From contig NZ_UOOB01000002.1 of assembly GCF_900564145.1 (NCBI RefSeq), positions 713,577 through 777,576 on the forward strand: 64,000 nt of DNA, written 5' to 3'. Both the position numbers and the translations under genes were made by a program. Below, one piece after another: positions 1 to 64,000 of this stretch. The stretch's first letter is position 1; the number at the start of each line of letters is the position of its first letter. The notes under the pieces were generated by a model. That model ran no database searches. It saw nothing but the letters and a program-made list of their open reading frames with translations, and had not been told where the DNA came from. The stretch is from Comamonas sp. lk (lineage in GTDB: Bacteria > Pseudomonadota > Gammaproteobacteria > Burkholderiales > Burkholderiaceae_C).

Positions 1-36
1 CCCAGGTTTCAATCAAGCCGTCTGCGGATCGCTAGA

Positions 37-885
37 TCAGGCGCCGTGGCACTTCTTGAACTTCTTGCCGCTGCCGCAAGGGCAGGCATCGTTGCGACCG
101 GGCTGTTCACCCTTGACGATGGTTTCCTGGCGGGGGCCCATGCTCTTCCACAGCTGGTGCAGGTCATACACGGCCCAGATGGCCTCGCCAAAAGCGTCCA
201 CACGTTCCTGACTGGTGGAGGCTGGGCCTGCTTCGTCGTACAAGTTCAGTGCCGGCGTGTCGGTGTCGTCTTCGGTCAGGTTGACGATGAATTCCATGGC
301 GGCGTCCAGCCACTGGGCGGCTTCCTTGTCACGGGGTGCAGCCCAATCATCGGCCCAGTTCTCCACCACGAACATAAAGCCCAGAGCCCAGACTTGGGAG
401 AAGGAAGGCACTTCCTCGTCAGCCAGTTCGGCTTGCTCGGCCTCGGGCAGCATCAGGATGGCACCACGGGTGTCCAGCGCTTCGGGCTGGAAGGCCATGT
501 CATCGGCCAGGGACTTGACTTCGGTGCCCAGTTGCTCACGCACTTCGGCCATGCGCAGCTCGAACAGCTCCATGAAGCGCGCTTGCTGAGCCTCGTCCTT
601 GAACACGTCCAGCTTGGGCAGCGGCTGGCCTTGCGCCACGTCCAGTGCTTCGCCATCGCCCAGCAGCATGGGCAGGTATTCGGCAGCTTCGATGGGGCGG
701 CGTGTGCAGACCAGCGCGGTCAGAAAACCGTCGCAGAACTCCCACTGAGGGACTTCGTCGCCGCGTGTGCGCAGCTCGTCGAGCAGCGCATCCAGTTCTT
801 CGAGCTGCTCGTTGCTCAGTGCGCCCTGAGGCATGTCGGAGGTGGCTGCATCTGCAGCGGCGGGGGTTGTTGCTTGTTCTTGCAT
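37..885 (-). CDS. UPF0149 family protein (YgfB/YecA-like) with C-terminal SEC-C zinc motif
   Basis: The 282-residue product has two parts. Residues of about 25-230 match the YgfB/YecA (UPF0149) fold, with the characteristic [13 protein letters not shown] segment near residue 50. The last 20 residues are a SEC-C motif ([13 protein letters not shown]), the zinc-binding tail also found at the end of SecA. The exact role of this family is not established; the SEC-C tail suggests contact with the ribosome or SecB-like partners. The N-terminal 18 residues are Ala/Thr rich and low complexity. The gene is divergent from the glutamate-synthase-like gene, with about 150 bp between start codons. The family call is secure; the function is unknown. 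Confidence 0.9.
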
Positions 886-1037
886 TGGGAAAGGCTTCTA
901 TGATGGCCCGGACTGTTTTCATCACTATCGAAGTGCAGGGCCGGGCGATGGGCGATAGACCATGGGGCTCAAGCATCCAGGCTGGATGCGCCCGTTCAGG
1001 GCCGAATTTTAGCGGGCCATCATCAACATACCCTGCC

Positions 1038-2783
1038 ATGGGAGTATCTGCAGTGCATCGCTTCTTCAATAGTCTGCCCCTGCGCTACAGCGCGCTGATC
1101 ATTTCTGCGCTGGTGTTGTGCCTGTCGTTTTACACGCTGCTGACCCAGCAAAAAGGCCTGGGCTGGCTGCTGGTCTCGACCCTGCTGGTCTTGCTGGGTC
1201 TCTGGGATTTACTGCAGACCCGGCATGCCATCTTGCGCAACTACCCCGTCATGGGGCACTTTCGCTTTATCTTCGAGTTCATCCGCCCCGAGATCCGCCA
1301 GTACTTCATCGAAGGCGATACCGAAGCCCAGCCTTTTTCCCGCGCCCAGCGCTCGCTGGTCTACCAGCGCGCCAAGGGCCAGGTTGACAACCGACCGTTC
1401 GGCACCCAGCTCGATGTAGGCCAGCAAGGCTATGAATGGGTCAACCATTCCATGCAGCCCACCAAGCTACCCTCGCATGACTTTCGCCTCTGGATCGGGG
1501 CCTCGCCAGATACGATCTCTCCCTCCGACGAAAGCTGTACCCAGCCTTATCACGCCAGCGTTTTCAATATCTCGGCCATGAGCTTTGGCGCGCTGTCGGC
1601 CCATGCGATTCAGGCGCTTAACCAGGGCGCCAAAATGGGCGGTTTCATTCACGACACGGGCGAAGGCTCCATCTCCCAGTACCACCGCGTACATGGCGGC
1701 GATCTGATCTGGGAAGTGGCCTCGGGCTACTTTGGCTGCCGCAACGCGGACGGCAGCTTCAGCGAAGAAAAATTCGTGGTCAACGCCACCGACCCGCAGG
1801 TCAAGATGATTGAGGTCAAGCTCAGCCAGGGCGCCAAGCCCGGCCACGGCGGCATGCTGCCCGGCGCCAAGGTCACTCCTGAAATCGCAGCAGCTCGCGG
1901 TATCCCCGTGGGGGTTGACTGCATTTCACCTTCCAGCCACAGCGCGTTTTCTACACCGGTGGAGCTGATGCAGTTCATCGCCAGACTGCGTCGCCTCTCG
2001 GGCGGCAAGCCCACGGGCTTCAAGTTCTGCGTGGGCCACCCCTGGGAGTGGTTTGCCATGGTCAAAGCCATGCTGGAGACCGGCATCACCCCGGATTTCA
2101 TCGTGGTCGACGGCGCAGAAGGCGGCACCGGCGCCGCCCCGGTGGAGTTTGTCGACCATGTGGGCGTGCCGCTGCAGGAGGGCTTGCTGCTGGTACACAA
2201 CACGCTGATCGGCGCCAATTTGCGGGACCGCATCAAGATTGGCGCGGCGGGCAAGGTCATCACCGCCTTCGATATCGCCCGCATGATGGCCCTGGGCGCG
2301 GACTGGTGCAATTCAGGGCGCGGCTTCATGATGGCCTTGGGTTGCATACAGGCCCAAACCTGCCATACCGGCACCTGCCCCACGGGCGTGACCACCCAGG
2401 ACCCGGTGCGCCAGAAGGCCCTGGTCGTGCCGGACAAGGCCACACGCGTGGCCAATTTTCACAAGAACACCTTGCATGCGCTGATGGAGCTGGTGCAGGC
2501 CGCCGGCCTCAAGCATCCCAACGAGATCACGGCCCACCACATCGTGCGCAGGCTGGACGATACCCAGGTCAGCCTCTTGTCCAACCTGATTTTGCGGGTA
2601 GAGCCCGGTGCTTTGCTGCATTCGCTGGACAAGCAGCACAAGGTGTTTCAGAACTACTGGCCGCTGGCCTCGGCCCAGAGTTTCCAGGCGCTGCGCGAAC
2701 CCATGCTGCGCCCTTCTGCGCCGGGGGCCTCGGGCGCGGCACAATCGCAGGCTTTGCCGTCGCGCAACAGTATCTGGACTTGA
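1038..2783 (+). CDS. Membrane-anchored FMN-binding glutamate synthase family protein
   Basis: I chose the ATG at 1038 (581 residues) because the open frame further upstream runs antisense to the neighbouring gene; a GTG at 1053 is also possible. Two hydrophobic segments lie at about residues 15-60, followed by a GltB central/FMN-type (beta/alpha)8 domain. Visible hallmarks are SFGALSAHAIQALNQGA, the HDTGEGSIS loop, the VDGAEGGTGAAP flavin-site segment and the cysteine cluster CIQAQTCHTGTCPTG, which resembles the 3Fe-4S ligands of glutamate synthase. The amidotransferase domain of true GltB is absent, so this is the short stand-alone type. Its substrate is unknown; an oxidoreductase at the inner membrane is the safest description. 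Confidence 0.85.
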   Translation: MGVSAVHRFFNSLPLRYSALIISALVLCLSFYTLLTQQKGLGWLLVSTLLVLLGLWDLLQTRHAILRNYPVMGHFRFIFEFIRPEIRQYFIEGDTEAQPFSRAQRSLVYQRAKGQVDNRPFGTQLDVGQQGYEWVNHSMQPTKLPSHDFRLWIGASPDTISPSDESCTQPYHASVFNISAMSFGALSAHAIQALNQGAKMGGFIHDTGEGSISQYHRVHGGDLIWEVASGYFGCRNADGSFSEEKFVVNATDPQVKMIEVKLSQGAKPGHGGMLPGAKVTPEIAAARGIPVGVDCISPSSHSAFSTPVELMQFIARLRRLSGGKPTGFKFCVGHPWEWFAMVKAMLETGITPDFIVVDGAEGGTGAAPVEFVDHVGVPLQEGLLLVHNTLIGANLRDRIKIGAAGKVITAFDIARMMALGADWCNSGRGFMMALGCIQAQTCHTGTCPTGVTTQDPVRQKALVVPDKATRVANFHKNTLHALMELVQAAGLKHPNEITAHHIVRRLDDTQVSLLSNLILRVEPGALLHSLDKQHKVFQNYWPLASAQSFQALREPMLRPSAPGASGAAQSQALPSRNSIWT

Positions 2784-2829
2784 TGCTCCAAGGTGTTGCC
2801 CCTGTTCCCTACTTCGATAGCGCTCTCCC

Positions 2830-3690
2830 GTGTCCGACACCAAGAATTCTGATCATTTTTCGCCTCAAGCCAATACAGCACTTGCGGATAAAGCTATCAA
2901 TTACGAAGTATTCCTGAAAGAACATGAGCAGCAAGCGCACAACATCATGCGTTACGAGCTGCCGCATGAAACGCTGTGGGTCAAACGCGCAGCCCAGGGC
3001 AACCCGGCCCTGAACTACCAGCTGCTGCGCTGGCTGGCCCGTTTGTTCAGCGCCCCCGTGCTGCAACCCGTGCCCAACCCCGGCGGAGCGCAATCCCTTG
3101 CCACCGAGGTGCGCCGCCTGCGCAGTTTTGAGGCTCTGGGATTGCGTGTGCCCCAGGTGCTGGCCGTCTCGCAAACGGCGTTTGTCATGCGCCATCTGGG
3201 TCGCCCGGGCGAAGACTCCCCCTCGCTGACCAATGCCATAGAAAGCGCCATCCCAGAGGGTGCGCAGGCCGTTCTCGCCCTCTGGCAGCGGGGCCTGGAT
3301 GCCCTGGCCCAGGTGCACGCCAAAGGCGAAGTGCTGAGCCAGGCCGTGGCCCGCAACATGGTGTGCTGCGCCGATGGCGTGATCGGCTTTATCGACTTTG
3401 AAGACGACCCGGCCGCCCATCTGCCCCGGGCCGTATGCCTGGCGCGTGATGCGCTCAACTACGCCCAGTCCACCGCCCTGTTTGTGCTGCAAAGCGGGGG
3501 CATGGCCCAGGCTCAGACGCAATGGGCGGCCTTTGTGAAAGCGATGCCCGCAGATGCCCAGGAGGTCCTGGCAGTGACCGTGCACAAACTGGCCTGGGTG
3601 CGTTTTTTGCCGCTGAGTCGCCGCCTGGGCCGCGACGCGCTGCGCGTGCGCGCGGCTTATGACTTGCTGGCGGCAGCGCCCCAGCACTGA
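2830..3690 (+). CDS. Kinase-like (APH/RIO-type fold) hypothetical protein
   Basis: This 286-residue protein starts with GTG, 46 bp after the preceding gene, and is probably co-transcribed with it. No close family is recognised with certainty. Several positions recall small-molecule or RIO/BUD32-like kinases: LWVKRA near residue 48 could hold the ATP-binding lysine, LATEVRRL the alpha-C glutamate, HAKGEVLSQAVARNM a catalytic-loop equivalent, and IGFIDFEDDP the metal-binding Asp. The loop lacks a clear HxD, so activity may be degenerate. There is no signal peptide or membrane segment. No good ribosome binding site precedes the GTG, so the start is uncertain. Confidence 0.6.
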   Translation: MSDTKNSDHFSPQANTALADKAINYEVFLKEHEQQAHNIMRYELPHETLWVKRAAQGNPALNYQLLRWLARLFSAPVLQPVPNPGGAQSLATEVRRLRSFEALGLRVPQVLAVSQTAFVMRHLGRPGEDSPSLTNAIESAIPEGAQAVLALWQRGLDALAQVHAKGEVLSQAVARNMVCCADGVIGFIDFEDDPAAHLPRAVCLARDALNYAQSTALFVLQSGGMAQAQTQWAAFVKAMPADAQEVLAVTVHKLAWVRFLPLSRRLGRDALRVRAAYDLLAAAPQH

Positions 3691-3745
3691 AGCGGCATTT
3701 CAGCGATTTTCTGCGGCTGGCCGCCGGTGGGGCGCTTTGGCGGCG

Positions 3746-3868
3746 CTAGATACCGGCTTGCTCAAACATGCGCCGTAAGACCTGCATGGGCAAGAATTTC
3801 ACTCGTCGTCTTTTCAGCTCACGCCTGAACAGGCGCTCCCTCTCAATGAAATTGATTTTTGGTTTCAT
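3746..3868 (-). CDS. Possible small basic protein (40 aa), unrecognised
   Basis: The ATG at 3868 opens a 40-codon frame ending in TAG at 3746. The product is very basic (RRELKRRRVKFLP in the middle) and ends in an amphipathic stretch. A GTG 30 bp upstream would add ten residues. There is no convincing ribosome binding site and I know no family for it. It could be a real small protein, the tail of a decayed gene, or chance. It stands apart only because the surrounding 400 bp hold nothing else. Confidence 0.25.
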   Translation of the reverse strand: MKPKINFIERERLFRRELKRRRVKFLPMQVLRRMFEQAGI

Positions 3869-4040
3869 CTCTATCCGGGTGAATGGGCAAACCTCCACAA
3901 TCTATCAGCGAAAGCCGCGCTTTCTGTAACACCCTGTCAGACCTGTTGGGCTATAAGTTGCGCTCATCACACAGTTCTAGGTATTGAAGAGGCGCTGGCA
4001 GGTGTTCTTGCTGGTGACAATCGCTCACAGCACATCTGCA

Positions 4041-4061
4041 AAATTCATAGCTGATTGCGCA
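4041..4061 (-). repeat. Copy of dispersed repeat [GA]CGC-N4-AGCTAT
   Basis: On the minus strand it reads GCGC, four bases, AGCTATG, then an AT-rich tail. It is one of nine similar intergenic copies in the window. Confidence 0.6.
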
Positions 4062-4092
4062 GTTTCATTAATGACTTCAATCCAAAATCCAT

Positions 4093-4126
4093 AAAAAAAC
4101 CGCCCCGACTTTGCCGTCGGGGCGGT
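4093..4126 (-). terminator. Rho-independent terminator of dctA
   Basis: An 11-bp perfect stem (4099-4109 with 4116-4126, G+C rich) with a six-base loop is followed on the minus strand by seven T residues (4099-4093). It lies 50 bp after the dctA stop codon. Confidence 0.9.
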
Positions 4127-4176
4127 TGGCTGTATCAGCAGGTCAGAGGTGTGACATCCGCCTCTGTATGCAGCGA

Positions 4177-5496
4177 TCAGGCATGCTGCTGCACTACGGG
4201 CTCAGGCAGCGCCTTGCCCTCCAAGGCGGCATCCAGTTGCTGGTAATCCAGAGCATTTTCCCAGCGGGAGACGACCACGGTGGCCACGGCATTGCCGATG
4301 AAGTTGGTCAGCGAACGGCATTCGGACATGAAGCGGTCCACACCCAGAATCAGGGCCATGCCAGCTACGGGCACTTCGGGCACCACGGCCAGGGTGGCGG
4401 CCAGGGTGATGAAGCCGGCGCCGGTCACACCGGCCGCGCCCTTGGACGACAGCATGGCCACCAGCAGCAACGCGACCTGATGACCCAGCGTCAGATGGGT
4501 GTCGGTGGCCTGGGCAATGAACAGGGCCGCCAGCGTCATGTAGATATTCGTGCCGTCCAGATTGAACGAATAGCCCGTGGGCACGACCAGACCCACCACA
4601 GACTTGCTGCAGCCGGCTTTTTCCATTTTCTGCATCAACGAAGGCAGAGCCGATTCCGAAGAGGAAGTGCCCAGCACCAGCAGCAGCTCATCCTTGAGGT
4701 AGCGAATCAGCTTGAGCACGGAGAAGCCGCACAGGCGAGCCACGGTGCCCAGAATCACCAGCACGAACACGGCCGAGGTGATGTAGAAGGTCAGCACCAG
4801 CTCGGCCAGATTGAGCAGCGAGCCCAGGCCAAACTTGCCGATGGTGAAGGCCATGGCACCGAAAGCGCCGATGGGAGCGAACTTCATCACGATGTTCACC
4901 AGCTTGAACACCGGCTTGGTCAGCGCTTCGAAGAAGTTCAGCACGGGCTTGCCCGCCTCGCCCACCATGGCCAGCGAGATGCCGAACAGCACGGCCACCA
5001 TCAGCACCTGCAGGATGTTGTCGCCCACAAACGGGCTGATCAGTGTCTTGGGGATGATGTCCATCACAAAGCCGGTCAGCGTCATGTCGTGCGACTTGGC
5101 CACGTAGGAGTTGACTTCCTTCTGGTCCAGATCGGCCACGTTGATGTGCATGCCCGAGCCAGGCTGCATCACATTGGCCACGATCAGGCCCACGATCAGC
5201 GCCAGCGTGGAGAAGGTCAGGAAGTACGCCATGGCCTTGCCAAACACGCGTCCCACGGTGCTCAGATGCGTCATATTGGCAATGCCGGTGACGATGGTCA
5301 AAAAGATCACCGGCGCGATGATCATCTTGATCAGCTTGATGAAGGCATCGCCAAAAGGCTTCATGGCCGCGCCATAGGCCGGCTCGAAGTGCCCCAGCAG
5401 CACGCCCAGGATGATGGCGAACACCACCTGGAAGTACAGCTGGCGGTAAAAAGGCAAGCGCTCGGGCTGAGCGACTTCGGTAGGTATGGCTTGCAT
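4177..5496 (-). CDS. dctA: C4-dicarboxylate:cation symporter DctA
   Basis: The 439-residue inner-membrane protein belongs to the dicarboxylate/amino acid:cation symporter family (DAACS) and imports succinate, fumarate and malate with protons or sodium. The start at 5496 ([10 protein letters not shown]) gives the usual DctA length; the open frame extends upstream through the promoter region and was trimmed. Visible family features are the serine-rich re-entrant loop [17 protein letters not shown], the [13 protein letters not shown] motif of TM7 and the [17 protein letters not shown] re-entrant loop. A strong terminator follows it. It is divergent from a hybrid sensor kinase with a periplasmic sensor domain, an arrangement typical of carboxylate-responsive control of dctA. 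Confidence 0.95.
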
Positions 5497-5606
5497 GCTG
5501 TGCCTGCGAAAAGCAAATGGGAATGCACCATGTGGGTGCGCCGTGGTGTCCGGTTGTACCGCTGCCCCGTTTTTGTGCCGATAACCTATTGGTATTAGAG
5601 AATCCG

Positions 5607-5649
5607 CTCTCCCTATGGAGAGTCCGTACGACCCAAGGGTAATCCCTTG
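5607..5649. promoter_or_regulatory. Two perfect inverted repeats in the dctA / sensor kinase intergenic region
   Basis: CTCTCC-CTAT-GGAGAG (5607-5622) and CAAGGG-TAAT-CCCTTG (5634-5649) are 6-bp perfect inverted repeats, each with a four-base centre, 27 bp apart centre to centre. A smaller one, ACC-TATT-GGT, lies near 5585-5594. A TTGACA hexamer overlaps the second repeat (5647-5652) on the plus strand. They are plausible operators for dctA or the kinase gene; the binding protein is unknown. Confidence 0.5.
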
Positions 5650-5711
5650 ACACCAAAAGCTCACACTGGAGAGCATTTCGCCCTGTCAACACCTTTGCGC
5701 CCTGCCTGCCC

Positions 5712-8360
5712 ATGCGATTTGTACGCCACCGCCTGATCTGGACCCTGCTGTTTTTGCTGGTCAGCATGTGCATCGTCATGCTGGTCGCCGGCCAGCTTGC
5801 TCTGCAAAAAGCCATGCTCGATGAAAGCGCCAGCGTGCAGCGCCAGCTGACGCTGTACGCCCAGACGCTGAGCCAGCGTATTGACCGCTACCGCACGCTA
5901 CCGGAAGTGCTGGCACTGGATGAGCAGCTCAAGACCGCCCTGGGCCACCGCCTGTCTGCGGTCGAGGTCGATCAGCTCAACCGCAAGCTGGAGCAGGCCA
6001 ACGGCGCCAGCCGCGCTTCCACCCTCACCCTGCTGGATCTGCACGGCAAAGCCCTTGCCGCCAGCAACTGGCGCGGCAAGCAAAGCAATGTGGGCGAGGA
6101 CTACAGCTTTCGCCCCTATGTGCAGCAAGCCCTGGCCATGGGCAGCGGGCGTTTTTACGGCATCGGCATGACAACAGGCCAGCCCGGCTACTTTCTGTCG
6201 CAGGCCATACGCGACGATCAGGGGGCGATACTGGGGCTGGTGGCGATCAAGATCGAGCTGCAGGAGCTGGAACGCGAGTGGCGACAGTCGCCCGATATCG
6301 TGATGGCCACCGACGACCATGGCGTGGTCTTCCTGACCAGCAACGAAGCCTGGCGTTACCGGCTGCTGCGCCCGCTGGCAGCACACGAAGTCAGCGAGAT
6401 GGAGGCCACCCGCCAGTTCGCGGACGAAAACCTGCAGCCCATGCAGTACAAGCTCGACAACGAGGCCGCAGACGGCGGCCGGCTGGTCCGTTTTTCCGAG
6501 CCCCCGCTTGCCGCGCCGGTACTCTGGCAAAGCCTGAACCTGCCCGATACCCAGTGGCAGCTGCACCTGCTGCACAACACACAAAACGCTTCGACCCACA
6601 GCCGCTGGGCCGCGCTGGCCGCCGGCGGCCTGTGGCTGGCCGTGGCGCTTCTGGTGCTCTACATACGCCAGCGCCAGCGTCTGGCAGCCTTGCGCCAGCG
6701 CAGCCGCCAGGAGCTGGAAACCGTGCTGCACCAGCATGCCCAGGAGTTGCGCACCGCACAGGACGGCATTGTCCAAGCCGCCAAGCAGGCCGATACCGGC
6801 CTCTCGCGCAGCCTGCAACATCTGCCGCAAGGCGTGGTGGTGATCGATGCGCAACTGCATCTGGTCGCCTGGAATTCACGCTATGTGGAGCTGTTTCGCT
6901 ACCCGCCCGAGCTGATGCGTGTGGGCCAGCCCATCGAGACCCTGATACGCCACAACGCCAGGCGCGGCCTGCTGGGCAAGGCCGACGTGGAAGAGGCCAT
7001 AGAGCGGCGCCTGGAGCATTTGCGCAGCGGCAAAGCCCACCTGCATGAAAGCGCCAAGGACGATGGCACGGTACTGGAAATCCGCGGCACCCCCCTGCCC
7101 GACGGCGGCTTTGTCACCAGCTACGCCGACATCACCAGCTACAAGAATGCGGCACGCGAGCTGCGCAATCTGGCCGATACCCTGGAGAAACGCGTGGAAG
7201 AGCGCACCCGGGATCTGGCCCAGGCCAAGCGCGAGGCCGAACGAGCCAACCGCTACAAGACCCGCTTTGTGGCTGCCGCCGTGCACGATTTGCTGCAGCC
7301 GCTGAATGCGGCCCGCATGTTCAGCTCGCTGCTGCGCAGCCATCTGCACGACGAATCCTCTCGCCGCGTGGCAGACAGCATTGACGGAGCGTTGGCTGCC
7401 CAGGACGGCATTCTCAACAGCCTGCTCGATATCTCGCGCATGGAGTCGGGCCAGCTGGCGGTGCACCGGCGCGACTTTGCGCTGGGCCCGCTGCTGCAGG
7501 TCATGCAGCACAACTTCGGCATCATTGCCGAAAGCCGCGGCCTTGAGCTCACCGCCATCGATTCGCGCTACACCATTCATAGCGATGAAGCGCTGCTGCG
7601 GCGCATTCTGCAAAACCTGCTCTCCAACGCCATCCGCTACACCCCCCAGGGCCGGGTGCTGATAGGCTGCCGCCGCCAGGGCGACTCTTTGCGCATCGAG
7701 GTACATGACCAGGGCCCTGGCATTCCCAAGGGCTTGCAGCGCGAGATTTTTGAAGAGTTTCGCCGCCTCAACGAGGGCCACGACCAGGACCGGGGCGCAG
7801 GCCTGGGCCTGGCCATCGTGGATCGGCTGGGCAAACTGCTGGGCCATGAGATCGGCCTGCGTTCCGAGCTGGGCAAAGGCAGCGTGTTCTGGGTCGTCGT
7901 CCCGCTGGGCCACGAAGCCGTGCCCGCACCCGAAGCGGCAGACCCGCCGGCCCAAGCCGACCCAGCCAGAGAAGACAGCATGCAAGGCGCCACCGCCTGG
8001 TACATAGACGACGATGCCCCCAGCTGCCAGGCCACCTCGGCCCTGCTGCAACGCTGGGGCTGCCAGGTGCAGCATGCAGGCGGCCCGCAAGCCGCGCTGG
8101 ATCTGACGGCCGCCGGCAACGCACCGCAGATGCTGCTGCTCGATGTGCGCATGGGCGAGTTTTACGGGCCCGATCTTTATCCCCAGCTGTGCCAGCGCTG
8201 GGGCCAGGAGCCGCTGGTCATTCTCGTGACCGCAGAGCACAACATTGCCCTGCGCCGCCAGGCAGCAGAAAAAGGCTGGGGTTTCCTGCTCAAGCCCGTA
8301 CGTCCCGCAGCTTTGAGGGCGCTGATCAGCCAGATGCTGCTGCGCCGCGAGAAGGATTAA
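5712..8360 (+). CDS. Hybrid sensor histidine kinase with dCache, PAS and C-terminal receiver domain
   Basis: The 882-residue protein contains, in order: TM1 (about 8-28); a periplasmic sensor of double-Cache type (about 35-290), like that of DctB; TM2 (about 298-318); a coiled linker; a PAS domain (about 363-480); a HisKA dimerisation domain with phospho-acceptor His525 in AAAVHDLLQPLNAAR; a HATPase domain with DQGPGIP and GAGLGLAIVDRLGKLLG; and a receiver domain with Asp811 in LLLDVRMG. This layout matches NahK/ErcS'-type hybrid kinases that hand phosphate to a separate regulator. The partner is probably the NarL/FixJ regulator whose gene converges 21 bp away. Position beside dctA suggests it senses a C4-dicarboxylate or other small carboxylate, which is inference. 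Confidence 0.93.
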   Translation: MRFVRHRLIWTLLFLLVSMCIVMLVAGQLALQKAMLDESASVQRQLTLYAQTLSQRIDRYRTLPEVLALDEQLKTALGHRLSAVEVDQLNRKLEQANGASRASTLTLLDLHGKALAASNWRGKQSNVGEDYSFRPYVQQALAMGSGRFYGIGMTTGQPGYFLSQAIRDDQGAILGLVAIKIELQELEREWRQSPDIVMATDDHGVVFLTSNEAWRYRLLRPLAAHEVSEMEATRQFADENLQPMQYKLDNEAADGGRLVRFSEPPLAAPVLWQSLNLPDTQWQLHLLHNTQNASTHSRWAALAAGGLWLAVALLVLYIRQRQRLAALRQRSRQELETVLHQHAQELRTAQDGIVQAAKQADTGLSRSLQHLPQGVVVIDAQLHLVAWNSRYVELFRYPPELMRVGQPIETLIRHNARRGLLGKADVEEAIERRLEHLRSGKAHLHESAKDDGTVLEIRGTPLPDGGFVTSYADITSYKNAARELRNLADTLEKRVEERTRDLAQAKREAERANRYKTRFVAAAVHDLLQPLNAARMFSSLLRSHLHDESSRRVADSIDGALAAQDGILNSLLDISRMESGQLAVHRRDFALGPLLQVMQHNFGIIAESRGLELTAIDSRYTIHSDEALLRRILQNLLSNAIRYTPQGRVLIGCRRQGDSLRIEVHDQGPGIPKGLQREIFEEFRRLNEGHDQDRGAGLGLAIVDRLGKLLGHEIGLRSELGKGSVFWVVVPLGHEAVPAPEAADPPAQADPAREDSMQGATAWYIDDDAPSCQATSALLQRWGCQVQHAGGPQAALDLTAAGNAPQMLLLDVRMGEFYGPDLYPQLCQRWGQEPLVILVTAEHNIALRRQAAEKGWGFLLKPVRPAALRALISQMLLRREKD

Positions 8361-8381
8361 GAACGTGTTGACGATCTCAGC

Positions 8382-9023
8382 CTAGCCAAGATCGCTCTCC
8401 GGCTCCAGGCTTTTGACCAGTACCGCCGCCTGGGTGCGGCTGTAGCACTCCAGCTTTTTGAGAATCGCCGTCACATGCACTTTGACGGTGTTCTCGGCCA
8501 GGCCCAGCTCATGGGCAATCTGTTTGTTGAGCAGGCCGTCGGCGATGCACAGCAGCACGCGAAATTGCTGGGGCGTGAGCTGGGCCAGCTTGGCCGCCAG
8601 TGCTGCATCGGCCTCCGAACGCTCGGCAGCCATGGAGGGAAACCAGTTATCCCCATCCAGCACGGCCAGCAGCGCGGCGGCCATATCGTCGGCCGAAGCC
8701 GACTTGGGAATAAACCCTGCAGCACCAAACTGCTGGGCCCGGCGAATCACACGCGGGTGCTCATTGGAGGAGATCACCACCACCGGAACTTCGGGATACT
8801 CGCCGCGCACATGCAGCAGCGACGAAAAGCCGCGTGCACCGGGCATGGCCAGATCCAGCAGCACCAGCTCGATTTCGGGATGGTCCTGCATGGCCGCACC
8901 CACGGTCTGGGCACTGGCCGCTTCCACAATCTTGTACAGCGCAAAGCGTTCGCGCAGCATCTGTATCAGCGCTGCACGAAACAGCGGGTGATCATCGGCA
9001 ACAAGAAAAGTGGGATCTGACAT
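8382..9023 (-). CDS. NarL/FixJ family response regulator (LuxR-type HTH)
   Basis: The 213-residue regulator has a receiver domain (residues 1-120, phospho-acceptor Asp57 in LVLLDLAMPG, conserved Lys in FIPKSAS) and a C-terminal LuxR-type helix-turn-helix (LTPQQFRVLLCIADGLLNKQIAHELG, then AENTVKVHVTAILKKL). I used the ATG at 9023 because the receiver fold starts immediately after it. It converges with the hybrid kinase and is its likely partner. The pair resembles DctS/DctR and ErcS'/ErdR systems, which regulate dicarboxylate or alcohol/acetate metabolism. Confidence 0.92.
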   Translation of the reverse strand: MSDPTFLVADDHPLFRAALIQMLRERFALYKIVEAASAQTVGAAMQDHPEIELVLLDLAMPGARGFSSLLHVRGEYPEVPVVVISSNEHPRVIRRAQQFGAAGFIPKSASADDMAAALLAVLDGDNWFPSMAAERSEADAALAAKLAQLTPQQFRVLLCIADGLLNKQIAHELGLAENTVKVHVTAILKKLECYSRTQAAVLVKSLEPESDLG

Positions 9024-9198
9024 AGGCGCAAGTCTGCCATGGCCGCGCTTTACCGTGCTGACACAGGGCTGCGACTTCGTCACAGCTCAGCACACGATGT
9101 TCAGCACGGTGACAAATACCCCATGGACAGCGCTGCACCGCCTGCCTACCATGCCTTGCGACCCATGTTCACACCACCCTTCACAGGAGAGTACGCCC

Positions 9199-9657
9199 AT
9201 GCAGTTCATTCCCTACCTCAACTTCGACGGCAATTGCGCCGAGGCCATGGCGTTTTACGCCCAGCTTTTTGGCGGGCAGATTCTGCATCAGATGCGTTTC
9301 GACGAAATGCCGCCGGGCGAGAACATGCCGCCGCTTTCAGATGCCGCCAAGCAACGCATCATGCATATCCATCTGCAGGTCGGCGCCCAGGCCATCATGG
9401 CTTCGGACGCCATGCCAGCCGATCCCTCGCAGACCAGCGACAGCTGTGGCGGCGGCTACCGCAAACCGCAGGGTCTGTGGGTATCCATAGGCGTGGAGAC
9501 CCAGGTCGAAGGCCAGCGCGTATTTGACGGCCTGGCGCAAGGCGGGCAGATCGCCATGCCCTATATGGCCACGTTCTGGTCGCCCGGCTTTGGCATGGTG
9601 ACCGACCGCTTTGGCACGCCGTGGATGGTCAACGTCCAGACACCGCAGCCAGCCTGA
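9199..9657 (+). CDS. VOC family protein (PhnB/glyoxalase-like)
   Basis: The 152-residue protein has the PhnB-type vicinal oxygen chelate fold: an N-terminal YLNFDGNCAEAMAFYAQLFGG segment, a central LxVGAQAIMASDA strand and a C-terminal FWSPGFGMVTDRFGTPWMVN segment. PhnB-like proteins have no settled function. The start at 9199 follows a good ribosome binding site (CAGGAGAG at 9184-9191); the open frame further upstream is not used. It stands alone between the response regulator and the convergent IclR gene, which ends 9 bp away. Confidence 0.9.
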   Translation: MQFIPYLNFDGNCAEAMAFYAQLFGGQILHQMRFDEMPPGENMPPLSDAAKQRIMHIHLQVGAQAIMASDAMPADPSQTSDSCGGGYRKPQGLWVSIGVETQVEGQRVFDGLAQGGQIAMPYMATFWSPGFGMVTDRFGTPWMVNVQTPQPA

Positions 9658-9666
9658 TTTTTTCGT

Positions 9667-10527
9667 TCAGGCTTCGGCCCGGTAACCCAGCGAGGCGCTG
9701 ACGCGCGCGGCTTCCGCGCAGATCGCCTGGGCAATCGGGCCTTGCGGGTCAGGGTCGAACCCGCCGCTGGCGCCCAGCGCGCAAAGCACGCCGACCACAT
9801 GGCCGGTGTAGTCAAACAAAGGCGCGGCCACGGCGCTGATGCCGGGCAGATTGATATCGCGAATCGAGGCACAGCCAGCCGCACGAATCTCGGCCCGCAA
9901 ACGCCCCAGCGGGTCGGTTTTATCCAGCAACGCCCGCTTTTCCTTGGGGGCCTGCGCCAACTCCTGCTCCAGCAAGGCCTGGATCTGCGGCTGATCGTCC
10001 ATGAAAGCCAGAAATGCCCGACCCGTGGCCGACCACAGCAAAGACATGACCGAGCCCACGCGCACGTTCACCGTCACCGGCAGGCCAGGCTCTTCAAAGC
10101 GCACGATGACCGGCCCCTTGTTGCCCATGACGGCGATGAAACTGGTCACCTGCAGACTCTCGCGCAGATGCGCCAAGGCCGGCTCGGCCACGCGTATCGG
10201 ATCGCTTTGGCGCATGGCCGCCAAACCCACGCGAATCGCCTCGCTGCCCAGCGCGTACTGCGTGCCTCCTCGATCCTGCTCCACCAGACCTTCGGCCATC
10301 AGGCTGGCCAGATAGCGGTGCACCTTGGCGGGACTCTCATCCACCGCCGCACCAATCGCCGTCAGGCTGGCGCGTCCACCCAGGCCGGCCAGGGCCTTGA
10401 GCACGGCCAGACAGGTTTCCGCCGCCTGCACGCGCTGGCGGCGCTGGTCGGGCTCGACTAGCGGTTTCGCGCCGGGTGGCGGCGCCTGGACGGCGGTCTG
10501 CAAGCGAGTTTTCTTATCAATTTTCAT
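9667..10527 (-). CDS. IclR family transcriptional regulator
   Basis: The 286-residue protein carries an N-terminal winged helix-turn-helix (about residues 38-95, with GGRASLTAIGAAVDESPAK and HRYLASLMAEGLVEQ) and a C-terminal IclR effector domain (LLWSATGRAFLAFM, then CASIRDINLPGISAVAAPLFD). It is divergent from a Bug binding protein gene and the CYP116B-like P450, and two tandem inverted repeats lie between them, so it probably controls those genes in response to the transported acid. The ATG lies inside a dispersed repeat copy (AGCTATGAAAATT), an unusual origin for a start codon. Confidence 0.93.
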   Translation of the reverse strand: MKIDKKTRLQTAVQAPPPGAKPLVEPDQRRQRVQAAETCLAVLKALAGLGGRASLTAIGAAVDESPAKVHRYLASLMAEGLVEQDRGGTQYALGSEAIRVGLAAMRQSDPIRVAEPALAHLRESLQVTSFIAVMGNKGPVIVRFEEPGLPVTVNVRVGSVMSLLWSATGRAFLAFMDDQPQIQALLEQELAQAPKEKRALLDKTDPLGRLRAEIRAAGCASIRDINLPGISAVAAPLFDYTGHVVGVLCALGASGGFDPDPQGPIAQAICAEAARVSASLGYRAEA

Positions 10528-10545
10528 AGCTACTTGCGCTTATCA
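10525..10545 (-). repeat. Dispersed repeat copy that contains the iclR-type gene start codon
   Basis: On the minus strand: GCGC, AAGT, AGCTATG, then AAAATT. The ATG within the repeat is the start codon of the IclR regulator. Confidence 0.6.
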
Positions 10546-10600
10546 ATCAACAACTTCAGGCCATTCTCGCTCAAGAACTGCCCGTTTTCGGGTAATCCCT

Positions 10601-10638
10601 TGCGTCAAAATTACGCAATGCGTACCAAAATTACGCAA
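10601..10638. promoter_or_regulatory. Tandem operator-like repeats for the IclR regulator
   Basis: Two near-identical units lie head to tail, TGCGT-N8-ACGCAA (10601-10618) and TGCGT-N10-ACGCAA (10619-10638). Each is an inverted repeat of TGCGT/ACGCA sharing the core AAAATTACGCAA. They sit 74 bp upstream of the regulator start and 88 bp upstream of the Bug gene start. Placement and symmetry suit an IclR-family operator; direct evidence is lacking. Confidence 0.65.
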
Positions 10639-10725
10639 ATCAAGAATCCGTATTAAAGCGGAACAGCGGACCGGGCGACACCCGAGAAACCCGCAAACAC
10701 ACCACCCTCGCCAAGGAGACATCCG

Positions 10726-11712
10726 ATGAACAAACGCCTTTTTACCGCCTCGGTTCTGGCCACCAGCATGTTGTGGCTGGCCGGCGCACCCACAGCTGCC
10801 ATAGCGCAGGAGAAATTCCCCAGCAAGAGCGTGCGCTGGATCGTGCCTTACGCGGCAGGCGGCGGCTCGGACTTCCTGGCGCGCGCCATAGGCCAGGCCT
10901 GGGGCGGGCAGATCCACCAGCCCATCGTGGTGGATAACCGTCCGGGCGGCAACACCGCCATCGGCGCATCGGAAACTGCCCGTGCCACGGCCGACGGCTA
11001 CACCATCTTGTCGGCCGACAACGGCACGCTGATCTTCAACCCCGTGCTCTACAAAAGTCTGAGCTACAACCCCGGTAAAGACCTGGCACCGGTCACGCTC
11101 ATGGGCCGCTTTCCCATGATTTTGGTCGCTGGTCCGGGCGAGAAGGCCAAGACCGCCAAGGAATTCATTGCCGAAGGCAAAGCCAGCAAGGAAGGCATCA
11201 ACTATGCGTCTGCCGGCGCCGGCAGCCCCCACCATCTGGCCATGGAACTGCTCAAGAGCGAGACCGGCATCAAGCTCACCCACGCCCCCTACCGCGGCGC
11301 GGCCCCGGCACTGGCCGATGTAGCCGGCGGCCAGTTGCCCGTGATGATGGTGGACATGGCCGCAGGCGCTGGCTTCATCAAGGGCGGCAAGGTGCGCCCG
11401 CTGGCCGTGGCCAATGCTACGCGCCTACCCCAGCTGCCCGATGTACCCACTTTTGCCGAGCTGGGTCTGCCCAATGTGCAGGCCGCAGCCCTGGTCGGCA
11501 TGGTGGCCCCGGCCAAGACGCCGGCCACGGTGATTGCCGCACTCAACAAGCAGGTCGTGGCTGCCATCAACGAGCCGGCCGTCAAGCAAAAACTGATCGA
11601 CTTTGGCGTAGAGCCCGTGGGCAACACACCCGAGCAGTTCCAGAGCTTGATCAACAGCGAAAGCACGCGCTGGCAAAAGCTGATCAAGGACCTGAACATC
11701 ACATTGGATTAA
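10726..11712 (+). CDS. Bug family (TctC-like) periplasmic binding protein of tripartite tricarboxylate transport
   Basis: The 328-residue protein has a Sec signal peptide of about 27 residues ending APTAAIA, followed by the Bug fold: IVPYAAGGGSDFLARAIG, VVDNRPGGNTAIGA, INYASAGAGSPHHLAMELLK and APYRGAAPALADVAGGQLP. Bug proteins bind carboxylates or other small acids. The membrane subunits TctA/TctB are not in the window, so the protein works with a distant permease or acts as an orphan sensor. A ribosome binding site (AAGGAG) precedes the ATG. It faces the IclR gene across paired operators and is followed by the P450 gene on the same strand. Confidence 0.92.
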   Translation: MNKRLFTASVLATSMLWLAGAPTAAIAQEKFPSKSVRWIVPYAAGGGSDFLARAIGQAWGGQIHQPIVVDNRPGGNTAIGASETARATADGYTILSADNGTLIFNPVLYKSLSYNPGKDLAPVTLMGRFPMILVAGPGEKAKTAKEFIAEGKASKEGINYASAGAGSPHHLAMELLKSETGIKLTHAPYRGAAPALADVAGGQLPVMMVDMAAGAGFIKGGKVRPLAVANATRLPQLPDVPTFAELGLPNVQAAALVGMVAPAKTPATVIAALNKQVVAAINEPAVKQKLIDFGVEPVGNTPEQFQSLINSESTRWQKLIKDLNITLD

Positions 11713-11729
11713 ACCTCCACACGCTCCCC

Positions 11730-11757
11730 GCAGAGGCTGGCGGCAGGCCGCCTCTGC
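11730..11757 (+). terminator. Hairpin between the Bug gene and the P450 gene, possible weak terminator
   Basis: GCAGAGGC (11730-11737) pairs with GCCTCTGC (11750-11757) and is followed only by CTTTCC. It may be an attenuator or mRNA-stabilising hairpin rather than a full terminator. Confidence 0.4.
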
Positions 11758-11835
11758 CTTTCCTCAGCCTTCCGTTTCGATGGCTCCAGACCCATCCGCC
11801 TGCCTCTTGAATCTGCCTCCTTGAGTGAGATCGCC

Positions 11836-14184
11836 ATGACAGTTTCCGCCCCCGCCCGCTGCCCCATAGATCACAGCCAGTTCACCCAGGCCACGGCCCA
11901 GAAAGGCCCGACCGGCTGCCCCATCAGCCACGGTGCGGCTGAGTTCAACCCTTTTGGCGATGCCTACCAGCAGGACCCGCCCGAATATGTGCGCTGGGCG
12001 CGCGAGCAGGAGCCGGTGTTCTTCAGCCCGCAGCTGGGCTACTGGGTGGTCGCCCGCTTTGAAGACATCAAGGCCATCTTCCGCGACAACCTCACCTTCA
12101 GCCCCTCGATTGCGCTGGAAAAAATCACGCCCACCGGCGATGAAGCCAATGCCGTGCTGGCCAGCTACGGCTTTGCATTGAACCGCACGCTGGTCAACGA
12201 GGACGAGCCCGCCCATATGCCGCGCCGCCGGGCGCTGATGGCGCCCTTCACCCCCGAAGAGCTCAAGCATCACGAACCCATGGTGCGCGAGCTGGCCCGC
12301 GAGTATGTGGACCGCTTCATCAACGACGGCCGAGCCGATCTGGTCGATCAAATGCTGTGGGAAGTGCCGCTGACGGTGGCCATGCACTTTCTGGGCGTGC
12401 CCAAGGACGATATGGACACGCTGCGCCAGTACAGCATTGCCCACACCGTCAACACCTGGGGTCGCCCCAAGCCCGAAGAGCAGGTGGCCGTGGCCCATGC
12501 CGTGGGCAATTTCTGGCAGTACGCCGGCAAGGTGCTGGACAAGATGCGCGCCGACCCCGAGGCGCCGGGCTGGATGCAATACGGCATACGCAAGCAGCGC
12601 GAGATGCCCGAGGTGGTGACCGACTCCTATCTGCACTCCATGATGATGGCCGGCATCGTCGCCGCACACGAAACCACGGCCAATGCCACGGCCAATGCCA
12701 TGAAGCTGCTGCTGCAGCACCCCAAGGTGTGGCACGAGATCTGCGCAGACCCTTCGCTGATCGCCAATGCCGTGGAGGAATGTCTGCGCCACAACGGCTC
12801 GGTCGCCGCCTGGCGACGCCTGGTCACCCAGGATGCCGTCATTGGCGGTCAAGCCATTCCTGCAGGCTCCAAGCTGCTGATCGTCACCTCCTCGGCCAAT
12901 CACGATGAACAGCATTTTGTGGACGCCGATTTCTTCGACATCCACCGCGACAATGCCAGCGACCATCTGACATTCGGCTATGGCTCGCACCAGTGCATGG
13001 GCAAGAATCTGGCGCGCATGGAAATGCAGATCTTCCTCGAAGAATTCACCCGTCGCCTGCCGCATATGCGCCTGTCCGAGCAGGAATTCAGCTATGTGCC
13101 CAACACCTCGTTTCGCGGCCCCGAGCATCTGTGGGTGCAGTGGGATGCGGCGCAGAATCCCGAGCGCAAAGACCCGGCCGTGCTGCAAGCGCAGCAAGCC
13201 GTGCGCATTGGCGAATCCTCGGGCAGCGTGAGCCGCTCCATGGTCGTCGCCAGCACCGAGCAGATTTCCCAGGGCGTGCTGCGCGTGCGTCTGAAGGCCC
13301 CCGACGGCCGCGATCTGCCGCGCTGGACGCCGGGCTCACATATCGATCTGCAATGCGGCGACACCGGCATCTCCCGCCAATACTCGCTCTGCGGCAGCCC
13401 AGACCAGCCCGACAGCTTTGAAGTCGCCGTGCTGCGCGAAGAGCACAGCCGCGGCGGCTCCGAATGGGTGCACACCCAGCTGCAGCCCGGCATGCGCGTG
13501 CAGATGCGCGGCCCGCGCAATCACTTCAAGCTCGATGAAAGCGCCGGGCATTTGATCCTGGTCGCCGGCGGCATAGGCATCACGCCGATTGCCAGCATGG
13601 CTGCGCGCGCCAAGGCCTTGGGAATTTCATATGAAATCCACTACAGCGGCAGCCAGCGTGCACGCATGGCGCTATTGAAATCATTGCAGGAGCTGCATGG
13701 TGATCGGCTGCATGTTTACGTGGGCGAAGAAGGCCGGCGCGCCGATTACCCCCGCCTGCTGGCCATCGCAAAAACCGGCGCCCAGATCTACGCCTGCGGC
13801 CCGCAGCGCATGCTGCAAGGCCTGGAACAAGCCAGCAGCCACTGGCCCGAAGACAGCCTGCGTGTGGAGCATTTTTCCTCCGCCCTGGGTGGACTCGATC
13901 CGGCCAAGGAGCACGGCTTTGAAGTGGAACTGCGCGAGTCCGGCATCACGCTGCAGGTGCGCAAGGACGAGACCCTGCTGGACGCTCTGCGCAGCGCCAA
14001 TATCGATGTGGAATGCGATTGCCGCGAAGGCCTGTGCGGTTCCTGCGAAGTCCCCGTGCTTGCCGGCGACATCGACCACCGCGACATGGTGCTGACCCGT
14101 TCGGAGCGCGCCGCCTGCACCAAGATGATGAGCTGCTGCTCGCGCGCCAGAACCGCCGAAAGCAAGATCGTCCTGGCCTTGTAA
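11836..14184 (+). CDS. Self-sufficient cytochrome P450, CYP116B type (heme - FMN/NAD reductase - 2Fe-2S fusion)
   Basis: The 782-residue polypeptide combines a P450 and its redox partner. The heme domain (about 1-445) shows the I-helix AGIVAAHETTANATANAM, the ExxR region EECLRHNGS and the heme-ligand loop FGYGSHQCMGKNLARME with Cys387. The reductase domain follows (RQYSLCGSPD for flavin, VAGGIGITPIASM for NAD(P)H), and the C-terminal plant-type 2Fe-2S ferredoxin has CDCREGLCGSC and a distal Cys in MMSCCSR. Order and length match CYP116B2 (P450RhF). The N-terminus holds two CPIxH motifs (CPIDH, CPISH). I chose ATG 11836 with GAGTGAG five bases upstream over a TTG at 11821. Its native substrate is unknown; family members hydroxylate varied aromatics and thiocarbamates. 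It follows the Bug gene and may share its regulator. Confidence 0.95.
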   Translation: MTVSAPARCPIDHSQFTQATAQKGPTGCPISHGAAEFNPFGDAYQQDPPEYVRWAREQEPVFFSPQLGYWVVARFEDIKAIFRDNLTFSPSIALEKITPTGDEANAVLASYGFALNRTLVNEDEPAHMPRRRALMAPFTPEELKHHEPMVRELAREYVDRFINDGRADLVDQMLWEVPLTVAMHFLGVPKDDMDTLRQYSIAHTVNTWGRPKPEEQVAVAHAVGNFWQYAGKVLDKMRADPEAPGWMQYGIRKQREMPEVVTDSYLHSMMMAGIVAAHETTANATANAMKLLLQHPKVWHEICADPSLIANAVEECLRHNGSVAAWRRLVTQDAVIGGQAIPAGSKLLIVTSSANHDEQHFVDADFFDIHRDNASDHLTFGYGSHQCMGKNLARMEMQIFLEEFTRRLPHMRLSEQEFSYVPNTSFRGPEHLWVQWDAAQNPERKDPAVLQAQQAVRIGESSGSVSRSMVVASTEQISQGVLRVRLKAPDGRDLPRWTPGSHIDLQCGDTGISRQYSLCGSPDQPDSFEVAVLREEHSRGGSEWVHTQLQPGMRVQMRGPRNHFKLDESAGHLILVAGGIGITPIASMAARAKALGISYEIHYSGSQRARMALLKSLQELHGDRLHVYVGEEGRRADYPRLLAIAKTGAQIYACGPQRMLQGLEQASSHWPEDSLRVEHFSSALGGLDPAKEHGFEVELRESGITLQVRKDETLLDALRSANIDVECDCREGLCGSCEVPVLAGDIDHRDMVLTRSERAACTKMMSCCSRARTAESKIVLAL

Positions 14185-14210
14185 TCGATAGCCTGACCGC
14201 GCGACGGCCG

Positions 14211-15068
14211 CTACATGTTCCAGATTCTGGGAGTGCTGCCTTGCAGCCCCCAGAGTTCGGCGCGCCAATGTGCCCAGACCTGCTTCCAGACATTCATCAC
14301 CGGCTCCACCACCGGCGCCAGGCCGCGCAGCACCAGCATGTGTTCATTGGGCGCCGTCACACCAGCCACCACCGCTTGCCCTGCGCTTGATGCCGAGGTT
14401 TGCAGCAGCGCATGGGTACTCTCCAGAAGCATCTCGCGCAGCGGGCGCGAGATAGGCGAGCCGCTGGCAAACACCAGGCTGGCCATGCAGCGCCGCCCCG
14501 CCAGGCCCAGGGCCCCATCGAGCAGCAAGCCATCCTGGGCGTTGATCACGCCACGCTCCAGAAAACGGCCCGGCCATTCCAGGTGCTGGGTGAACTGGCC
14601 CTGTACATAAGGCTGGTCCGCCAAAGGCAGGCCCAAGGCCGTCACATCCCAGCTCAAAAGCTGTGCGCCTTCGGCCAGCTCGAACTCCAGATGATTGACG
14701 GCATCGCAGGCGTTATAGGCAATGGCTTCCAGCGGCAACCACTCCAGACGCGCGCCGGCGGCCAGTTTCAGACGCGTGCGTTGCAGCGCGGGCTTTCCAT
14801 TGCTTTTGTAAAAGCGCGTGGCACCAGGCGTGGTCACCAGGGCATGCGCGCCGGTGTCCACCTGCACGGCAATATCGAGCACATCGCCGCCGACCAGGCC
14901 GCCGGGCGGATGTACCAGCACGTTGTGGCAAATCTCCGAGCCTTCCGGATACAGGCTTTTGAGTACGCGCAGCGGACCATCGTGCGTGAAGTGCACCGAG
15001 GTTTTTCGTGCGCCCTCGGAAAGCGTTTGCGAGCTGTAATTCAGCGCAAGCTGCGCGTGCCAAGTCAT
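14211..15068 (-). CDS. ureD: Urease accessory protein UreD
   Basis: UreD (285 residues from the ATG at 15068) is part of the UreDFG complex that loads nickel into apo-urease. Recognisable segments are HDGPLRVLKSLYPEG, CHNVLVHPPGGLVGGD, TTPGATRFYKSNG, LEWLPLEAIAYNA and MASLVFASG. ATG 15086 and GTG 15110 are alternative starts; 15068 matches the MxWHA start common in related UreD proteins. The gene lies 11.6 kb from ureA and on the opposite strand, unlike the usual ureD-first operon, with a Bug/TauD pair and the urt operon in between. I see no sigma-54 site upstream, so its control may differ from the other ure genes. Confidence 0.95.
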   Translation of the reverse strand: MTWHAQLALNYSSQTLSEGARKTSVHFTHDGPLRVLKSLYPEGSEICHNVLVHPPGGLVGGDVLDIAVQVDTGAHALVTTPGATRFYKSNGKPALQRTRLKLAAGARLEWLPLEAIAYNACDAVNHLEFELAEGAQLLSWDVTALGLPLADQPYVQGQFTQHLEWPGRFLERGVINAQDGLLLDGALGLAGRRCMASLVFASGSPISRPLREMLLESTHALLQTSASSAGQAVVAGVTAPNEHMLVLRGLAPVVEPVMNVWKQVWAHWRAELWGLQGSTPRIWNM

Positions 15069-15290
15069 ATCCGTCTCATCCTTCATCGCCTCAGCTGCCT
15101 TGTTTTTCACAGCGGTTCAGCCTCATCCGACTCGCGTCGCTTGCGCAGAAACCGGTGCTGAAAACACCTCAGCTCTTTTGCTTGTTAACTCATAGAAAAA
15201 CGTTCGTTGTTGCAACGCAGCGCAGCTTCTACAGTCTCTCACATGCCATGCCGACCACGGCGCATGGCCCTTGATTTCAGGAGCTGTTTC

Positions 15291-16358
15291 ATGTCTGCCC
15301 AAGCGTTTGCACACCAGGCTTTTCACCCCAAGCGGCCGCGCTGGCTGGCCGTCATGGGTGTGGCTTGCTGCGCTCTGTTGGGCGGCATCGCATCGGCACA
15401 AAACAGCTCCGCAGCCGCGCCCGTCTGGAAGCCCAGCAAGTCGCCAGAATTCATTGTTCCCAGCGGTGCCGGTGCGGCGCTGGATGTGGCGGCACGCAAG
15501 CTCACCGAGCTGCTGGCCAGAGAAGGCCTGTCGCCCAGCTTTGTAGTCAGCAACAAGTCCGGCGCGCACTCCATCTCCGCACTGGAGAGCCTGCACCGCC
15601 ATGCCGGCGATGCGCATACGCTGATGACGCTCAGCAGCAGCTACGGCAACAGTCTTGCGCAAAATGCCCTGCCCGCCCATCTGCAAAAAGCGACGCCGCT
15701 GGTGACCTTGTTCAGAGAATTCACCACCGTGGTGGTGCGCGCGGATTCGCCGATCCGCAATGCGCAGGATCTGGTCGCCCAGCTGCGCCAGGACCCGGAG
15801 AAATACTCGATCGGCATTGCCACCACGCTGGGCAATCACATCCATCTTGGCGTGGCCCAACCGCTGCAGCAAGGCGGCGTCAATATCCAGAAGCTGCGCA
15901 TTGTTCCCTACAAGTCCTCGGCCGAATCCATGACGGCTCTGGTGGGCGGGCATTTGGATGTGGTGTCTGCCACCACACCCAATCTGCTGCCCTATCTGCA
16001 GGCAGGCCGGGTGCGCGTGCTGGCCATCGCCGCCGACCAGCGTCTGGAAGGCGCTTTCGCCCAGTCCCCCACATGGAAGGAGCAAGGCATCGACTATGTC
16101 AGCGATTCGTTTCAGGGCGTGATGACCACCCCCGCTGCCACCGCACAGCAGCAGACCTACTGGGTCGGCGCGCTGCGCCGCGTCTCCGAGACGCGCGAAT
16201 GGAAGGACTTTGTGGCACTCAACCAGTGGGAACCCATCTTCCTCGGCCCACAGGAAACGGCCAGCGCCTTGCATACCCAGGTTCAGCGCAACCATGCACT
16301 GCTTGCCGAGCTGGGCTTGCTGCCAGCCGCAGCCGTCCACATTGCCAAAGCCCGCTGA
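15291..16358 (+). CDS. Bug family (TctC-like) periplasmic binding protein
   Basis: The 355-residue protein has an N-terminal signal sequence (hydrophobic core LAVMGVACCALLGG, cleavage near ASAQ at about residue 40) and a Bug-type fold: FIVPSGAGAALDVAARKL, VVSNKSGAHSISALESL, IGIATTLGNHIHLG and VPYKSSAESMTALVGGHLD. The ATG at 15291 is preceded by CAGGAG (15278-15283). It lies 26 bp before a TauD-type dioxygenase gene and probably forms an operon with it, suggesting uptake and oxidative breakdown of the same organic acid, sulfonate or aryl-oxy acid. It is more divergent than the other two Bug proteins in the window. Confidence 0.85.
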   Translation: MSAQAFAHQAFHPKRPRWLAVMGVACCALLGGIASAQNSSAAAPVWKPSKSPEFIVPSGAGAALDVAARKLTELLAREGLSPSFVVSNKSGAHSISALESLHRHAGDAHTLMTLSSSYGNSLAQNALPAHLQKATPLVTLFREFTTVVVRADSPIRNAQDLVAQLRQDPEKYSIGIATTLGNHIHLGVAQPLQQGGVNIQKLRIVPYKSSAESMTALVGGHLDVVSATTPNLLPYLQAGRVRVLAIAADQRLEGAFAQSPTWKEQGIDYVSDSFQGVMTTPAATAQQQTYWVGALRRVSETREWKDFVALNQWEPIFLGPQETASALHTQVQRNHALLAELGLLPAAAVHIAKAR

Positions 16359-16384
16359 AGCGCGAGCATCGAAGAAAGCCTCTC

Positions 16385-17374
16385 ATGAACATGCCCTTGC
16401 CCCACGCCCCGTTGCAGCGTCTCGATGAACAGCTGCAGGCGGCCAACACGCTCACGCCCCACGTCAGAGTGGCTCCTCAATCGGCCCATATCGGCGCCTT
16501 GATCAGCGGTGTGGTGCTGGAACGCCCTCTCAGTGCGGCGGAGGTGCACACCGTGCGCTCGGCCCTGCTGCGCTGGAAAGTCGTGTTCTTTCGCGATCAG
16601 CATCTGACGCACGAACAGCATCTGGCCTTCTCGCGCCAGTTCGGTGAACTCACGCTGGGCCACCCCGTGTTTGGCCATGTGGACGGCCACCCCGAGCTGT
16701 ACTCGATTGCCAAGCACCGCAAGGCCAACCGCCACAGCGGCCAAGCAGAGCAGCGCCCGTGGACGGGCTGGCATGCCGATGTGACGGCGGCTCACAGCCC
16801 GCCTGCAGCCTCCATACTGCGCGGCGTCACCATCCCGCCCTATGGCGGCGACACCCAATGGACCAATCTGGCTGCGGCCTACAACGCGCTGTCTGCGTCG
16901 CTGCAGGCTTTTTTGCAGACTCTGCGCGGCGAGCACCGTTTCAGCGCGCCGCAAGGTGCGACGGCATCGGCCGAGTATCTGGAGCTGGTGCGCAACAACA
17001 CCCTGGTCAGCGAACATCCCCTGATCACCGTCCACCCCGAAACCGGCGAGAAAGTGCTCTACATCAGCCCCGGTTTTCTCAAAACCGTCAGCGGCCTGAA
17101 CACCCGCGAATCGCGCGTGCTGCTGGAGTTTCTGTGGGAGCACGCCGTCAGCAGCGAGTTCACGGTACGCTTCAAATGGGAGCCGGGCTCGCTGGCCTTC
17201 TGGGACAACCGCGCGACGGCACACGTGGCTCCGCAGGATATTTTTGCCCTGGAGTTTGACCGCCAGCTCTATCGCAGCACGCTGGTCGGCAAGATTCCCG
17301 TGGGGGCCGACGGCCGCGAATCCACGGCGATTCAGGGCGACCCGGTGCTGGCCGCACATGGCGCCGCGTACTGA
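16385..17374 (+). CDS. TauD/TfdA family Fe(II)/2-oxoglutarate dioxygenase
   Basis: The 329-residue enzyme couples 2-oxoglutarate decarboxylation to hydroxylation of a substrate. The metal triad is visible as His130-x-Asp132 (TGWHADVTAAHSPP) and distal His280 (DNRATAHVAPQD); the 2-oxoglutarate-binding Arg is probably in FDRQLYRSTL. The strand FFRDQHLTHEQHLAFSRQFGEL is typical. The family includes taurine, alkylsulfate and 2,4-D dioxygenases; the true substrate cannot be read from sequence. The start ATG at 16385 lies just after the preceding Bug gene, and a strong terminator follows. Confidence 0.92.
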   Translation: MNMPLPHAPLQRLDEQLQAANTLTPHVRVAPQSAHIGALISGVVLERPLSAAEVHTVRSALLRWKVVFFRDQHLTHEQHLAFSRQFGELTLGHPVFGHVDGHPELYSIAKHRKANRHSGQAEQRPWTGWHADVTAAHSPPAASILRGVTIPPYGGDTQWTNLAAAYNALSASLQAFLQTLRGEHRFSAPQGATASAEYLELVRNNTLVSEHPLITVHPETGEKVLYISPGFLKTVSGLNTRESRVLLEFLWEHAVSSEFTVRFKWEPGSLAFWDNRATAHVAPQDIFALEFDRQLYRSTLVGKIPVGADGRESTAIQGDPVLAAHGAAY

Positions 17375-17412
17375 TATCAAATTTGTCTCCTGCTGAACAC
17401 TCCGGGGTTTGT

Positions 17413-17438
17413 AGGTGCCGCTTGCGGCACCTTTTTTT
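17413..17438 (+). terminator. Rho-independent terminator after the TauD gene
   Basis: A 9-bp perfect stem, AGGTGCCGC (17413-17421) with GCGGCACCT (17424-17432), is followed by a run of T to 17438. Confidence 0.9.
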
Positions 17439-17452
17439 GCCCCGGTCTGGCT

Positions 17453-18145
17453 TCAGATGGCCACCAGGCTTCGCACATTCTTTTGCTGCATCTCGCTGCC
17501 CGGGCCCGAGGCGATCACTTCGCCGCGCTCCATCACCACATAGTGGTCGGCCAGTTCTTCGGCAAAGTCGTAATACTGCTCGCACAGCAAGATGGCCATA
17601 TCGCCGCGATTGGCCAGCATGCGTATCACCCGGCCTATGTCTTTGATGATGCTGGGCTGAATGCCTTCGGTCGGCTCGTCCAGAATCAGGATCTGCGGCT
17701 GCGGCGCCAGCGCGCGGGCAATCGCCAGCTGCTGCTGCTGGCCGCCCGAAAGATCGCCACCGCGACGGTTGAGCATCTGCTTGAGCACGGGAAACAGCTC
17801 ATACAGCTCACCGGGAACCTTGGTGCGCGCCGAGCAGTAGGACAAGCCCATGCGCAGATTGTCTTGCACCGACAGGCGCGAAAAAATCTCGCGCCCCTGA
17901 GGCACATAGCCGATGCCGCTGCGCGCCCGTTCGTAAGGCGTTTTCCTGCCAATGTCGGCGCCCTGCCACTGAATGCTGCCGCTTTTGATGGGCACCAGCC
18001 CCATCAAACTTTTGAGCAACGTGGTCTTGCCCACGCCATTGCGGCCCAGCAGCACCGTGACCTTGCCGATCTCGGCGGTGAGGTTCACGTCGCGCAGAAT
18101 GTGCGAGCCGCCGTAGTACTGGTGCAGATTTTGAACTCTAAGCAT
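17453..18145 (-). CDS. urtE: Urea ABC transporter ATP-binding protein UrtE
   Basis: UrtE (230 residues) is one of two ATPases of the high-affinity urea importer. It shows Walker A GRNGVGKTT, the Q-loop region GYVPQGREIF, the signature LSGGQQQQLAIARAL and Walker B ILILDEPTEGIQPS, followed by CEQYYDFAEELADHYVVMERG, which is typical of UrtE/LivF. The order urtABCDE is complete. A 195-bp spacer with a hairpin-rich repeat separates it from urtD, so its expression may be partly uncoupled. Confidence 0.95.
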   Translation of the reverse strand: MLRVQNLHQYYGGSHILRDVNLTAEIGKVTVLLGRNGVGKTTLLKSLMGLVPIKSGSIQWQGADIGRKTPYERARSGIGYVPQGREIFSRLSVQDNLRMGLSYCSARTKVPGELYELFPVLKQMLNRRGGDLSGGQQQQLAIARALAPQPQILILDEPTEGIQPSIIKDIGRVIRMLANRGDMAILLCEQYYDFAEELADHYVVMERGEVIASGPGSEMQQKNVRSLVAI

Positions 18146-18170
18146 ATTTGGCCTCTAGCACTTACACATC

Positions 18171-18196
18171 AAGCGCAAGCAGCTATCTAATTTGAT
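18171..18196 (+). repeat. Copy of dispersed repeat [GA]CGC-N4-AGCTAT
   Basis: Reads AAGCGC, AAGC, AGCTAT, then CTAATTTGAT. It lies in the urtD-urtE spacer, just upstream of urtE. Confidence 0.6.
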
Positions 18197-18282
18197 TACT
18201 CACAGCAAGCATGGCGTCTGAAACTAGCGCAAGCCGAGCCAGGCAGCCGCGCAAGGGCCGCCCCGCCGTGCTGGCTGCGTCC

Positions 18283-18333
18283 CCTTCCCCTAGCGCGCAG
18301 CGCGTAGAGAGAGGGGGAAGGCGCGAAGCGCCT
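18283..18333. repeat. Hairpin-rich intergenic element between urtD and urtE
   Basis: CCTTCCCC (18283-18290) pairs with GGGGAAGG (18314-18321), and AGGCGC (18319-18324) pairs with GCGCCT (18328-18333). A GCGCGCAGCGCG run lies between them. This is a REP-like palindromic unit within an operon, likely affecting mRNA stability or partial termination. Confidence 0.55.
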
Positions 18334-18340
18334 CAGGGGG

Positions 18341-19219
18341 TTAACGTCCTAAATACACTTCAATCACGCGCTCGTCGGCCTGCACCTGGGCCAGCGTGCC
18401 CTCGGCCAGAACGCTGCCGTCGCAGAGCACCGTGACCTTCTCGCTGATGGTGTCGATAAAGCTCATGTCGTGCTCCACCACCATCAGCGAATGTTTGCCC
18501 TTGAGCGTCAGGAACAGCTCGGCAGTACGCACGGTTTCCTCATCGGTCATGCCGGCCGCAGGTTCATCGAGCAGCAGCAGCTTGGGCTCCTGCACCAGCA
18601 GCATGCCGATCTCCAGCCACTGCTTCTGGCCGTGGCTCAGCAGCCCCGCCTGCCGCGTCACGCTGCCGGCCAGATGAATGGTGTGCAACACCTCGGCAAT
18701 GCGATCCTTTTGCGCGCCGCTGAGCTTGAACAGCATGGAGGCCGCAATACCCTTGTGCGTCTTGAGCGCCAGCTCCAGGTTCTCGAACACGCTGAGCTGC
18801 TCGAACACCGTGGGCTTCTGAAACTTGCGGCCGATGCCCATGGCCGCAATCTCGGGCTCGCTGTAGCGCAGCAGGTCGATGGTGGAGCCGAAGTACACCG
18901 TGCCGCTGTCGGGCCGGGTCTTGCCGGTGATGATGTCCATCATCGTGGTCTTGCCCGCACCATTGGGACCGATGATGCAGCGCAGCTCGCCGGGGGCGAT
19001 ATCGAGGTTCAGGCCGTTGATGGCCTTGAAGCCGTCAAAGCTCACATGCACGCCTTCGAGGTAGAGGATGCGGCCGTGGGTCACATCGACTTCGCCGGCC
19101 ACCAGGGGCCGCGCCATGCTGGCGCTGCGGCCACCGGATTCCGTGGCGAACACGGCCTGCTGCCGGGCCTGGTAATCGGCCAGGCGCTCTGCGCCTTCCT
19201 GCATCAGATCGGGCGTCAT
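18341..19219 (-). CDS. urtD: Urea ABC transporter ATP-binding protein UrtD
   Basis: UrtD (292 residues) has Walker [10 protein letters not shown], the Q-loop region GIGRKFQKPTVFEQLSV, the UrtD-type signature LSHGQKQWLEIGMLL and Walker B KLLLLDEPAAGMTDEE. The LSHGQ signature distinguishes it from LivG. It has an N-terminal extension of about 50 residues before the ATPase core. Its ATG overlaps the urtC stop (ATGA), indicating translational coupling. Confidence 0.95.
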   Translation of the reverse strand: MTPDLMQEGAERLADYQARQQAVFATESGGRSASMARPLVAGEVDVTHGRILYLEGVHVSFDGFKAINGLNLDIAPGELRCIIGPNGAGKTTMMDIITGKTRPDSGTVYFGSTIDLLRYSEPEIAAMGIGRKFQKPTVFEQLSVFENLELALKTHKGIAASMLFKLSGAQKDRIAEVLHTIHLAGSVTRQAGLLSHGQKQWLEIGMLLVQEPKLLLLDEPAAGMTDEETVRTAELFLTLKGKHSLMVVEHDMSFIDTISEKVTVLCDGSVLAEGTLAQVQADERVIEVYLGR

Positions 19220-20445
19220 GCGCGGGCTCCTTGATTCAATGGAACAGAGGCTTCTGTGGCTGCAGCCTGCGGCTGCGCTGGCGTCTGAGATGGCGACCGG
19301 ATTTCAGCCGATCCCTGAGCCTGCGCCCTGCGCTTTTCGCGCCACTGCCTGAGCTGTTGCGGCAGGCGAATCAGCCCACCAGGCATGAACAGCGTCACCA
19401 CGATGAACAGCGCGCCCAGCACATACAGCCAGTACTCTGGAGCCGCTACGGTCAGCCAGCTTTTTCCGCCGTTGACGGCGAACGCGCCGATGATGGGGCC
19501 GACCAGGGAAGCACGGCCGCCCACGGCCGTCCACACCGCCATTTCGATGGAGTTGCCCACGCTCATTTCGCTGGGGTTGATGATGCCCACCTGCGGCACG
19601 TAGAGCGCGCCGGCCAGGCCGCACATCATGGCCGAGATGACCCAGATCGACAGCTTGTAAGGCAGCGGGTTGTAGCCGCAGAACATGGTGCGGGTTTCGG
19701 CATCGCGCACGGCTTGCAACACGCGGCCGTATTTGCTGCGCACCAGCCAGCGCGAGAACAGAAAACAGCCCAGCAGCGCCAGCCCGGACAGTGCAAACAG
19801 CAGCACTTGGATGCGCTGTGAAGTCAGCGAAAATCCCAGCAGGCTTTTGAAGCCGGTAAAGCCGTTGTTGCCGCCAAAGCCGGTCTCGTTGCGAAAGAAC
19901 AGCAGCATGGCCGCATAGGTCAGCGCCTGCGTGATGATGGAGAAATACACGCCCTTGATGCGCGAGCGAAAAGCGAAGTAACCAAACAGTCCTCCAATCA
20001 GGCCCGGCACCAGAAACACCAGTAGCACGGTGGCCGCAAAGCTGCCCGACAGTGCCCAATGCCAGGGCAACGTCTTCCAGTCCAGAAAGCCCATGAAGGC
20101 CGGCAGCGCATCGGGGCCTGCAGCTTCTCGCATCAGATACATGCCCATCACATAGCCGCCCAGCGCAAAGAACAGGCCGTGGCCCAGACTCAGAATGCCG
20201 GTATAGCCCCAGATCAGATCGATGGCCAGCGCGCAAATCGCATAGCACATGAACTTGCCCAGCAGGCCCACCATATAGTCCGAGAGGTGTAGAGCGCTGC
20301 CTTCTGGCACCCACAGATTGAGCACCGGAGCCACGGCGCAGATGACGATCAGTGCGACCAGAAAAGCCGTCCAGCCCTTGCGGCTGAGCAGAGGTTCCGG
20401 CGCGGGGAGCGGAAGAGTTGGAGCCATTGAATTTGCAGCAGTCAT
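19216..20445 (-). CDS. urtC: Urea ABC transporter permease UrtC
   Basis: UrtC (409 residues from ATG 20445) is the second membrane subunit, LivM type, with about nine hydrophobic segments. Diagnostic stretches are CALAIDLIWGYTGILSLGHG, GVYFSIITQALTYA and WTAVGGRASLVGPIIGAF. The C-terminal 45 residues are a hydrophilic Gln/Ala/Pro-rich tail. A GTG at 20460 would overlap urtB; the ATG one base after the urtB stop is the likelier start. Confidence 0.95.
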   Translation of the reverse strand: MTAANSMAPTLPLPAPEPLLSRKGWTAFLVALIVICAVAPVLNLWVPEGSALHLSDYMVGLLGKFMCYAICALAIDLIWGYTGILSLGHGLFFALGGYVMGMYLMREAAGPDALPAFMGFLDWKTLPWHWALSGSFAATVLLVFLVPGLIGGLFGYFAFRSRIKGVYFSIITQALTYAAMLLFFRNETGFGGNNGFTGFKSLLGFSLTSQRIQVLLFALSGLALLGCFLFSRWLVRSKYGRVLQAVRDAETRTMFCGYNPLPYKLSIWVISAMMCGLAGALYVPQVGIINPSEMSVGNSIEMAVWTAVGGRASLVGPIIGAFAVNGGKSWLTVAAPEYWLYVLGALFIVVTLFMPGGLIRLPQQLRQWREKRRAQAQGSAEIRSPSQTPAQPQAAATEASVPLNQGARA

Positions 20446-20446
20446 G

Positions 20447-22069
20447 TCATGCCTCGGCACTGCGGCCCTTCAAGGCGAAGATGCCTTGCGGACGCTTTTG
20501 GATGAAAACCACGATGAACAGCAGCACGGCAATCTTGGCCAGCACGGCACCGGTCCAGCCTTCGAGCAGCTTGCTGAGCACGCCCAGGCCCAGAGCCGCA
20601 TAGACGGTGCCGGCCAGTTGCCCCACGCCGCCCAGTACCACCACCAGAAAGCTGTCCACGATGTAGTTCTGACCCAGGTCCGGGCCCACATTGCCGATCT
20701 GACTCAAGGCGCAACCGGCCAGGCCGGCTATGCCCGAGCCCAGAGCAAACGCATAGGTGTCGGTCCGTGCAGTGTTCACGCCTACGCAGGACGCCATGGC
20801 CCGGTTTTGCGTGACGCCGCGCACAAACAGGCCCAGTCGCGTTCTGGCAATCAAAAAGGCCACGGCAGCCAGCACGGCAAAGGCAAACACGATGATGGCA
20901 ATGCGGTTGTAAGGCAGCGTGAGATTGGGCAGCAGCGCAATGCCGCCGCTCATCCAGGCGGGATTTTCCACACCCACGTTCTGCGCGCCAAACAGGCTGC
21001 GCACGGTCTGCTGCAACACCAGACTGATACCGAAGGTGGCCAACAGCGTCTCCAGCGGGCGACCATAGAGAAAACGGATCACGCCACGCTCCAGAATCGC
21101 CCCCACCAAGGCCGATGCCAGAAAGGCCACGGGAATGGAAACCACCAGATACCAGCCAAAAGCCGCTTCGGGCACCCAGTGCTGGAATGCGACTTGCACC
21201 AGATAAGTGGCATAGGCGCCGATCATGATCAGCTCGCCATGCGCCATATTGATGACGCCCATCAGCCCGTAGGTGATGGCCAGGCCCAGCGCGGCCAACA
21301 GCAGCACGGAACCCAGACTGATGCCGCTGAAGACAGCGCCCAGCCTGTCGCCCCAGCTCAGCGATTCGGCAATACCCGATAGCGCGGCCTTGATGGCTTT
21401 TTGCACCACAGGATCGGTCTCGTCAGAAAGCCGCTGGTTCAACAACAGCTGCGTCTCGGGTGTCTGCTGGTGTGACAACTGCTCCACCGCCCGCAGGCGC
21501 TGCTGCGCGTCGTCGCTGCCCAGCAAGCTGGCGGCCTTTGCCCGCTGCAGCAGGGTTTTGACCTGCTCGTCCTTCTCCGCCGCCAGCGCTTTTTCAATCA
21601 GCGGCAGACGATCCGCGTCGGGTTCTGCTGCCAGCTTTTCGGCGGCCGATCGGCGTTGCAGCACATCGCCGCTTTGCAGCGCCAGCGCAGCCTGCGCGGT
21701 GTCGATCACGCTACGCATGTAGTTGTTGTTGACGACTTCTTGCGCATCGGCCGGCAGCGTGGCGGCGGTGCCGCTGCTGGGGTCGGTGGCGGCCTCGCCG
21801 CTCACCACATAGGCCTTGCCACCGGCCAGTTGCACCTGGTCATTGCCAAGTGCCGCAAGATAGGCCGCAAGCCTGCCGCCATCGCTGAGTGCATCGGGGG
21901 CCAGCACGGCCTGATTGATGGCGGCCACGCGTTGCTCCGCATCCTCTGCTGCCGCCATGGCATAAGCCTGTTCTGAGGTCAGTGCATGACTGGGAGCGCT
22001 GAGCAGCGCAGCCAGGCTGACCAAGCCGGCCATCGCAGCCATCCGCCACGGCTTGTGCAAGTAGTTCAT
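20447..22069 (-). CDS. urtB: Urea ABC transporter permease UrtB
   Basis: UrtB (540 residues) has a signal-like N-terminus (LVSLAALLSAPSHALT) and a soluble extension of about 210 residues rich in helices, then a LivH-type permease domain from about 230 (LAALGLAITYGLMGVINMAHG, then TYLVQVAFQHW and VLGGVGQLAGTVYAALGLG). The long periplasmic-side extension is characteristic of UrtB and absent from LivH. It is transcribed after urtA across a 96-bp spacer with a strong hairpin. Confidence 0.95.
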   Translation of the reverse strand: MNYLHKPWRMAAMAGLVSLAALLSAPSHALTSEQAYAMAAAEDAEQRVAAINQAVLAPDALSDGGRLAAYLAALGNDQVQLAGGKAYVVSGEAATDPSSGTAATLPADAQEVVNNNYMRSVIDTAQAALALQSGDVLQRRSAAEKLAAEPDADRLPLIEKALAAEKDEQVKTLLQRAKAASLLGSDDAQQRLRAVEQLSHQQTPETQLLLNQRLSDETDPVVQKAIKAALSGIAESLSWGDRLGAVFSGISLGSVLLLAALGLAITYGLMGVINMAHGELIMIGAYATYLVQVAFQHWVPEAAFGWYLVVSIPVAFLASALVGAILERGVIRFLYGRPLETLLATFGISLVLQQTVRSLFGAQNVGVENPAWMSGGIALLPNLTLPYNRIAIIVFAFAVLAAVAFLIARTRLGLFVRGVTQNRAMASCVGVNTARTDTYAFALGSGIAGLAGCALSQIGNVGPDLGQNYIVDSFLVVVLGGVGQLAGTVYAALGLGVLSKLLEGWTGAVLAKIAVLLFIVVFIQKRPQGIFALKGRSAEA

Positions 22070-22099
22070 GATGAAATCCGTTCGCTGCGCTCATTCATC

Positions 22100-22122
22100 A
22101 AGCGCATTCAGCTATTGCTTTA
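22100..22122 (+). repeat. Copy of dispersed repeat [GA]CGC-N4-AGCTAT
   Basis: Reads AAGCGC, ATTC, AGCTAT, TGCTTTA in the urtA-urtB spacer. Confidence 0.55.
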
Positions 22123-22124
22123 AG

Positions 22125-22154
22125 AGCGGGAGAGCCCACCAGACCTCTCCCGCT
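22125..22154 (-). promoter_or_regulatory. Stable hairpin between urtA and urtB
   Basis: AGCGGGAGAG (22125-22134) and CTCTCCCGCT (22145-22154) form a 10-bp stem with a ten-base loop. No T run follows on the minus strand, so it more likely protects the urtA mRNA 3' end and sets the ratio of binding protein to permease than ends transcription. Confidence 0.65.
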
Positions 22155-22165
22155 GCTTTCAAGAA

Positions 22166-23443
22166 TCAGGAGCTCTTGCCGTTGGGCTCGTCCTTCTTCT
22201 TGTCATTGCCTGCGATGAAGGGACTCCACGGCTGGGCCTTGACCGGGCCCTTGGTCTTCCACACCACGCTGAACTGGCCGTCGGCCTTGATCTCGCCCAC
22301 CATCACCGGCTTGTGCAGATGGTGGTTTTTCTCATCCATCTTCACGGTAAAGCCGTCGGGCGCAACAAAGGTCTGGCCGGCCATCGCGGCGATCACCTTG
22401 TCGGTGTCGGTGCTCTTGGCTTTTTCCACGGCCTGCTTCCACATATGGATGCCGACCCAGGTGGCTTCCATGGGGTCGTTGGTCAGGGGCTTGTCCTTGT
22501 GGCCAGCGATGTTCTTGGCCTTGGCATAGTCGCCCCACTGCTTGATGAAAGCCGTGTTGGTGGGGTTCTTCACGCTCATGAAATAGTTCCATGCCGCCAG
22601 GTGGCCGACCAGGGGCTTGGTATCCACGCCGCGCAGCTCTTCCTCGCCCACGCTGAAGGCCACCACCGGTACATCTTTGGCCTTGAGGCCGGCATTGCCC
22701 AGCTCTTTGTAGAAGGGCACGTTGGAGTCGCCATTGATGGTGGAAATCACCGCCGTCTTGCCGCCGGTGGAGAACTTCTTCACATCGGCCACGATGGTCT
22801 GGTAATCGCTGTGACCGAAGGGCGTATAGGTTTCCATGATGTCGGAATCCTTCACGCCCTTGGACTTGAGGAAGGCACGCAAAATCTTGTTGGTGGTGCG
22901 CGGGTACACATAGTCGGTACCCAGCAGCACAAAGCGCTTGGCGCCACCGCCCTCCTTGCTCATCAGATATTCAACGGCTGGAATGGCTTGCTGGTTGGGC
23001 GCAGCGCCGGTGTAGAACACATTCTTGGAGAGTTCCTCACCCTCGTACTGCACGGGGTAGAACAGCAGGCCGTTGTTCTGCTCGAACACCGGCAGCACCG
23101 ACTTGCGCGAGACGCTGGTCCAGCAGCCAAAGACCACGGCCACCTTGTCCTGCGTGATCAGCTGCTTGGCCTTCTCTGCAAACAGCGGCCAGTTGGAGGC
23201 GGGATCGACCACCACGGCTTCCAGCTTCTTGCCCAGCACGCCGCCTTTGGCGTTGATGTCCTCAATCGCCATCAGCACCGTGTCCTTGAGCACCGTCTCC
23301 GAGATCGCCATGGTTCCGGAGAGGCTGTGCAGCACGCCGACCTTGATGGTGTCGGCAGCCTGGGCGCTCAAGCCCGTCAGACCCAGACCGGCGACGGCTG
23401 CGGCGGCAGCCAAAGTTTTCATGGCAGTTCTACGCTTGAACAT
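22166..23443 (-). CDS. urtA: Urea ABC transporter substrate-binding protein UrtA
   Basis: UrtA (425 residues) is the periplasmic urea-binding subunit. It has a signal peptide with cleavage near LSAQAA-DTIKV. It then shows the family-specific VGVLHSLSGTMAISE, VVVDPASNWPLFAEKA, VFGCWTSVSRKSVLPVFE and LFYPVQYEGEE motifs, which separate UrtA from LivK. The ATG at 23443 has AAGGGG upstream; an ATG at 23464 is less likely. It is the first gene of urtABCDE, and a sigma-54-type promoter lies 75 bp upstream. Confidence 0.96.
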   Translation of the reverse strand: MFKRRTAMKTLAAAAAVAGLGLTGLSAQAADTIKVGVLHSLSGTMAISETVLKDTVLMAIEDINAKGGVLGKKLEAVVVDPASNWPLFAEKAKQLITQDKVAVVFGCWTSVSRKSVLPVFEQNNGLLFYPVQYEGEELSKNVFYTGAAPNQQAIPAVEYLMSKEGGGAKRFVLLGTDYVYPRTTNKILRAFLKSKGVKDSDIMETYTPFGHSDYQTIVADVKKFSTGGKTAVISTINGDSNVPFYKELGNAGLKAKDVPVVAFSVGEEELRGVDTKPLVGHLAAWNYFMSVKNPTNTAFIKQWGDYAKAKNIAGHKDKPLTNDPMEATWVGIHMWKQAVEKAKSTDTDKVIAAMAGQTFVAPDGFTVKMDEKNHHLHKPVMVGEIKADGQFSVVWKTKGPVKAQPWSPFIAGNDKKKDEPNGKSS

Positions 23444-23518
23444 GGTGATCAACCCCTTGTGCATCAGTGATTCGGATGGGTTACGGCAAGCAGAGGGCTT
23501 GTCGTATGCAATGCACTT

Positions 23519-23534
23519 AGCAAGAGGTGTGCCA
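23519..23534 (-). promoter_or_regulatory. Sigma-54 promoter of urtABCDE
   Basis: The minus strand reads TGGCACACCTCTTGCT, matching TGGCAC-N5-TTGCW at all conserved positions including the -24 GG and -12 GC. The predicted start is near 23508, giving a 65-base leader to urtA. Confidence 0.8.
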
Positions 23535-23628
23535 CGCGCGCTTGATGGCCGCCGCGATGGTGATTACGCCGGTCTATCGCGCCGACATGCACCAAGATCG
23601 ATCGATACACGGCCTTTGCACCACATGC

Positions 23629-23645
23629 AGCACCGTTGTGGTGAG
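23629..23645. promoter_or_regulatory. Candidate NtrC binding site upstream of urtA
   Basis: GCACC-GTTGT-GGTGA (23630-23644) is close to the NtrC consensus GCACC-N5-GGTGC. Further GCACCA half-sites occur near 23589, 23618 and 23650. The site is about 130 bp upstream of the predicted sigma-54 start, a normal enhancer distance. Confidence 0.55.
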
Positions 23646-23662
23646 CCATGCACCACAAACAC

Positions 23663-24394
23663 TCAATGCACCGTAAAGCGCAGCAAATATTCGTAGCTGC
23701 GTTGCGTGGTCCTCACATCGCCCTGGATGGGCTCGCGCCATATGGCTTGCAAGCTGTTGTTGCCCCGGGTCGGCGTCATCTGGGCTTTGCCCTGGACATC
23801 GGTAAAGGTGGGCGATCCATGTTCGCCCCAGCTCACACGAACGCCGGCCTTGGGCTTTCCATGCAGCAACACTTGCACCTGAAACGGCTGCCCCGCATGT
23901 GGCGACCGGCCTTGCAAAGGCACGATTTCAAAATCCTGGGCCAACGGCTTTTGTAGCACCGCCCCCCACTGCACCACGGTCTTGTGGAACTTGCGCGCAT
24001 GCACGCCACGCACAGCGCCGGGGTTCTTGTCCATGGACAAAGGCAGCATGTCGCCCTCGGGCTTGGCACTGCTGAAATAACCGTTGTCCAGCTCCACCGC
24101 AATCAGGGCGGTCTTGGCATCGGGTTTGACGCGAATCCCGCCACGCACGCTCTGCACATCGCAGCTCACCTCGCGCCCACGCAGGTCATAGGCATGCACG
24201 CGCTGCAGCTTGGCGGGGTCGAAGGTTTCGGTCTTGCCCTCATGGCCGCCAAACTGCATGACGTAGCCGCCCTGGGCATCGGGCTCCAGCCAGACGTTAT
24301 GGGCATATACCGGATTGGCACAGAGCAGCCAGGCCGTAGCGGTCGTGCAGAGAATGCGCGCAATCCCGCTTTTACGGGTTGATGGCTGAGACAT
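23663..24394 (-). CDS. DUF4198 domain periplasmic protein, probable nickel-uptake partner
   Basis: The 243-residue protein has a signal peptide ending NPVYA, then HNVWLEPDAQGGYVMQFGG, the typical start of DUF4198 (NikM-related) proteins, and a C-terminal Ig-like carrier domain. Its first mature residue is His. DUF4198 proteins are commonly encoded with nickel or cobalt transport systems and TonB receptors. A start at 24394 has GGAG five bases upstream; an ATG at 24412 overlaps the TonB gene stop. With the TonB receptor it probably forms a two-gene operon moving Ni(II) or a chelate toward the inner-membrane permease. The nickel role is inference from family and context. Confidence 0.8.
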   Translation of the reverse strand: MSQPSTRKSGIARILCTTATAWLLCANPVYAHNVWLEPDAQGGYVMQFGGHEGKTETFDPAKLQRVHAYDLRGREVSCDVQSVRGGIRVKPDAKTALIAVELDNGYFSSAKPEGDMLPLSMDKNPGAVRGVHARKFHKTVVQWGAVLQKPLAQDFEIVPLQGRSPHAGQPFQVQVLLHGKPKAGVRVSWGEHGSPTFTDVQGKAQMTPTRGNNSLQAIWREPIQGDVRTTQRSYEYLLRFTVH

Positions 24395-24408
24395 GAAAAC
24401 TCCAAAAA

Positions 24409-26472
24409 TCATAGTGAAAACTGCAAACCCAGCTGCAGGCTGCGCGGTGCACCGGGTGCCACCAGACGCTGACCGCCGATGATGGTGGTGGTGCTGGCGT
24501 ATTGGGCGTTGGCCGCATTGCGCAGCCACAGGTTCAGACTGGCATTGCGGGCCACACTGACAGGCAGGCGGTATTGCAGACCCAGATCCAGCCAGTGATA
24601 GCTGCTGGCCCATTCGGTATTCGCCCCATTGATGGGGGCCCGGCCCACATGGCGCAGCACGCCATGCACGGTGACATCGGGACTGGGCATCCAGCGCGCA
24701 TGCAGGGTGCTGGTGGACTGCGGCACGCTCACCACGCGCTGGCCCAGCAAAGCGGCATCGGCGTTGTGCGTGACTTTGGAACGGTTGAAGCCATAGGCCC
24801 ATTCCACATGCCAGGCACGACTGGGCAGCCAGTGCAGCTGCAGCTCGGCGCCCTTGCGCACCGTGGCACCCAGGTTTTCATATTCACCGGGCGCGGTGTT
24901 GCGAATCTCGTTGCTGGACGTGATGCGGTACAGCGCTGCGTCAATCAGCCACTGTCCCGACGGCTTCCACTGCACGCCCAGCTCGGTCTGGCGAAAGACA
25001 TTGGCACTCAGCTCGCTGTTGCGCAGCGCGTATTTGGCAAAGTCGCTGGCCAGGGCAAAGCCCTGCGACCAGCTGGCACGTATCGCTGTCTGCGGATTGA
25101 GCTGCGCCAGCGCGCCCAGCTTGGGACTGGCGTGGCTGCGGCCCTGCATGCGGCTGCATTCATCGCTGCCGGTCTCTGTCCCCAGCAGGCGGCAGCTGCC
25201 GTCAAAATGATCCCAGCGCAGCGCGGCCGTGGTCTGCAGCCAGCCTGTCGCCTGCCAGCTGCCTTGTCCGTACAGCGCCGTGTTGTTCAGCCGCGTATTG
25301 CGATCGTCCAACGCAGCAGCCGTGCGCTGGCGGTTCACCAAGCCATCCCAGTAGCCGTAGTCAGTCGACTCGCGCACCTGCTCCAGCCCCAGCATCCAGT
25401 TCAATTCGCGCGCGGCCAGCTGGCTTTTGCCATTCAAATTCAGGCCCGCGCCCAGCACGCTGCGCTCATAACGCTCCTCGCGCTGCATCCAGGTGGCGCT
25501 GCGCGGGCGGGTGAACCAGCGCACAAAGTCCTGCTGCGTGCCGTAGACAAAACCCAGTAGTCGCATGTCTGCATCCAGCGCGTACTGCGCGTCCAGCCGC
25601 AGCGTGCCAAAGTGCTTGTTGGCGCCATCGCCGACCACATGCGCGTCCTTGCCCTGCCGATCCTGCCGCCACTGCGCCTCGGTCAGATAACCGGGCGAAT
25701 CCCCGCGCGCCTCATGCCAGCGACCGGACAGAGAAATGTCCAGCTTTTCATGCACCTGGTGCTTCCAGTGACCGCTGAGGGTGCTGCGCTCAAAGCCCGA
25801 GCTGGGCCGCCCCCCATCGCCGCGCGAATGCTGGGCCGCCAGGTTGAGCTGATCGCCGCCCTGCAGTTCACGCCCCAGCGCGGCCTGCGTATCCAGCAGG
25901 CCGTGCGAGCCGGCGCTGAGTTCCAGATCGGCATAGCTGCCGCTGCGACGCGTGCGCAGCTCCACCAGCCCGGCGCGGTTGTAATTGCCCTGCAGCACCG
26001 ATACCGGGCCGCGATAGACATTGATCTTGTCCAGCTCCAGCGGTACCACCACATTCAGATCGAAGTAGCCATCGGCATGTGAAGTGGCTTCATTAAGAGG
26101 AATTCCATCCAGCGTGGCGGCCACATCGCCACCATGACCACCGCCGCCAAAGCCGCGCAGCACCAGCCCATTGGCCACGCCGCTCAGGTGATAGTGGTTC
26201 ACATGCATGCCGGGCACCTTGTTCCATAGCGTCTCGACTTCCGGCCTTGGCTGCTCGCGCAATTCGTCGCGCCCCAACTCGGTCACCGAAAAGGCAGGCT
26301 GCACGGCATCCAGCACCTGGCCCTTGACCTGCACCTCGGCCAGACGGACCTCTGCCTGCTGTGCCCGCAGATGGCCATGCATCAGCGAAAAACAGGCCAT
26401 GGCCAGCGCTGCATACCGGGGTGAAGCAGCCTTGCGCTGCGCATTGTTCGTTGGAATCCTTTGGGTTCTCAT
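24409..26472 (-). CDS. TonB-dependent outer-membrane receptor, probable nickel receptor
   Basis: From ATG 26472 the protein has 687 residues, with a basic N-terminus and hydrophobic core (AALAMACFSLMHGH) acting as signal peptide. The plug domain follows (VTELGRDELREQPRPEVETLW, LVLRGFGGGGHGGDVAATLD, INVYRGPVSVLQGNYN), then a 22-strand barrel ending in Phe-Ser-Leu. The plug is unusually His/Gly rich (HVNHYHLSG, GGGGHGG, EATSHADGYFD), consistent with binding a soft or borderline metal such as nickel. It is divergent from ureA and upstream of DUF4198. A sigma-54 motif would start transcription almost at the ATG (near 26473), so either the mRNA is nearly leaderless or a later start is used. Substrate is inference. 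Confidence 0.85.
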   Translation of the reverse strand: MRTQRIPTNNAQRKAASPRYAALAMACFSLMHGHLRAQQAEVRLAEVQVKGQVLDAVQPAFSVTELGRDELREQPRPEVETLWNKVPGMHVNHYHLSGVANGLVLRGFGGGGHGGDVAATLDGIPLNEATSHADGYFDLNVVVPLELDKINVYRGPVSVLQGNYNRAGLVELRTRRSGSYADLELSAGSHGLLDTQAALGRELQGGDQLNLAAQHSRGDGGRPSSGFERSTLSGHWKHQVHEKLDISLSGRWHEARGDSPGYLTEAQWRQDRQGKDAHVVGDGANKHFGTLRLDAQYALDADMRLLGFVYGTQQDFVRWFTRPRSATWMQREERYERSVLGAGLNLNGKSQLAARELNWMLGLEQVRESTDYGYWDGLVNRQRTAAALDDRNTRLNNTALYGQGSWQATGWLQTTAALRWDHFDGSCRLLGTETGSDECSRMQGRSHASPKLGALAQLNPQTAIRASWSQGFALASDFAKYALRNSELSANVFRQTELGVQWKPSGQWLIDAALYRITSSNEIRNTAPGEYENLGATVRKGAELQLHWLPSRAWHVEWAYGFNRSKVTHNADAALLGQRVVSVPQSTSTLHARWMPSPDVTVHGVLRHVGRAPINGANTEWASSYHWLDLGLQYRLPVSVARNASLNLWLRNAANAQYASTTTIIGGQRLVAPGAPRSLQLGLQFSL

Positions 26473-26483
26473 GCCACTGCAAA

Positions 26484-26499
26484 CGCAAGCTTTGTGCCA
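26484..26499 (-). promoter_or_regulatory. Sigma-54 promoter motif facing the TonB receptor gene
   Basis: The minus strand reads TGGCACAAAGCTTGCG, matching TGGCAC-N5-TTGC. Only the base after GC departs from the W preference. The predicted start is near 26473, one base before the annotated ATG. Confidence 0.7.
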
Positions 26500-26536
26500 C
26501 GCAATGCACCGATTCAGCTCGTACCCCGCAGAAAAA

Positions 26537-26574
26537 CGCACCGAGACTGCGCACACTGAAAAGTTTTGGTGCAC
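26537..26574. promoter_or_regulatory. Candidate NtrC sites between the divergent TonB and ureA promoters
   Basis: CGCACC-GAGAC-TGCGCA (26537-26553) is an imperfect match to TGCACC-N5-GGTGCA, and TTTTGGTGCAC (26564-26574) is an intact half-site. They lie about 70-100 bp from the predicted TonB start and 105-140 bp from the predicted ureA start, so one enhancer could serve both. Confidence 0.45.
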
Positions 26575-26651
26575 AAACACGCCAAACCGCCCCAATGCAG
26601 TGCAAGTACCGAGCCTTGTGACCCCGAAACAGCTGCGCCAACGCACCGCTT

Positions 26652-26667
26652 TGGCATAGCACTTGCT
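26652..26667 (+). promoter_or_regulatory. Sigma-54 promoter of the ureA operon
   Basis: TGGCATAGCACTTGCT matches TGGCAY-N5-TTGCW. The predicted start is near 26678, giving a 77-base leader before ureA. Confidence 0.78.
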
Positions 26668-26692
26668 TCATGGAGCCCATATGGAATCACAC

Positions 26693-26723
26693 CGCGCGTT
26701 CTGTCGACGCCGTCGACCGCGCG
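26693..26723 (+). promoter_or_regulatory. Hairpin in the ureA leader
   Basis: CGCGCG (26693-26698) pairs with CGCGCG (26718-26723), and GTCGAC (26703-26708) with GTCGAC (26712-26717), leaving a four-base bulge and a GCC loop. It lies wholly within the predicted 5' leader. Confidence 0.5.
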
Positions 26724-26754
26724 AGCTGACTAGCCCTGCTTTGAGTGCAACGAT

Positions 26755-27057
26755 ATGGAATTGACGCCTCGCGAAAAAGACAAGCTGCTGATCTTCACCG
26801 CTGCCCTGCTGGCCGAGCGCCGCATGGCGCGCGGTCTCAAGCTCAACTACCCCGAGGCCGTGGCCCTGATCAGCGCCTATGTGATGGAGGGAGCCCGCGA
26901 CGGCAAGACCGTGGCCCAGCTGATGAGCGAGGGCCGCACCGTCCTCACGCGCGGCGATGTGATGGACGGCATTGCCGAGATGATTCCCGACATACAGATC
27001 GAGGCGACCTTTCCCGATGGCACCAAGCTCGTCACCGTGCACGAGCCGATTGCCTGA
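26755..27057 (+). CDS. ureA: Urease gamma subunit UreA
   Basis: UreA (100 residues) is the standard-length gamma subunit of the three-subunit bacterial urease. It starts [19 protein letters not shown] and contains [13 protein letters not shown] and VQLMSEG-like/[11 protein letters not shown] segments, ending in VTVHEPI. It is first in ureA-hupE-ureB-ureC-GNAT-ureE-ureF-ureG and is preceded by a sigma-54 promoter. The ribosome binding site is weak. Confidence 0.97.
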
Positions 27058-27109
27058 ATGCGGTTCTCGCCAGATCTCAAGTCTTTTAGCCCTCAAGCCC
27101 TTACCCATA

Positions 27110-27132
27110 AAGCGCAGAAAGCTATGAAATTC
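27110..27132 (+). repeat. Dispersed repeat copy that contains the hupE start codon
   Basis: Reads AAGCGC, AGAA, AGCTATG, AAATTC. The ATG within the repeat is the chosen start codon of the HupE/UreJ gene. Confidence 0.6.
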
Positions 27133-27732
27133 AAGAACATCATTCTCTCTACGGCCACCGCTGCAGCGGCTCTTCCCCTGTCCGCCATGGCCCATGTGGG
27201 CGCCGATGGCGGCGGTCACCACCATTTTCTCGACAGCTTCAGCCACGCCCTGGCCCACCCGTTTACCGGCGCCGATCACCTGGCAGCCATGCTGGCCGTG
27301 GGTGCCTGGAGCGCGCTGACGGTCACTCCGGCCTGGCGCGCACCACTCGCTTTTGTGGCGCTGTTGGTAGCCGGTGCGCTGGCAGGCTTCGCCGGCCTCT
27401 GGGTGCCCGGCGTGGAACCCATGATTGCCGCCTCAGTTCTGGTGCTGGGGCTGCTGCTTGCGGTGCAGAAAAAAATGGCCTGGGGTGCGGCCGCGGGGCT
27501 GGCGGGCATGTTTGCCTTCTTCCATGGTGCGGCCCATGGCTATGAGCTGGCAGCAGATACCGGCATGGCGGCCGTGGGTGCGCTGGCAGGCATGGCGCTT
27601 GGATCGGCGCTGCTGCATGTCTGCGGCATGGTGCTGGGTCAGGCCCTGCTGCAGCGCCACCGGTGGTTGGCCAGCCTGGGCGGCGCAGCCACGGCGGCAT
27701 TGGGCGTCTTCATGCTGACGCGCCTGGCCTGA
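27124..27732 (+). CDS. ureJ: HupE/UreJ family nickel permease
   Basis: The 202-residue inner-membrane protein has a signal sequence (AAAALPLSAMA) followed by His-rich AHVGADGGGHHHF, the HPFTGADHLAAMLAVG motif that defines HupE/UreJ, and about six transmembrane segments. Members are secondary nickel or cobalt permeases. It sits between ureA and ureB, a position typical of ureJ in Burkholderiales. The open frame begins at 27058 directly after the ureA stop, but the signal peptide points to ATG 27124, which lies in a repeat copy. Confidence 0.92.
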   Translation: MKFKNIILSTATAAAALPLSAMAHVGADGGGHHHFLDSFSHALAHPFTGADHLAAMLAVGAWSALTVTPAWRAPLAFVALLVAGALAGFAGLWVPGVEPMIAASVLVLGLLLAVQKKMAWGAAAGLAGMFAFFHGAAHGYELAADTGMAAVGALAGMALGSALLHVCGMVLGQALLQRHRWLASLGGAATAALGVFMLTRLA

Positions 27733-27747
27733 CGCAAAGGAGCAGCC

Positions 27748-28053
27748 ATGATCCCCGGAGAATATTTGCTGGATGACGGCGCGCACGAACTCAACTCCGG
27801 CCGCCGCACGCTCACCCTGGTGGTGCAGAACACCAGCGACCGACCGATTCAGGTCGGCTCGCACTACCACTTTGCCGAGACCAATGCGGGCCTGCAATTC
27901 GATCGTGCGCAAGCCCACGGCATGCGCCTGAATATTGCCAGCGGCATGGCCGTGCGTTTCGAGCCCGGCCAGCAACGTACCGTCGAGCTGGTAGACCTGG
28001 CCGGCGACAGAAAAATCTACGGCTTTCGCGGCCTGGTGATGGGAGATTTGTAA
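27748..28053 (+). CDS. ureB: Urease beta subunit UreB
   Basis: UreB (101 residues) is the standard beta subunit: [37 protein letters not shown], then [13 protein letters not shown]. The ribosome binding site AAAGGAG is seven bases from ATG. Its stop overlaps the ureC start (TAATG). Confidence 0.97.
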
Positions 28054-29771
28054 TGGCCACCATGGACCGACGTGCCTATGCCGAAACCTTTGGCCCCACG
28101 GTGGGCGACCGCGTGCGCCTGGCCGACACGGATCTGATCATTGAAGTGGAAAAAGACTTCACCCTGGCCGCCGGCGGCTACGGCGAAGAGGTGAAATTTG
28201 GCGGCGGCAAAACCATACGCGACGGCATGGCGCAAAGCCAGCGCAGCCGCGAACAAGGCGCCATGGACACGGTGCTGACCAATGCGCTGATCATCGACCA
28301 CTGGGGCATAGTCAAGGCCGATATCGGCTTGAAAGACGGGCGCATTGCGGCCATAGGCAAGGCCGGCAATCCCGACACCCAGCCCGGCGTGGACATCATC
28401 ATCGGCCCCGGCACCGAAATCATCAGCTGCGAAGGCAAGCTGGTCACGGCCGGCGGCATCGATACCCATATCCACTTCATCGCTCCGCAGCAGATCGAAG
28501 AGGCGCTGACCAGCGGGGTGACCACCATGATTGGCGGCGGCACGGGTCCTGCCACCGGCACCTTTGCCACCACCTGCACGCCCGGCCCCTGGAATATGGA
28601 GCGCATGCTGCAGGCAGCCGATGCCTTCCCCATGAATCTCGGCTTTCTGGGCAAGGGCAATGCCAGCCTGCCGCAAGGCCTGCATGAGCAGATCAGCGCC
28701 GGCGCGATTGGTTTGAAACTGCACGAGGACTGGGGCAGCACGCCGGCCGCCATAGACAACTGCCTGACGGTGGCTGAAGAGACCGATACCCAGGTGGCGA
28801 TTCACACCGACACGCTCAACGAATCCGGCTTTGTGGAAGACACGGTGGCCGCCTTCAAAGGGCGCACCATCCACACCTTCCACACCGAAGGCGCGGGCGG
28901 CGGCCATGCGCCCGACATCTTGAAAGTGGTGGGCGAAGCCAATGTCCTGCCCTCGTCCACCAACCCCACCCGACCCTACACCATCAACACGCTGGACGAG
29001 CATGTGGACATGCTCATGGTCTGCCACCACCTGAATGCCGGCATTGCCGAAGATCTGGCTTTTGCCGAAAGCCGCATCCGCAAGGAAACGATTGCGGCCG
29101 AGGACATACTGCACGACATCGGCGCCATCAGCATGTTCAGCTCCGACAGCCAGGCCATGGGCCGCGTGGGCGAAGTGATTTTGCGCACCTGGCAGACGGC
29201 GCACAAGATGAAGCAGCAACGCGGCCAACTGACGGGAGACAGCGAGCGCCACGACAACTTCCGTATCAAGCGCTATATCGCCAAATACACCATCAATCCT
29301 GCGATTGCCCACGGAATCAGCCACGAGGTGGGCAGCCTGGAAGTGGGCAAATGGGCCGATATCGTGATCTGGAAACCGGCCTTCTTTGGCGTCAAACCCA
29401 CCTGCATCTTGAAAGGCGGCTTCATCGCCATGGCGGCCATGGGCGACCCGAACGCCTCCATTCCCACGCCCCAGCCCGTGCATTACCGTCCCATGTTTGG
29501 CGCCTATGGCGGGGCCCTGGCCAGGACCTCGCTGACCTTTGTCTCGCAGGCCGGCTTGGCTGCGGGCATAGGTCAGCGTTTCGGCCTGCAAAAGCCGCTA
29601 TCTGCCGTCAAAGGCATACGCGGTGTGCAAAAGCAGCACATGATTCACAATGACCTGGCACCGCATATGGAGGTAGATGCCCAGACCTATGCCGTGCGCG
29701 CCAACGGCGATTTGCTGACCTGCGAGCCTGCCCACAGCCTGCCCATGGCCCAGCGCTACTTTCTGTTCTGA
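28053..29771 (+). CDS. ureC: Urease alpha subunit UreC
   Basis: UreC (572 residues) is the catalytic subunit with the dinuclear nickel centre that hydrolyses urea to ammonia and carbamate. Visible are the metal ligands HIHF ([14 protein letters not shown]), the carbamylated Lys222 in [12 protein letters not shown], the [10 protein letters not shown] and [15 protein letters not shown] ligands, the flap [10 protein letters not shown] with the mobile Cys-His pair, and [14 protein letters not shown] with the Asp ligand. Length is full, with no truncation. Confidence 0.98.
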
Positions 29772-29779
29772 AGCACAGC

Positions 29780-30244
29780 ATGACTCTCTTGCGATTTGCA
29801 CTCGACCCTGCCAGCGACCCGCGCGTGCTCGCCTTGCTGCAGGCCCATCTGGACGATATGTATCGCATCTCGCCGCCCGAGAGCGTGCACGCTCTGGATG
29901 TAGAGCAGTTGCGCCAGCCCGATATCCGCTTCTGGACGGCCTGGTCCGGCGACAAGCTGGTCGGCAGCTGCGCCCTCAAGCAGCTCGATAGCAACCATCT
30001 TGAACTCAAGAGCATGCGTGTGGATGCGGCGCATAGAGGCACGGGTGCAGCACAGCAGCTGCTGGATTTTGTGCTGGTACAGGCCCAGCAGGGCGGCGGC
30101 CAGCGCATCAGCCTGGAGACGGGCACGGAAGATTTTTTCGCCCCGGCTCGTCGTCTCTACGCTCGCAACGGCTTTCTGCCCTGCGAGCCTTTTGGCAGCT
30201 ATCAGCCAGACCCCAACAGCTGCTTCATGAGCCGTGCCATCTGA
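29780..30244 (+). CDS. GNAT family N-acetyltransferase
   Basis: The 154-residue protein shows the acetyl-CoA fold (VGSCALKQLD, LELKSMRVDAAHRGTGAAQQLL with a partly degenerate RGxGxG loop, ISLETGTEDFFAPARRLYARNGF). It resembles the YedL/PaiA-like acetyltransferases. It lies 8 bp after ureC and before ureE on the same strand, so it is probably co-transcribed with the urease genes, although no function in urease assembly is known. Confidence 0.88.
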   Translation: MTLLRFALDPASDPRVLALLQAHLDDMYRISPPESVHALDVEQLRQPDIRFWTAWSGDKLVGSCALKQLDSNHLELKSMRVDAAHRGTGAAQQLLDFVLVQAQQGGGQRISLETGTEDFFAPARRLYARNGFLPCEPFGSYQPDPNSCFMSRAI

Positions 30245-30254
30245 TAACGCCGCG

Positions 30255-30791
30255 CTAAGTCTTGCCCGGCGCCGAGTTGAGCTCAAACGCGGTGCCCGGA
30301 TGCTGGCCGCCCTGGCTTTTGAACCACTCAATCCAGTCACTGGCGGCAATCACGGGCGCACCGTGCACGGTGGCCGACAGGGCTTCATAGACCAGCAGCA
30401 TCATGGTCTGCTGCCCGCCATGGGTCAGCATCACCGGCAAGCTCAGAATACGCTTGGTGTATTCGCCCAGATCCTCGGGCCACAGGCCTTCGATACGGTC
30501 CATCGCCTGCTCCAGTGCCTCGTCCATGGGGTAGACCTCGGCCAGCACGGTCTGCGTGCCTTCAAGCCTCAGGCCCGGGTACCAGCCCAGGTCGTGCAAA
30601 GTTCCGCTCAAGCGGGTTCTTCCCAGGCAGGCGATGCCGGGGCGGAGTTTGGCAATGTCATTGACACCACCGGCACGCAAGGTACCGTAGACCGCCACGC
30701 AGGTCGCGCCACAGGCCTGCCAGCCGCTCGCAGCGCCGGACGAAGAAGTCGGGGAATCCATTTCTGCAAAAGCTTCCAGAGAAGTTGTCAT
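30255..30791 (-). CDS. Gamma-glutamylcyclotransferase family (AIG2-like) protein
   Basis: The 178-residue product has the GGCT fold: VAVYGTLRAGG at the N-terminus (the YGTLR motif), LSGTLHDLGWYPGLR, and LAEVYPMDEALEQAMDRIEGL with the catalytic Glu. Such proteins cyclise gamma-glutamyl amines or peptides to 5-oxoproline. It is the only minus-strand gene inside the ure operon, separating GNAT from ureE; ureE may therefore need its own promoter. I used ATG 30791; ATG 30761 is possible. Confidence 0.85.
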   Translation of the reverse strand: MTTSLEAFAEMDSPTSSSGAASGWQACGATCVAVYGTLRAGGVNDIAKLRPGIACLGRTRLSGTLHDLGWYPGLRLEGTQTVLAEVYPMDEALEQAMDRIEGLWPEDLGEYTKRILSLPVMLTHGGQQTMMLLVYEALSATVHGAPVIAASDWIEWFKSQGGQHPGTAFELNSAPGKT

Positions 30792-30886
30792 AGGGCTAGC
30801 ATCATCCAGCTTAGGTATATGAGCAACACATGCAACATGCGCGCCAGCCTGGGCGCTACCTCTCTTATTCTGATCCCTCATTCACC

Positions 30887-31414
30887 ATGCTGACTGCCAA
30901 CAAACTATTGCCTCAAGGCCAGGGACTGTCTGCCGTGCTGCTCAAGCGCGCGGCCACCATAGAGCTGGACTGGGACGTGCGCCAGAAAAGCCGCTTCGCC
31001 GCCAACGACAGCCTGGGCCGCGCACTGGCGATTTTTCTGCCGCGCGGCCAGGCCGTGCGCGGCGGTGATGTACTGGTGGCCGAAGACGGCTCGCTGATCC
31101 GCGTGATCGCCGCACCGCAAAAAGTGCTGCAGATCACGGCCTGCAAAGAGCATGGCTCGCCCTTCGATCTGATGCGCGCCGCCTACCATCTGGGCAACCG
31201 CCATGTGCCCATCGAGCTGCAGCCCGATCACCTGAAGATTGAACCCGATCATGTGCTGGCCGACATGTTGCGCAGCATGCATATGACGGTGATCGAAACC
31301 GATCTGCCGTTCGAGCCCGAAGGCGGCGCCTATGGCGGCCATGTGACCAATGACGGCCACAGCCACCATCACCACAGCCATGCCCACGGCCACGACTGCG
31401 GCCATGCACACTGA
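30887..31414 (+). CDS. ureE: Urease accessory protein UreE (nickel metallochaperone)
   Basis: UreE (175 residues) binds nickel and delivers it to the UreDFG-urease complex. It has the N-terminal peptide-binding domain, the conserved [13 protein letters not shown] with the Ni-binding His, and a long C-terminal His tail ([18 protein letters not shown]) of about 20 residues that can store several metal ions. The ATG at 30887 follows an unproductive upstream extension. Its end overlaps ureF by 11 bp. Confidence 0.96.
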
Positions 31415-32123
31415 CGCTGCAGCCGGGCTGACGCCGCACAGCTTTCTGCAGCTGATGTGGCTGGCTTCGCCCGCGCTGCCGATTGGCGGATTTTCTTACT
31501 CCGAAGTGCTTGAAGCGGCCATCAATGCTGCGCTGGTTACTACCGAAAAAGAAGCATCCACCTGGCTGCTGCAGCAGCTGCATCTGGCGCAGTCGCGCAG
31601 CGACATGGCGGCCATTGCCCAGGCGCTACCGGCCTGGCAAAACCGGGACCTGGCGCGGGTGGAACAGCTCAACGACTGGGTGCTCAGCACCCGAGAGACC
31701 AGCGAGCTGCGCTTGCAGACCGAGCAAATGGGCAAATCGCTGAGCGACTGGCTGCGCAACCAGCATGCGGCCGATGCCGAACGCAGTGCGCAGATCGGCC
31801 AGCTGGCCGCGCTCTCGCAGCGAACGCCAAGCTATCCCATCGCTTTTGCACTGGCGGCGACCTATGCCCAGGCACCCGTACAAGAAGCGCTGCTGGCCTA
31901 TGCTTTTGGCTGGGCCGAAAACATGGTGCAGGCCGCCATCAAGGCCGTGCCGCTGGGCCAGAACGCAGGCCAGCGCATTCTGGCGCAACTGGCCCAGGAA
32001 ATTCCCGCCGCCGTGGCGCATGCGCAGTCTCTGACCGACAGCACACGCCAGGCTTTCTCGCCCATGCTGGCCATACTTTCGGCCCAGCATGAACACCAGT
32101 ATTCACGCCTGTTTAGATCATGA
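31404..32123 (+). CDS. ureF: Urease accessory protein UreF
   Basis: UreF (239 residues) bridges UreD and UreG in the activation complex. Features are [47 protein letters not shown] C-terminal helices and [10 protein letters not shown], the most conserved UreF block. The start at 31404 overlaps ureE; the longer frame from 31350 runs through the ureE His tail and is unlikely. Its stop overlaps the ureG start (ATGA). Confidence 0.96.
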
Positions 32124-32785
32124 GCACTTCCGCACTGCACCATATCCCCAACCGCAGCAAACAGCTGCCACCGCTGCGCGTGGGCATAGGCGGCCCCGTG
32201 GGCTCGGGCAAGACCACCATTCTTGAAATGCTGTGCAAGGCCATGCGCGACAAATGGGACTTGATCGCCATCACCAACGACATCTACACCAAGGAGGACC
32301 AGCGCCTGCTCACCGTCAGCGGCGCCCTGCCTGCCGAACGCATCATGGGCGTGGAGACCGGCGGCTGCCCGCACACCGCCATCCGCGAAGATGCTTCCAT
32401 CAATCTGGAAGCCATCGACCGCATGCTGGGCCAGTTCCCCGATGCCGATATCGTGTTCATCGAATCGGGCGGCGACAACCTGGCCGCGACCTTCAGCCCG
32501 GAGCTGTCGGACCTGACGATTTACGTGATCGATGTGGCGGCCGGCGAGAAAATCCCGCGCAAGGGCGGCCCCGGCATCACCAAGAGCGATCTGTTCGTCA
32601 TCAACAAGACCGATCTGGCTCCTTATGTGGGCGCCAATCTGGACATCATGCGCAGCGACACCGTGCGCATGCGCACCACGGCCAAGGGACTCAAGCCCTT
32701 TGTGATGACCAACCTCAAGACCCTGGACGGCCTGGACGAAGTAGTGGCATTCATCGAATCCCAGGGCCTGCTGGCAGCGCGCTAA
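32120..32785 (+). CDS. ureG: Urease accessory GTPase UreG
   Basis: UreG (221 residues) is a SIMIBI-class GTPase powering nickel insertion. It shows the P-loop [10 protein letters not shown], the [17 protein letters not shown] segment with the metal-binding [18 protein letters not shown] and the guanine-specificity motif NKTDLAP. It is the last gene of the ure operon. The only hairpin after it works best on the opposite strand. Confidence 0.97.
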
Positions 32786-32812
32786 GCACCCAGATCAGCG
32801 GATGACGGGCAC

Positions 32813-32837
32813 AAAAAAGCCGCTTTGAAAAAGCGGC
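32813..32837 (-). terminator. Rho-independent terminator on the minus strand
   Basis: GCCGCTTT (32819-32826) pairs with AAAGCGGC (32830-32837). On the minus strand it is followed by six T residues (32818-32813). It ends the small transcript that begins near 33041 and may also slow transcripts leaving ureG. Confidence 0.85.
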
Positions 32838-32861
32838 CGTTTCTGTTGCGCTGAAAGCGAC

Positions 32862-32963
32862 TTACTGGTTTGCGACTTCCAGGTGGAATTCGCGGGCTTC
32901 CTGGATGAACTGGATCAGGGATTCGAGAGCTTGGCGCATGATGAACTTTCTTTGTTGAATCAT
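32862..32963 (-). CDS. Candidate small protein (33 aa) with its own promoter and terminator
   Basis: ATG 32963 opens a 33-codon frame ending in TAA at 32862; a second in-frame ATG at 32939 gives 25 residues and has the purine-rich AAAGAAAG nearby. The product contains an amphipathic helix (ALESLIQFIQEAREFHLEV). A consensus sigma-70 promoter (33048-33076) lies 85 bp upstream and a textbook terminator follows the stop by 25 bp, giving a transcript of about 230 bases. This support makes a gene likely. It may encode a small protein, or the RNA itself may be the product. I do not recognise the family. Confidence 0.55.
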   Translation of the reverse strand: MIQQRKFIMRQALESLIQFIQEAREFHLEVANQ

Positions 32964-33314
32964 GAGATGCACTGCAAGCAAAGGACGGCGGGCATCTCAA
33001 ACACCGTCAAACCAGGGAAAACGACTAAGTGTTAACCCTTGGTGCTAAGTATAAACCACAGGTCTGATTTTGCCAAGTACCTGTTTGGCGCCAATCTCCA
33101 CCACGACGCCTGTCAGCGGTAAAAAGCCGGGAGTTACGCAAAATAAGGTGCGGATTCATGACGCTATGGCGTGGTTTTTGCAGCAAAATCAGGCGCTTTG
33201 GCCGGCGAAAAAGCCACCCTGCTCCGCGACATTGCGCCGGCTGCTACGCTAGAGGCTGTTGACAATACAAATTGCAGCGCGCACGTTCTTTGTGCATGCG
33301 CCCGGGAAGTGGAG
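32964..33314. other. Intergenic region with the small-transcript promoter and leader
   Basis: About 350 bp without a large gene. It holds the small-transcript leader and promoter at its left end (33041-33076). A TTGACA at 33259-33264 on the plus strand lacks a clear -10 partner. I see nothing else. Confidence 0.5.
33048..33076 (-). promoter_or_regulatory. Sigma-70 promoter of the small minus-strand transcript
   Basis: On the minus strand TTGGCA (33076-33071), a 17-bp spacer and TATACT (33053-33048) match the -35/-10 consensus at five of six positions each. The start is expected near 33041. Confidence 0.75.
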
Positions 33315-33479
33315 ATGGTGCGAGATCATGGTTTGCAGCAGGTGGCCAGGCGCTGGGGCCGTCCCGTAAATACGGCCATCCAGCCCGGCTGCGACGCCTG
33401 TTTGCTGCTGCCGGCCGACAAGGCCCAGGCCCGCCAGGCCAACGCTGCTCACGCCACTGACAGGAGGGATGGCATATGA
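33315..33479 (+). CDS. Possible small protein (54 aa) coupled to a GNAT gene
   Basis: The ATG at 33315 is preceded by GGGAAGTGGAG and opens a 54-codon frame with G+C-rich third positions typical of this genome. Its TGA overlaps the ATG of the next gene (ATGA), as in coupled genes. The sequence (CDACLLLPADKAQARQ) matches no family known to me. It could be chance in G+C-rich DNA. Confidence 0.3.
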   Translation: MVRDHGLQQVARRWGRPVNTAIQPGCDACLLLPADKAQARQANAAHATDRRDGI

Positions 33480-33988
33480 GTTCAGCCGTCTCAGGCCCCA
33501 ACGCTCCGGCATCCTGGCGCGTCATGCCTATGAACCCGGACGAAGCGCCTTGGTCGCTGCTGCTGCTGGCCGATCCCTCGCGCGAAAAGGTCAAGCGCTA
33601 TCTGCGCGGCTCCACCTGCTTTGCGGCACGCCAGACCGCGCATTTCACACCCAGCGGCCTGGGCACGCTGGTGGGCGTTGCCGTGCTGGTGCCGGCGCAG
33701 GCGCCGCAGTGCTGGGAGCTGATGAATATCGCCGTCTCCACAGCCTGGCAAGGCCATGGCGTGGGCTCCGCCCTGCTGCAGCGCTGCATTGCCTGGGTGC
33801 GCGAGCAAGGTGCAACCCGGCTGGAGGTCGGTACGGGCACGTTTGGCGACCAGCTGATCTTCTACCAGCGCGCGGGCTTTCGCGTGAGCAGCGTGGAGCG
33901 CGATTTCTTCCTCAAGCACTACACCACACAGCTGTGGGAGCACGGCGTTCAGCACAAGGACATGCTGCGCCTTGCACTGGAACTGTAG
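33476..33988 (+). CDS. GNAT family N-acetyltransferase
   Basis: The 170-residue protein shows the GNAT core: GTLVGVAVLVP, WELMNIAVSTAWQGHGVGSALLQRC with the acetyl-CoA loop QGHGVG, and TRLEVGTGTFGDQLIFYQRAGF near the C-terminus. The ATG at 33476 has a strong ribosome binding site (AGGAGGG). The substrate is unknown. It is distinct from the ure-operon GNAT protein. Confidence 0.88.
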   Translation: MSSAVSGPNAPASWRVMPMNPDEAPWSLLLLADPSREKVKRYLRGSTCFAARQTAHFTPSGLGTLVGVAVLVPAQAPQCWELMNIAVSTAWQGHGVGSALLQRCIAWVREQGATRLEVGTGTFGDQLIFYQRAGFRVSSVERDFFLKHYTTQLWEHGVQHKDMLRLALEL

Positions 33989-34081
33989 CCAGACAGGCGC
34001 ACATGAGGGCGCATGGCCTACAGCAAGGCCTGGCGCATCGGCCTAAAACGGTGACACAGTCACCATTGAAAGCACGACGCC

Positions 34082-34702
34082 ATGCCCACCACCCAAACCA
34101 GGCACAGCAAGCCGGTCGGCAAAATCATTCCCGCCGCCCAAGCCAAGCGCCACTCCATTGCCAAGGCCAAAACCGTGGCTCCCGAGGTGCCGGTGCAGCT
34201 GGGCAGCACGCCGCAGACCCGATTTCGCGGCGACCCCGACATCTTTGGCCGTCTGGTGCAAGACCATGACCAGCACCGGGCACTGCTGGCCATGATTGCC
34301 GCCACCCGCGGTGAATCCGACGAACGAAAGAAACTGTTCAAGGAATTGGTCAAGGAACTCAAAGGCCATGCCGCCGCCGAGGAGCAGGCGCTGTGGTCCA
34401 CGGTGATGCGCAATCCCAAGACCACCGACGACGCACGCCATGCGGTCGCCGAGCACAAGCAAATCGACGACATGCTGGCAGATCTGGCAGCACGCGACAT
34501 GGCCAGCCCGGGCTGGCTACGCCGCTTTGCCGGCTTGCGCGAGGAGTATCTGCACCATATTCGCGAAGAGGAGCAGGAGCAGTTCGTCCAGGCGCAAAAG
34601 CATTTATCGGACAGCGATGTGCGCTATATGAAGCAGTTCTTCAACCGCAGAAAACGTGAGGAAAAAGCCGCCGCCAAGGTCACGACCCAGATCAAGCACT
34701 GA
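34082..34702 (+). CDS. Hemerythrin HHE domain protein
   Basis: The 206-residue protein has a basic N-terminal tail of about 50 residues and a hemerythrin-like four-helix bundle with candidate di-iron ligands in VQDHDQHRALL, KGHAAAEEQAL, AEHKQIDDML and YLHHIREEEQEQF. The C-terminal tail is again Lys/Arg rich (FFNRRKREEKAAAK). Hemerythrin domain proteins bind O2 or NO or defend against oxidative stress. The two basic tails could allow nucleic acid or membrane binding. It ends before a long bidirectional hairpin. Confidence 0.88.
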   Translation: MPTTQTRHSKPVGKIIPAAQAKRHSIAKAKTVAPEVPVQLGSTPQTRFRGDPDIFGRLVQDHDQHRALLAMIAATRGESDERKKLFKELVKELKGHAAAEEQALWSTVMRNPKTTDDARHAVAEHKQIDDMLADLAARDMASPGWLRRFAGLREEYLHHIREEEQEQFVQAQKHLSDSDVRYMKQFFNRRKREEKAAAKVTTQIKH

Positions 34703-34740
34703 AGCAGCGCTCCTGTATGAATAGCTGCTGGTGCACATGC

Positions 34741-34777
34741 AAAAAAGGCCTTGGCATGAATGAATGCCAAGGCCTTT
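34741..34777 (-). terminator. Terminator of the DAHP synthase gene
   Basis: A 14-bp perfect stem (34744-34757 with 34764-34777) with loop GAATGA is followed on the minus strand by a T run extending to 34741. It may also stop plus-strand transcripts from the hemerythrin gene. Confidence 0.88.
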
Positions 34778-34804
34778 GCTTCATCAGCGGTACGCGCTGC
34801 TGAT

Positions 34805-35935
34805 TCAGCTGCCGTGTACCCGTCGTGCACGCACGGCAGCGGCCAGTTGCTGCAACACGGGCACGGTCTGCTCCATGCTGATGCAGGCATCCGTCAGCGA
34901 GATACCGTATTGCAGCTCCTGGCCTTCCACGATGTCCTGGCGGCCTTCGTGAAGATGGCTTTCGATCATCACGCCGGTGATGCGCGCATCGCCTGCCGCA
35001 ATCTGGCCCGCCACATCGGCCGCCACATCGATCTGGCGGCGGTGCTGCTTGCTGCTGTTGGCGTGCGAGAAATCAATCATCACCTGCTCACGCAAACCGG
35101 CCTTGGCCAGCATCTCGCAGGTCGATTGCACATGGGCTGCGTCGTAATTGGGCGCCTTGCCGCCGCGCAAAATGATGTGGCAATCCTGGTTGCCGCGGGT
35201 TTCGAAAATGGCGCTTTGCCCCATCTTGGTCATGCCCATGAAAGCATGGCTGGACTCGGCGGCCAGCATGGCATCGCTGGCCACTTTCACGCCACCATCG
35301 GTGCCGTTCTTGAAGCCCACGGGGCAGGACAGGCCGCTGGCCAGCTGGCGATGGCTCTGGCTCTCGGTGGTGCGCGCACCAATCGCACCCCAGCTGACCA
35401 GATCGCTGATGAACTGGGGCGAGAGCAGGTCCAGAAACTCCGTGCCCGCCGGCAGGCCCAGCTCCAGCACATCCAGCAACAGGCGGCGCGCCAGCTCCAG
35501 CCCTTCGTTGACGGCAAAGCTGCCATCGCGATAGGGGTCGTTGATATAGCCCTTCCAGCCCACGGTGGTGCGCGGCTTCTCGAAGTAGACGCGCATCACG
35601 ATCAGCAAGTCGTCCTTGAGCGCATCGGCCTGTACCTTGAGCTGACGCGCATAGTCCATGGCCTGGTCGTGATCGTGAATCGAGCAAGGCCCCACCACCA
35701 CGATCAGACGGTCGTCCTGTCCGTGCAGCACGCGCGAGATGGCCGTGCGGCTGGACTCCACCAGCTGATAAGCCTCATCGGTGATGGGCAGCCACTCCTC
35801 CAGCAGCGCTGGCGTGAGCAGCGGGCGCACGATCTTGATGCGCGTGTCGTCAATGCGGGTCTTGTCCAGCGTGCGCAGACGCTGCTCGGCGGAGGCCGCC
35901 TTGCGGCCGCTATTCGGTGTGGCGTGGGAAGTCAT
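34805..35935 (-). CDS. aroG: 3-deoxy-7-phosphoheptulonate synthase (DAHP synthase), class I AroF/G/H type
   Basis: The 376-residue enzyme joins phosphoenolpyruvate and erythrose-4-phosphate in the first step of the shikimate pathway. Family features are VVGPCSIHDHDQAMDYA, MRVYFEKPRTTVGWKGYINDP, GARTTESQSHRQLASGLS, PVGFKNGTDG and IDFSHANSSKQH. The start at 35935 (MTSHATPNSG) lies well inside the longer open frame. Which aromatic amino acid inhibits it cannot be read here, so the G isoform label is tentative. Confidence 0.95.
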   Translation of the reverse strand: MTSHATPNSGRKAASAEQRLRTLDKTRIDDTRIKIVRPLLTPALLEEWLPITDEAYQLVESSRTAISRVLHGQDDRLIVVVGPCSIHDHDQAMDYARQLKVQADALKDDLLIVMRVYFEKPRTTVGWKGYINDPYRDGSFAVNEGLELARRLLLDVLELGLPAGTEFLDLLSPQFISDLVSWGAIGARTTESQSHRQLASGLSCPVGFKNGTDGGVKVASDAMLAAESSHAFMGMTKMGQSAIFETRGNQDCHIILRGGKAPNYDAAHVQSTCEMLAKAGLREQVMIDFSHANSSKQHRRQIDVAADVAGQIAAGDARITGVMIESHLHEGRQDIVEGQELQYGISLTDACISMEQTVPVLQQLAAAVRARRVHGS

Positions 35936-35979
35936 GCCGCTATTGTCGCGCCGTCGTGCGGCCGCGGCGCAATACCAAC

Positions 35980-36300
35980 TTATTCGCCTGCAGACAATTT
36001 CATCAACACCAGTCCGCTGACGATCAGCACCGCCGCCGCAATGCGCATGGCACTGATCTGCTCGCCCAGCACAGTGATGCCCACCGCAAAGGCACCCACG
36101 GCACCGATACCCGTCCAGATGGTATAGGCCGTGCCCAGCGGCAGGCTGCGCATGGCGATCGACAGCAGGCCAAAGCTGGCAATCATGGCCACGATGGTGA
36201 TGGCGCTGTATTTGAGATTGGTAAAGCCATTGGACTGCTTCATGGTGAAGGCCCAGATCACTTCCAGCACGCCAGCGATCAACAGATAAACCCAAGCCAT
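35980..36300 (-). CDS. gdx: Small multidrug resistance family guanidinium exporter (Gdx/SugE type)
   Basis: The 106-residue protein has four transmembrane helices and the SMR glutamate in the first (MAWVYLLIAGVLEVIWAFTM). GTAYTIWTGIGAVGAFAVGI and GEQISAMRIAAAVLIVSG are typical of the SugE/Gdx branch. Gdx proteins export guanidinium in exchange for protons. A guanidine-II riboswitch directly upstream makes this assignment strong. AGGAG (36311-36307) is the ribosome binding site. Confidence 0.93.
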   Translation of the reverse strand: MAWVYLLIAGVLEVIWAFTMKQSNGFTNLKYSAITIVAMIASFGLLSIAMRSLPLGTAYTIWTGIGAVGAFAVGITVLGEQISAMRIAAAVLIVSGLVLMKLSAGE

Positions 36301-36325
36301 AACTAACTCCTGAAGAGATGGATGG

Positions 36326-36388
36326 CCAGGTCGTCCCGGCAGCAAGAGGGCTTGCAGCTTGCACCGCAATCGGCGGGGTCGTCCCCGC
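36326..36388 (-). promoter_or_regulatory. Guanidine-II (mini-ykkC) riboswitch
   Basis: On the minus strand two hairpins with ACGA tetraloops occur in order: GCGGGG-ACGA-CCCCGC (36388-36373) and CCGGG-ACGA-CCTGG (36339-36326), separated by 33 bases. Paired ACGR-loop hairpins define this class, which binds two guanidinium ions. The second hairpin lies 14 bases upstream of the exporter ribosome binding site, consistent with translational control. Confidence 0.9.
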
Positions 36389-36480
36389 ATCAAAGAAGCC
36401 TGGATGTTAGCGCAGGCCCGCGGCAAGCCGCTTTACCGAGCGGGCCATGGGTGGTTGCCACGCGACAGTTGCACTTTCAG

Positions 36481-36502
36481 TTTGATAGCTGAAAGCGCTT
36501 TA
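36481..36502 (-). repeat. Copy of dispersed repeat [GA]CGC-N4-AGCTAT
   Basis: On the minus strand: AAGCGC, TTTC, AGCTATC, AAA, in the 170-bp spacer between the exporter leader and the PIN gene. Confidence 0.6.
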
Positions 36503-36557
36503 CTCAACAGCGCTTCAGCCCGGTTTTGCTTGAAAAACCGAATCCGTCACCCGTATT

Positions 36558-37052
36558 TCAGCAGGCCTCGGCTGCCGCCTCTTCCAGCAGCACGATATTG
36601 CCCACGGTCGCACCGTAATGCGTAGCCACGCGCTTGCGCTGCTTGAGCACGGCTCGGTCCTTGCTGACCAAGAGCGCCTGGTGCTGGCTGGCCAGATCCA
36701 GGAAATGCTGATCGTCGGGATCGGTGCAGATAAAGCGGATTCTGGGCGCAGGTGCCACATATTCCACGGCCGCGTCAAAGGCTGCCATCACGCCTTCGGG
36801 CGTCTTGCCGTAGAAGCTCACGCGCGGAGCGATCTGGCTGTAGTGCAGCACGCGACCCAGCTCGATGCGCTGGGCTTCGTCGGCAATCCAGCGCAGCTCG
36901 CCCCTGGCCACCAATTCACGGATGGGCGGGATGTGCGGATCGTCAAAGATCAGCATGTCCAGCACCACATTGGTATCCAGTATCACGGGACGCGGCAACG
37001 GGCCTTCGTAGCCGTCGTTGCAAGACGGCCAGCGCAGCGGAGCAATTTTCAT
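36558..37052 (-). CDS. PIN domain protein (putative ribonuclease, COG1569-like)
   Basis: The 164-residue product has a PIN fold: VILDTNVVLDMLIFDDP with the first acidic residue, IADEAQRIELGRVL with a Glu, and FICTDPDDQHFLDLA with the last Asp pair, then ALLVSKDRAVLK. PIN proteins of this group are often listed as toxins of toxin-antitoxin pairs, but no small antitoxin gene adjoins it. Its ATG overlaps the stop of the upstream RNA methyltransferase gene (ATGA), suggesting a housekeeping RNA-processing role. Confidence 0.87.
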   Translation of the reverse strand: MKIAPLRWPSCNDGYEGPLPRPVILDTNVVLDMLIFDDPHIPPIRELVARGELRWIADEAQRIELGRVLHYSQIAPRVSFYGKTPEGVMAAFDAAVEYVAPAPRIRFICTDPDDQHFLDLASQHQALLVSKDRAVLKQRKRVATHYGATVGNIVLLEEAAAEAC

Positions 37053-38338
37053 TGCTCTGCGTCGCCTTCGGCGGCCGAGCCTGGGGCATTCTTGCGGGGT
37101 TTGACCGCGCCCTTGATCATGTCAAAGCGGAACAGACGGCATTCGATAGGACCGTTCCACATCGGCGTGCGGCGCGATTCCTTCAAACGCATCTTGCCCG
37201 GCAGCTTGAGGTCGGGCGTCAGCATGAAGCCGCTCCAGCCGCTGTAGTTTTTCTTCCAGTGCGTGGCCAGTTGGCTGAAGAACTCGCCGCCGTCTTCGGT
37301 CTGCGCGGTTTCGCGGCCTGCGCGCTCCACCACCTCCATGCGATCCTGCGCCTTCTGACCGGCCACACCGGCAGCGGCAATCCGCTCGCCATAGGGCGGG
37401 TTCAGCAGCATCATGCCGGGCTCATCGCAAGGCGGCATGCGCTGCAGCGCATCGCCACCGCGCAGCTGGACGGTCTTGGCCACGCCCGCACGTTCGGCAT
37501 TGCGCTCGGCAAAATCGACCATACGGAAAGAGATATCCGAGCCGTAAATACCGACCGGGCTTTCCGCCAGAATCTGGCTTTCGGCCTCGTCCAGCATGGC
37601 TTCCCAGACGTGGCGCTGGAACGGCACCAGCTTCTCGAACGCAAAACGGCGCAGAATGCCGGCCGGAATCTTGCGCGCGATCTGCGCCGCCTCGATCACC
37701 ACCGTGCCGCTGCCGCAGCAGGGGTCGTACAGCGGCTGAGGATTGTCGCCATGCGGATTCCAGCCGCTGGCTGCAATCATGGCGGCAGCCAGGGTTTCCT
37801 TGAGTGGCGCATCGCCCTTGTCCTCGCGCCAGCCGCGCTTGAACAGCGCCTCGCCCGAGGTGTCGATGTAGATGGTGGCGCCGTCCGTGGTCAGGTGCAG
37901 GTGCACGCGCACATCGGGATGGTGGGTTTCCACGCTGGGGCGCACGCCGTGGCGCTTTTCGCGGAAGCGATCGGCAATCGCATCCTTGACCTTGAGCGCA
38001 GCAAAGTTCAGGCTGGTCAGCGGGCTGTGCTGGGAGGTGACTTCGATCTTGAAGGTCTCCTTGGGCGAGAACCAGATCTCCCACGCCACCTCGCTGGCAG
38101 CGCGGTACAGATCGTTCTCGCTGCGGTACATGGTGTGCGAGAGCTCGATCAGCACACGCTGAGCCAGACGGCTGTGCAAATTCAGAAGCAGCGCGTCGCG
38201 CCACATGCCGCGCAACATGACGCCACCGCGACCCACGAGCAAATCTTGCCCGGTGGCGCCGGTGATGGCATGGACTTCGTCGGCCAAAAAGCCCTCAACG
38301 CCGGCGGCGCAGGGCAAAAACAGATGCAATTGGTTCAT
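37049..38338 (-). CDS. rlmL: THUMP-domain class I SAM-dependent RNA methyltransferase (RlmL N-terminal type)
   Basis: The 429-residue enzyme has an N-terminal ferredoxin-like/THUMP RNA-binding region (about 1-155) and a Rossmann methyltransferase domain with LYDPCCGSGTVVIEAAQIAR and the catalytic NPPYGERIAAAG. This matches the N-terminal half of E. coli RlmKL, which makes N2-methylguanosine 2445 in 23S rRNA. The RlmK half is absent, as in many betaproteobacteria. The gene is translationally coupled to the PIN gene. Confidence 0.9.
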   Translation of the reverse strand: MNQLHLFLPCAAGVEGFLADEVHAITGATGQDLLVGRGGVMLRGMWRDALLLNLHSRLAQRVLIELSHTMYRSENDLYRAASEVAWEIWFSPKETFKIEVTSQHSPLTSLNFAALKVKDAIADRFREKRHGVRPSVETHHPDVRVHLHLTTDGATIYIDTSGEALFKRGWREDKGDAPLKETLAAAMIAASGWNPHGDNPQPLYDPCCGSGTVVIEAAQIARKIPAGILRRFAFEKLVPFQRHVWEAMLDEAESQILAESPVGIYGSDISFRMVDFAERNAERAGVAKTVQLRGGDALQRMPPCDEPGMMLLNPPYGERIAAAGVAGQKAQDRMEVVERAGRETAQTEDGGEFFSQLATHWKKNYSGWSGFMLTPDLKLPGKMRLKESRRTPMWNGPIECRLFRFDMIKGAVKPRKNAPGSAAEGDAEQ

Positions 38339-38457
38339 AGCAGGGCGCCAAGGATACGCGAGACGCCCCGGCCACGGGGCGAGGCGGGCTACTTTTGCTC
38401 AAGCTCTTTAGCAGTCAACAAATATATCGAAAAGTGGCTCAAACCAACATTGGATAT

Positions 38458-38480
38458 ACGCTTTAAGCTACTGAATTTGA
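38458..38480 (+). repeat. Variant copy of dispersed repeat
   Basis: ACGC, TTTA, AGCTAC, TGAATTTGA: one base differs from the AGCTAT core. It lies between rbsD and the RNA methyltransferase gene. Confidence 0.4.
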
Positions 38481-38496
38481 TGCTTGACACGTCGCT

Positions 38497-38892
38497 TTAG
38501 AAAGTCACGCCGGCAATCAGCATCACATTGGCATACGGGGTGCACTCACCGGTGCGCACCACGGCACGCGCCGTGGCGCACTGGCGCTTGAACTCTTCAT
38601 GCGACACGGGTTCGGCCAGGCTTTGCGCCCACTCGGCAGGCAGCCAGCCGGGGATGACATCGCTGCGATCCAGCGTTTCCTGCGCCAGCACCACGCGCTC
38701 GACCTGCATCTCGGCAGCCACGGCCTTGAGCACATCGGCGATTGCGGGAATGCCGGCACTCACGGCCAGATCGATGCGCTCCACGCCTGCGGGAATCGGC
38801 AAGCCGGCATCGCCAATCACCAATCGGTCGCCATGGCCCATGCGAGCAATCACGGCCGTCAAGGGCGCGTTCAACAGCAAGGCTTTTTTCAT
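38497..38892 (-). CDS. rbsD: D-ribose pyranase RbsD
   Basis: RbsD (131 residues) interconverts beta-pyran and beta-furan forms of ribose for RbsK. Family motifs are IARMGHGDRLVIGDAGLPIP, with the catalytic His, and the C-terminal RTGECTPYANVMLIAGVTF. It is the last gene of rbsBACKD, 23 bp after rbsK. Confidence 0.95.
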   Translation of the reverse strand: MKKALLLNAPLTAVIARMGHGDRLVIGDAGLPIPAGVERIDLAVSAGIPAIADVLKAVAAEMQVERVVLAQETLDRSDVIPGWLPAEWAQSLAEPVSHEEFKRQCATARAVVRTGECTPYANVMLIAGVTF

Positions 38893-38915
38893 CTGAACTC
38901 CTCAACCGTGCGGCC

Positions 38916-39866
38916 TCAGGCCTGCACCTGTTCACGCGTGGGAATGGAAGGCTGGGCGCCGGCCTTGCCAATGCACAGGCTGGCGGCGCGTATGGCCCAG
39001 GGCACGGCATCGGCCAGCGCGCTGCCTTCGGCCAGACGGGTGACCATGGCGCCCAGAAAAGTGTCGCCGGCCGCCGTGGTATCGACCACGGAGACCACGG
39101 GAGCCGGGTGAAAGCTGGCTGCGCCCTGCTCCACCGCCACCGCGCCTTGCGCGCCCAGAGTGACCACCACTTGCTGCACGCCGCGCGCCAGCAACGCGCG
39201 CGCGGCCTGCTCTGCCGCTTGCGGGCTCTCAATCGGCATTCCGGTAAAGGCTGCCGCTTCGTGCTCGTTCACGACCAGGGTGTGAATCCAGGGCCACCAT
39301 GCATCGGGAACCTCGCGCACCGGCGAAGGATTGAGCACCACCGGGCAGCCTGCTTTTTGCGCGACCTGCAGCGCCTGCTGCACCACCGCCACAGGCGTTT
39401 CGAACTGCAGCACCAGATAGTCGGACTGCGCCAGCACCGCTTGCAAAGCCGCCTCGGGCAGCACCAGCCCGGCATTGGCGCCAGGCACCACGCAGATGCG
39501 GTTTTGCCCGTCGGGCTCCACCATGATGACAGCGGTACCGGTGGGAACGCCGGCATGCTCGCTGACATGCTCCACACTCACACCGTCGGCCTGCAGGGCG
39601 GACTTCAGGGTCTGACCATGGTGATCGGCACCCACGCTGCCAAACAGGCTGACCTGTGCGCCGTGGCGGGCGCAGGCCACGGCCTGATTGCCACCTTTGC
39701 CGCCGGGCAGGTAGTTCAGATCATCGGCAGCGACGGTTTCGCCTGCTGCGGGAACGCGGGCCAACGTCAGCACCACGTCCATATTGAGGCTGCCCACCAC
39801 CGCCACGCGTGCGGTTTTTGGGTCTGAAGAGGTAGTTGTCGCGTTCATAGGATGGCTGGAAGTCAT
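38916..39866 (-). CDS. rbsK: Ribokinase RbsK
   Basis: RbsK (316 residues from ATG 39866; ATG 39848 is an alternative) phosphorylates ribose at O5. PfkB-family signatures are VGSLNMDVVLTLARVPAAGE, the YLPGGKGGNQAVACARHGA glycine-rich block, LVVNEHEAAAFTG and the catalytic DTTAAGDTFLGAM with its Asp. It lies 7 bp after rbsC. Confidence 0.95.
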   Translation of the reverse strand: MTSSHPMNATTTSSDPKTARVAVVGSLNMDVVLTLARVPAAGETVAADDLNYLPGGKGGNQAVACARHGAQVSLFGSVGADHHGQTLKSALQADGVSVEHVSEHAGVPTGTAVIMVEPDGQNRICVVPGANAGLVLPEAALQAVLAQSDYLVLQFETPVAVVQQALQVAQKAGCPVVLNPSPVREVPDAWWPWIHTLVVNEHEAAAFTGMPIESPQAAEQAARALLARGVQQVVVTLGAQGAVAVEQGAASFHPAPVVSVVDTTAAGDTFLGAMVTRLAEGSALADAVPWAIRAASLCIGKAGAQPSIPTREQVQA

Positions 39867-39873
39867 GCCGCAC

Positions 39874-40878
39874 TCACGCATGGCGGGCTGCGCGGCGCTG
39901 ACGCACGGTATCGACAATCACGGCCACCACAATCACGGCACCCGTAATGATGCGCTTGCTGGGTTCGCTGGCGCCGATCTGGGCCAGACCGGCTTCCAGC
40001 ACCGCAATGATGAGCACGCCAAAAAAGGTGTTGATCACCGAGCCGCGGCCGCCCATGAGGCTGGTGCCGCCGATCACCACGGCGGCGATGACCTGCAGCT
40101 CCATGCCGGCACCGGCGTTGGGGTCGGCAGCTTCCAGGCGGGCCGATTGCATCAGGCCGGCCAAGGCCGCCAGCAAGCCGGTGAGGGCAAACACCGCAAT
40201 CCGCACCGGACGCGGGTCCACGCCGGCCAGGCGCATGGCTTCCTCATTGGTACCAATGCCCACCACATAGCGGCCGAACACTGTGCGGCTGAGCACCAGC
40301 TGCCCGACGACCACCACCAGCAGCGCAATAAAGAATGCCGCCGACAGGCCGCCAACCCAGGGGGCAGCCAGGGCACCCATGGCATCGCCCACGTACTGGG
40401 TGCGCGAGTCCGTGACCAGATAGGCACCGCCGCGCACGGCTTCCAGCATGCCCAGCGACACGATAAAGCTGGGCAGCTGCCAGGCCACGGAGATACCGCC
40501 GGTCACCGCACCGCACAGCACGCCGACCAGCAGACCCAGAGCGGCCGCAGGCCAGGGGCCCATGCCCCATTGCAGGATGGCGGCCGCACTCACGGCCGCA
40601 CTCAGCGCCAGCACGGAGCCCACCGACAGGTCGATGCCCGCAATGATGAGCACAAAAGTCATGCCGACGGCCATCACGGCCAGGGCCGGAATTTCATTGG
40701 CGATGGACAGCAACGTCTCACGCGTGAGGAAATATTCGGACTGGCTGCCGAACAAAGCCACCATGGCCACCAGCACCACAAAAAGGCCTAGATAAGTGCC
40801 CAGTTCCTGGCGCAGAGCGCTGCGCGCAGGCTTGGTTTCCTGAACCGAAGCGGCAGGAGTCGAAGAGCTTGAATTCAT
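39874..40878 (-). CDS. rbsC: Ribose ABC transporter permease RbsC
   Basis: RbsC (334 residues) has about eight to ten transmembrane helices and the sugar-permease motifs GMTFVLIIAGIDLSVGSVLAL and VIGGTSLMGGRGSVINTFFGVL. ATG 40878 overlaps the rbsA stop (ATGA). Confidence 0.95.
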   Translation of the reverse strand: MNSSSSTPAASVQETKPARSALRQELGTYLGLFVVLVAMVALFGSQSEYFLTRETLLSIANEIPALAVMAVGMTFVLIIAGIDLSVGSVLALSAAVSAAAILQWGMGPWPAAALGLLVGVLCGAVTGGISVAWQLPSFIVSLGMLEAVRGGAYLVTDSRTQYVGDAMGALAAPWVGGLSAAFFIALLVVVVGQLVLSRTVFGRYVVGIGTNEEAMRLAGVDPRPVRIAVFALTGLLAALAGLMQSARLEAADPNAGAGMELQVIAAVVIGGTSLMGGRGSVINTFFGVLIIAVLEAGLAQIGASEPSKRIITGAVIVVAVIVDTVRQRRAARHA

Positions 40879-42455
40879 AGTTGTTCTTTCACGGACTCGC
40901 CAGGGCGCGACGCATCGCCAAAAGCGGCTTCCAGCAAGGCTTGGGTCGTCCACTGACCACGCTCAAAAGTGGCCACAATGCGACCGTCATGCATGACGCT
41001 GATGCGGTCGCACAGCTCCATCAGCTCGCGCAGATCGCTGGACACCACCATCAGCGCCTTGCCCTGGGCCGTCATGGCATCGAGCTCGGCATACAGGTCG
41101 GCCCGGGCACCCACGTCCACGCCGCGCGTGGGTTCGTCCAGCAGCACAATGGGGCAGTCTCGGTGCAGCCAGCGGGCAAAAATCACTTTTTGCTGATTGC
41201 CGCCACTCAAGGTGCCTACCGGTTGTTCGGCGTTGTGCGCGCGAATGCGCAGGCGCTTGACCATGCGCCGGGCCAGATCCGACTCCACCGCCGGTTTGAG
41301 CCAGCCCGCACCGGAGACCGAGCCCATATGGCTCAGCGAGGTATTGACCCGGATGGACTGGGACAGCAGCAGGCCTTGTGCCTTGCGGTCTTCCGTGACC
41401 AGCGCAATGCCGGCCCGGGTAGCCTGCATGGGGCTGTTCCAGTTGGGACTCACGGAGCAGGTGGACAAGCCCTGGGCCTGGCCGGTCAGCTCGATCGAGC
41501 CGGCGTCGGCCTTGTCGGCGCCATACAGCAGGCGCAGCAGCTCGGTACGGCCTGCGCCCACCAGCCCGGCCACGCCCAGCACTTCGCCAGCGCGCAGCTC
41601 CACATCCACGCCCTGCACCAGCTTGCCGCGCCGCAAGCCCTGGGCCCGCAGCAGCACCGAACCGGCCTTGCGGCGCGGCTTGGTATCCAGCGACTCCACG
41701 GCATGGCCCACCATGCGCTCCACCAGCTCGGGCTCGCTCAGGCCCTGCATGGGCAGCACATCCACCAGGCGTCCGTCGCGCAGCACGGCCACGCGCTCGG
41801 ACACGCGCTGCAATTCTTCCAGGCGGTGCGACACATAGACCAGGGCCACGCCCTGGGCCTTCATCAGATCGATCTGTTCGAACAGATGCTCGATTTCCTT
41901 GGCGGTCAACATGGCCGTGGGCTCATCGAGCACTAGCACGCGGTTGCCATCGCGCAGATTGCGGGCAATCTCCACCATTTGCTGCATACCTATGCCCAGC
42001 TGCCCCACGGGCGTGAAGGGATCGATATGCTGCAAGCCCATCTTGGCCAGCTGCGCATGGGCGGCCTTGGCCAGGGCATCGCGATCCAGCCAGCCCCAGC
42101 GCTGGGGCAGGCGATCGAGCAACAGGTTTTCGGCCACGGTCAGGGTGGGCACCATGCCCAGCTCCTGCAGCACCATGCGCACGCCAAGCGCTTCGGCCTC
42201 GGCACGGTATTTGGGCGCAAACGCCCGACCATCGAGCTGCATGATGCCGCGCGAGGGCGTCACCAGACCGCACAGCATTTTGGACAGCGTGGATTTGCCG
42301 GCGCCGTTCTCTCCCGTCAGCGCCAGACATTCGCCAGCGCGCAGATCGAGGGAAACGCCATCCAGCACCGTGCTTGGACCATAGTCCTTGCCCATGCCTT
42401 GCAGCGTCAGCACCGGCGTGCCGCGCCGCCCCTGGTGGTTGTCAGCAGCGATCAC
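40875..42455 (-). CDS. rbsA: Ribose ABC transporter ATP-binding protein RbsA
   Basis: RbsA (526 residues) has two fused ATPase domains, as in all RbsA/MglA proteins. The first has Walker A TGENGAGKSTLSK and Walker B RVLVLDEPTAML. The second has a degenerate Walker A (GLVGAGRTELLRLLYG), the signature LSGGNQQKVIFARWL and Walker B PIVLLDEPTRGVDVGA. It starts with GTG overlapping the rbsB stop (GTGA). Confidence 0.95.
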   Translation of the reverse strand: MIAADNHQGRRGTPVLTLQGMGKDYGPSTVLDGVSLDLRAGECLALTGENGAGKSTLSKMLCGLVTPSRGIMQLDGRAFAPKYRAEAEALGVRMVLQELGMVPTLTVAENLLLDRLPQRWGWLDRDALAKAAHAQLAKMGLQHIDPFTPVGQLGIGMQQMVEIARNLRDGNRVLVLDEPTAMLTAKEIEHLFEQIDLMKAQGVALVYVSHRLEELQRVSERVAVLRDGRLVDVLPMQGLSEPELVERMVGHAVESLDTKPRRKAGSVLLRAQGLRRGKLVQGVDVELRAGEVLGVAGLVGAGRTELLRLLYGADKADAGSIELTGQAQGLSTCSVSPNWNSPMQATRAGIALVTEDRKAQGLLLSQSIRVNTSLSHMGSVSGAGWLKPAVESDLARRMVKRLRIRAHNAEQPVGTLSGGNQQKVIFARWLHRDCPIVLLDEPTRGVDVGARADLYAELDAMTAQGKALMVVSSDLRELMELCDRISVMHDGRIVATFERGQWTTQALLEAAFGDASRPGESVKEQL

Positions 42456-43399
42456 TTGGTCACCAGCACCACGTCCGTTTTCACTTCGGCAGGCATCTGG
42501 GCCTGCGGCGTCTTGTTCTTGACGGCCTTCAGCGCTTCTTCAATGCCGAAAACCGCTTGCTTGGCCGCAAACTGGTCTGCGGTGGCCAGCACACGGCCAT
42601 CCTTGAGCATGGGCGCAATGGCGCGAATGTTGTCGTAGCCCACCACCAGCACCTTGCCGGCCTTGCCGGCGGCCTTGACGGCAGCCACAGCGCCCAGGGC
42701 CATGGAGTCATTACCGGCCAGGAGAGCCTTCAGGTCCGGGTTTTCGCGCAGCATGCCGGCGGCCACCGTATTGCCCTTGTCGATCTCCCACTGGCCCGAT
42801 TGCACGCCCACCACGTTCATCTTGGCTGCGGTCATCGCATCCTTGAAACCCGCCGTGCGCTGCTGCGCATTGGTGGTGGTGGACACGCCCTCGATGATGC
42901 CGACCTTGTCGCCAGCCTTGAGCTGCTTGGCCAGGTACTCGCCCACCAGACGGGCGCCCACACGGTTGTCGGGGCCTACGAAAGGAATGACCAGGCCTTT
43001 TTCCTTGAGGGCGGCGGCATCCAGGCGGTTGTCGATATTGACCACGCGCACGCCCTTGTCCACCGCCTGCTTGAGCACCGGCACCAGGGCCTTGGAGTCA
43101 GCCGGGGCAATCACCAGCGCATCCACCTTCTGGGCCACCATCTGCTCGACCATCTTGATCTGGGCGGCGGTGTCGGTTTCGTTCTTGATGCCGTTGCTCA
43201 GCAGCACGTACTCGCCTGCGTGGGCTTTCTGGTGCGCCTTGGCACCGTCTTCCATGGTGCGGAAGAACTCATTGGCCAGGGACTTCATGACCAAGGCCAC
43301 CTTGGGTTTGTCCTGGGCTTGAGCTGCCGGAGCCCAGACGCCAGCCAGCGCCAAGGCTGTCAGACCGACCGAAACCACTGCGTGACGACGTTGCAACAT
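42452..43399 (-). CDS. rbsB: Ribose ABC transporter periplasmic binding protein RbsB
   Basis: RbsB (315 residues) has a signal peptide ending PAAQAQ and the periplasmic-binding type I fold: KVALVMKSLANEFFRTM, VDALVIAPADSKALVPVLK, RVVNIDNRLD and VGYDNIRAIAPMLKDG. Ribose is the likely ligand given rbsK and rbsD in the operon. No rbsR-type repressor gene adjoins the operon. Confidence 0.93.
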   Translation of the reverse strand: MLQRRHAVVSVGLTALALAGVWAPAAQAQDKPKVALVMKSLANEFFRTMEDGAKAHQKAHAGEYVLLSNGIKNETDTAAQIKMVEQMVAQKVDALVIAPADSKALVPVLKQAVDKGVRVVNIDNRLDAAALKEKGLVIPFVGPDNRVGARLVGEYLAKQLKAGDKVGIIEGVSTTTNAQQRTAGFKDAMTAAKMNVVGVQSGQWEIDKGNTVAAGMLRENPDLKALLAGNDSMALGAVAAVKAAGKAGKVLVVGYDNIRAIAPMLKDGRVLATADQFAAKQAVFGIEEALKAVKNKTPQAQMPAEVKTDVVLVTK

Positions 43400-43771
43400 A
43401 CCGCTCTCCCGGGCCTCAGGCCCATCAATTTGGAAAAAAGGGCCGGATTATAGGTTTGCCATCGGTATTAACCCGCGCCCACGCAAATAGACCTCAAGCG
43501 CTCAATCCCTTAACCGAGTCCTTGTTTTATAGGCTCAGGCTTTGTGCATAGGGGTAGGAATAATCCCCTGCCTGTCTAGACGTCGATTTCTCCCGTCGAC
43601 CAGCGGCCCGGTGGCGCCAAGCCGGGCCTATCTCCAATAGATCGGCATCAATATCGACTCAAGCCATTGAATAGAAAGCGCCTTCAGCTATCAACTTTGA
43701 GAGCCCTCAAGAAAAACGCTGTTTGACCTGTGCCATGGCCTCTGCTGGAGCACCCCGGTAAAATTGCCGCC
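43400..43771. other. Divergent intergenic region between rbsB and the LpxO-like gene
   Basis: About 370 bp. It contains a perfect minus-strand TATAAT (43452-43447) with no good -35, likely for rbsB, and an AGGGG/CCCCT inverted repeat (43550-43569). Also present are a strong GGCCCGG/CCGGGCC stem (43605-43628) around a TGGCGCCA palindrome, and a repeat copy at 43675-43700. I see no RNA or protein gene. Confidence 0.6.
43675..43700 (+). repeat. Copy of dispersed repeat [GA]CGC-N4-AGCTAT
   Basis: AAAGCGC, CTTC, AGCTATC, AACTTTGA. Confidence 0.6.
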
Positions 43772-44695
43772 ATGGCAAAAATCATCGTCCTGGCATTGGT
43801 AGTGCTGTTTTTCGGTTGCGGGCTGTACATGCACCTGCGCGGCAAGGTGCGTCACAAGGTGGTGAAGCAATTGTTTGATCATTCCACCTTCACCGCGCCC
43901 TTCAACGTCTTCATGCTGATGTTCAGCAAGGTGCCGCGCACGCCTTATCTGCCCACAAGCACCTTCCCCGAGCTGGCGCCGCTGCAGGCCAACTGGCGCG
44001 AAATCCGCGAAGAAGCCGTCAATCTGCAGAAAAACATGCAGATCAAGGCCGCCGCCAACAATGACGATGCAGGCTTCAACTCCTTCTTCAAGACCGGCTG
44101 GAAGCGCTTTTATCTGAAGTGGTATGGCGATGCCCACCCCTCGGCCATGGAGCTGTGCCCCAAGACCACGGCGCTGGTCAAATCCATTCCCAGCGTGAAG
44201 GCCGCCATGTTTGCCGAGCTGCCGCCCGGTGCCAAGCTCAATCTGCACCGCGATCCCTATGCGGGCTCGCTGCGCTACCACCTGGCCGTGCTGGCGCCCA
44301 ATGACGACCGCTGCATGATCGAAGTGGATGGTCAGCCCTACAGCTGGCGCGAGGGCGAGGGCGTGATCTTCGACGAGACCTATATGCACTGGGCCGAGAA
44401 CCGCTCGGAAGGCAATCGCATCGTGCTGTTTTGTGATGTGGAGCGCCCCATGACCAACGGTTTTGCCCAGTGGCTCAATCACTGGCTGGGCAAGAATGTG
44501 GTGGCCGCCGCCAGCTCGCCCAACAACGAGGGTGATCCCCGCGGCATGATCAGCAAGCTTTTCAAGATTTCCTTCTACGCCGGCAAGTACCGCCGCGCCT
44601 TCCGCAGCTGGAACCCGACCTTCTACAAGGTCCTCAAATTTGGGCTGATGATTGCCGTGCTGGCGCTATTCATCTGGTGGTTGATCCCGAACTGA
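43772..44695 (+). CDS. lpxO: Aspartyl/asparaginyl beta-hydroxylase family protein, LpxO-like
   Basis: The 307-residue protein has one transmembrane helix at each end (about residues 2-19 and 285-304) and a Fe(II)/2-oxoglutarate hydroxylase domain between them. Features are ELPPGAKLNLHRDPYAGSLR with likely metal ligands, YHLAVLAP, and FDETYMHWAENRSEGNRIV with the distal His and the oxoglutarate Arg. This is the LpxO pattern; LpxO 2-hydroxylates a secondary acyl chain of lipid A at the inner membrane. Whether lipid A is the substrate here is inferred from family only. Confidence 0.88.
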   Translation: MAKIIVLALVVLFFGCGLYMHLRGKVRHKVVKQLFDHSTFTAPFNVFMLMFSKVPRTPYLPTSTFPELAPLQANWREIREEAVNLQKNMQIKAAANNDDAGFNSFFKTGWKRFYLKWYGDAHPSAMELCPKTTALVKSIPSVKAAMFAELPPGAKLNLHRDPYAGSLRYHLAVLAPNDDRCMIEVDGQPYSWREGEGVIFDETYMHWAENRSEGNRIVLFCDVERPMTNGFAQWLNHWLGKNVVAAASSPNNEGDPRGMISKLFKISFYAGKYRRAFRSWNPTFYKVLKFGLMIAVLALFIWWLIPN

Positions 44696-44729
44696 TGGAT
44701 GCCGCCTGAGGCGCTTTGCGCACCAAATT

Positions 44730-44764
44730 AAAAAGCCGCTGAGCATGGCATCAGCGGCTTTTTT
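44730..44764. terminator. Bidirectional terminator between lpxO-like gene and rpoN
   Basis: GCCGCTGA (44735-44742) pairs with TCAGCGGC (44751-44758), flanked by an A run on the left and six T residues on the right. It serves both convergent genes. Confidence 0.92.
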
Positions 44765-44776
44765 GTTGGGCGTGGC

Positions 44777-46375
44777 TTACAGCGCCTTGCGCAACGTGGT
44801 GGTGGGGATCTTCAGCTGCTCGCGATACTTGGCCACGGTGCGACGGGCGCATTCAATGCCTTGCTCCTTGAGCATATCGGCCAGCTTGGCGTCCGACAGC
44901 GGTTTTTTCGTGTCTTCCGCATCCACAAACTGCTTGATCAGCGCCCGCACAGCCGTGCTGGAGGCGCTGCCGCCGGTCTCGGTGCCCAGGCCCGAGCCGA
45001 AGAAGTACTTGAGCTCGAACGTGCCTTGGGGCGTGGCCATGTACTTAGCCGTGGTTACGCGGCTGATGGTGGATTCATGCAGGCCCAGGGCATCGGCAAT
45101 ATCGCGCAGCACCAGCGGGCGCATGGCCAGCTCGCCATGCACAAAGAAGTTTTTCTGCCGCTCCACAATCGCTTCCGACACCCGCAAGATGGTGTCAAAG
45201 CGCTGCTGGATGTTCTTGATAAACCAGCGCGCTTCCTGCAGCCGCTGCTGCAGTGCCGCATGGCCTTCGCTGTTCTTGTGGCGGCGCAGCACGCCGGCAT
45301 AAATGTCATGCACCTTGAGCCGCGGCATGACTTCGGTGTTGAGGCGAACGGAAAACTCCATCCGGCCCGAGCCGACACGCACCGGGCGCACGATGACATC
45401 GGGCACCACGATATGGCGCTCCACATCCACGAAGCGGCGGCCGGGTCGCGGCTCCAGCCGCGCAATCAGGGCCAGGGCCTCGCGCAAAGCTTCCTCGCGC
45501 GCGCCGCACAGGCTGGAGAGCTTGCGCATATCGCGTCGCGCCAGCAAGTCCATGGGCTGGCAGCACATGGACAGGGCCAGTTGCAGCACATCCCAGTGCT
45601 TTGCTGTCGTGCCCTCATCTTCGGCCAGACGAATCAGATCGCGCAGCTGCAGTTGCAGGCATTCGGCCAGATCGCGTGCACCCACGCCCACGGGCTCCAG
45701 GCTTTGCAGCAACTTTAGCGCCATGGCAAAGCGCTGCTCCAGCTCTTCGCGCTCTTCCAGGTCGTCACCGGCCAGGCTGTAGGCCAGATCGGCCAGAGGC
45801 TCTTCCAGATAACCGTCGTCGTTCAGCGATTCGATCAGAAAGCGCAGCGCCGCGCAGTCCTCGGCACTCAGGCGCAGGCTGAGCGCCTGGCGGTGCAGAA
45901 AATCGCTCAGGCTTTCATGCTCGCGCGCCAGATCGATGGCGTCGGTTTCCTCGTCGCCATCGCTTTTGCGGCTGCCGGACGAGGAGGGGCCATCCCATTC
46001 GCTGCTGGATTCGCCCCCCCATTCCCCGTCTTGTCCGTCGGCACCGTCGCCGCTCCAGTCCAGCGTCTCGGGGGTTTCGGTGGTCGGCGTTTCCGCTATG
46101 GTTTCAGAAGCTGCTTGTGTTGATGAATATTCAGTTTCAGATGAGTAGCCATCTGAAGTGCCCATGGATTCGGCGGCAGCCGCTTCCATAGAAGGAGCGT
46201 CCATCGGCGCATCGACGTCGTCGCCGTCGCGCTCCAGAAACGGGTTGTCCACCAGCATCTGTTCGACTTCCTGCGCCAGCTCCAGCGTGGACAGTTGCAG
46301 CAACTGAATCGACTGCTGCAGCTGCGGCGTGAGCGACAGATGCTGGGATACGCGTAAGGACAGGCCCGGCTTCAT
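44777..46375 (-). CDS. rpoN: RNA polymerase sigma-54 factor RpoN
   Basis: Sigma-54 (532 residues) recognises -24/-12 promoters and needs an AAA+ activator such as NtrC. Region I is the Gln/Leu-rich N-terminus (LSLRVSQHLSLTPQLQQSIQ). Region II is an acidic Ser/Glu-rich linker of about 100 residues. Region III holds the core-binding part, the ESTISRVTTAKYMATPQG helix-turn-helix and the C-terminal RpoN box ARRTVAKYRE. The ATG at 46375 gives the usual N-terminus. Its neighbours lptA-lptB upstream match the common lpt-rpoN order. Three matching promoters lie in the nitrogen region of the window. Confidence 0.97.
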   Translation of the reverse strand: MKPGLSLRVSQHLSLTPQLQQSIQLLQLSTLELAQEVEQMLVDNPFLERDGDDVDAPMDAPSMEAAAAESMGTSDGYSSETEYSSTQAASETIAETPTTETPETLDWSGDGADGQDGEWGGESSSEWDGPSSSGSRKSDGDEETDAIDLAREHESLSDFLHRQALSLRLSAEDCAALRFLIESLNDDGYLEEPLADLAYSLAGDDLEEREELEQRFAMALKLLQSLEPVGVGARDLAECLQLQLRDLIRLAEDEGTTAKHWDVLQLALSMCCQPMDLLARRDMRKLSSLCGAREEALREALALIARLEPRPGRRFVDVERHIVVPDVIVRPVRVGSGRMEFSVRLNTEVMPRLKVHDIYAGVLRRHKNSEGHAALQQRLQEARWFIKNIQQRFDTILRVSEAIVERQKNFFVHGELAMRPLVLRDIADALGLHESTISRVTTAKYMATPQGTFELKYFFGSGLGTETGGSASSTAVRALIKQFVDAEDTKKPLSDAKLADMLKEQGIECARRTVAKYREQLKIPTTTLRKAL

Positions 46376-46472
46376 CAACTGAACATCCTTGATGTGCAAG
46401 CGACCCCGGCATGCCCCCGATGCAGGGACAGCAGCCACAGGAAACGGGGGAGCGCGGTGGTCAACTCACGCA

Positions 46473-47249
46473 TCACATGCGGAAGTGTTCACCCAGGTAG
46501 ACTCGGCGCACATCGGCGTTGTCCACGATCTGCTCTGGCGTACCTTCGGCCAGTACATGGCCGTCGCTGATGATGAAGGCGTGGTCACAGATACCCAGGG
46601 TTTCGCGCACGTTGTGATCGGTAATCAGCACGCCAATGCCGCGCTCTTTCAAGAAGCCGATGATGCGCTGGATTTCGATCACCGCGATGGGGTCGATACC
46701 GGCAAACGGCTCATCGAGCAGAATGAAGCGTGGCTGCGTGGCCAGGGCGCGGGCGATTTCCACCCGGCGGCGTTCGCCCCCGGACAGGGCCAGCGCCGGA
46801 GACTGGCGCAGATGCTCCACGCGCAATTCCTTGAGCAGATTGTTCAGCCGCTTGTCTATCTCTTCCTTGGAGAGCAGCTTGCCTTGCTCGTCCTTTTGCA
46901 GTTCCAGCACGGCGCGGACGTTTTCTTCCACGCTGAGCTTGCGGAAAATCGAGGCTTCCTGCGGCAGATAGGACAGTCCCAGGCGCGAGCGCTGGTGAAT
47001 CGGCATATTGCCCACGGCATGGCCGTCGATGAAGATCTCGCCGCCATCGCTGCGCACCAGACCCACGATCATGTAAAACGAGGTGGTCTTGCCCGCGCCG
47101 TTGGGGCCCAGCAGACCGACGACCTCGCCTTTTTGCACGGACAAAGACACGTCCTTGACCACCTTGCGGCTGCCATAGGACTTGGCCAGATGCCTGGCCT
47201 CCAGGCGGCTGTCCGCTTCGCCGCTGCGCAGGGTGCTGTCACGGCTCAT
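46473..47249 (-). CDS. lptB: Lipopolysaccharide export ATPase LptB
   Basis: LptB (258 residues) powers LPS extraction from the inner membrane with LptFG. It shows Walker [18 protein letters not shown], the Q-loop [14 protein letters not shown], signature [15 protein letters not shown] and Walker [17 protein letters not shown], followed by [10 protein letters not shown], all typical of LptB. The ATG overlaps the lptA stop (ATGA). Confidence 0.97.
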
Positions 47250-47917
47250 TTCTTGTCACCTGCCTTGTCGCTGGCTTTCTCACCGCCCAGCGTCATGCTC
47301 TGGCGCAAGGGCTCGGCCTTGGGCTGGGCTGGCTTGGGCTGGGCGCCTGGCGTGCCGTCCTTGGGCGCCATGATGGCGCGCACCCGACCGCCCTGGCCCA
47401 CGGAGGAGCTGGGCAGGCCACCGCTGGTCTTTTGACCGTCGACGGTATAGACGTCGGTGATGTTGTTGTAGACGATGACCGAGCCCGTGACCTGGTCGCT
47501 GAGCTGACCGCCACGGTAGCGGCGCATCTCGCCACGGCGAATGAATTTGACGATATCGGCCTTGCCGTCGTACTCGATGACCTCGCCCTCGCCTTCAATG
47601 AACTCATCGGGCTGACCGGGTTCGGTGTCGCGTTTTTGGCGGAAGAAGGCACGCTTGCCCGGCTCGGCCTTGACCACGCCGTACTGAAAGCCTTCGGCAT
47701 CCTGGCGTACATCCAGCTGCGTACCGCGCAGCACGATGGTGCCCTTGGTCATCACCACATTGCCGGTGAAAACGCTGGTCTGCTGAAGCTCGTCGTGGCG
47801 CAATGCATCGGCCTCGATATTCATGGGCTTGGCGCTATCGGCCTTTTCGGCATGCGCCGTGCCGGCCAATACGGCAAAAGCCGAGGCCAGCACGAAAGAG
47901 AGAAGTCGTTTGGTCAT
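47246..47917 (-). CDS. lptA: Lipopolysaccharide transport periplasmic protein LptA
   Basis: LptA (223 residues) bridges the periplasm for LPS. It has a signal peptide ending GTAHA and the OstA-like beta-jellyroll: [32 protein letters not shown] repeats, [12 protein letters not shown] and [19 protein letters not shown]. The C-terminal 40 residues are Lys/Pro rich. The lptC gene that usually precedes lptA is absent; dsbA lies upstream instead. Confidence 0.93.
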
Positions 47918-48013
47918 GGAGGGCACGTTTCTTGCATACATTGTAGTCATTCCCTTTTTGGCGCCGCCGCAAACATACACTGGCCCGGATCAAAACCTCG
48001 CCATACGGGTATG

Positions 48014-48047
48014 AAAAAGCCCGCTCAGGCAGACCTGGCGGGCTTTT
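48014..48047 (-). terminator. Terminator after dsbA
   Basis: AAAAGCCCGC (48015-48024) pairs with GCGGGCTTTT (48038-48047), with a T run on the minus strand. It separates dsbA from lptA. Confidence 0.88.
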
Positions 48048-48073
48048 GGGATGTACAAGCTGCGCTCGCCGTA

Positions 48074-48724
48074 TCAGCCCTTGCGGCTGGACACGATCAG
48101 GGCATTGACCACGCGCAACACATTTTCCATGTTGCCGGCCTTGGTGCCATCCGTGTAGTACTTGCCGGCCACGCCCATGGCAGGCACGCCTTCCACGTCG
48201 TAGGCCTGCTGCAGCTGGGTGGCCTTGCGCACCTGGTTGGAGACGGTAAAGGAGTTGTACATCTCCTTGAACTTGGCCACATCCACGCCCTGCTTGCCGG
48301 CCCATTCGAAGATGGCGTCATCGGTGGCCAGACGGTTGCGTTCCACGTGAATGGCGTGGAAGGCCTTGGCGTGCAGCGTACCCAGCAGATTCATGCCTTC
48401 CAGGGTGTAGTACAGCTTTTGCTGAGGCACAAAAGAGGCATTGAAGGCCACGGGCACGCGGTTGACCACCACATCGGCAGGCGCTGCGTTCTTCCAGGCC
48501 GCAAACGTGGGCTCGAAAACATTGCAGTGCGGGCAGCTATACCAGAAGAACTCGATCACCTCGACCTTGCCGGCGGGCGCGCTAACAGGGGCTTGCTTGC
48601 TGAGCTTGAGGTAGTCCTTGCCTTCCTTGAAGCCTGCGGCCTGAGCCCAGGTGGCAGAGGAACCCAGTGTCAAAGCACCAGTGGCTGCAGCAGATGCAAC
48701 CAGAGAAAATTCGCGGCGTTTCAT
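48074..48724 (-). CDS. dsbA: Thiol:disulfide interchange protein DsbA
   Basis: The 216-residue periplasmic oxidase has a Tat- or Sec-like signal (MKRREFSLVASAAATGALTL, cleavage near TWAQAA) and a thioredoxin fold with the active site Cys64-Pro-His-Cys67. The cis-Pro loop is in VEGVPAMGVAGKYY. It introduces disulfides into secreted proteins. ATG 48724 has AGGAG upstream; a TTG three codons earlier is unlikely. It follows argS and the SPOR gene on the same strand. Confidence 0.95.
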   Translation of the reverse strand: MKRREFSLVASAAATGALTLGSSATWAQAAGFKEGKDYLKLSKQAPVSAPAGKVEVIEFFWYSCPHCNVFEPTFAAWKNAAPADVVVNRVPVAFNASFVPQQKLYYTLEGMNLLGTLHAKAFHAIHVERNRLATDDAIFEWAGKQGVDVAKFKEMYNSFTVSNQVRKATQLQQAYDVEGVPAMGVAGKYYTDGTKAGNMENVLRVVNALIVSSRKG

Positions 48725-48826
48725 CAAAACCAACTCCTAAATCAGGTCTGCAGTGTCAGAGGCCATCAGCCATAAAAAGTTCAACCCAGCTCTCAAGCCC
48801 GGCACAGCCTGGGCCTCAAAGATGTT

Positions 48827-49567
48827 TTACCTTGCGGCGCGAACCAGGGTGGAATCCACACCGGCGCCGTCGAGCTTGCCCTTGAGCTGCTCGGCCTCAT
48901 CGCGCTTGTTGAACGGACCCACGCGCACACGGAACACGGTGATGCCGTTTTGCTCACGCTCGCTGACCCGGGCTTCCCAGCCCAGCATGGCCAGCTTGGC
49001 GCGCTGCGCCTGGGCTTCCTTCTCGCCACGGAAAGCACCGGCCTGCACAAAGTAGTTGAAGCCGGGCTCGCCGCCAGTAGCCGCCACGGCAGCTGCTTTT
49101 TCCTTGTCGGCACGGGCTTTTTCAGCCTTCTCGGCGGCAGCGGAGCGCTCCTTGACCAGATCGCCCAGAGGATCACCCGTGGCCGGCTTGACCGGCTTGG
49201 CGGGATCGACATGGGGCTGGGCAGGCGTGACCGGCTTGCCGGTCACGGGGTCCAGCGCAGCAGTGCCTGTGGCCGTGACCGGAGCCACCGGCGTGCTTGG
49301 CGTTACGGGCACGGCAGGCGTTTCCACGGCAGCCGGCGGCACAGCAGGAGTCGGTAGCGGCGCACGGCTTTGCAGCGGTGCGTTCGGGTCCCAGTTCTTG
49401 TTGCGCTCAGCCTCGACGGCGTCGCGATCCGTGTTGTTACCGCCCTTGTTCAGAAAGGGAACGGGCACCTTGGTCACATAGACGGCCACGGCCAGAGCCG
49501 CTGCCAGGCCAATGACCATGCCGAAAATCAGTCCCAGGATGGTGCCGCCGCGTTGCTGCTTCTTCAT
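48827..49567 (-). CDS. SPOR domain protein (FtsN-like)
   Basis: The 246-residue bitopic membrane protein has a short cytoplasmic start (MKKQQRGGT), one transmembrane helix (about 9-31), a Pro/Ala/Val-rich linker of about 130 residues and a C-terminal SPOR domain (FNYFVQAGAFRGEKEAQAQ, then TVFRVRVGPFNKRDEAEQLK). SPOR domains bind denuded septal peptidoglycan. The layout is that of FtsN-type divisome proteins, and it lies directly after argS, as in many Burkholderiales. Confidence 0.92.
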   Translation of the reverse strand: MKKQQRGGTILGLIFGMVIGLAAALAVAVYVTKVPVPFLNKGGNNTDRDAVEAERNKNWDPNAPLQSRAPLPTPAVPPAAVETPAVPVTPSTPVAPVTATGTAALDPVTGKPVTPAQPHVDPAKPVKPATGDPLGDLVKERSAAAEKAEKARADKEKAAAVAATGGEPGFNYFVQAGAFRGEKEAQAQRAKLAMLGWEARVSEREQNGITVFRVRVGPFNKRDEAEQLKGKLDGAGVDSTLVRAAR

Positions 49568-49600
49568 AGGTCGCTAAAGGCTTTCCGCTTGACGCTTTGA

Positions 49601-51310
49601 TTACATGCGCTCGGGTGCACTGACACCCAGCACAGCCAGACCATTGTGCAGCACCTGAGCGGTGGCTGCGACCAAGGCCAGGCGGGCCAGCTTGAGCTTT
49701 TCATCATCCACCAGGATGCGTTCGGCATCGTAGTAGCTGTGATAGCAGGAAGCCAGATCGCGCAGGTAGAACGTCACGTCATGCGGAGCATTGCCTTCGG
49801 CAGCGGCCGTCAGCATCTCGGGGTACTTGGCCAGCAGCAGCATCAGGGCCTGGGCTTGCGGGCCTTCCAGCGCCGACAGGTCCACGTCCTTGAGCGACGG
49901 CAGGCCGGCGCCGCCGGCTTCTTGCCAGGCACGCAGCACCGACTGGATACGCGCATGGGCGTATTGCACGTAGTACACGGGGTTATCGTTGTTCTGGGCC
50001 ACGGCCAGATCCACGTCGAAGGTGTATTCGGTGTCGGGCTTACGGCTGAGCAGGAAGAAGCGCACGGCATCCTTGCTGGTCCACTCGATCAGATCGCGCA
50101 GCGTCACATAGGAGCCGGCACGCTTGCTGATCTTCACTTCCTCGCCATTCTTCACCACGCGCACCATGGTGTGCAGCACGTAGTCGGGGTAGCCCTGAGG
50201 AATACCCACATCGGCCGCCTGCAGCCCGGCGCGCACGCGGGCAATGGTGCCGTGGTGGTCGGTACCCTGAATGTTCACCACCTTGGTGAAGCCACGCTTG
50301 AACTTCTGGATGTGATAGGCCACATCGGGTACGAAGTAGGTGTAGCCGCCGTCTGTCTTGCGCATCACGCGGTCTTTGTCGTCGCCGTAGTCGGTGGACC
50401 TGAGCCACAGCGCGCCGTCTTGCTCGTAGGTCTTGCCGTTGGCGATCAGGCGCTTGACGGTTTCCTCGACATGGCCGTTTTCGTACAGGCTCGATTCCAG
50501 GTAGTACTCGTCGAACTTGAGGTTGAAGGCCTGCAAGTCCTTGTCCTGCTCGTTGCGCAGATAGGCCACAGCGAACTGGCGGATGTTGTCGTAATCCTCT
50601 ACATCGCCATTGGCCGTGAACTCGCGGTCATCGGCCTTGATGGCTTCCTTGGCCAGGAAGGCGTTGGCGATGTCGGCAATGTAGTCGCCGTTATAGAAAT
50701 TCTTGGCCAGCGGGTTCTCGCCGTCGGTAGGCCAGCACTCGTCACCGGGCTTGAAGCCCTTGGCGCGCAGCTGCGTGCTCTTGGTCAGGGTGTCGATCTG
50801 CACGCCCGCGTCGTTGTAATAAAACTCGCGGTGCACCTTCCAGCCCTGGGTGGAGTACAGATTGCTGATGGCATCGCCAATCGCAGCCTGACGGCCGTGG
50901 CCCACGTGCAGCGGACCGGTGGGGTTGGCGGAGACGAACTCGACCAGAATGTTTTCGCCACGGCTGGCCTGGTTGCCGAACTCGGCTCCCTGCGCCAGCA
51001 CTTCGCGCACGATCTGCTGCTTGGCGGCGGGCTTCAAGCGAATGTTCAAAAAGCCGGGGCCTGCAATTTCAATCGCATCAACCCATTGCTGGAAGGCCGG
51101 TGTGGCTTCCAAAGCGGCTTTGAGCTGTTCGCCCAAAGCGCGCGGGTTGGCTTTGAGCGGCTTGGCCAGTTGCATGGCCGCCGTACAGGCGAAGTCGCCA
51201 TGGGCTGCCACTTTGGGGTTTTCGAACGCAGCGCGTGCGCCAGCGCCGGGCGAGAGTGTTTCGAGCTCAGCAGCCAGGGCTGCGAGCAATTCCTGTTTGA
51301 CGGAGAGCAT
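49601..51310 (-). CDS. argS: Arginyl-tRNA synthetase ArgS
   Basis: ArgS (569 residues) is a class I synthetase. The HIGH-type motif is in [20 protein letters not shown], the KMSKS-equivalent in [15 protein letters not shown], and the anticodon-binding DALR domain fills the last 120 residues ([13 protein letters not shown]). The N-terminal Add-1 domain is present, so it is full length. Confidence 0.97.
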
Positions 51311-51460
51311 CGGGGGATTTTACGTGCCTGCCCTCACCTGCGCTGACTCGCTGGATTGCGTGCAAGCAACAAGTCGTTGCAACGCAGCATTTTGAGGGGA
51401 CGAAACCAGCCCGCGAAACCGGGTTCACCCGGCAAGCCGGACTGCGCCGGCCCAGGCGTT

Positions 51461-51970
51461 TTACATGCCCCGTGCCCAGAAAATCGCCACCACGGCGATC
51501 ACCGGCACCACATGAGCCTGCCACATCACCCATTTGCGGGTTTGAGCCACCTCTTCGGCGGCCGGCAGTTGCCCGGAGGCAACCAGAGTCTTGCGCCAGC
51601 GGCGGAAGCTGAGGGTGGGCTTGATGGACAGCAGCGCGGCCAGAATGAACAAACTCATCTTGAGGTGAAACAGCGGAGAAGCCATATAGCCGCTCATGCC
51701 CTTCACGCCCCAGAACAGCCGCGCCAGACCCGTGAGCAGCAGAACCACGGCCACGATGCCGTAAATCATGTCCAGCCGCGCCAGCCGCTGAACGACGGCG
51801 GCATTCATCCACTCCACACGGCAAAGCGCCGCCTGGCTGGAGAGAAACACCACCAGGGTCAAGATGGCCAGCAGGTGGACGCTGGCGAGAACAGCTTCAA
51901 GGGTCATGGCTAAGCGGTAGAAGAACTCCGTGGTGCTCCAGAGAAAATTCCAAAGCGGCGAGAAATCCAT
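51461..51970 (-). CDS. DUF2214 family membrane protein
   Basis: The 169-residue protein has four hydrophobic segments, near 25-48, 68-90, 102-118 and 150-167. HLLAILTLVVFLSSQAALC and FWGVKGMSGYMASPLFHLKM match the DUF2214 pattern, with conserved His residues that may bind heme as in the CopD/YgaP-like families. The function is unknown. AAAGGG precedes the ATG at 51970. Confidence 0.8.
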   Translation of the reverse strand: MDFSPLWNFLWSTTEFFYRLAMTLEAVLASVHLLAILTLVVFLSSQAALCRVEWMNAAVVQRLARLDMIYGIVAVVLLLTGLARLFWGVKGMSGYMASPLFHLKMSLFILAALLSIKPTLSFRRWRKTLVASGQLPAAEEVAQTRKWVMWQAHVVPVIAVVAIFWARGM

Positions 51971-52033
51971 TGTCTACCCTTTCCCACGCCCGGCAGCGGA
52001 GCATGCCGTGCGCGAAAAATCAGACCCCACGCT

Positions 52034-52969
52034 TCAGCCGGCCAGGCCTATGCGAAAGAAATCGGCCTGGTTGTAATAGTGCTTGAGGTAGTCGATCCAC
52101 ATGCGCACCCGCAGCGGCATGTGCTTGCGCTGGGGAAAGACCACAAAAATACCGTTGGGCGGGGCGGCAAACTCTTCGAGCACGGGTATCAGGCGGCCGG
52201 CGGCGATTTCGGCCTCCACTTCCCAGGTGCTGCGCCAGGCAATGCCCCAGCCGCCCAGGCACCAGTCGTGCAGCACCTGACCATCGGAACAATCGAGCGG
52301 GCCACCGGGTTTGAAGTGCACGACTTCGCTGGTGCCACTTTCGGGATGCGGAATGCGAAACGCCCAGCCACGGGTTTGCGAAGCATCGCTGGACAGCGTC
52401 AGGCAGTCGTGCTGCGTCAGCTCGCTGGGGTGCTTGGGCGTGCCGCGCCGCGCCAGATAGTCGGGCGTGGCCACACACAGGCGGCGGTTGTCGGCAATGC
52501 GCACGCTGACCAGGGCCGAATCGGGCAAATCGCCCACGCGCACCGCACAGTCAAAGCCTTCGCCGGCCAGATCCACCACCCGGTCCGACAGATTGAGCGA
52601 AATCGTCACATCGGGGTGCAAATCGCGAAAACGCGGCACCAGCGGTGCCACGTGGCGGCGGCCAAAGCCGGCCGGTGCCGTGATGCGCAAATGGCCTGTG
52701 GCCTTGACGCCGCCCGCGCTGACGCTGGCTTCGGCATTGGAGACATCGGACAGCAGGCGCTGGCAATCCTCCAGAAAGGCGCTGCCCTCATGCGTGAGCG
52801 AAATGCGGCGTGTGGTGCGCACCATGAGCTTGACGCCCAGATGCTCTTCCAGCGCGTCCAGGCGCCGCCCCATGATGGCGGGCGCCACGCCCTCGGCCTT
52901 GGCCGCTGCCGTAAGGCTGCCGCGCGTGGCCACTGATACAAAGGACTCAAATGCCTTGAGTTTGTCCAT
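52034..52969 (-). CDS. LysR family transcriptional regulator
   Basis: The 311-residue regulator has an N-terminal winged HTH (MDKLKAFESFVSVATRGSLTAAAKAEGV-type start, LDALEEHLGVKLMVRTTRRI) and a type 2 periplasmic-binding effector domain with SLNLSDRVVDLAGEGFDCAVRVG. It belongs to the CrgA/AaeR-like group that often controls neighbouring catabolic genes, but the divergent gene, malate synthase, starts 737 bp away. ATG 52969 has CAGGAG upstream. Confidence 0.92.
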   Translation of the reverse strand: MDKLKAFESFVSVATRGSLTAAAKAEGVAPAIMGRRLDALEEHLGVKLMVRTTRRISLTHEGSAFLEDCQRLLSDVSNAEASVSAGGVKATGHLRITAPAGFGRRHVAPLVPRFRDLHPDVTISLNLSDRVVDLAGEGFDCAVRVGDLPDSALVSVRIADNRRLCVATPDYLARRGTPKHPSELTQHDCLTLSSDASQTRGWAFRIPHPESGTSEVVHFKPGGPLDCSDGQVLHDWCLGGWGIAWRSTWEVEAEIAAGRLIPVLEEFAAPPNGIFVVFPQRKHMPLRVRMWIDYLKHYYNQADFFRIGLAG

Positions 52970-53086
52970 GACTGCTCCTGTCTCGTTGCGTGTTGTCTCC
53001 TGCACGGACTGCTCTGATTCAAGGAGCATTTACCGCAACAGCAGCTTTCTTATGGATGAAATCGGCTTGAAATCCGCGTTATTCAT

Positions 53087-53106
53087 ACGCTTGCAGCTAT
53101 CAATTT
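53087..53106 (+). repeat. Copy of dispersed repeat [GA]CGC-N4-AGCTAT
   Basis: ACGC, TTGC, AGCTATC, AATTTAA. Confidence 0.6.
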
Positions 53107-53572
53107 AAGTAGCTTGAGCACATGTTTTCACTTTTCACAAGTCAAGATCATGAAATTCATTTTTCTAGATTTTTACTTAGAAGTCATGAGTCTTTAAAGA
53201 ACTCAAATATTTATATACCTAAATACATGGATTTGCAGCAGTTCCGGCACGGGCATATCGCTTATTCCTCCAGCCCATCAATAGGCGGGCCAGACCTGCT
53301 CTATCGCGGGTTGGCAGCGATGATTTGCGCCAGGTTCTTCCGCCCGCAAGGCGCGCTTGCACGAAATCGGTGGTCTGCCGCAAAGGCCAGCCGGCAGGCT
53401 TTTGTCCCCAGCCTCGGCCTGGGGAACTGCGCTGTACGTTCGCCACAAACGCTTCAACCCACATCAGAACTGGGTTAGGCAAAAAAGCCCGCGAAGCATC
53501 GCCGCCACCAAGGGTTGCACCAGAACGGCGCGAGCACCTACAGATCAAGCCTGTATTAGCCACAAAAATATC

Positions 53573-53589
53573 ATTAGTTTCGAACTAAT
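53573..53589. promoter_or_regulatory. Perfect palindrome upstream of malate synthase
   Basis: ATTAGTT-TCG-AACTAAT is a 7-bp inverted repeat 117 bp before the glcB start, overlapping TTCGAA repeats. It is a plausible operator for a dimeric regulator. Confidence 0.45.
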
Positions 53590-53705
53590 TCGAATATTTA
53601 TGTACTCAAAAAAATCAAATACAGTGTGCATACAGGCTGCCCAAGATGGGCATCGCAATGCTTTAGATATCGTCAACACTCAGAGACATCAACCAGAGGT
53701 TCCCA

Positions 53706-55895
53706 ATGACTGATCGCACTCAAGTCCACGGTCTGCAAGTCGCTACCGATCTGTACAACTTCGTGAACACCCAGGTATTGCCTGGCACGGGCGTGGACCA
53801 GCAAGCCTTCTGGGCAGGCTTTGATTCCATCGTGGCCGATCTGGCCCCCAAGAATGCCGCCCTGCTGGCCGAGCGCGATCGCCTGCAAGTGGAGCTGGAC
53901 AGCTGGCACAAGGCCAACCCCGGCCCCATCACCGACATGGCGGCCTACCGCAGCTTCCTCACGCAAATCGGCTATCTGGTCGAGCAGCCCAAGGACGCCA
54001 AGGCCACGACCGAAAACGTGGATGCGGAACTGGCCATTCAGGCCGGCCCCCAGTTGGTTGTGCCCATTCTGAACGCCCGCTATGCACTGAACGCAGCCAA
54101 CGCCCGCTGGGGTTCGCTGTATGACGCGCTGTACGGCACGGATGTGATCAGCGAAGAAGGCGGCGCAGAAAAAGGCAAGGGCTACAACCCCGCGCGCGGC
54201 GCCAAGGTGATTGCCTTCGCTCGCGACTTCCTGGATCAGGCCGCACCTCTGGCCAACGGCTCGCACAAGGACTCCACCGGCTACGCTGTGGAAGGCGGCA
54301 AGCTGGTCGTGTCCCTGAAGGACGGCAGCAAGACCGGCCTGAAGGAAGAAGCCAAGTTCATCGGCTACCAAGGCGATGCAACAGCTCCCACCTCCGTGCT
54401 GCTGAAGAACAACGGCATCCACATCGACATCATCGTCAACAAGGCCACGCCTATCGGCAGCAGCGATGCGGCTGGCGTGTCCGACGTGGTGGTCGAGGCC
54501 GCTCTGTCCACCATCCTGGATCTGGAAGACTCCGTGGCCGCCGTGGATGCCGAAGACAAGATCAACGGCTACGCCAACTGGCTGGGCATCTTGAAGGGCA
54601 CGCTGACCGAATCCTTTGACAAGGGCGGCAAGACCGTGACCCGCGGCCTGAACGCAGACCGCGAATACACCGGCGCCGACGGCCAAAGCGTGAAGCTGCA
54701 CGGTCGCTCGCTGATGTTTGTGCGTAACGTCGGTCATCTGATGACCAACCCCGCCATTCTGTGGGGCGCGGACAAGAAGGAAATCCCCGAAGGCATTCTG
54801 GACGCCGTGGTGACCACCGCCATCGCCATCCATGACCTCAAGGGCGGTGCCAACGGCATCCGCAACTCACGCACCGGCAGCGTCTACATCGTCAAGCCCA
54901 AGATGCACGGCCCGGCCGAAGCCGCTTTTGCCAATGAGCTGTTCGGCCGCGTGGAAAAAGTGCTGGGTCTGCCCGAGAACACCGTCAAGCTGGGCATCAT
55001 GGACGAAGAGCGCCGCACGACAGTGAACCTGAAGGCCGCCATCGCCGCTGCTCCTGCACGCGTGGCCTTCATCAACACCGGTTTCCTGGACCGCACCGGC
55101 GATGAAATGCACACCGCCATGTATGCCGGCCCCATGGTGCGCAAGGCCGATATGAAGACCTGCGCCTGGCTGCCTGCCTACGAGAAGAGCAATGTGCTGG
55201 TCGGCCTGGGCATGGGCCTGCGAGGCCGCGCCCAGATCGGCAAGGGCATGTGGGCCATGCCCGACCTGATGAAGGCCATGCTGGAGCAGAAGATTGCCCA
55301 GCCCAAGGCCGGCGCCAACACCGCCTGGGTTCCCTCGCCCACCGGCGCCACCCTGCACGCTCTGCACTACCACCAGGTCAATGTGGCCGAAGTGCAAAAA
55401 GAGCTGGAAAAAACCAGTGCCGATGCCGAGCGCGACAACCTGCTCAACGCCATCCTGCAAGTGCCCGTTGCCACCAACACCGGCTGGTCCGATGCTGAAA
55501 AGCAGCAGGAAGTGGATAACAACGTGCAAGGCATTTTGGGCTATGTGGTGCGCTGGGTCGACCAGGGCGTGGGTTGCTCCAAGGTACCCGATATCCACAA
55601 CGTGGGCCTGATGGAAGACCGTGCCACGCTGCGCATCTCCAGCCAGCACATCGCCAACTGGCTGCAGCACGGCATCGTGACCGAAGCCATGGTGCGCGAC
55701 AGCTATGCCCGCATGGCCAAGATCGTGGACGAGCAAAACGCCGGCGACGCCGCCTACAAGAGCCTGGTCGCCAACCCTGACGGTGCGGCTTACCAGGCCG
55801 CTCTGGACCTGGTCTTCAAGGGCAAGGAACAGCCTTCGGGCTATACCGAGCCTCTGCTGCACGCCTGGCGTCTGAAGGTCAAGGCCGGCGCTTAA
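53706..55895 (+). CDS. glcB: Malate synthase G
   Basis: GlcB (729 residues) condenses glyoxylate and acetyl-CoA to malate. Length and motifs fit isoform [26 protein letters not shown]-like [30 protein letters not shown], and the C-terminal region [18 protein letters not shown]. Codon use is highly biased, suggesting strong expression. The ribosome binding site is AGAGG. It supports growth on acetate, glycolate or products that yield C2 units. Confidence 0.97.
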
Positions 55896-55930
55896 ATCGC
55901 CAGTCCATTCGACAAATCAGCTGACTTAAC

Positions 55931-55957
55931 AAGGGCACCTTCGGGTGCCTTTGTTTT
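55931..55957 (+). terminator. Terminator of malate synthase gene
   Basis: GGCACC-TTCG-GGTGCC (55934-55949) with a stable UUCG loop is followed by TTTGTTTTG. Confidence 0.88.
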
Positions 55958-56033
55958 GTCACGTTAGATAACAATCAACTATTAGATTTATTTGTTACAT
56001 TGACTCACCCTAACAACCTCATCTGCTTGTCCC

Positions 56034-56732
56034 ATGCTGCGTACACCACTTGCTTTGGCCGCCCTGGCTCTTGTCTCTGCACCGCTGTTTTTGACCGGCT
56101 GCGCGACGGAGTCCTCGCAATCCCTGAGCGTTGCTCAGACGCAAAGCGCTGCGCGCAGCTATCAAGGCGTTCGCCGCCCCATCGCTGTCGGTAAGTTTGA
56201 CAATCGCTCCAGCTATCTGCGCGGTGCGTTCTCGGATGGTGCGGACCGTCTGGGCAGCCAGGCCAAGACGATTTTGCTCAGCCATCTGCAGCAGACCAAC
56301 CGCTTCAACGTGCTGGATCGCGACAACATGGCGGAAATCAAGCAGGAAGCCGCCATCCAGGGCACAGCGCAGCAGCTCAAGGGCGCGGATTACGTGGTGA
56401 CCGGCGATATCTCGGAGTTCGGACGCAAGGAAACCGGCGACAAGCAGTTGTTTGGCGTGCTGGGCCGCGGCAAGACCCAGGTGGCTTATGCCAAGGTCAC
56501 GCTGAACATCGTGAACATCCGCACCTCGGAAGTCGTCCGTTCCGTGCAAGGCGCAGGTGAGTTCCAACTCTCCAACCGTGAAATCGTGGGCTTCGGCGGC
56601 ACGGCCAGCTATGACTCCACGCTGAATGGCAAGGTGCTGGACCTGGCCATTCGCGAAGCCGTGGACCGTCTGGGTGAATCCGTGGACGCCGGCGCTCTGC
56701 CCAGCCTCTCGGCCAACACAAGCCAGCGCTGA
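56034..56732 (+). CDS. CsgG/HfaB family outer-membrane lipoprotein
   Basis: The 232-residue lipoprotein has a lipobox LTGC (mature Cys at about residue 23) and a CsgG-like domain: RPIAVGKFDNRSSY, LLSHLQQTNRFNVLDRDNM, GADYVVTGDISEFG and VVRSVQGAGEFQLS. CsgG forms a secretion pore for curli, but no curli genes are present. Together with the next two genes it forms a conserved three-lipoprotein cluster of unknown envelope function. Confidence 0.9.
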   Translation: MLRTPLALAALALVSAPLFLTGCATESSQSLSVAQTQSAARSYQGVRRPIAVGKFDNRSSYLRGAFSDGADRLGSQAKTILLSHLQQTNRFNVLDRDNMAEIKQEAAIQGTAQQLKGADYVVTGDISEFGRKETGDKQLFGVLGRGKTQVAYAKVTLNIVNIRTSEVVRSVQGAGEFQLSNREIVGFGGTASYDSTLNGKVLDLAIREAVDRLGESVDAGALPSLSANTSQR

Positions 56733-56745
56733 AAGGCAGGTCGCC

Positions 56746-57114
56746 ATGAAAACCTTCTCGGCAATCCGCGCAGGCAGCGCGCTGGCGCTGACGGCTTTGC
56801 TGGTGGGCTGTGTCACCGCTCCCCAGCCGCTTTACAGCTGGAATGGCTACCAGACTCAGGTGTACAGCTATCTCAAAAGCGATGCACCCGCAGCAGAAGA
56901 GCAGATTCTGGTGCTGGAAAAAGGTGTGCAACAAGCGGCGAGCAAGGGTGCGCAACTGCCGCCCGGCTACCAGGCCCATCTGGGGCTGCTATACCTGAAC
57001 GCCGGCCGCACCGACCAGGCACTGGCCGCCTGGGCACAAGAGAAAAAGCAGTTTCCCGAATCGGCTCAGTACATCGACTACCTGGTCGGCAATATGAAGA
57101 AGAACGGAGTCTGA
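56746..57114 (+). CDS. DUF4810 domain lipoprotein
   Basis: The 122-residue lipoprotein has a lipobox LVGC and YSWNGYQTQVYSYLK, the DUF4810 start, then a TPR-like helical pair (HLGLLYLNAGRTDQALAAWAQEK). It lies 13 bp after the CsgG-like gene and 1 bp before the DUF799 gene. Confidence 0.9.
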   Translation: MKTFSAIRAGSALALTALLVGCVTAPQPLYSWNGYQTQVYSYLKSDAPAAEEQILVLEKGVQQAASKGAQLPPGYQAHLGLLYLNAGRTDQALAAWAQEKKQFPESAQYIDYLVGNMKKNGV

Positions 57115-57115
57115 G

Positions 57116-57790
57116 ATGCACACCCCTCTGATGGCACGCGTTCTCAAATGCGCTGCGACACTGGCCGTCAGCGCCTGGCTGGTCGGTTGCGCGGCACCAC
57201 AGCAAGGCAAGGATTACAGCGCCTACCGTGCGGCCAAACCGGCCTCCATTCTGGTGCTGCCTCCGGTCAATGACGCCCCTGAAGTCCAGGCCAGCGCCAG
57301 CGTGCTGTCCCAGGCCACCTTGCCGCTGGCCGAAGCCGGTTACTACGTGATGCCGGTGACGCTGATGAGCGAAACCTTCCGGCAAAACGGTCTGGAAATC
57401 GCCAGTGACATCCAGGACGTGGCGCCCGCCAAGCTCAAGCAGATCTTTGGCTCGGATGCCGCTCTGTACATACGCATCACCCGCTACGGCACCAGCTACC
57501 AGGTGATTCAAAGCGCCACCGTCGTCAGTGTCGAAGCCAGGCTGGTGGATCTGCGTACCGGCGAGCCGCTATGGGATGGGCGTGCCTCGGCCTCCAATCA
57601 GGAAGGCGGCAACAACTCGGGCGGCGGTTTGGTCGGCATGCTGGTGACGGCGCTGGTCAATCAAATCATCAACTCCGCCACCGATGCCGCCCACCCCGTC
57701 GCAGGCCTGGCCACCAATCGCATGCTGGCAGCGGGCACCCCTAACGGCTTGCTCTACGGCCCGCGCTCGCCTCTGTACGGCAAGAACTGA
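57116..57790 (+). CDS. DUF799 (GNA1162-like) lipoprotein
   Basis: The 224-residue lipoprotein has a lipobox LVGC and the DUF799 domain: PASILVLPPVNDAPEVQAS, LAEAGYYVMPVTLMSETFRQNG, GSDAALYIRITRYGTSY and LWDGRASASNQ. The family includes neisserial GNA1162, whose fold resembles TolB-N or receptor-periplasmic domains and which forms complexes with the preceding two proteins' families. It ends the operon. Confidence 0.9.
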   Translation: MHTPLMARVLKCAATLAVSAWLVGCAAPQQGKDYSAYRAAKPASILVLPPVNDAPEVQASASVLSQATLPLAEAGYYVMPVTLMSETFRQNGLEIASDIQDVAPAKLKQIFGSDAALYIRITRYGTSYQVIQSATVVSVEARLVDLRTGEPLWDGRASASNQEGGNNSGGGLVGMLVTALVNQIINSATDAAHPVAGLATNRMLAAGTPNGLLYGPRSPLYGKN

Positions 57791-57926
57791 GACGGCTAGT
57801 ATTCGCTGCTCTATCAAAACAGTAGCAATCAGCGCAATACTCCTCGAGACTTCGAATGAATTCTTCTTGAATGCATTATGGGTAGAACGCCAACCGCTAT
57901 CAATTGAAGAGCAAATTCAAACCTAC

Positions 57927-57953
57927 ATGCACTTCCTCGGAAGTGCATTTTTT
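57927..57953 (+). terminator. Terminator of the lipoprotein operon
   Basis: ATGCACTTCC (57927-57936) pairs with GGAAGTGCAT (57939-57948), followed by T residues to 57953. Confidence 0.88.
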
Positions 57954-58848
57954 ATGGCGCAGAGAACTGCGGGCGTTGTTCCAGCATCAATCGATACAGC
58001 GCCTGTGCCGCTAAAGACAGGCTGCGCTCTCGCCGCCGCACCAAATAGATTTGCCGCTCCATCCCCGGCAAAGCCAGCGGCCGCGTGATCAGGCCCGGCT
58101 TGTCGAAGTGAAACAGCGACAGCGCCGGCACCACGCTGATGCCCAGGCCGGCCTGCACCAGCCCCATCACCGTGGCCAGTTGCTCCACCTCGACCAGGGT
58201 GTGCATGCTCTGCGGAAAGAAAGCCGCATCCAGATACTGGCGCACGCTGCTATGACGGGCAAGATGCACAAAAGGCCAGGGCAGCAAATCGGCCACGCCC
58301 AGCGTCTGCTGCGCCGCCAGCGCATGGTCTTCCCGGCACACCAGATGAAAGTCGTCACGGCAAAACGGCTCGGCCTGCAGCTCTGGCGTATCGGCACGGA
58401 TGGCAGCCAGAGCAAAGTCGGCCTCGCCATTGGCCACGGCGGCAATACAGGGCTCGGACAGCACATCGTGCACCGCCAAATCCACCCCGGGATGGCGTGC
58501 CATGAATTGCGCCAGCACCTGCGGCAACCAACCCGCCGCCAACGAGGGCAGCAGCGCCACCGATACATGGCCGCGTGCCAGCTGGGCCGTGTCGCGCATG
58601 GCCTTGGCGCAGTCCTCCAGCTCGGCCGCAATACGCTGGGCCGACAGCCAAAAGCGCTCGCCCTCAGGTGTCAGCAGCACATGGCGCGTGCTGCGGTCAA
58701 ACAGCTGCAGACCCACGCTGGCCTCCAACGCCTTGATGAGCGCGCTGAACGCGGGCTGCGACAGATGGCAACGCACCGCCGCACGGGTGAAGTTCTTCAC
58801 TTCAGCCAGAGCCAGAAATGCCTGAATATCGCGCGCCGAAAGATTCAT
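57952..58848 (-). CDS. LysR family transcriptional regulator
   Basis: The 298-residue protein has the LysR HTH (IQAFLALAEVKNFTRAAVRCHLSQPAFSALI split over the first 40 residues) and an effector domain (VSVALLPSLAAGWLPQVLAQFMARHPGVD segment). It is divergent from the AtuA-like operon, with 80 bp between starts, and presumably activates it in response to the carboxylate handled there. Confidence 0.92.
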   Translation of the reverse strand: MNLSARDIQAFLALAEVKNFTRAAVRCHLSQPAFSALIKALEASVGLQLFDRSTRHVLLTPEGERFWLSAQRIAAELEDCAKAMRDTAQLARGHVSVALLPSLAAGWLPQVLAQFMARHPGVDLAVHDVLSEPCIAAVANGEADFALAAIRADTPELQAEPFCRDDFHLVCREDHALAAQQTLGVADLLPWPFVHLARHSSVRQYLDAAFFPQSMHTLVEVEQLATVMGLVQAGLGISVVPALSLFHFDKPGLITRPLALPGMERQIYLVRRRERSLSLAAQALYRLMLEQRPQFSAP

Positions 58849-58882
58849 CTGTCTTCCAAATCAATTCATCTTAATTATCGAT

Positions 58883-58911
58883 TTCACAGCTTACCCAAGC
58901 CTTCCTATAGT
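58883..58911 (+). promoter_or_regulatory. Promoter of the AtuA-like operon
   Basis: TTCACA (58883-58888), a 17-bp spacer and TATAGT (58906-58911). Transcription would begin near 58918, just at the AGGAG ribosome binding site, giving a very short leader. LysR boxes probably overlap the AT-rich sequence at 58863-58882. Confidence 0.55.
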
Positions 58912-58928
58912 GGTCAGCAGGAGATTCC

Positions 58929-60335
58929 ATGACATCACCCACGCCCTACCCCACCCCCCTGCTGATTGGCTGCGCCGCCGGATTCTCGGGCGACCGCGTT
59001 GATGCGGCCGGCCCGGTCGTACAAGAGCTGATTCGCCAGGCCAAGCCGGCCGTGCTGATCTTCGAGACCCTGGCCGAGCGCACCCTGGCCCTGGCCCAGC
59101 TGGCACGCCAAAGCAATCCCGATGCAGGCTTTGAGCCGTTGATGCTGGATTTTCTGCGCCCGGTGCTGGGCGACTGTCTGCAGCACGGCATTCGCATCGT
59201 CAGCAACTTCGGCGCCGCCAATCCTGCCGGTGCGGCGCGTGCCATTGCCCGCCTGGCGCAAGAGCTGGACCTGAGAGCGCCGCGCATTGCCGTGGTCCAT
59301 GGCGACGATTTGAGCGCCCCCGATCAGCGCCCGCTGCTGCAGAATGCGCTGGCCGAGCGCATGCCCAGCCAGCCCCTGGTCAGCGCCAATGCCTATATCG
59401 GCGCACGTCCGATTGCCGATGCGCTGCAGGCCGGAGCCGATATCGTGGTCTGCGGCCGCGTGGCCGACCCTTCCCTGGTCGTAGGCCCGGCCATGGCCCA
59501 TTTTGGCTGGGCCTGGGATGACTGGAACCGCCTAGCCCGCGCCACCATGGCCGGCCATTTGCTGGAATGCGGCACCCAAGTCAGCGGCGGCTATTTTGCC
59601 GATCCGGGCTACAAAGATGTGCCCGACATGGACCAGTTGGGCTACCCGATTGCCGAGATCGATGCCGACGGCCACTGCAGCATTTTCAAGCCCCAGGGCA
59701 CGGGTGGCTGCATCAGCACGGCCACTGTCAAGGAGCAGTTGCTCTACGAAATTCACGATCCGGCCCAGTACTTCACGCCCGATGTCATCGCCGATATCAC
59801 GCAGGCCGAAGTCATTGCCCTGGCACCTGACCGCGTGCGCCTGCAAGGCGTGATCGGCCACCCCCGGCCGGCCACGCTCAAGGTCAATGTCTGCTATGCC
59901 ACGGGCTGGTTTGCCGAAGGCGAGATCTCCTATGCCGGTCCGCGCTCCGCCGAGCGCGCTCGCCTAGCCGGGCAGACCATTGCCCGGCGCCTTGCGGGCA
60001 TCGCACCGCTGCGCACCGACTTGATTGGCGTGACCAGCGTCTGGGGCAACGATGGCAGCGACTGGCTTGATCACGCCGATCTCAGCCAGGCCTCGACCGA
60101 CGTGCGCCTGCGCATGGCCTGGCAGCATGAGGAGCACGCCACGGCTGCCAGACTACCGCGCGAAATCAATGCCCTGTATTGCTGCGGCCCGGCCGGCGGC
60201 GGCGGCGTGCGCACCCATATGCGCCAGCGCCTGGGCCTGACCTCCTGCCTGGTAGCGCAGGAACAGATACGCACCGGATTCCAATGGGCCGAGCCACAGC
60301 ATGCCCAGAACACCAAGGAGGCTCGCCATGTCTGA
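58929..60335 (+). CDS. AtuA family protein (DUF1446)
   Basis: The 468-residue protein begins with the family motif LLIGCAAGFSGDRVDAAGPVV and includes RIVSNFGAANPAGAARAIA, DIVVCGRVADPSLVVGPAMAHFGW and GHLLECGTQVSGGYFADPG. AtuA is required for acyclic terpene (citronellol/geraniol) use in Pseudomonas, but the family is broad and its reaction unknown. Here the partner domain is encoded separately by the next gene, and a Bug protein completes the operon. Confidence 0.9.
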   Translation: MTSPTPYPTPLLIGCAAGFSGDRVDAAGPVVQELIRQAKPAVLIFETLAERTLALAQLARQSNPDAGFEPLMLDFLRPVLGDCLQHGIRIVSNFGAANPAGAARAIARLAQELDLRAPRIAVVHGDDLSAPDQRPLLQNALAERMPSQPLVSANAYIGARPIADALQAGADIVVCGRVADPSLVVGPAMAHFGWAWDDWNRLARATMAGHLLECGTQVSGGYFADPGYKDVPDMDQLGYPIAEIDADGHCSIFKPQGTGGCISTATVKEQLLYEIHDPAQYFTPDVIADITQAEVIALAPDRVRLQGVIGHPRPATLKVNVCYATGWFAEGEISYAGPRSAERARLAGQTIARRLAGIAPLRTDLIGVTSVWGNDGSDWLDHADLSQASTDVRLRMAWQHEEHATAARLPREINALYCCGPAGGGGVRTHMRQRLGLTSCLVAQEQIRTGFQWAEPQHAQNTKEARHV

Positions 60336-60717
60336 GGCCAGCAACACCCTCTCCATTCCGCTGTACCGCCTGGCCCATGGCCGTACCGGCGACAAAGGCA
60401 ACCGCTCCAACATCAGCGTCATCGCCTGGCACCCGGCGTTCTGGGAGCTGATCTGCGAGCAGGTCAGCGAGGATGCCGTGCGCGCTCTGTTTGCCGACCG
60501 CCGCCCCAGGCAGGTCAAACGCTATCTGCTGCCGCAGCTGCAGGCTATGAATCTGGTGCTGGACGATGTGCTGGATGGCGGCGTCAACGACGCCCTGAAT
60601 CTCGACAGCCATGGCAAGACCCTGTGCTACCGCGTGTTGCAAATGCCCATCCGCATACCCGCCGAAAACATGCCACAGCTGCAACCTTATCTGGCCGGCC
60701 CGGCCGACAACGAATAG
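60328..60717 (+). CDS. AtuA-like C-terminal domain protein (stand-alone)
   Basis: The 129-residue protein starts at ATG 60328 (AAGGAGG upstream), overlapping the previous gene by 8 bp. The segments LYRLAHGRTGDKGNRSNISVIAWHP and GVNDALNLDSHGKTL match the domain that is C-terminal in fused AtuA proteins. It probably forms a complex with the preceding protein. No catalytic residues are certain. Confidence 0.82.
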   Translation: MSEASNTLSIPLYRLAHGRTGDKGNRSNISVIAWHPAFWELICEQVSEDAVRALFADRRPRQVKRYLLPQLQAMNLVLDDVLDGGVNDALNLDSHGKTLCYRVLQMPIRIPAENMPQLQPYLAGPADNE

Positions 60718-60773
60718 ACGACATCAGATCGTCCCGCCTTTTCCACCACAAGCACCCGATCAGGAGACAAACC

Positions 60774-61745
60774 ATGACCTCTTTCACACGCCGCTGCCTG
60801 CTGGCCAGCAGCTTGGGCCTCGCCTTTGCTCACACGGCTTTTGCGCAAAGCGACTACCCCAGCAAGCCCATCACCTTTGTCGTGCCTTTTGCGGCAGGCA
60901 GTGCCACGGATCAGCTAGCACGGGCTCTGGGTCAGTCCATCACCGAGAAAACCAAGCAGCCGGTGGTGGTGGAAAACAAGGGCGGCGCCAGCGGCATGAT
61001 TGCGGCTCAGGCCGTGGCCAAGGCACCGGCAGACGGCTATACCGTGCTGATCACCACCAACACCACGCACGCGGCCAACGAGCATTTGTACAAAAAACTG
61101 GCCTATGACCCGGTCAAGGACTTCGCCCCGTTGTCCGGCCTGGGCAAGGGTGGTCAGGTGCTGGTGGTACCGGCCAGCGCGCCTTATAAATCGGTGGGCG
61201 AGCTGGTCGCTTTCGCCAAGGCCAACCCTGGCAAGCTGAGCTTTGGCAGCGGCAGCTCCTCAAGCCGTGTGGCCGGTGAAATGCTCAAGCAACTGGCGGG
61301 CGTAGATATCCTGCACGTGCCGTACAAAAGCAACCCGCTGGCAATTACCGACCTGCTGGGCGGGCAGATCAATCTGATGATCACCGATGTCTCCACCGGC
61401 GTGCCCCAGATCAAGGCCGGCAAGCTGCGTGCCCTAGGCTACTCCACGCAAAAACGCAGCGCCCAGCTGCCCGATGTGCCCACCATTGCCGAGGCCGGCG
61501 TCAAAGGCTATGACATGGGTTACTGGTTTGCGGCCTACGCACCGGCCAACACACCCGCCCCCGTGGTTGCCAAGCTCAACCAGTTGCTGAACAGCGCCGT
61601 GGCCAGCGCCGCCGCCAAGTCTTTCTTTGATATGTCGGGCTCCGAGCCCTGGACCACCACGCCTGCCGAGCTGGCCCAGTTCCAGTCTGCTGAAACCAAA
61701 AAGTGGGGTCAGGTCATCAAGGCTGCCGGCATTACGCCGGAGTGA
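60774..61745 (+). CDS. Bug family (TctC-like) periplasmic binding protein
   Basis: The 323-residue protein has a signal peptide with twin Arg (TRRCLLASSLGLAFAHTAFA) and the Bug fold: ITFVVPFAAGSATDQLARAL, VVVENKGGASGMIAAQAVA, HVPYKSNPLAITDLLGGQIN and LPDVPTIAEAGVKGYD. CAGGAG lies nine bases before ATG 60774. It is last in the AtuA-like operon and likely binds the acid degraded by the two preceding proteins. Confidence 0.92.
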   Translation: MTSFTRRCLLASSLGLAFAHTAFAQSDYPSKPITFVVPFAAGSATDQLARALGQSITEKTKQPVVVENKGGASGMIAAQAVAKAPADGYTVLITTNTTHAANEHLYKKLAYDPVKDFAPLSGLGKGGQVLVVPASAPYKSVGELVAFAKANPGKLSFGSGSSSSRVAGEMLKQLAGVDILHVPYKSNPLAITDLLGGQINLMITDVSTGVPQIKAGKLRALGYSTQKRSAQLPDVPTIAEAGVKGYDMGYWFAAYAPANTPAPVVAKLNQLLNSAVASAAAKSFFDMSGSEPWTTTPAELAQFQSAETKKWGQVIKAAGITPE

Positions 61746-61946
61746 GCGCCTTTGGCTCCCATGCAATGCCAAGGCCATCGTTGAAAAGCTGTTTTAAATA
61801 GGGCTACACCTTTCCCTGCCGCAGACCTGAGGCCCAAAAGCATCGAATGGGTCACATCTGTTTTCAGAGCAGCTACCGCTTGCCAAGCATGAGTCCCACC
61901 TATACTTTTAGCGGTACTTATTGATTGGCAGGCGCAAGACGCTATC

Positions 61947-61985
61947 AAAAATGCACTCTATGTCCGTACATCGAGTGCATTTTTT
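61947..61985. terminator. Bidirectional terminator
   Basis: AAAAATGCACTC (61947-61958) pairs with GAGTGCATTTTT (61973-61984) and is followed by one more T. It lies 200 bp after the Bug gene and 27 bp before the CWC gene. Confidence 0.85.
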
Positions 61986-62011
61986 GGGGGTATGGCTTCT
62001 ACACTGGCGCC

Positions 62012-62245
62012 ATGCCCTCCGAGAGCCTCCACCACATCCAGCCTCTGGACCCCAGCCGCTGCCCGCTATGCGGCCAGGCCAATCAATGCGCCATCACCGC
62101 TGGCCTGCCGCCGCAAAGCTGCTGGTGCATGCAGACTCCGGTGTCGCAAGACGCTCTGGCCCAGCTTCCGCCCGAAACGCGCGGCAAAGCCTGCATCTGC
62201 CCAGTCTGCGCACAGCCCAGCGACAGAGATTCCACAACGGCCTGA
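62012..62245 (+). CDS. Cysteine-rich CWC family protein
   Basis: The 77-residue protein carries the CWC pattern: CPLCGQANQC, then CWCMQTPVSQDAL and CICPVCAQP, eight cysteines that likely bind zinc. The function is unknown. ATG 62012 lies 27 bp after the terminator; no clear ribosome binding site is visible. Confidence 0.85.
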   Translation: MPSESLHHIQPLDPSRCPLCGQANQCAITAGLPPQSCWCMQTPVSQDALAQLPPETRGKACICPVCAQPSDRDSTTA

Positions 62246-62298
62246 CACTGCGACAGTCTTTGCGCAGCTCGTGCATTCAAACCACCCAGGAGAACTTG

Positions 62299-62487
62299 AT
62301 GCCCACCTATCACATCGAACTGTTTGAAGGCCGCAGCCTTGAACAAAAGCGCAAGCTGGTCGAAGAAGTCACCCGCATCACCACCGAAGTACTGGGCAGC
62401 GCGCCCGAGTCCGTGGACATCATCATCACCGACGTCAAACGCGAAAACTGGGCCACAGGTGGCAAGCTCTGGTCTGAGCAGGCCTAA
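62299..62487 (+). CDS. 4-oxalocrotonate tautomerase family enzyme, copy 1
   Basis: The 62-residue product has the catalytic Pro after Met (MPTYHIELFEGRSLEQKRKL) and the family C-terminus NWATGGKLWSE. Members isomerise enol acids or dehalogenate haloacrylates. AGGAG (62288-62292) gives a good start. It is about 76% identical by eye to the copy 174 bp downstream. Confidence 0.93.
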   Translation: MPTYHIELFEGRSLEQKRKLVEEVTRITTEVLGSAPESVDIIITDVKRENWATGGKLWSEQA

Positions 62488-62660
62488 GCCTTTTCACGCT
62501 GCCTTGCACGCAGCGATGACGGCTCAGAGGTAGGCCATCAGATGGTGCTCGGCTCTGTGGAATCCATTCCATGTCAGGCAGCCCAAGCTTGAGCGATACC
62601 GCGGCACATTTATGATCTGAGGCTGTCGCTTCACCTCTCACCCCCCAAGGAGTCAAACCC

Positions 62661-62849
62661 ATGCCCACCTACCATGTAGAAATGATGGAAGGCCGCACCG
62701 TCGAACAAAAGCGCAAGCTGGTGGAAGAAATCACCCGCGTCAGCGTGGAAGTGCTGGGCGGTTCGCCCGAATCGGTAGACATCATCATCACCGACATCAA
62801 GCGCCACGACTGGGCCACCGGCGGCAAGCTCTGGTCCGAGCGCGAGTAA
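62661..62849 (+). CDS. 4-oxalocrotonate tautomerase family enzyme, copy 2
   Basis: This 62-residue paralogue of copy 1 keeps Pro2 and the ATGGKLWSE end. Differences cluster at residues 6-14 (VEMMEGRTV) and in VSVEVLGGS. AAGGAG lies upstream of the ATG and a terminator follows. 4-OT enzymes can be hexamers of one chain or trimers of two different chains, so the pair could form a heterohexamer. Confidence 0.93.
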   Translation: MPTYHVEMMEGRTVEQKRKLVEEITRVSVEVLGGSPESVDIIITDIKRHDWATGGKLWSERE

Positions 62850-62872
62850 GCCAGAGCCCGGCCTTTCTCGTC

Positions 62873-62894
62873 AAAGCAGCTCAGGCTGCTTTTT
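62873..62894 (+). terminator. Terminator after the tautomerase pair
   Basis: AAAGCAGC-TCAG-GCTGCTTT (62873-62892) followed by TT. Confidence 0.85.
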
Positions 62895-62970
62895 CATGTC
62901 CGTCTGCTTGGGTAAGCACCCAGCTTGGGCTATAAAAGGCTTTTCCCTATCAACAGGTTTGAGAACTGTC

Positions 62971-63738
62971 ATGTGCCAGCTGCTTGGAATGAACTGCAAC
63001 ACGCCCACCGATGTGCGTTTTAGCTTCTCGGGCTTCACACAGCGCGCAGGCAATACCGGCGATCACACCGACGGCTGGGGCATCGCTTTTTTTGAAGACA
63101 AAGGCCTGCGCCACTTCGTGGATCATGAGCGCGCCATTGACTCACCGGTGGCCAAGCTGATTCGTGAATATCCGATCAAAAGCACCAACGTCATTGCCCA
63201 CATCCGCAAAGCGACCCAAGGCGTGGTCAGCCTGCAAAACTGCCACCCCTTTGTGCGCGAGCTCTGGGGCCGCAACTGGGTTTTTGCGCACAACGGTGAC
63301 CTCAAGAACTTTTCGCCCAAACTGCACGCCCACTTTCAGCCCATAGGCAACACCGACAGCGAGCAGGCTTTTTGCTGGATCATGCAGGAGCTCTGGAAAT
63401 CCCACGCAGGCCTGCCCAGCATCGAGGAGCTCACCCACACCCTGCGCGAGCTTGCCGCCAAGATCGCTCCCCACGGCACTTTCAACTTCCTGCTCTCCAA
63501 TGGCGAAGCTCTCTGGGCCCACGCAACCACCCATCTTTGCTATATCGAGCGCCGGCACCCCTTCTGCCAAGCACATCTGTCCGATGAAGATCTGAGCGTG
63601 GATTTCTCGCGGGAAACCACTCCCCAGGACAAAGTCGCCATCATCGTCACAGCGCCCTTGACCAATAACGAAACCTGGACCCCCATCCAATCCGGTGAAC
63701 TCAAGGTGTTTGCGAACGGGCAATGCCTCCCACTTTGA
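62971..63738 (+). CDS. Class II glutamine amidotransferase (YafJ-like)
   Basis: The 255-residue protein begins MCQLLGMNC with Cys2 as the N-terminal nucleophile after Met removal, so ATG 62971 is well supported over upstream frames. Further family features are DHTDGWGIAFFED, IAHIRKATQGVVSLQNCHPF and WVFAHNGDLKNF. The Gln amidotransferase domain stands alone, as in E. coli YafJ, and the acceptor is unknown. Confidence 0.92.
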   Translation: MCQLLGMNCNTPTDVRFSFSGFTQRAGNTGDHTDGWGIAFFEDKGLRHFVDHERAIDSPVAKLIREYPIKSTNVIAHIRKATQGVVSLQNCHPFVRELWGRNWVFAHNGDLKNFSPKLHAHFQPIGNTDSEQAFCWIMQELWKSHAGLPSIEELTHTLRELAAKIAPHGTFNFLLSNGEALWAHATTHLCYIERRHPFCQAHLSDEDLSVDFSRETTPQDKVAIIVTAPLTNNETWTPIQSGELKVFANGQCLPL

Positions 63739-63750
63739 TCTCTGAGGCAC

Positions 63751-63787
63751 CAATAAAAAGAGAGCGCATAGCGCTCTCTTTTTATTG
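63751..63787. terminator. Very strong bidirectional terminator
   Basis: A 17-bp perfect stem (63751-63767 with 63771-63787, G+C core, AT ends) with an ATA loop separates the amidotransferase gene from the convergent rRNA operon. Confidence 0.92.
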
Positions 63788-63872
63788 GGTCTGCTGTATT
63801 TCATGACTGCATTGCTTATGCAGCAAGTACTGGCCACTATCTTTTTTGCGGCCGCTCTTTCGCCGCCACCAT

Positions 63873-63908
63873 AAAAAAAACCCCGCAGCCTTTCGACTAC
63901 GGGGTTTT
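63873..63908 (-). terminator. Terminator of the rRNA operon
   Basis: On the minus strand ACCCCG pairs with CGGGGT (63905-63880, with further inner pairing), followed by eight T residues (63880-63873). It lies about 15 bp beyond the 5S rRNA 3' end. Confidence 0.9.
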
Positions 63909-63918
63909 CACTGTAAGA

Positions 63919-64000
63919 GCCTGACGATGACCTACTTTCACACGGGAACCCGCACTATCATCGGCGCAAATTCGTTTCACTGTCCTGTTCGGGATGGGAA
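63919..64000 (-). rRNA. rrf: 5S ribosomal RNA, partial (5' end outside the window)
   Basis: The minus strand reads through TTCCCATCCCGAACAGGACA, then GTGAAACGAATTTGCGCCGA and TGATAGTGCGGGTTCCC, which is the conserved loop B/C to loop E region of bacterial 5S rRNA, ending GTCAGGC. About 82 of an expected 113-120 bases are present. The rest of the rRNA operon must lie to the right. Confidence 0.95.

Follow-up and report, generated by a model that had tools for sequence, protein, structure and literature searches.

The uptake of a metal is commonly portrayed as a response to that metal, and regulons of urea and urease genes under the control of NtrC and sigma-54 are known. The stretch of Comamonas DNA analysed here (the window, 64 kb in length) raises the question of whether an outer-membrane metal importer may answer to nitrogen: a gene for a TonB-dependent receptor and a gene for a DUF4198 periplasmic protein lie among its urea and urease genes, and an earlier note on this DNA had read the two as a nitrogen-regulated route of nickel uptake for urease. 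We examined the gene identities, the neighbourhoods of related receptors and the conservation of the candidate control sites; G000 denotes the genome of the window, and G- and L-numbers denote the genomes and loci of the survey, respectively.

The receptor and DUF4198 genes lie between urea import and urease

Family models identified the receptor, the DUF4198 protein, UrtA, UreA and HupE, and the remaining urt and ure genes were assigned by eye (Table 1). With urtA and ureA as its flanks, the receptor-DUF4198 pair lies between urtA-E and ureA-hupE-ureBC, as the earlier note had said, and sigma-54-type sites precede urtA, the receptor gene and ureA. The interval proposed for the pair, 24409..26667, contains the receptor gene, but the DUF4198 gene is found just outside it, downstream of the receptor. 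The DUF4198 frame offers an ATG at 24412 that overlaps the receptor stop and a second one at 24394; the latter is preceded by GGAG and is thus the likelier start. The nearest named relatives of both proteins are from Comamonas, and a search of genome contigs with the receptor returned one locus.

Pointing away from the receptor, the gene order is ureA, hupE/ureJ, ureB, ureC, a GNAT gene and, further on, ureE, ureF and ureG. The PF04955 gene sits between ureA and ureB as the HupE/UreJ permease does in urease clusters, whereas here it is joined by an outer-membrane receptor; with HupE in this position, one locus would encode the outer-membrane, periplasmic, inner-membrane and loading steps for nickel.

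Several further genes occupy the surroundings. Between urtE and ureD (15240-17374) the opposite strand carries a TctC-type binding protein gene and a gene judged TauD-like by eye; ureD directly follows urtE in loci L040, L042 and L050. A 787-aa protein encoded at 11821-14184 appears by eye to be a cytochrome P450 fused to a reductase and a ferredoxin domain. A gamma-glutamylcyclotransferase-like gene (PF06094; 30255-30881) runs antiparallel to the urease genes between ureC and ureE, and 9 of the 11 urease-linked relatives with a long enough contig retain it at this place (not L042 and L050).

Table 1. Genes and predicted control sites of the locus, in window coordinates.
Feature	Position	Strand	Basis
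TonB-dependent receptor of the outer membrane (687 aa); would import Ni(II) or a Ni chelate	24409..26472	-	Pfam plug + barrel
DUF4198 / NikK-like periplasmic nickel-binding protein (predicted)	23663..24394	-	PF10670
urtA, urea ABC transporter binding protein	22166..23464	-	TIGR03407, 601 bits
urtB-E	after urtA, down to 17453	-	by eye
ureD	14211..15110	-	by eye
ureA	26755..27057	+	family model, 173.7 bits
hupE/ureJ, for a member of an inner-membrane nickel permease family	27124..27732	+	PF04955, 144.1 bits
ureB, ureC	27748..29771	+	by eye; ureC homologues searched
ureE, ureF, ureG (nickel loading of urease)	30887..32785	+	by eye
rpoN (sigma-54)	44777..46438	-	219 bits, inside window
Sigma-54-type promoter of receptor, TGGCACAAAGCTTGCG	26484..26499	-	exact-pattern match + conservation
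Sigma-54-type promoter of ureA, TGGCATAGCACTTGCT	26652..26667	+	consensus score + conservation
Sigma-54-type promoter of urtA, TGGCACACCTCTTGCT	23519..23534	-	exact-pattern match + conservation
Degenerate NtrC-like palindrome, 9/12	26588..26604	.	offset in gap close to that of the perfect site of L040

The receptor fold is generic and its periplasmic partner points to nickel

The receptor matched the Pfam barrel and plug models (119.7 and 48.3 bits, respectively), which identifies it as a TonB-dependent transporter (TBDT). Eleven NCBIfam models of siderophore, heme, B12 or PqqU receptors also matched, all of them below cut-off; the siderophore receptor model TIGR01783 gave 132.1 bits against a curated cut-off of 223.5, and the B12 receptor model TIGR01779 gave 37 against 599.7. 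The predicted structure is that of an ordinary TBDT, for which Foldseek and VIA-align ranked PqqU, FecA, BtuB, FhuA and others closely, so that the fold does not indicate a ligand. The plug had been described as rich in His and Gly; this applies only to a Gly-rich loop with one His (GGGGHGGD; His113), residues 51-175 having five His in all. His113 and His132 are invariant among 46 aligned receptors.

The partner protein matched PF10670 with 59.4 bits (cut-off 34), placing it in the DUF4198 family, and aligned with the solved protein 9gcb (1.9e-26), with its His38 and His57 falling on His1 and His18 of that chain; of 104 homologues found, 37 were aligned, and both residues are invariant among them. 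Maturation is predicted to leave His38 (in the 249-aa reading) as the first residue, a cleavage position deduced from the sequence and the start of the crystal chain. According to the account of this structure in PMC12537917, 9GCB is IsDUF4198, a nickel-binding protein with a Kd of 18 nM and His1 and His18 as ligands, and DUF4198 genes have TonB receptors and NikR_C among their neighbours. The nickel association of the family claimed in the earlier note thus has a measured binder behind it, and the nickel role of such a receptor-DUF4198 pair is, given these findings, largely prior knowledge; TBDTs for nickel include FrpB4, as described in PMC11247825.

Two more DUF4198 paralogues are encoded in the genome (L037:9564-10508 and L038:8753-9469), each adjoining another TBDT gene, one together with ApbE- and flavodoxin-like genes and the other with an unassigned gene (by eye). 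No sign of nickel was seen by eye beside either of them, so that a DUF4198 gene alone is no proof of nickel. A search for one other class of nickel enzyme, [NiFe] hydrogenase, found none in 53 genomes of the genus.

Related receptors accompany either urease or NikR

To place the pair in its wider context, we mapped related receptors in the genus, family and order. A receptor match (E<=1e-30) was found in 24 of 53 genus genomes, of which 13 hold a urease-linked copy (U-type, 71-100% identity) and 11 a copy linked to NikR (N-type, 47-60% identity), including two genomes with both (G049 and G050); G028 has broken receptor pieces beside ureC on a short contig (L027 and L032), and G030 a distant homologue only. 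All 13 U-type receptors are divergent to ureA and are followed by a DUF4198 gene. This holds also for five loci with no urt gene within the 20 kb fetched; the contig of L046, at 7 kb, does not extend far enough for urt to be seen. All 11 N-type receptors directly follow a NikR gene, and a DUF4198 gene comes after the receptor in nine of these loci (not L056 and L057). The strong NikR genes of the 53 genomes (at least 102 bits) likewise number 11, each adjoining an N-type receptor; two weak matches (58 bits) both come from genomes without the receptor, and a search of the window's own genome with PF08753 gave no match.

Urease was found in 42 of the 53 genomes. The receptor occurs in 23 of these 42 and in none of the other 11 (Fisher P=0.0012, ignoring kinship, with the broken copy of G028 counted, the distant copy of G030 left out and some of the 11 being incomplete genomes); as the loci are related, such counts are not independent. 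The receptor is dispensable, since 28 of the 42 urease-bearing genomes (29 if the broken copy of G028 is taken as none) have no urease-linked receptor. Separately, two genomes carry a DUF4198 gene divergent to ureA with no receptor gene (G046, L116:4532-4817; G029, L127:4821-5206) and preceded by a sigma-54-like site of the receptor type, so that DUF4198 can stay with urease alone.

Across the family, 21 of 397 genomes matched the receptor at E<=1e-100, yielding 18 new loci, in all of which a DUF4198 gene adjoins (27-67% identity). One of them is U-type (L062), five have NikR (L065, L066, L071, L075 and L079), seven have a HupE-like gene nearby (L063, L064, L067, L068, L069, L076 and L077), and five have neither NikR, ure, HupE nor a NikR operator (L070, L072, L073, L074 and L078). 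In L075 (4702-14109) the NikR, receptor and DUF4198 genes lie inside the urease cluster itself, between ureC and ureE. Within the order, 8 of 399 genomes matched at E<=1e-80, four of them new; a NikR-type operator precedes the receptor in L099 and L101, and in L100 and L102 no NikR, ure or HupE gene and no such operator was seen. The neighbourhood comparison that had been suggested as a check was therefore favourable, with a ure, NikR or HupE-like gene near the receptor in 37 of 42 mapped loci (24/24 in the genus and 13/18 in the family), and siderophore or B12 genes, the neighbours that would have spoken for another substrate, were not recognised by eye in four of the five other family loci (L070, L073, L074 and L078).

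These neighbourhoods bear on the possibility that the pair is controlled as proposed and carries another cargo, such as cobalt, zinc or a broad metal chelate (metallophore), its link to urease being one of shared regulation only. Such a reading draws on the generic receptor fold, the sub-threshold matches to siderophore, heme, B12 or PqqU models and the two paralogues beside other TBDTs; zinc and cobalt also stabilise a DUF4198 protein, but nickel was the strongest stabiliser in the assay given in PMC12537917. Against it stand NikR and its operator in relatives, together with the HupE-like or ure neighbours, and we regard another cargo as unlikely. Nickel is well supported, by comparison of the genes and their surroundings, as what would link the receptor and DUF4198.

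A tree of 46 receptors united all 14 U-type rows in one clade (100/100) nested in a group (100/100) whose other five rows are all N-type; N-type rows occur elsewhere in the tree as well, and the root is the midpoint. The pieces from G028 (L027 and L032) and the distant homologues L028, L031, L033 and L034 were left out of the tree and of the promoter counts below. Most simply, the urease-linked setting would be the younger of the two, although the tree has only a midpoint as its root. As the U-type receptors form one clade among NikR-linked ones, a nickel receptor has probably exchanged nickel control for nitrogen control; relatives that often stand behind NikR and a genome of the window in which NikR found no match likewise make the nitrogen link look like a change of regulator.

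Sigma-54-type sites are conserved between receptor and ureA

The exact pattern TGGCACN5TTGC has two matches in the 64 kb, both on the minus strand and immediately before urtA (23520-23534) and the receptor gene (26485-26499), against 0.48 expected; two or more were reached in 7 of 100 shuffles, and with one mismatch allowed there were 12 matches for 12.5 expected. The count in the window alone is thus not significant, and conservation carries the argument. We compared 14 receptor-ureA gaps (the window, 12 genus relatives and L062) with dinucleotide shuffles. Sites scoring at least 10/11 on the sigma-54 consensus were directed towards ureA in all 14 gaps (shuffles 0.44) and, with the exception of L062 (score 9), towards the receptor as well (13 of 14; shuffles 0.43). 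The receptor's own site in the window scores 10/11 and has the form of a -24/-12 promoter, and the urtA site scores 11 in the window and 10-11/11 in the six relatives tested. It is their placement and their conservation in 14/14 related gaps that set these sites beyond chance. A ureA site of 10 or 11 was also present in 19 of 20 urease loci without the receptor (raw scores, without shuffle control; the 20 are drawn from the 28 genus genomes that have urease but no receptor linked to it, G028 being outside the 28), which indicates that the receptor probably joined a urease already under nitrogen control.

NtrC-like palindromes of at least 10/12 were found in 13 of the 14 gaps (shuffles 0.83), all in relatives. 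The window's site is a degenerate one of 9/12; further sites of 9/12 start at 26537, 26557 and 23629, and nothing above 9/12 was found at the receptor, ureA and urtA genes of the window. In the genome as a whole, NtrC-like sites that deviate at one position or none are over-represented (46 places compared with 4 for the reversed pattern), and none of the 46 falls in the window's receptor-ureA gap. The genome encodes RpoN and NtrC (668 bits), the latter being the one gene over the cut-off of a model with six matches above 260 bits. In the window, transcription from the sigma-54-type receptor promoter is predicted to start at the receptor ATG, and the first in-frame ATG lies 0 or 1 base after the start predicted from the -12 element in 12 of the 14 gaps, so that the receptor message may be nearly leaderless.

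The degenerate NtrC-like site raises the alternative that the protein is a nickel receptor free of nitrogen control in this strain, its sigma-54-like sites being remnants and its expression constitutive or dependent on another activator; sigma-54 promoters do serve many activators, and the NtrC model has its six strong matches here. Against it, the site scores 10/11 in the window and 9-11 in all 14 U-type gaps, with the ureA and urtA sites preserved likewise, and we consider this alternative improbable. Nitrogen control of the receptor is supported by the conserved sigma-54-type sites and by the NtrC-like sites of the relatives, both of them predicted, and together with the NikR linkage of relatives they favour the proposed coupling of nitrogen limitation to nickel supply.

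Three family loci in whose mapped surroundings neither NikR nor ure appears (L070, L072 and L074) have an NtrC-like site of 11/12 (counted by eye) before a sigma-54-like core, and may hold nickel receptors that answer to nitrogen without a link to urease.

A sigma-54-like core lies within most NikR operators of relatives

The palindrome GTATGA-N15-TCATAC (0-1 mismatch) precedes 15 of 16 NikR-linked receptors; the operator search covered 15 of the 16 genomes, and L079, which has none, was assigned from a separate upstream inspection. No such operator was found at the U-type receptors of G000, G022, G041, G011, G049 and G050. With no NikR match in the genome and no operator at the gene, the window's receptor does not belong to the NikR-regulated receptors, to which it is nevertheless kin.

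Fifteen of 17 operators (the 15 plus those of L099 and L101; the exceptions are L053 and L101) enclose GG-N10-GC at sigma-54 spacing, although these N-type cores reach only 8-9/11 on the full consensus, a score often attained by shuffled gaps. In 12 distinct N-type operators (L099 and L101 are outside these counts), the TTGC at the -12 place of the left half carries 2.0, 2.0, 1.59 and 2.0 bits, compared with 1.0, 1.19, 0.45 and 0.27 bits for the corresponding bases of the right half. Equal constraint on the two sides would be expected of a palindrome read by a repressor; here the left TTGC is near-invariant and its mirror is not, which we read as the mark of an ancestral promoter. Between the U-type core of L041, TGGCATGAAGCTTGCT, and the most frequent N-type core, TGGTATGAAGTTTGCT or CGGTATGAAGTTTGCT, there are 2 or 3 differences, and the core of L116, TGGTATGAAGCTTGCT, now before DUF4198, is in between the two types. 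That the relatives' operators mostly enclose such a core suggests one shared promoter, and a single ancestral promoter, with or without a NikR operator overlaid, is the boldest and least secure of our conclusions.

In a more specific form, the receptor promoter may have had two inputs: with its GG-N10-GC core in the left half of the NikR operator, it would need an activator such as NtrC and would be blocked by nickel-loaded NikR, and the urease-linked lineage would then have lost NikR and the operator, leaving a nitrogen-only, feed-forward supply of the cofactor. We put this forward tentatively, as something that could well be otherwise. NtrC-like sites of at least 10/12 were found upstream of 5 of 16 NikR-type operators (shuffles 0.62) and sites of at least 9/12 upstream of 8 of 16 (shuffles 4.0), a result that is suggestive but not general; the low scores of the N-type cores and the presence of NtrC-like sites before only 5 of 16 count against two inputs. 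We also considered that the N-type core is an extended -10 element of the sigma-70 type (TGnTATGAA), for which the TG is present in 8 of the 17 operators.

A proposed nitrogen-controlled nickel supply line for urease

Taken together, the receptor and DUF4198 are likely to form the outer section of a route that supplies urease with nickel and is turned on when nitrogen is limiting. Phosphorylated NtrC and RpoN would then fire three promoters together, those of urtA (urea import), of ureA-hupE-ureBC (hydrolysis) and of the receptor-DUF4198 operon back to back with ureA. The receptor would bring Ni(II) or a nickel chelate across the outer membrane with TonB energy, DUF4198 would catch the nickel in the periplasm through its N-terminal His and His57, HupE/UreJ would carry it inward, and UreE and UreG would load urease. 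The lineage is kin to NikR-linked receptors that carry a NikR operator; NikR and the operator are absent here, and the gene would have joined the nitrogen response. This model builds on gene order and its conservation, the DUF4198 ligands, the conservation of the sigma-54-type sites, the NikR linkage and operators in relatives, and the clade; from these we infer the substrate, NtrC binding, induction and the direction of change. Import of a nitrogen-containing nutrient (for example, an organic nitrogen compound) rather than a metal would suit the position between urea transport and urease and the sigma-54 sites, but is very improbable with relatives that follow NikR in genomes whose urease lies elsewhere and with conserved nickel ligands in DUF4198.

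Among the NikR-linked nickel TBDTs, the N-type relatives belong to the same receptor family as the receptor of the window (47-60% identity in the genus) and share with it the DUF4198 partner (9/11) and a similar promoter core, whereas the latter has no NikR match and no operator, stands beside urease and appears to be under sigma-54/NtrC-type control. The DUF4198 protein shares with IsDUF4198 (9GCB) the aligned, invariant N-terminal His and second His ligand, and both have a TonB receptor as a neighbour; PMC12537917 reports NikR_C as a further neighbour, and its main text holds the word 'urease' once, within the name HupE/UreJ, while the DUF4198 gene here lies beside urease with sigma-54-type sites. 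With the known NtrC/sigma-54 urea and urease regulons the locus shares its sigma-54 sites before urtA and ureA, but here the regulon appears to include the outer-membrane importer of the cofactor. Nickel receptors and DUF4198 are already known and the nitrogen-controlled version, as predicted from these comparisons, is new; a limited literature search found no report of a nitrogen-controlled nickel receptor, which does not prove that none exists.

The importer of a cofactor appears here to answer to the nutrient whose enzyme needs that cofactor, a feed-forward design. If true, this would show how a metal transporter changes its regulator and would explain how urease is fed with nickel at low nickel in strains without NikR. 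It would also provide a natural pair of lineages, NikR-linked and urease-linked, within one genus, two genomes of which hold both.
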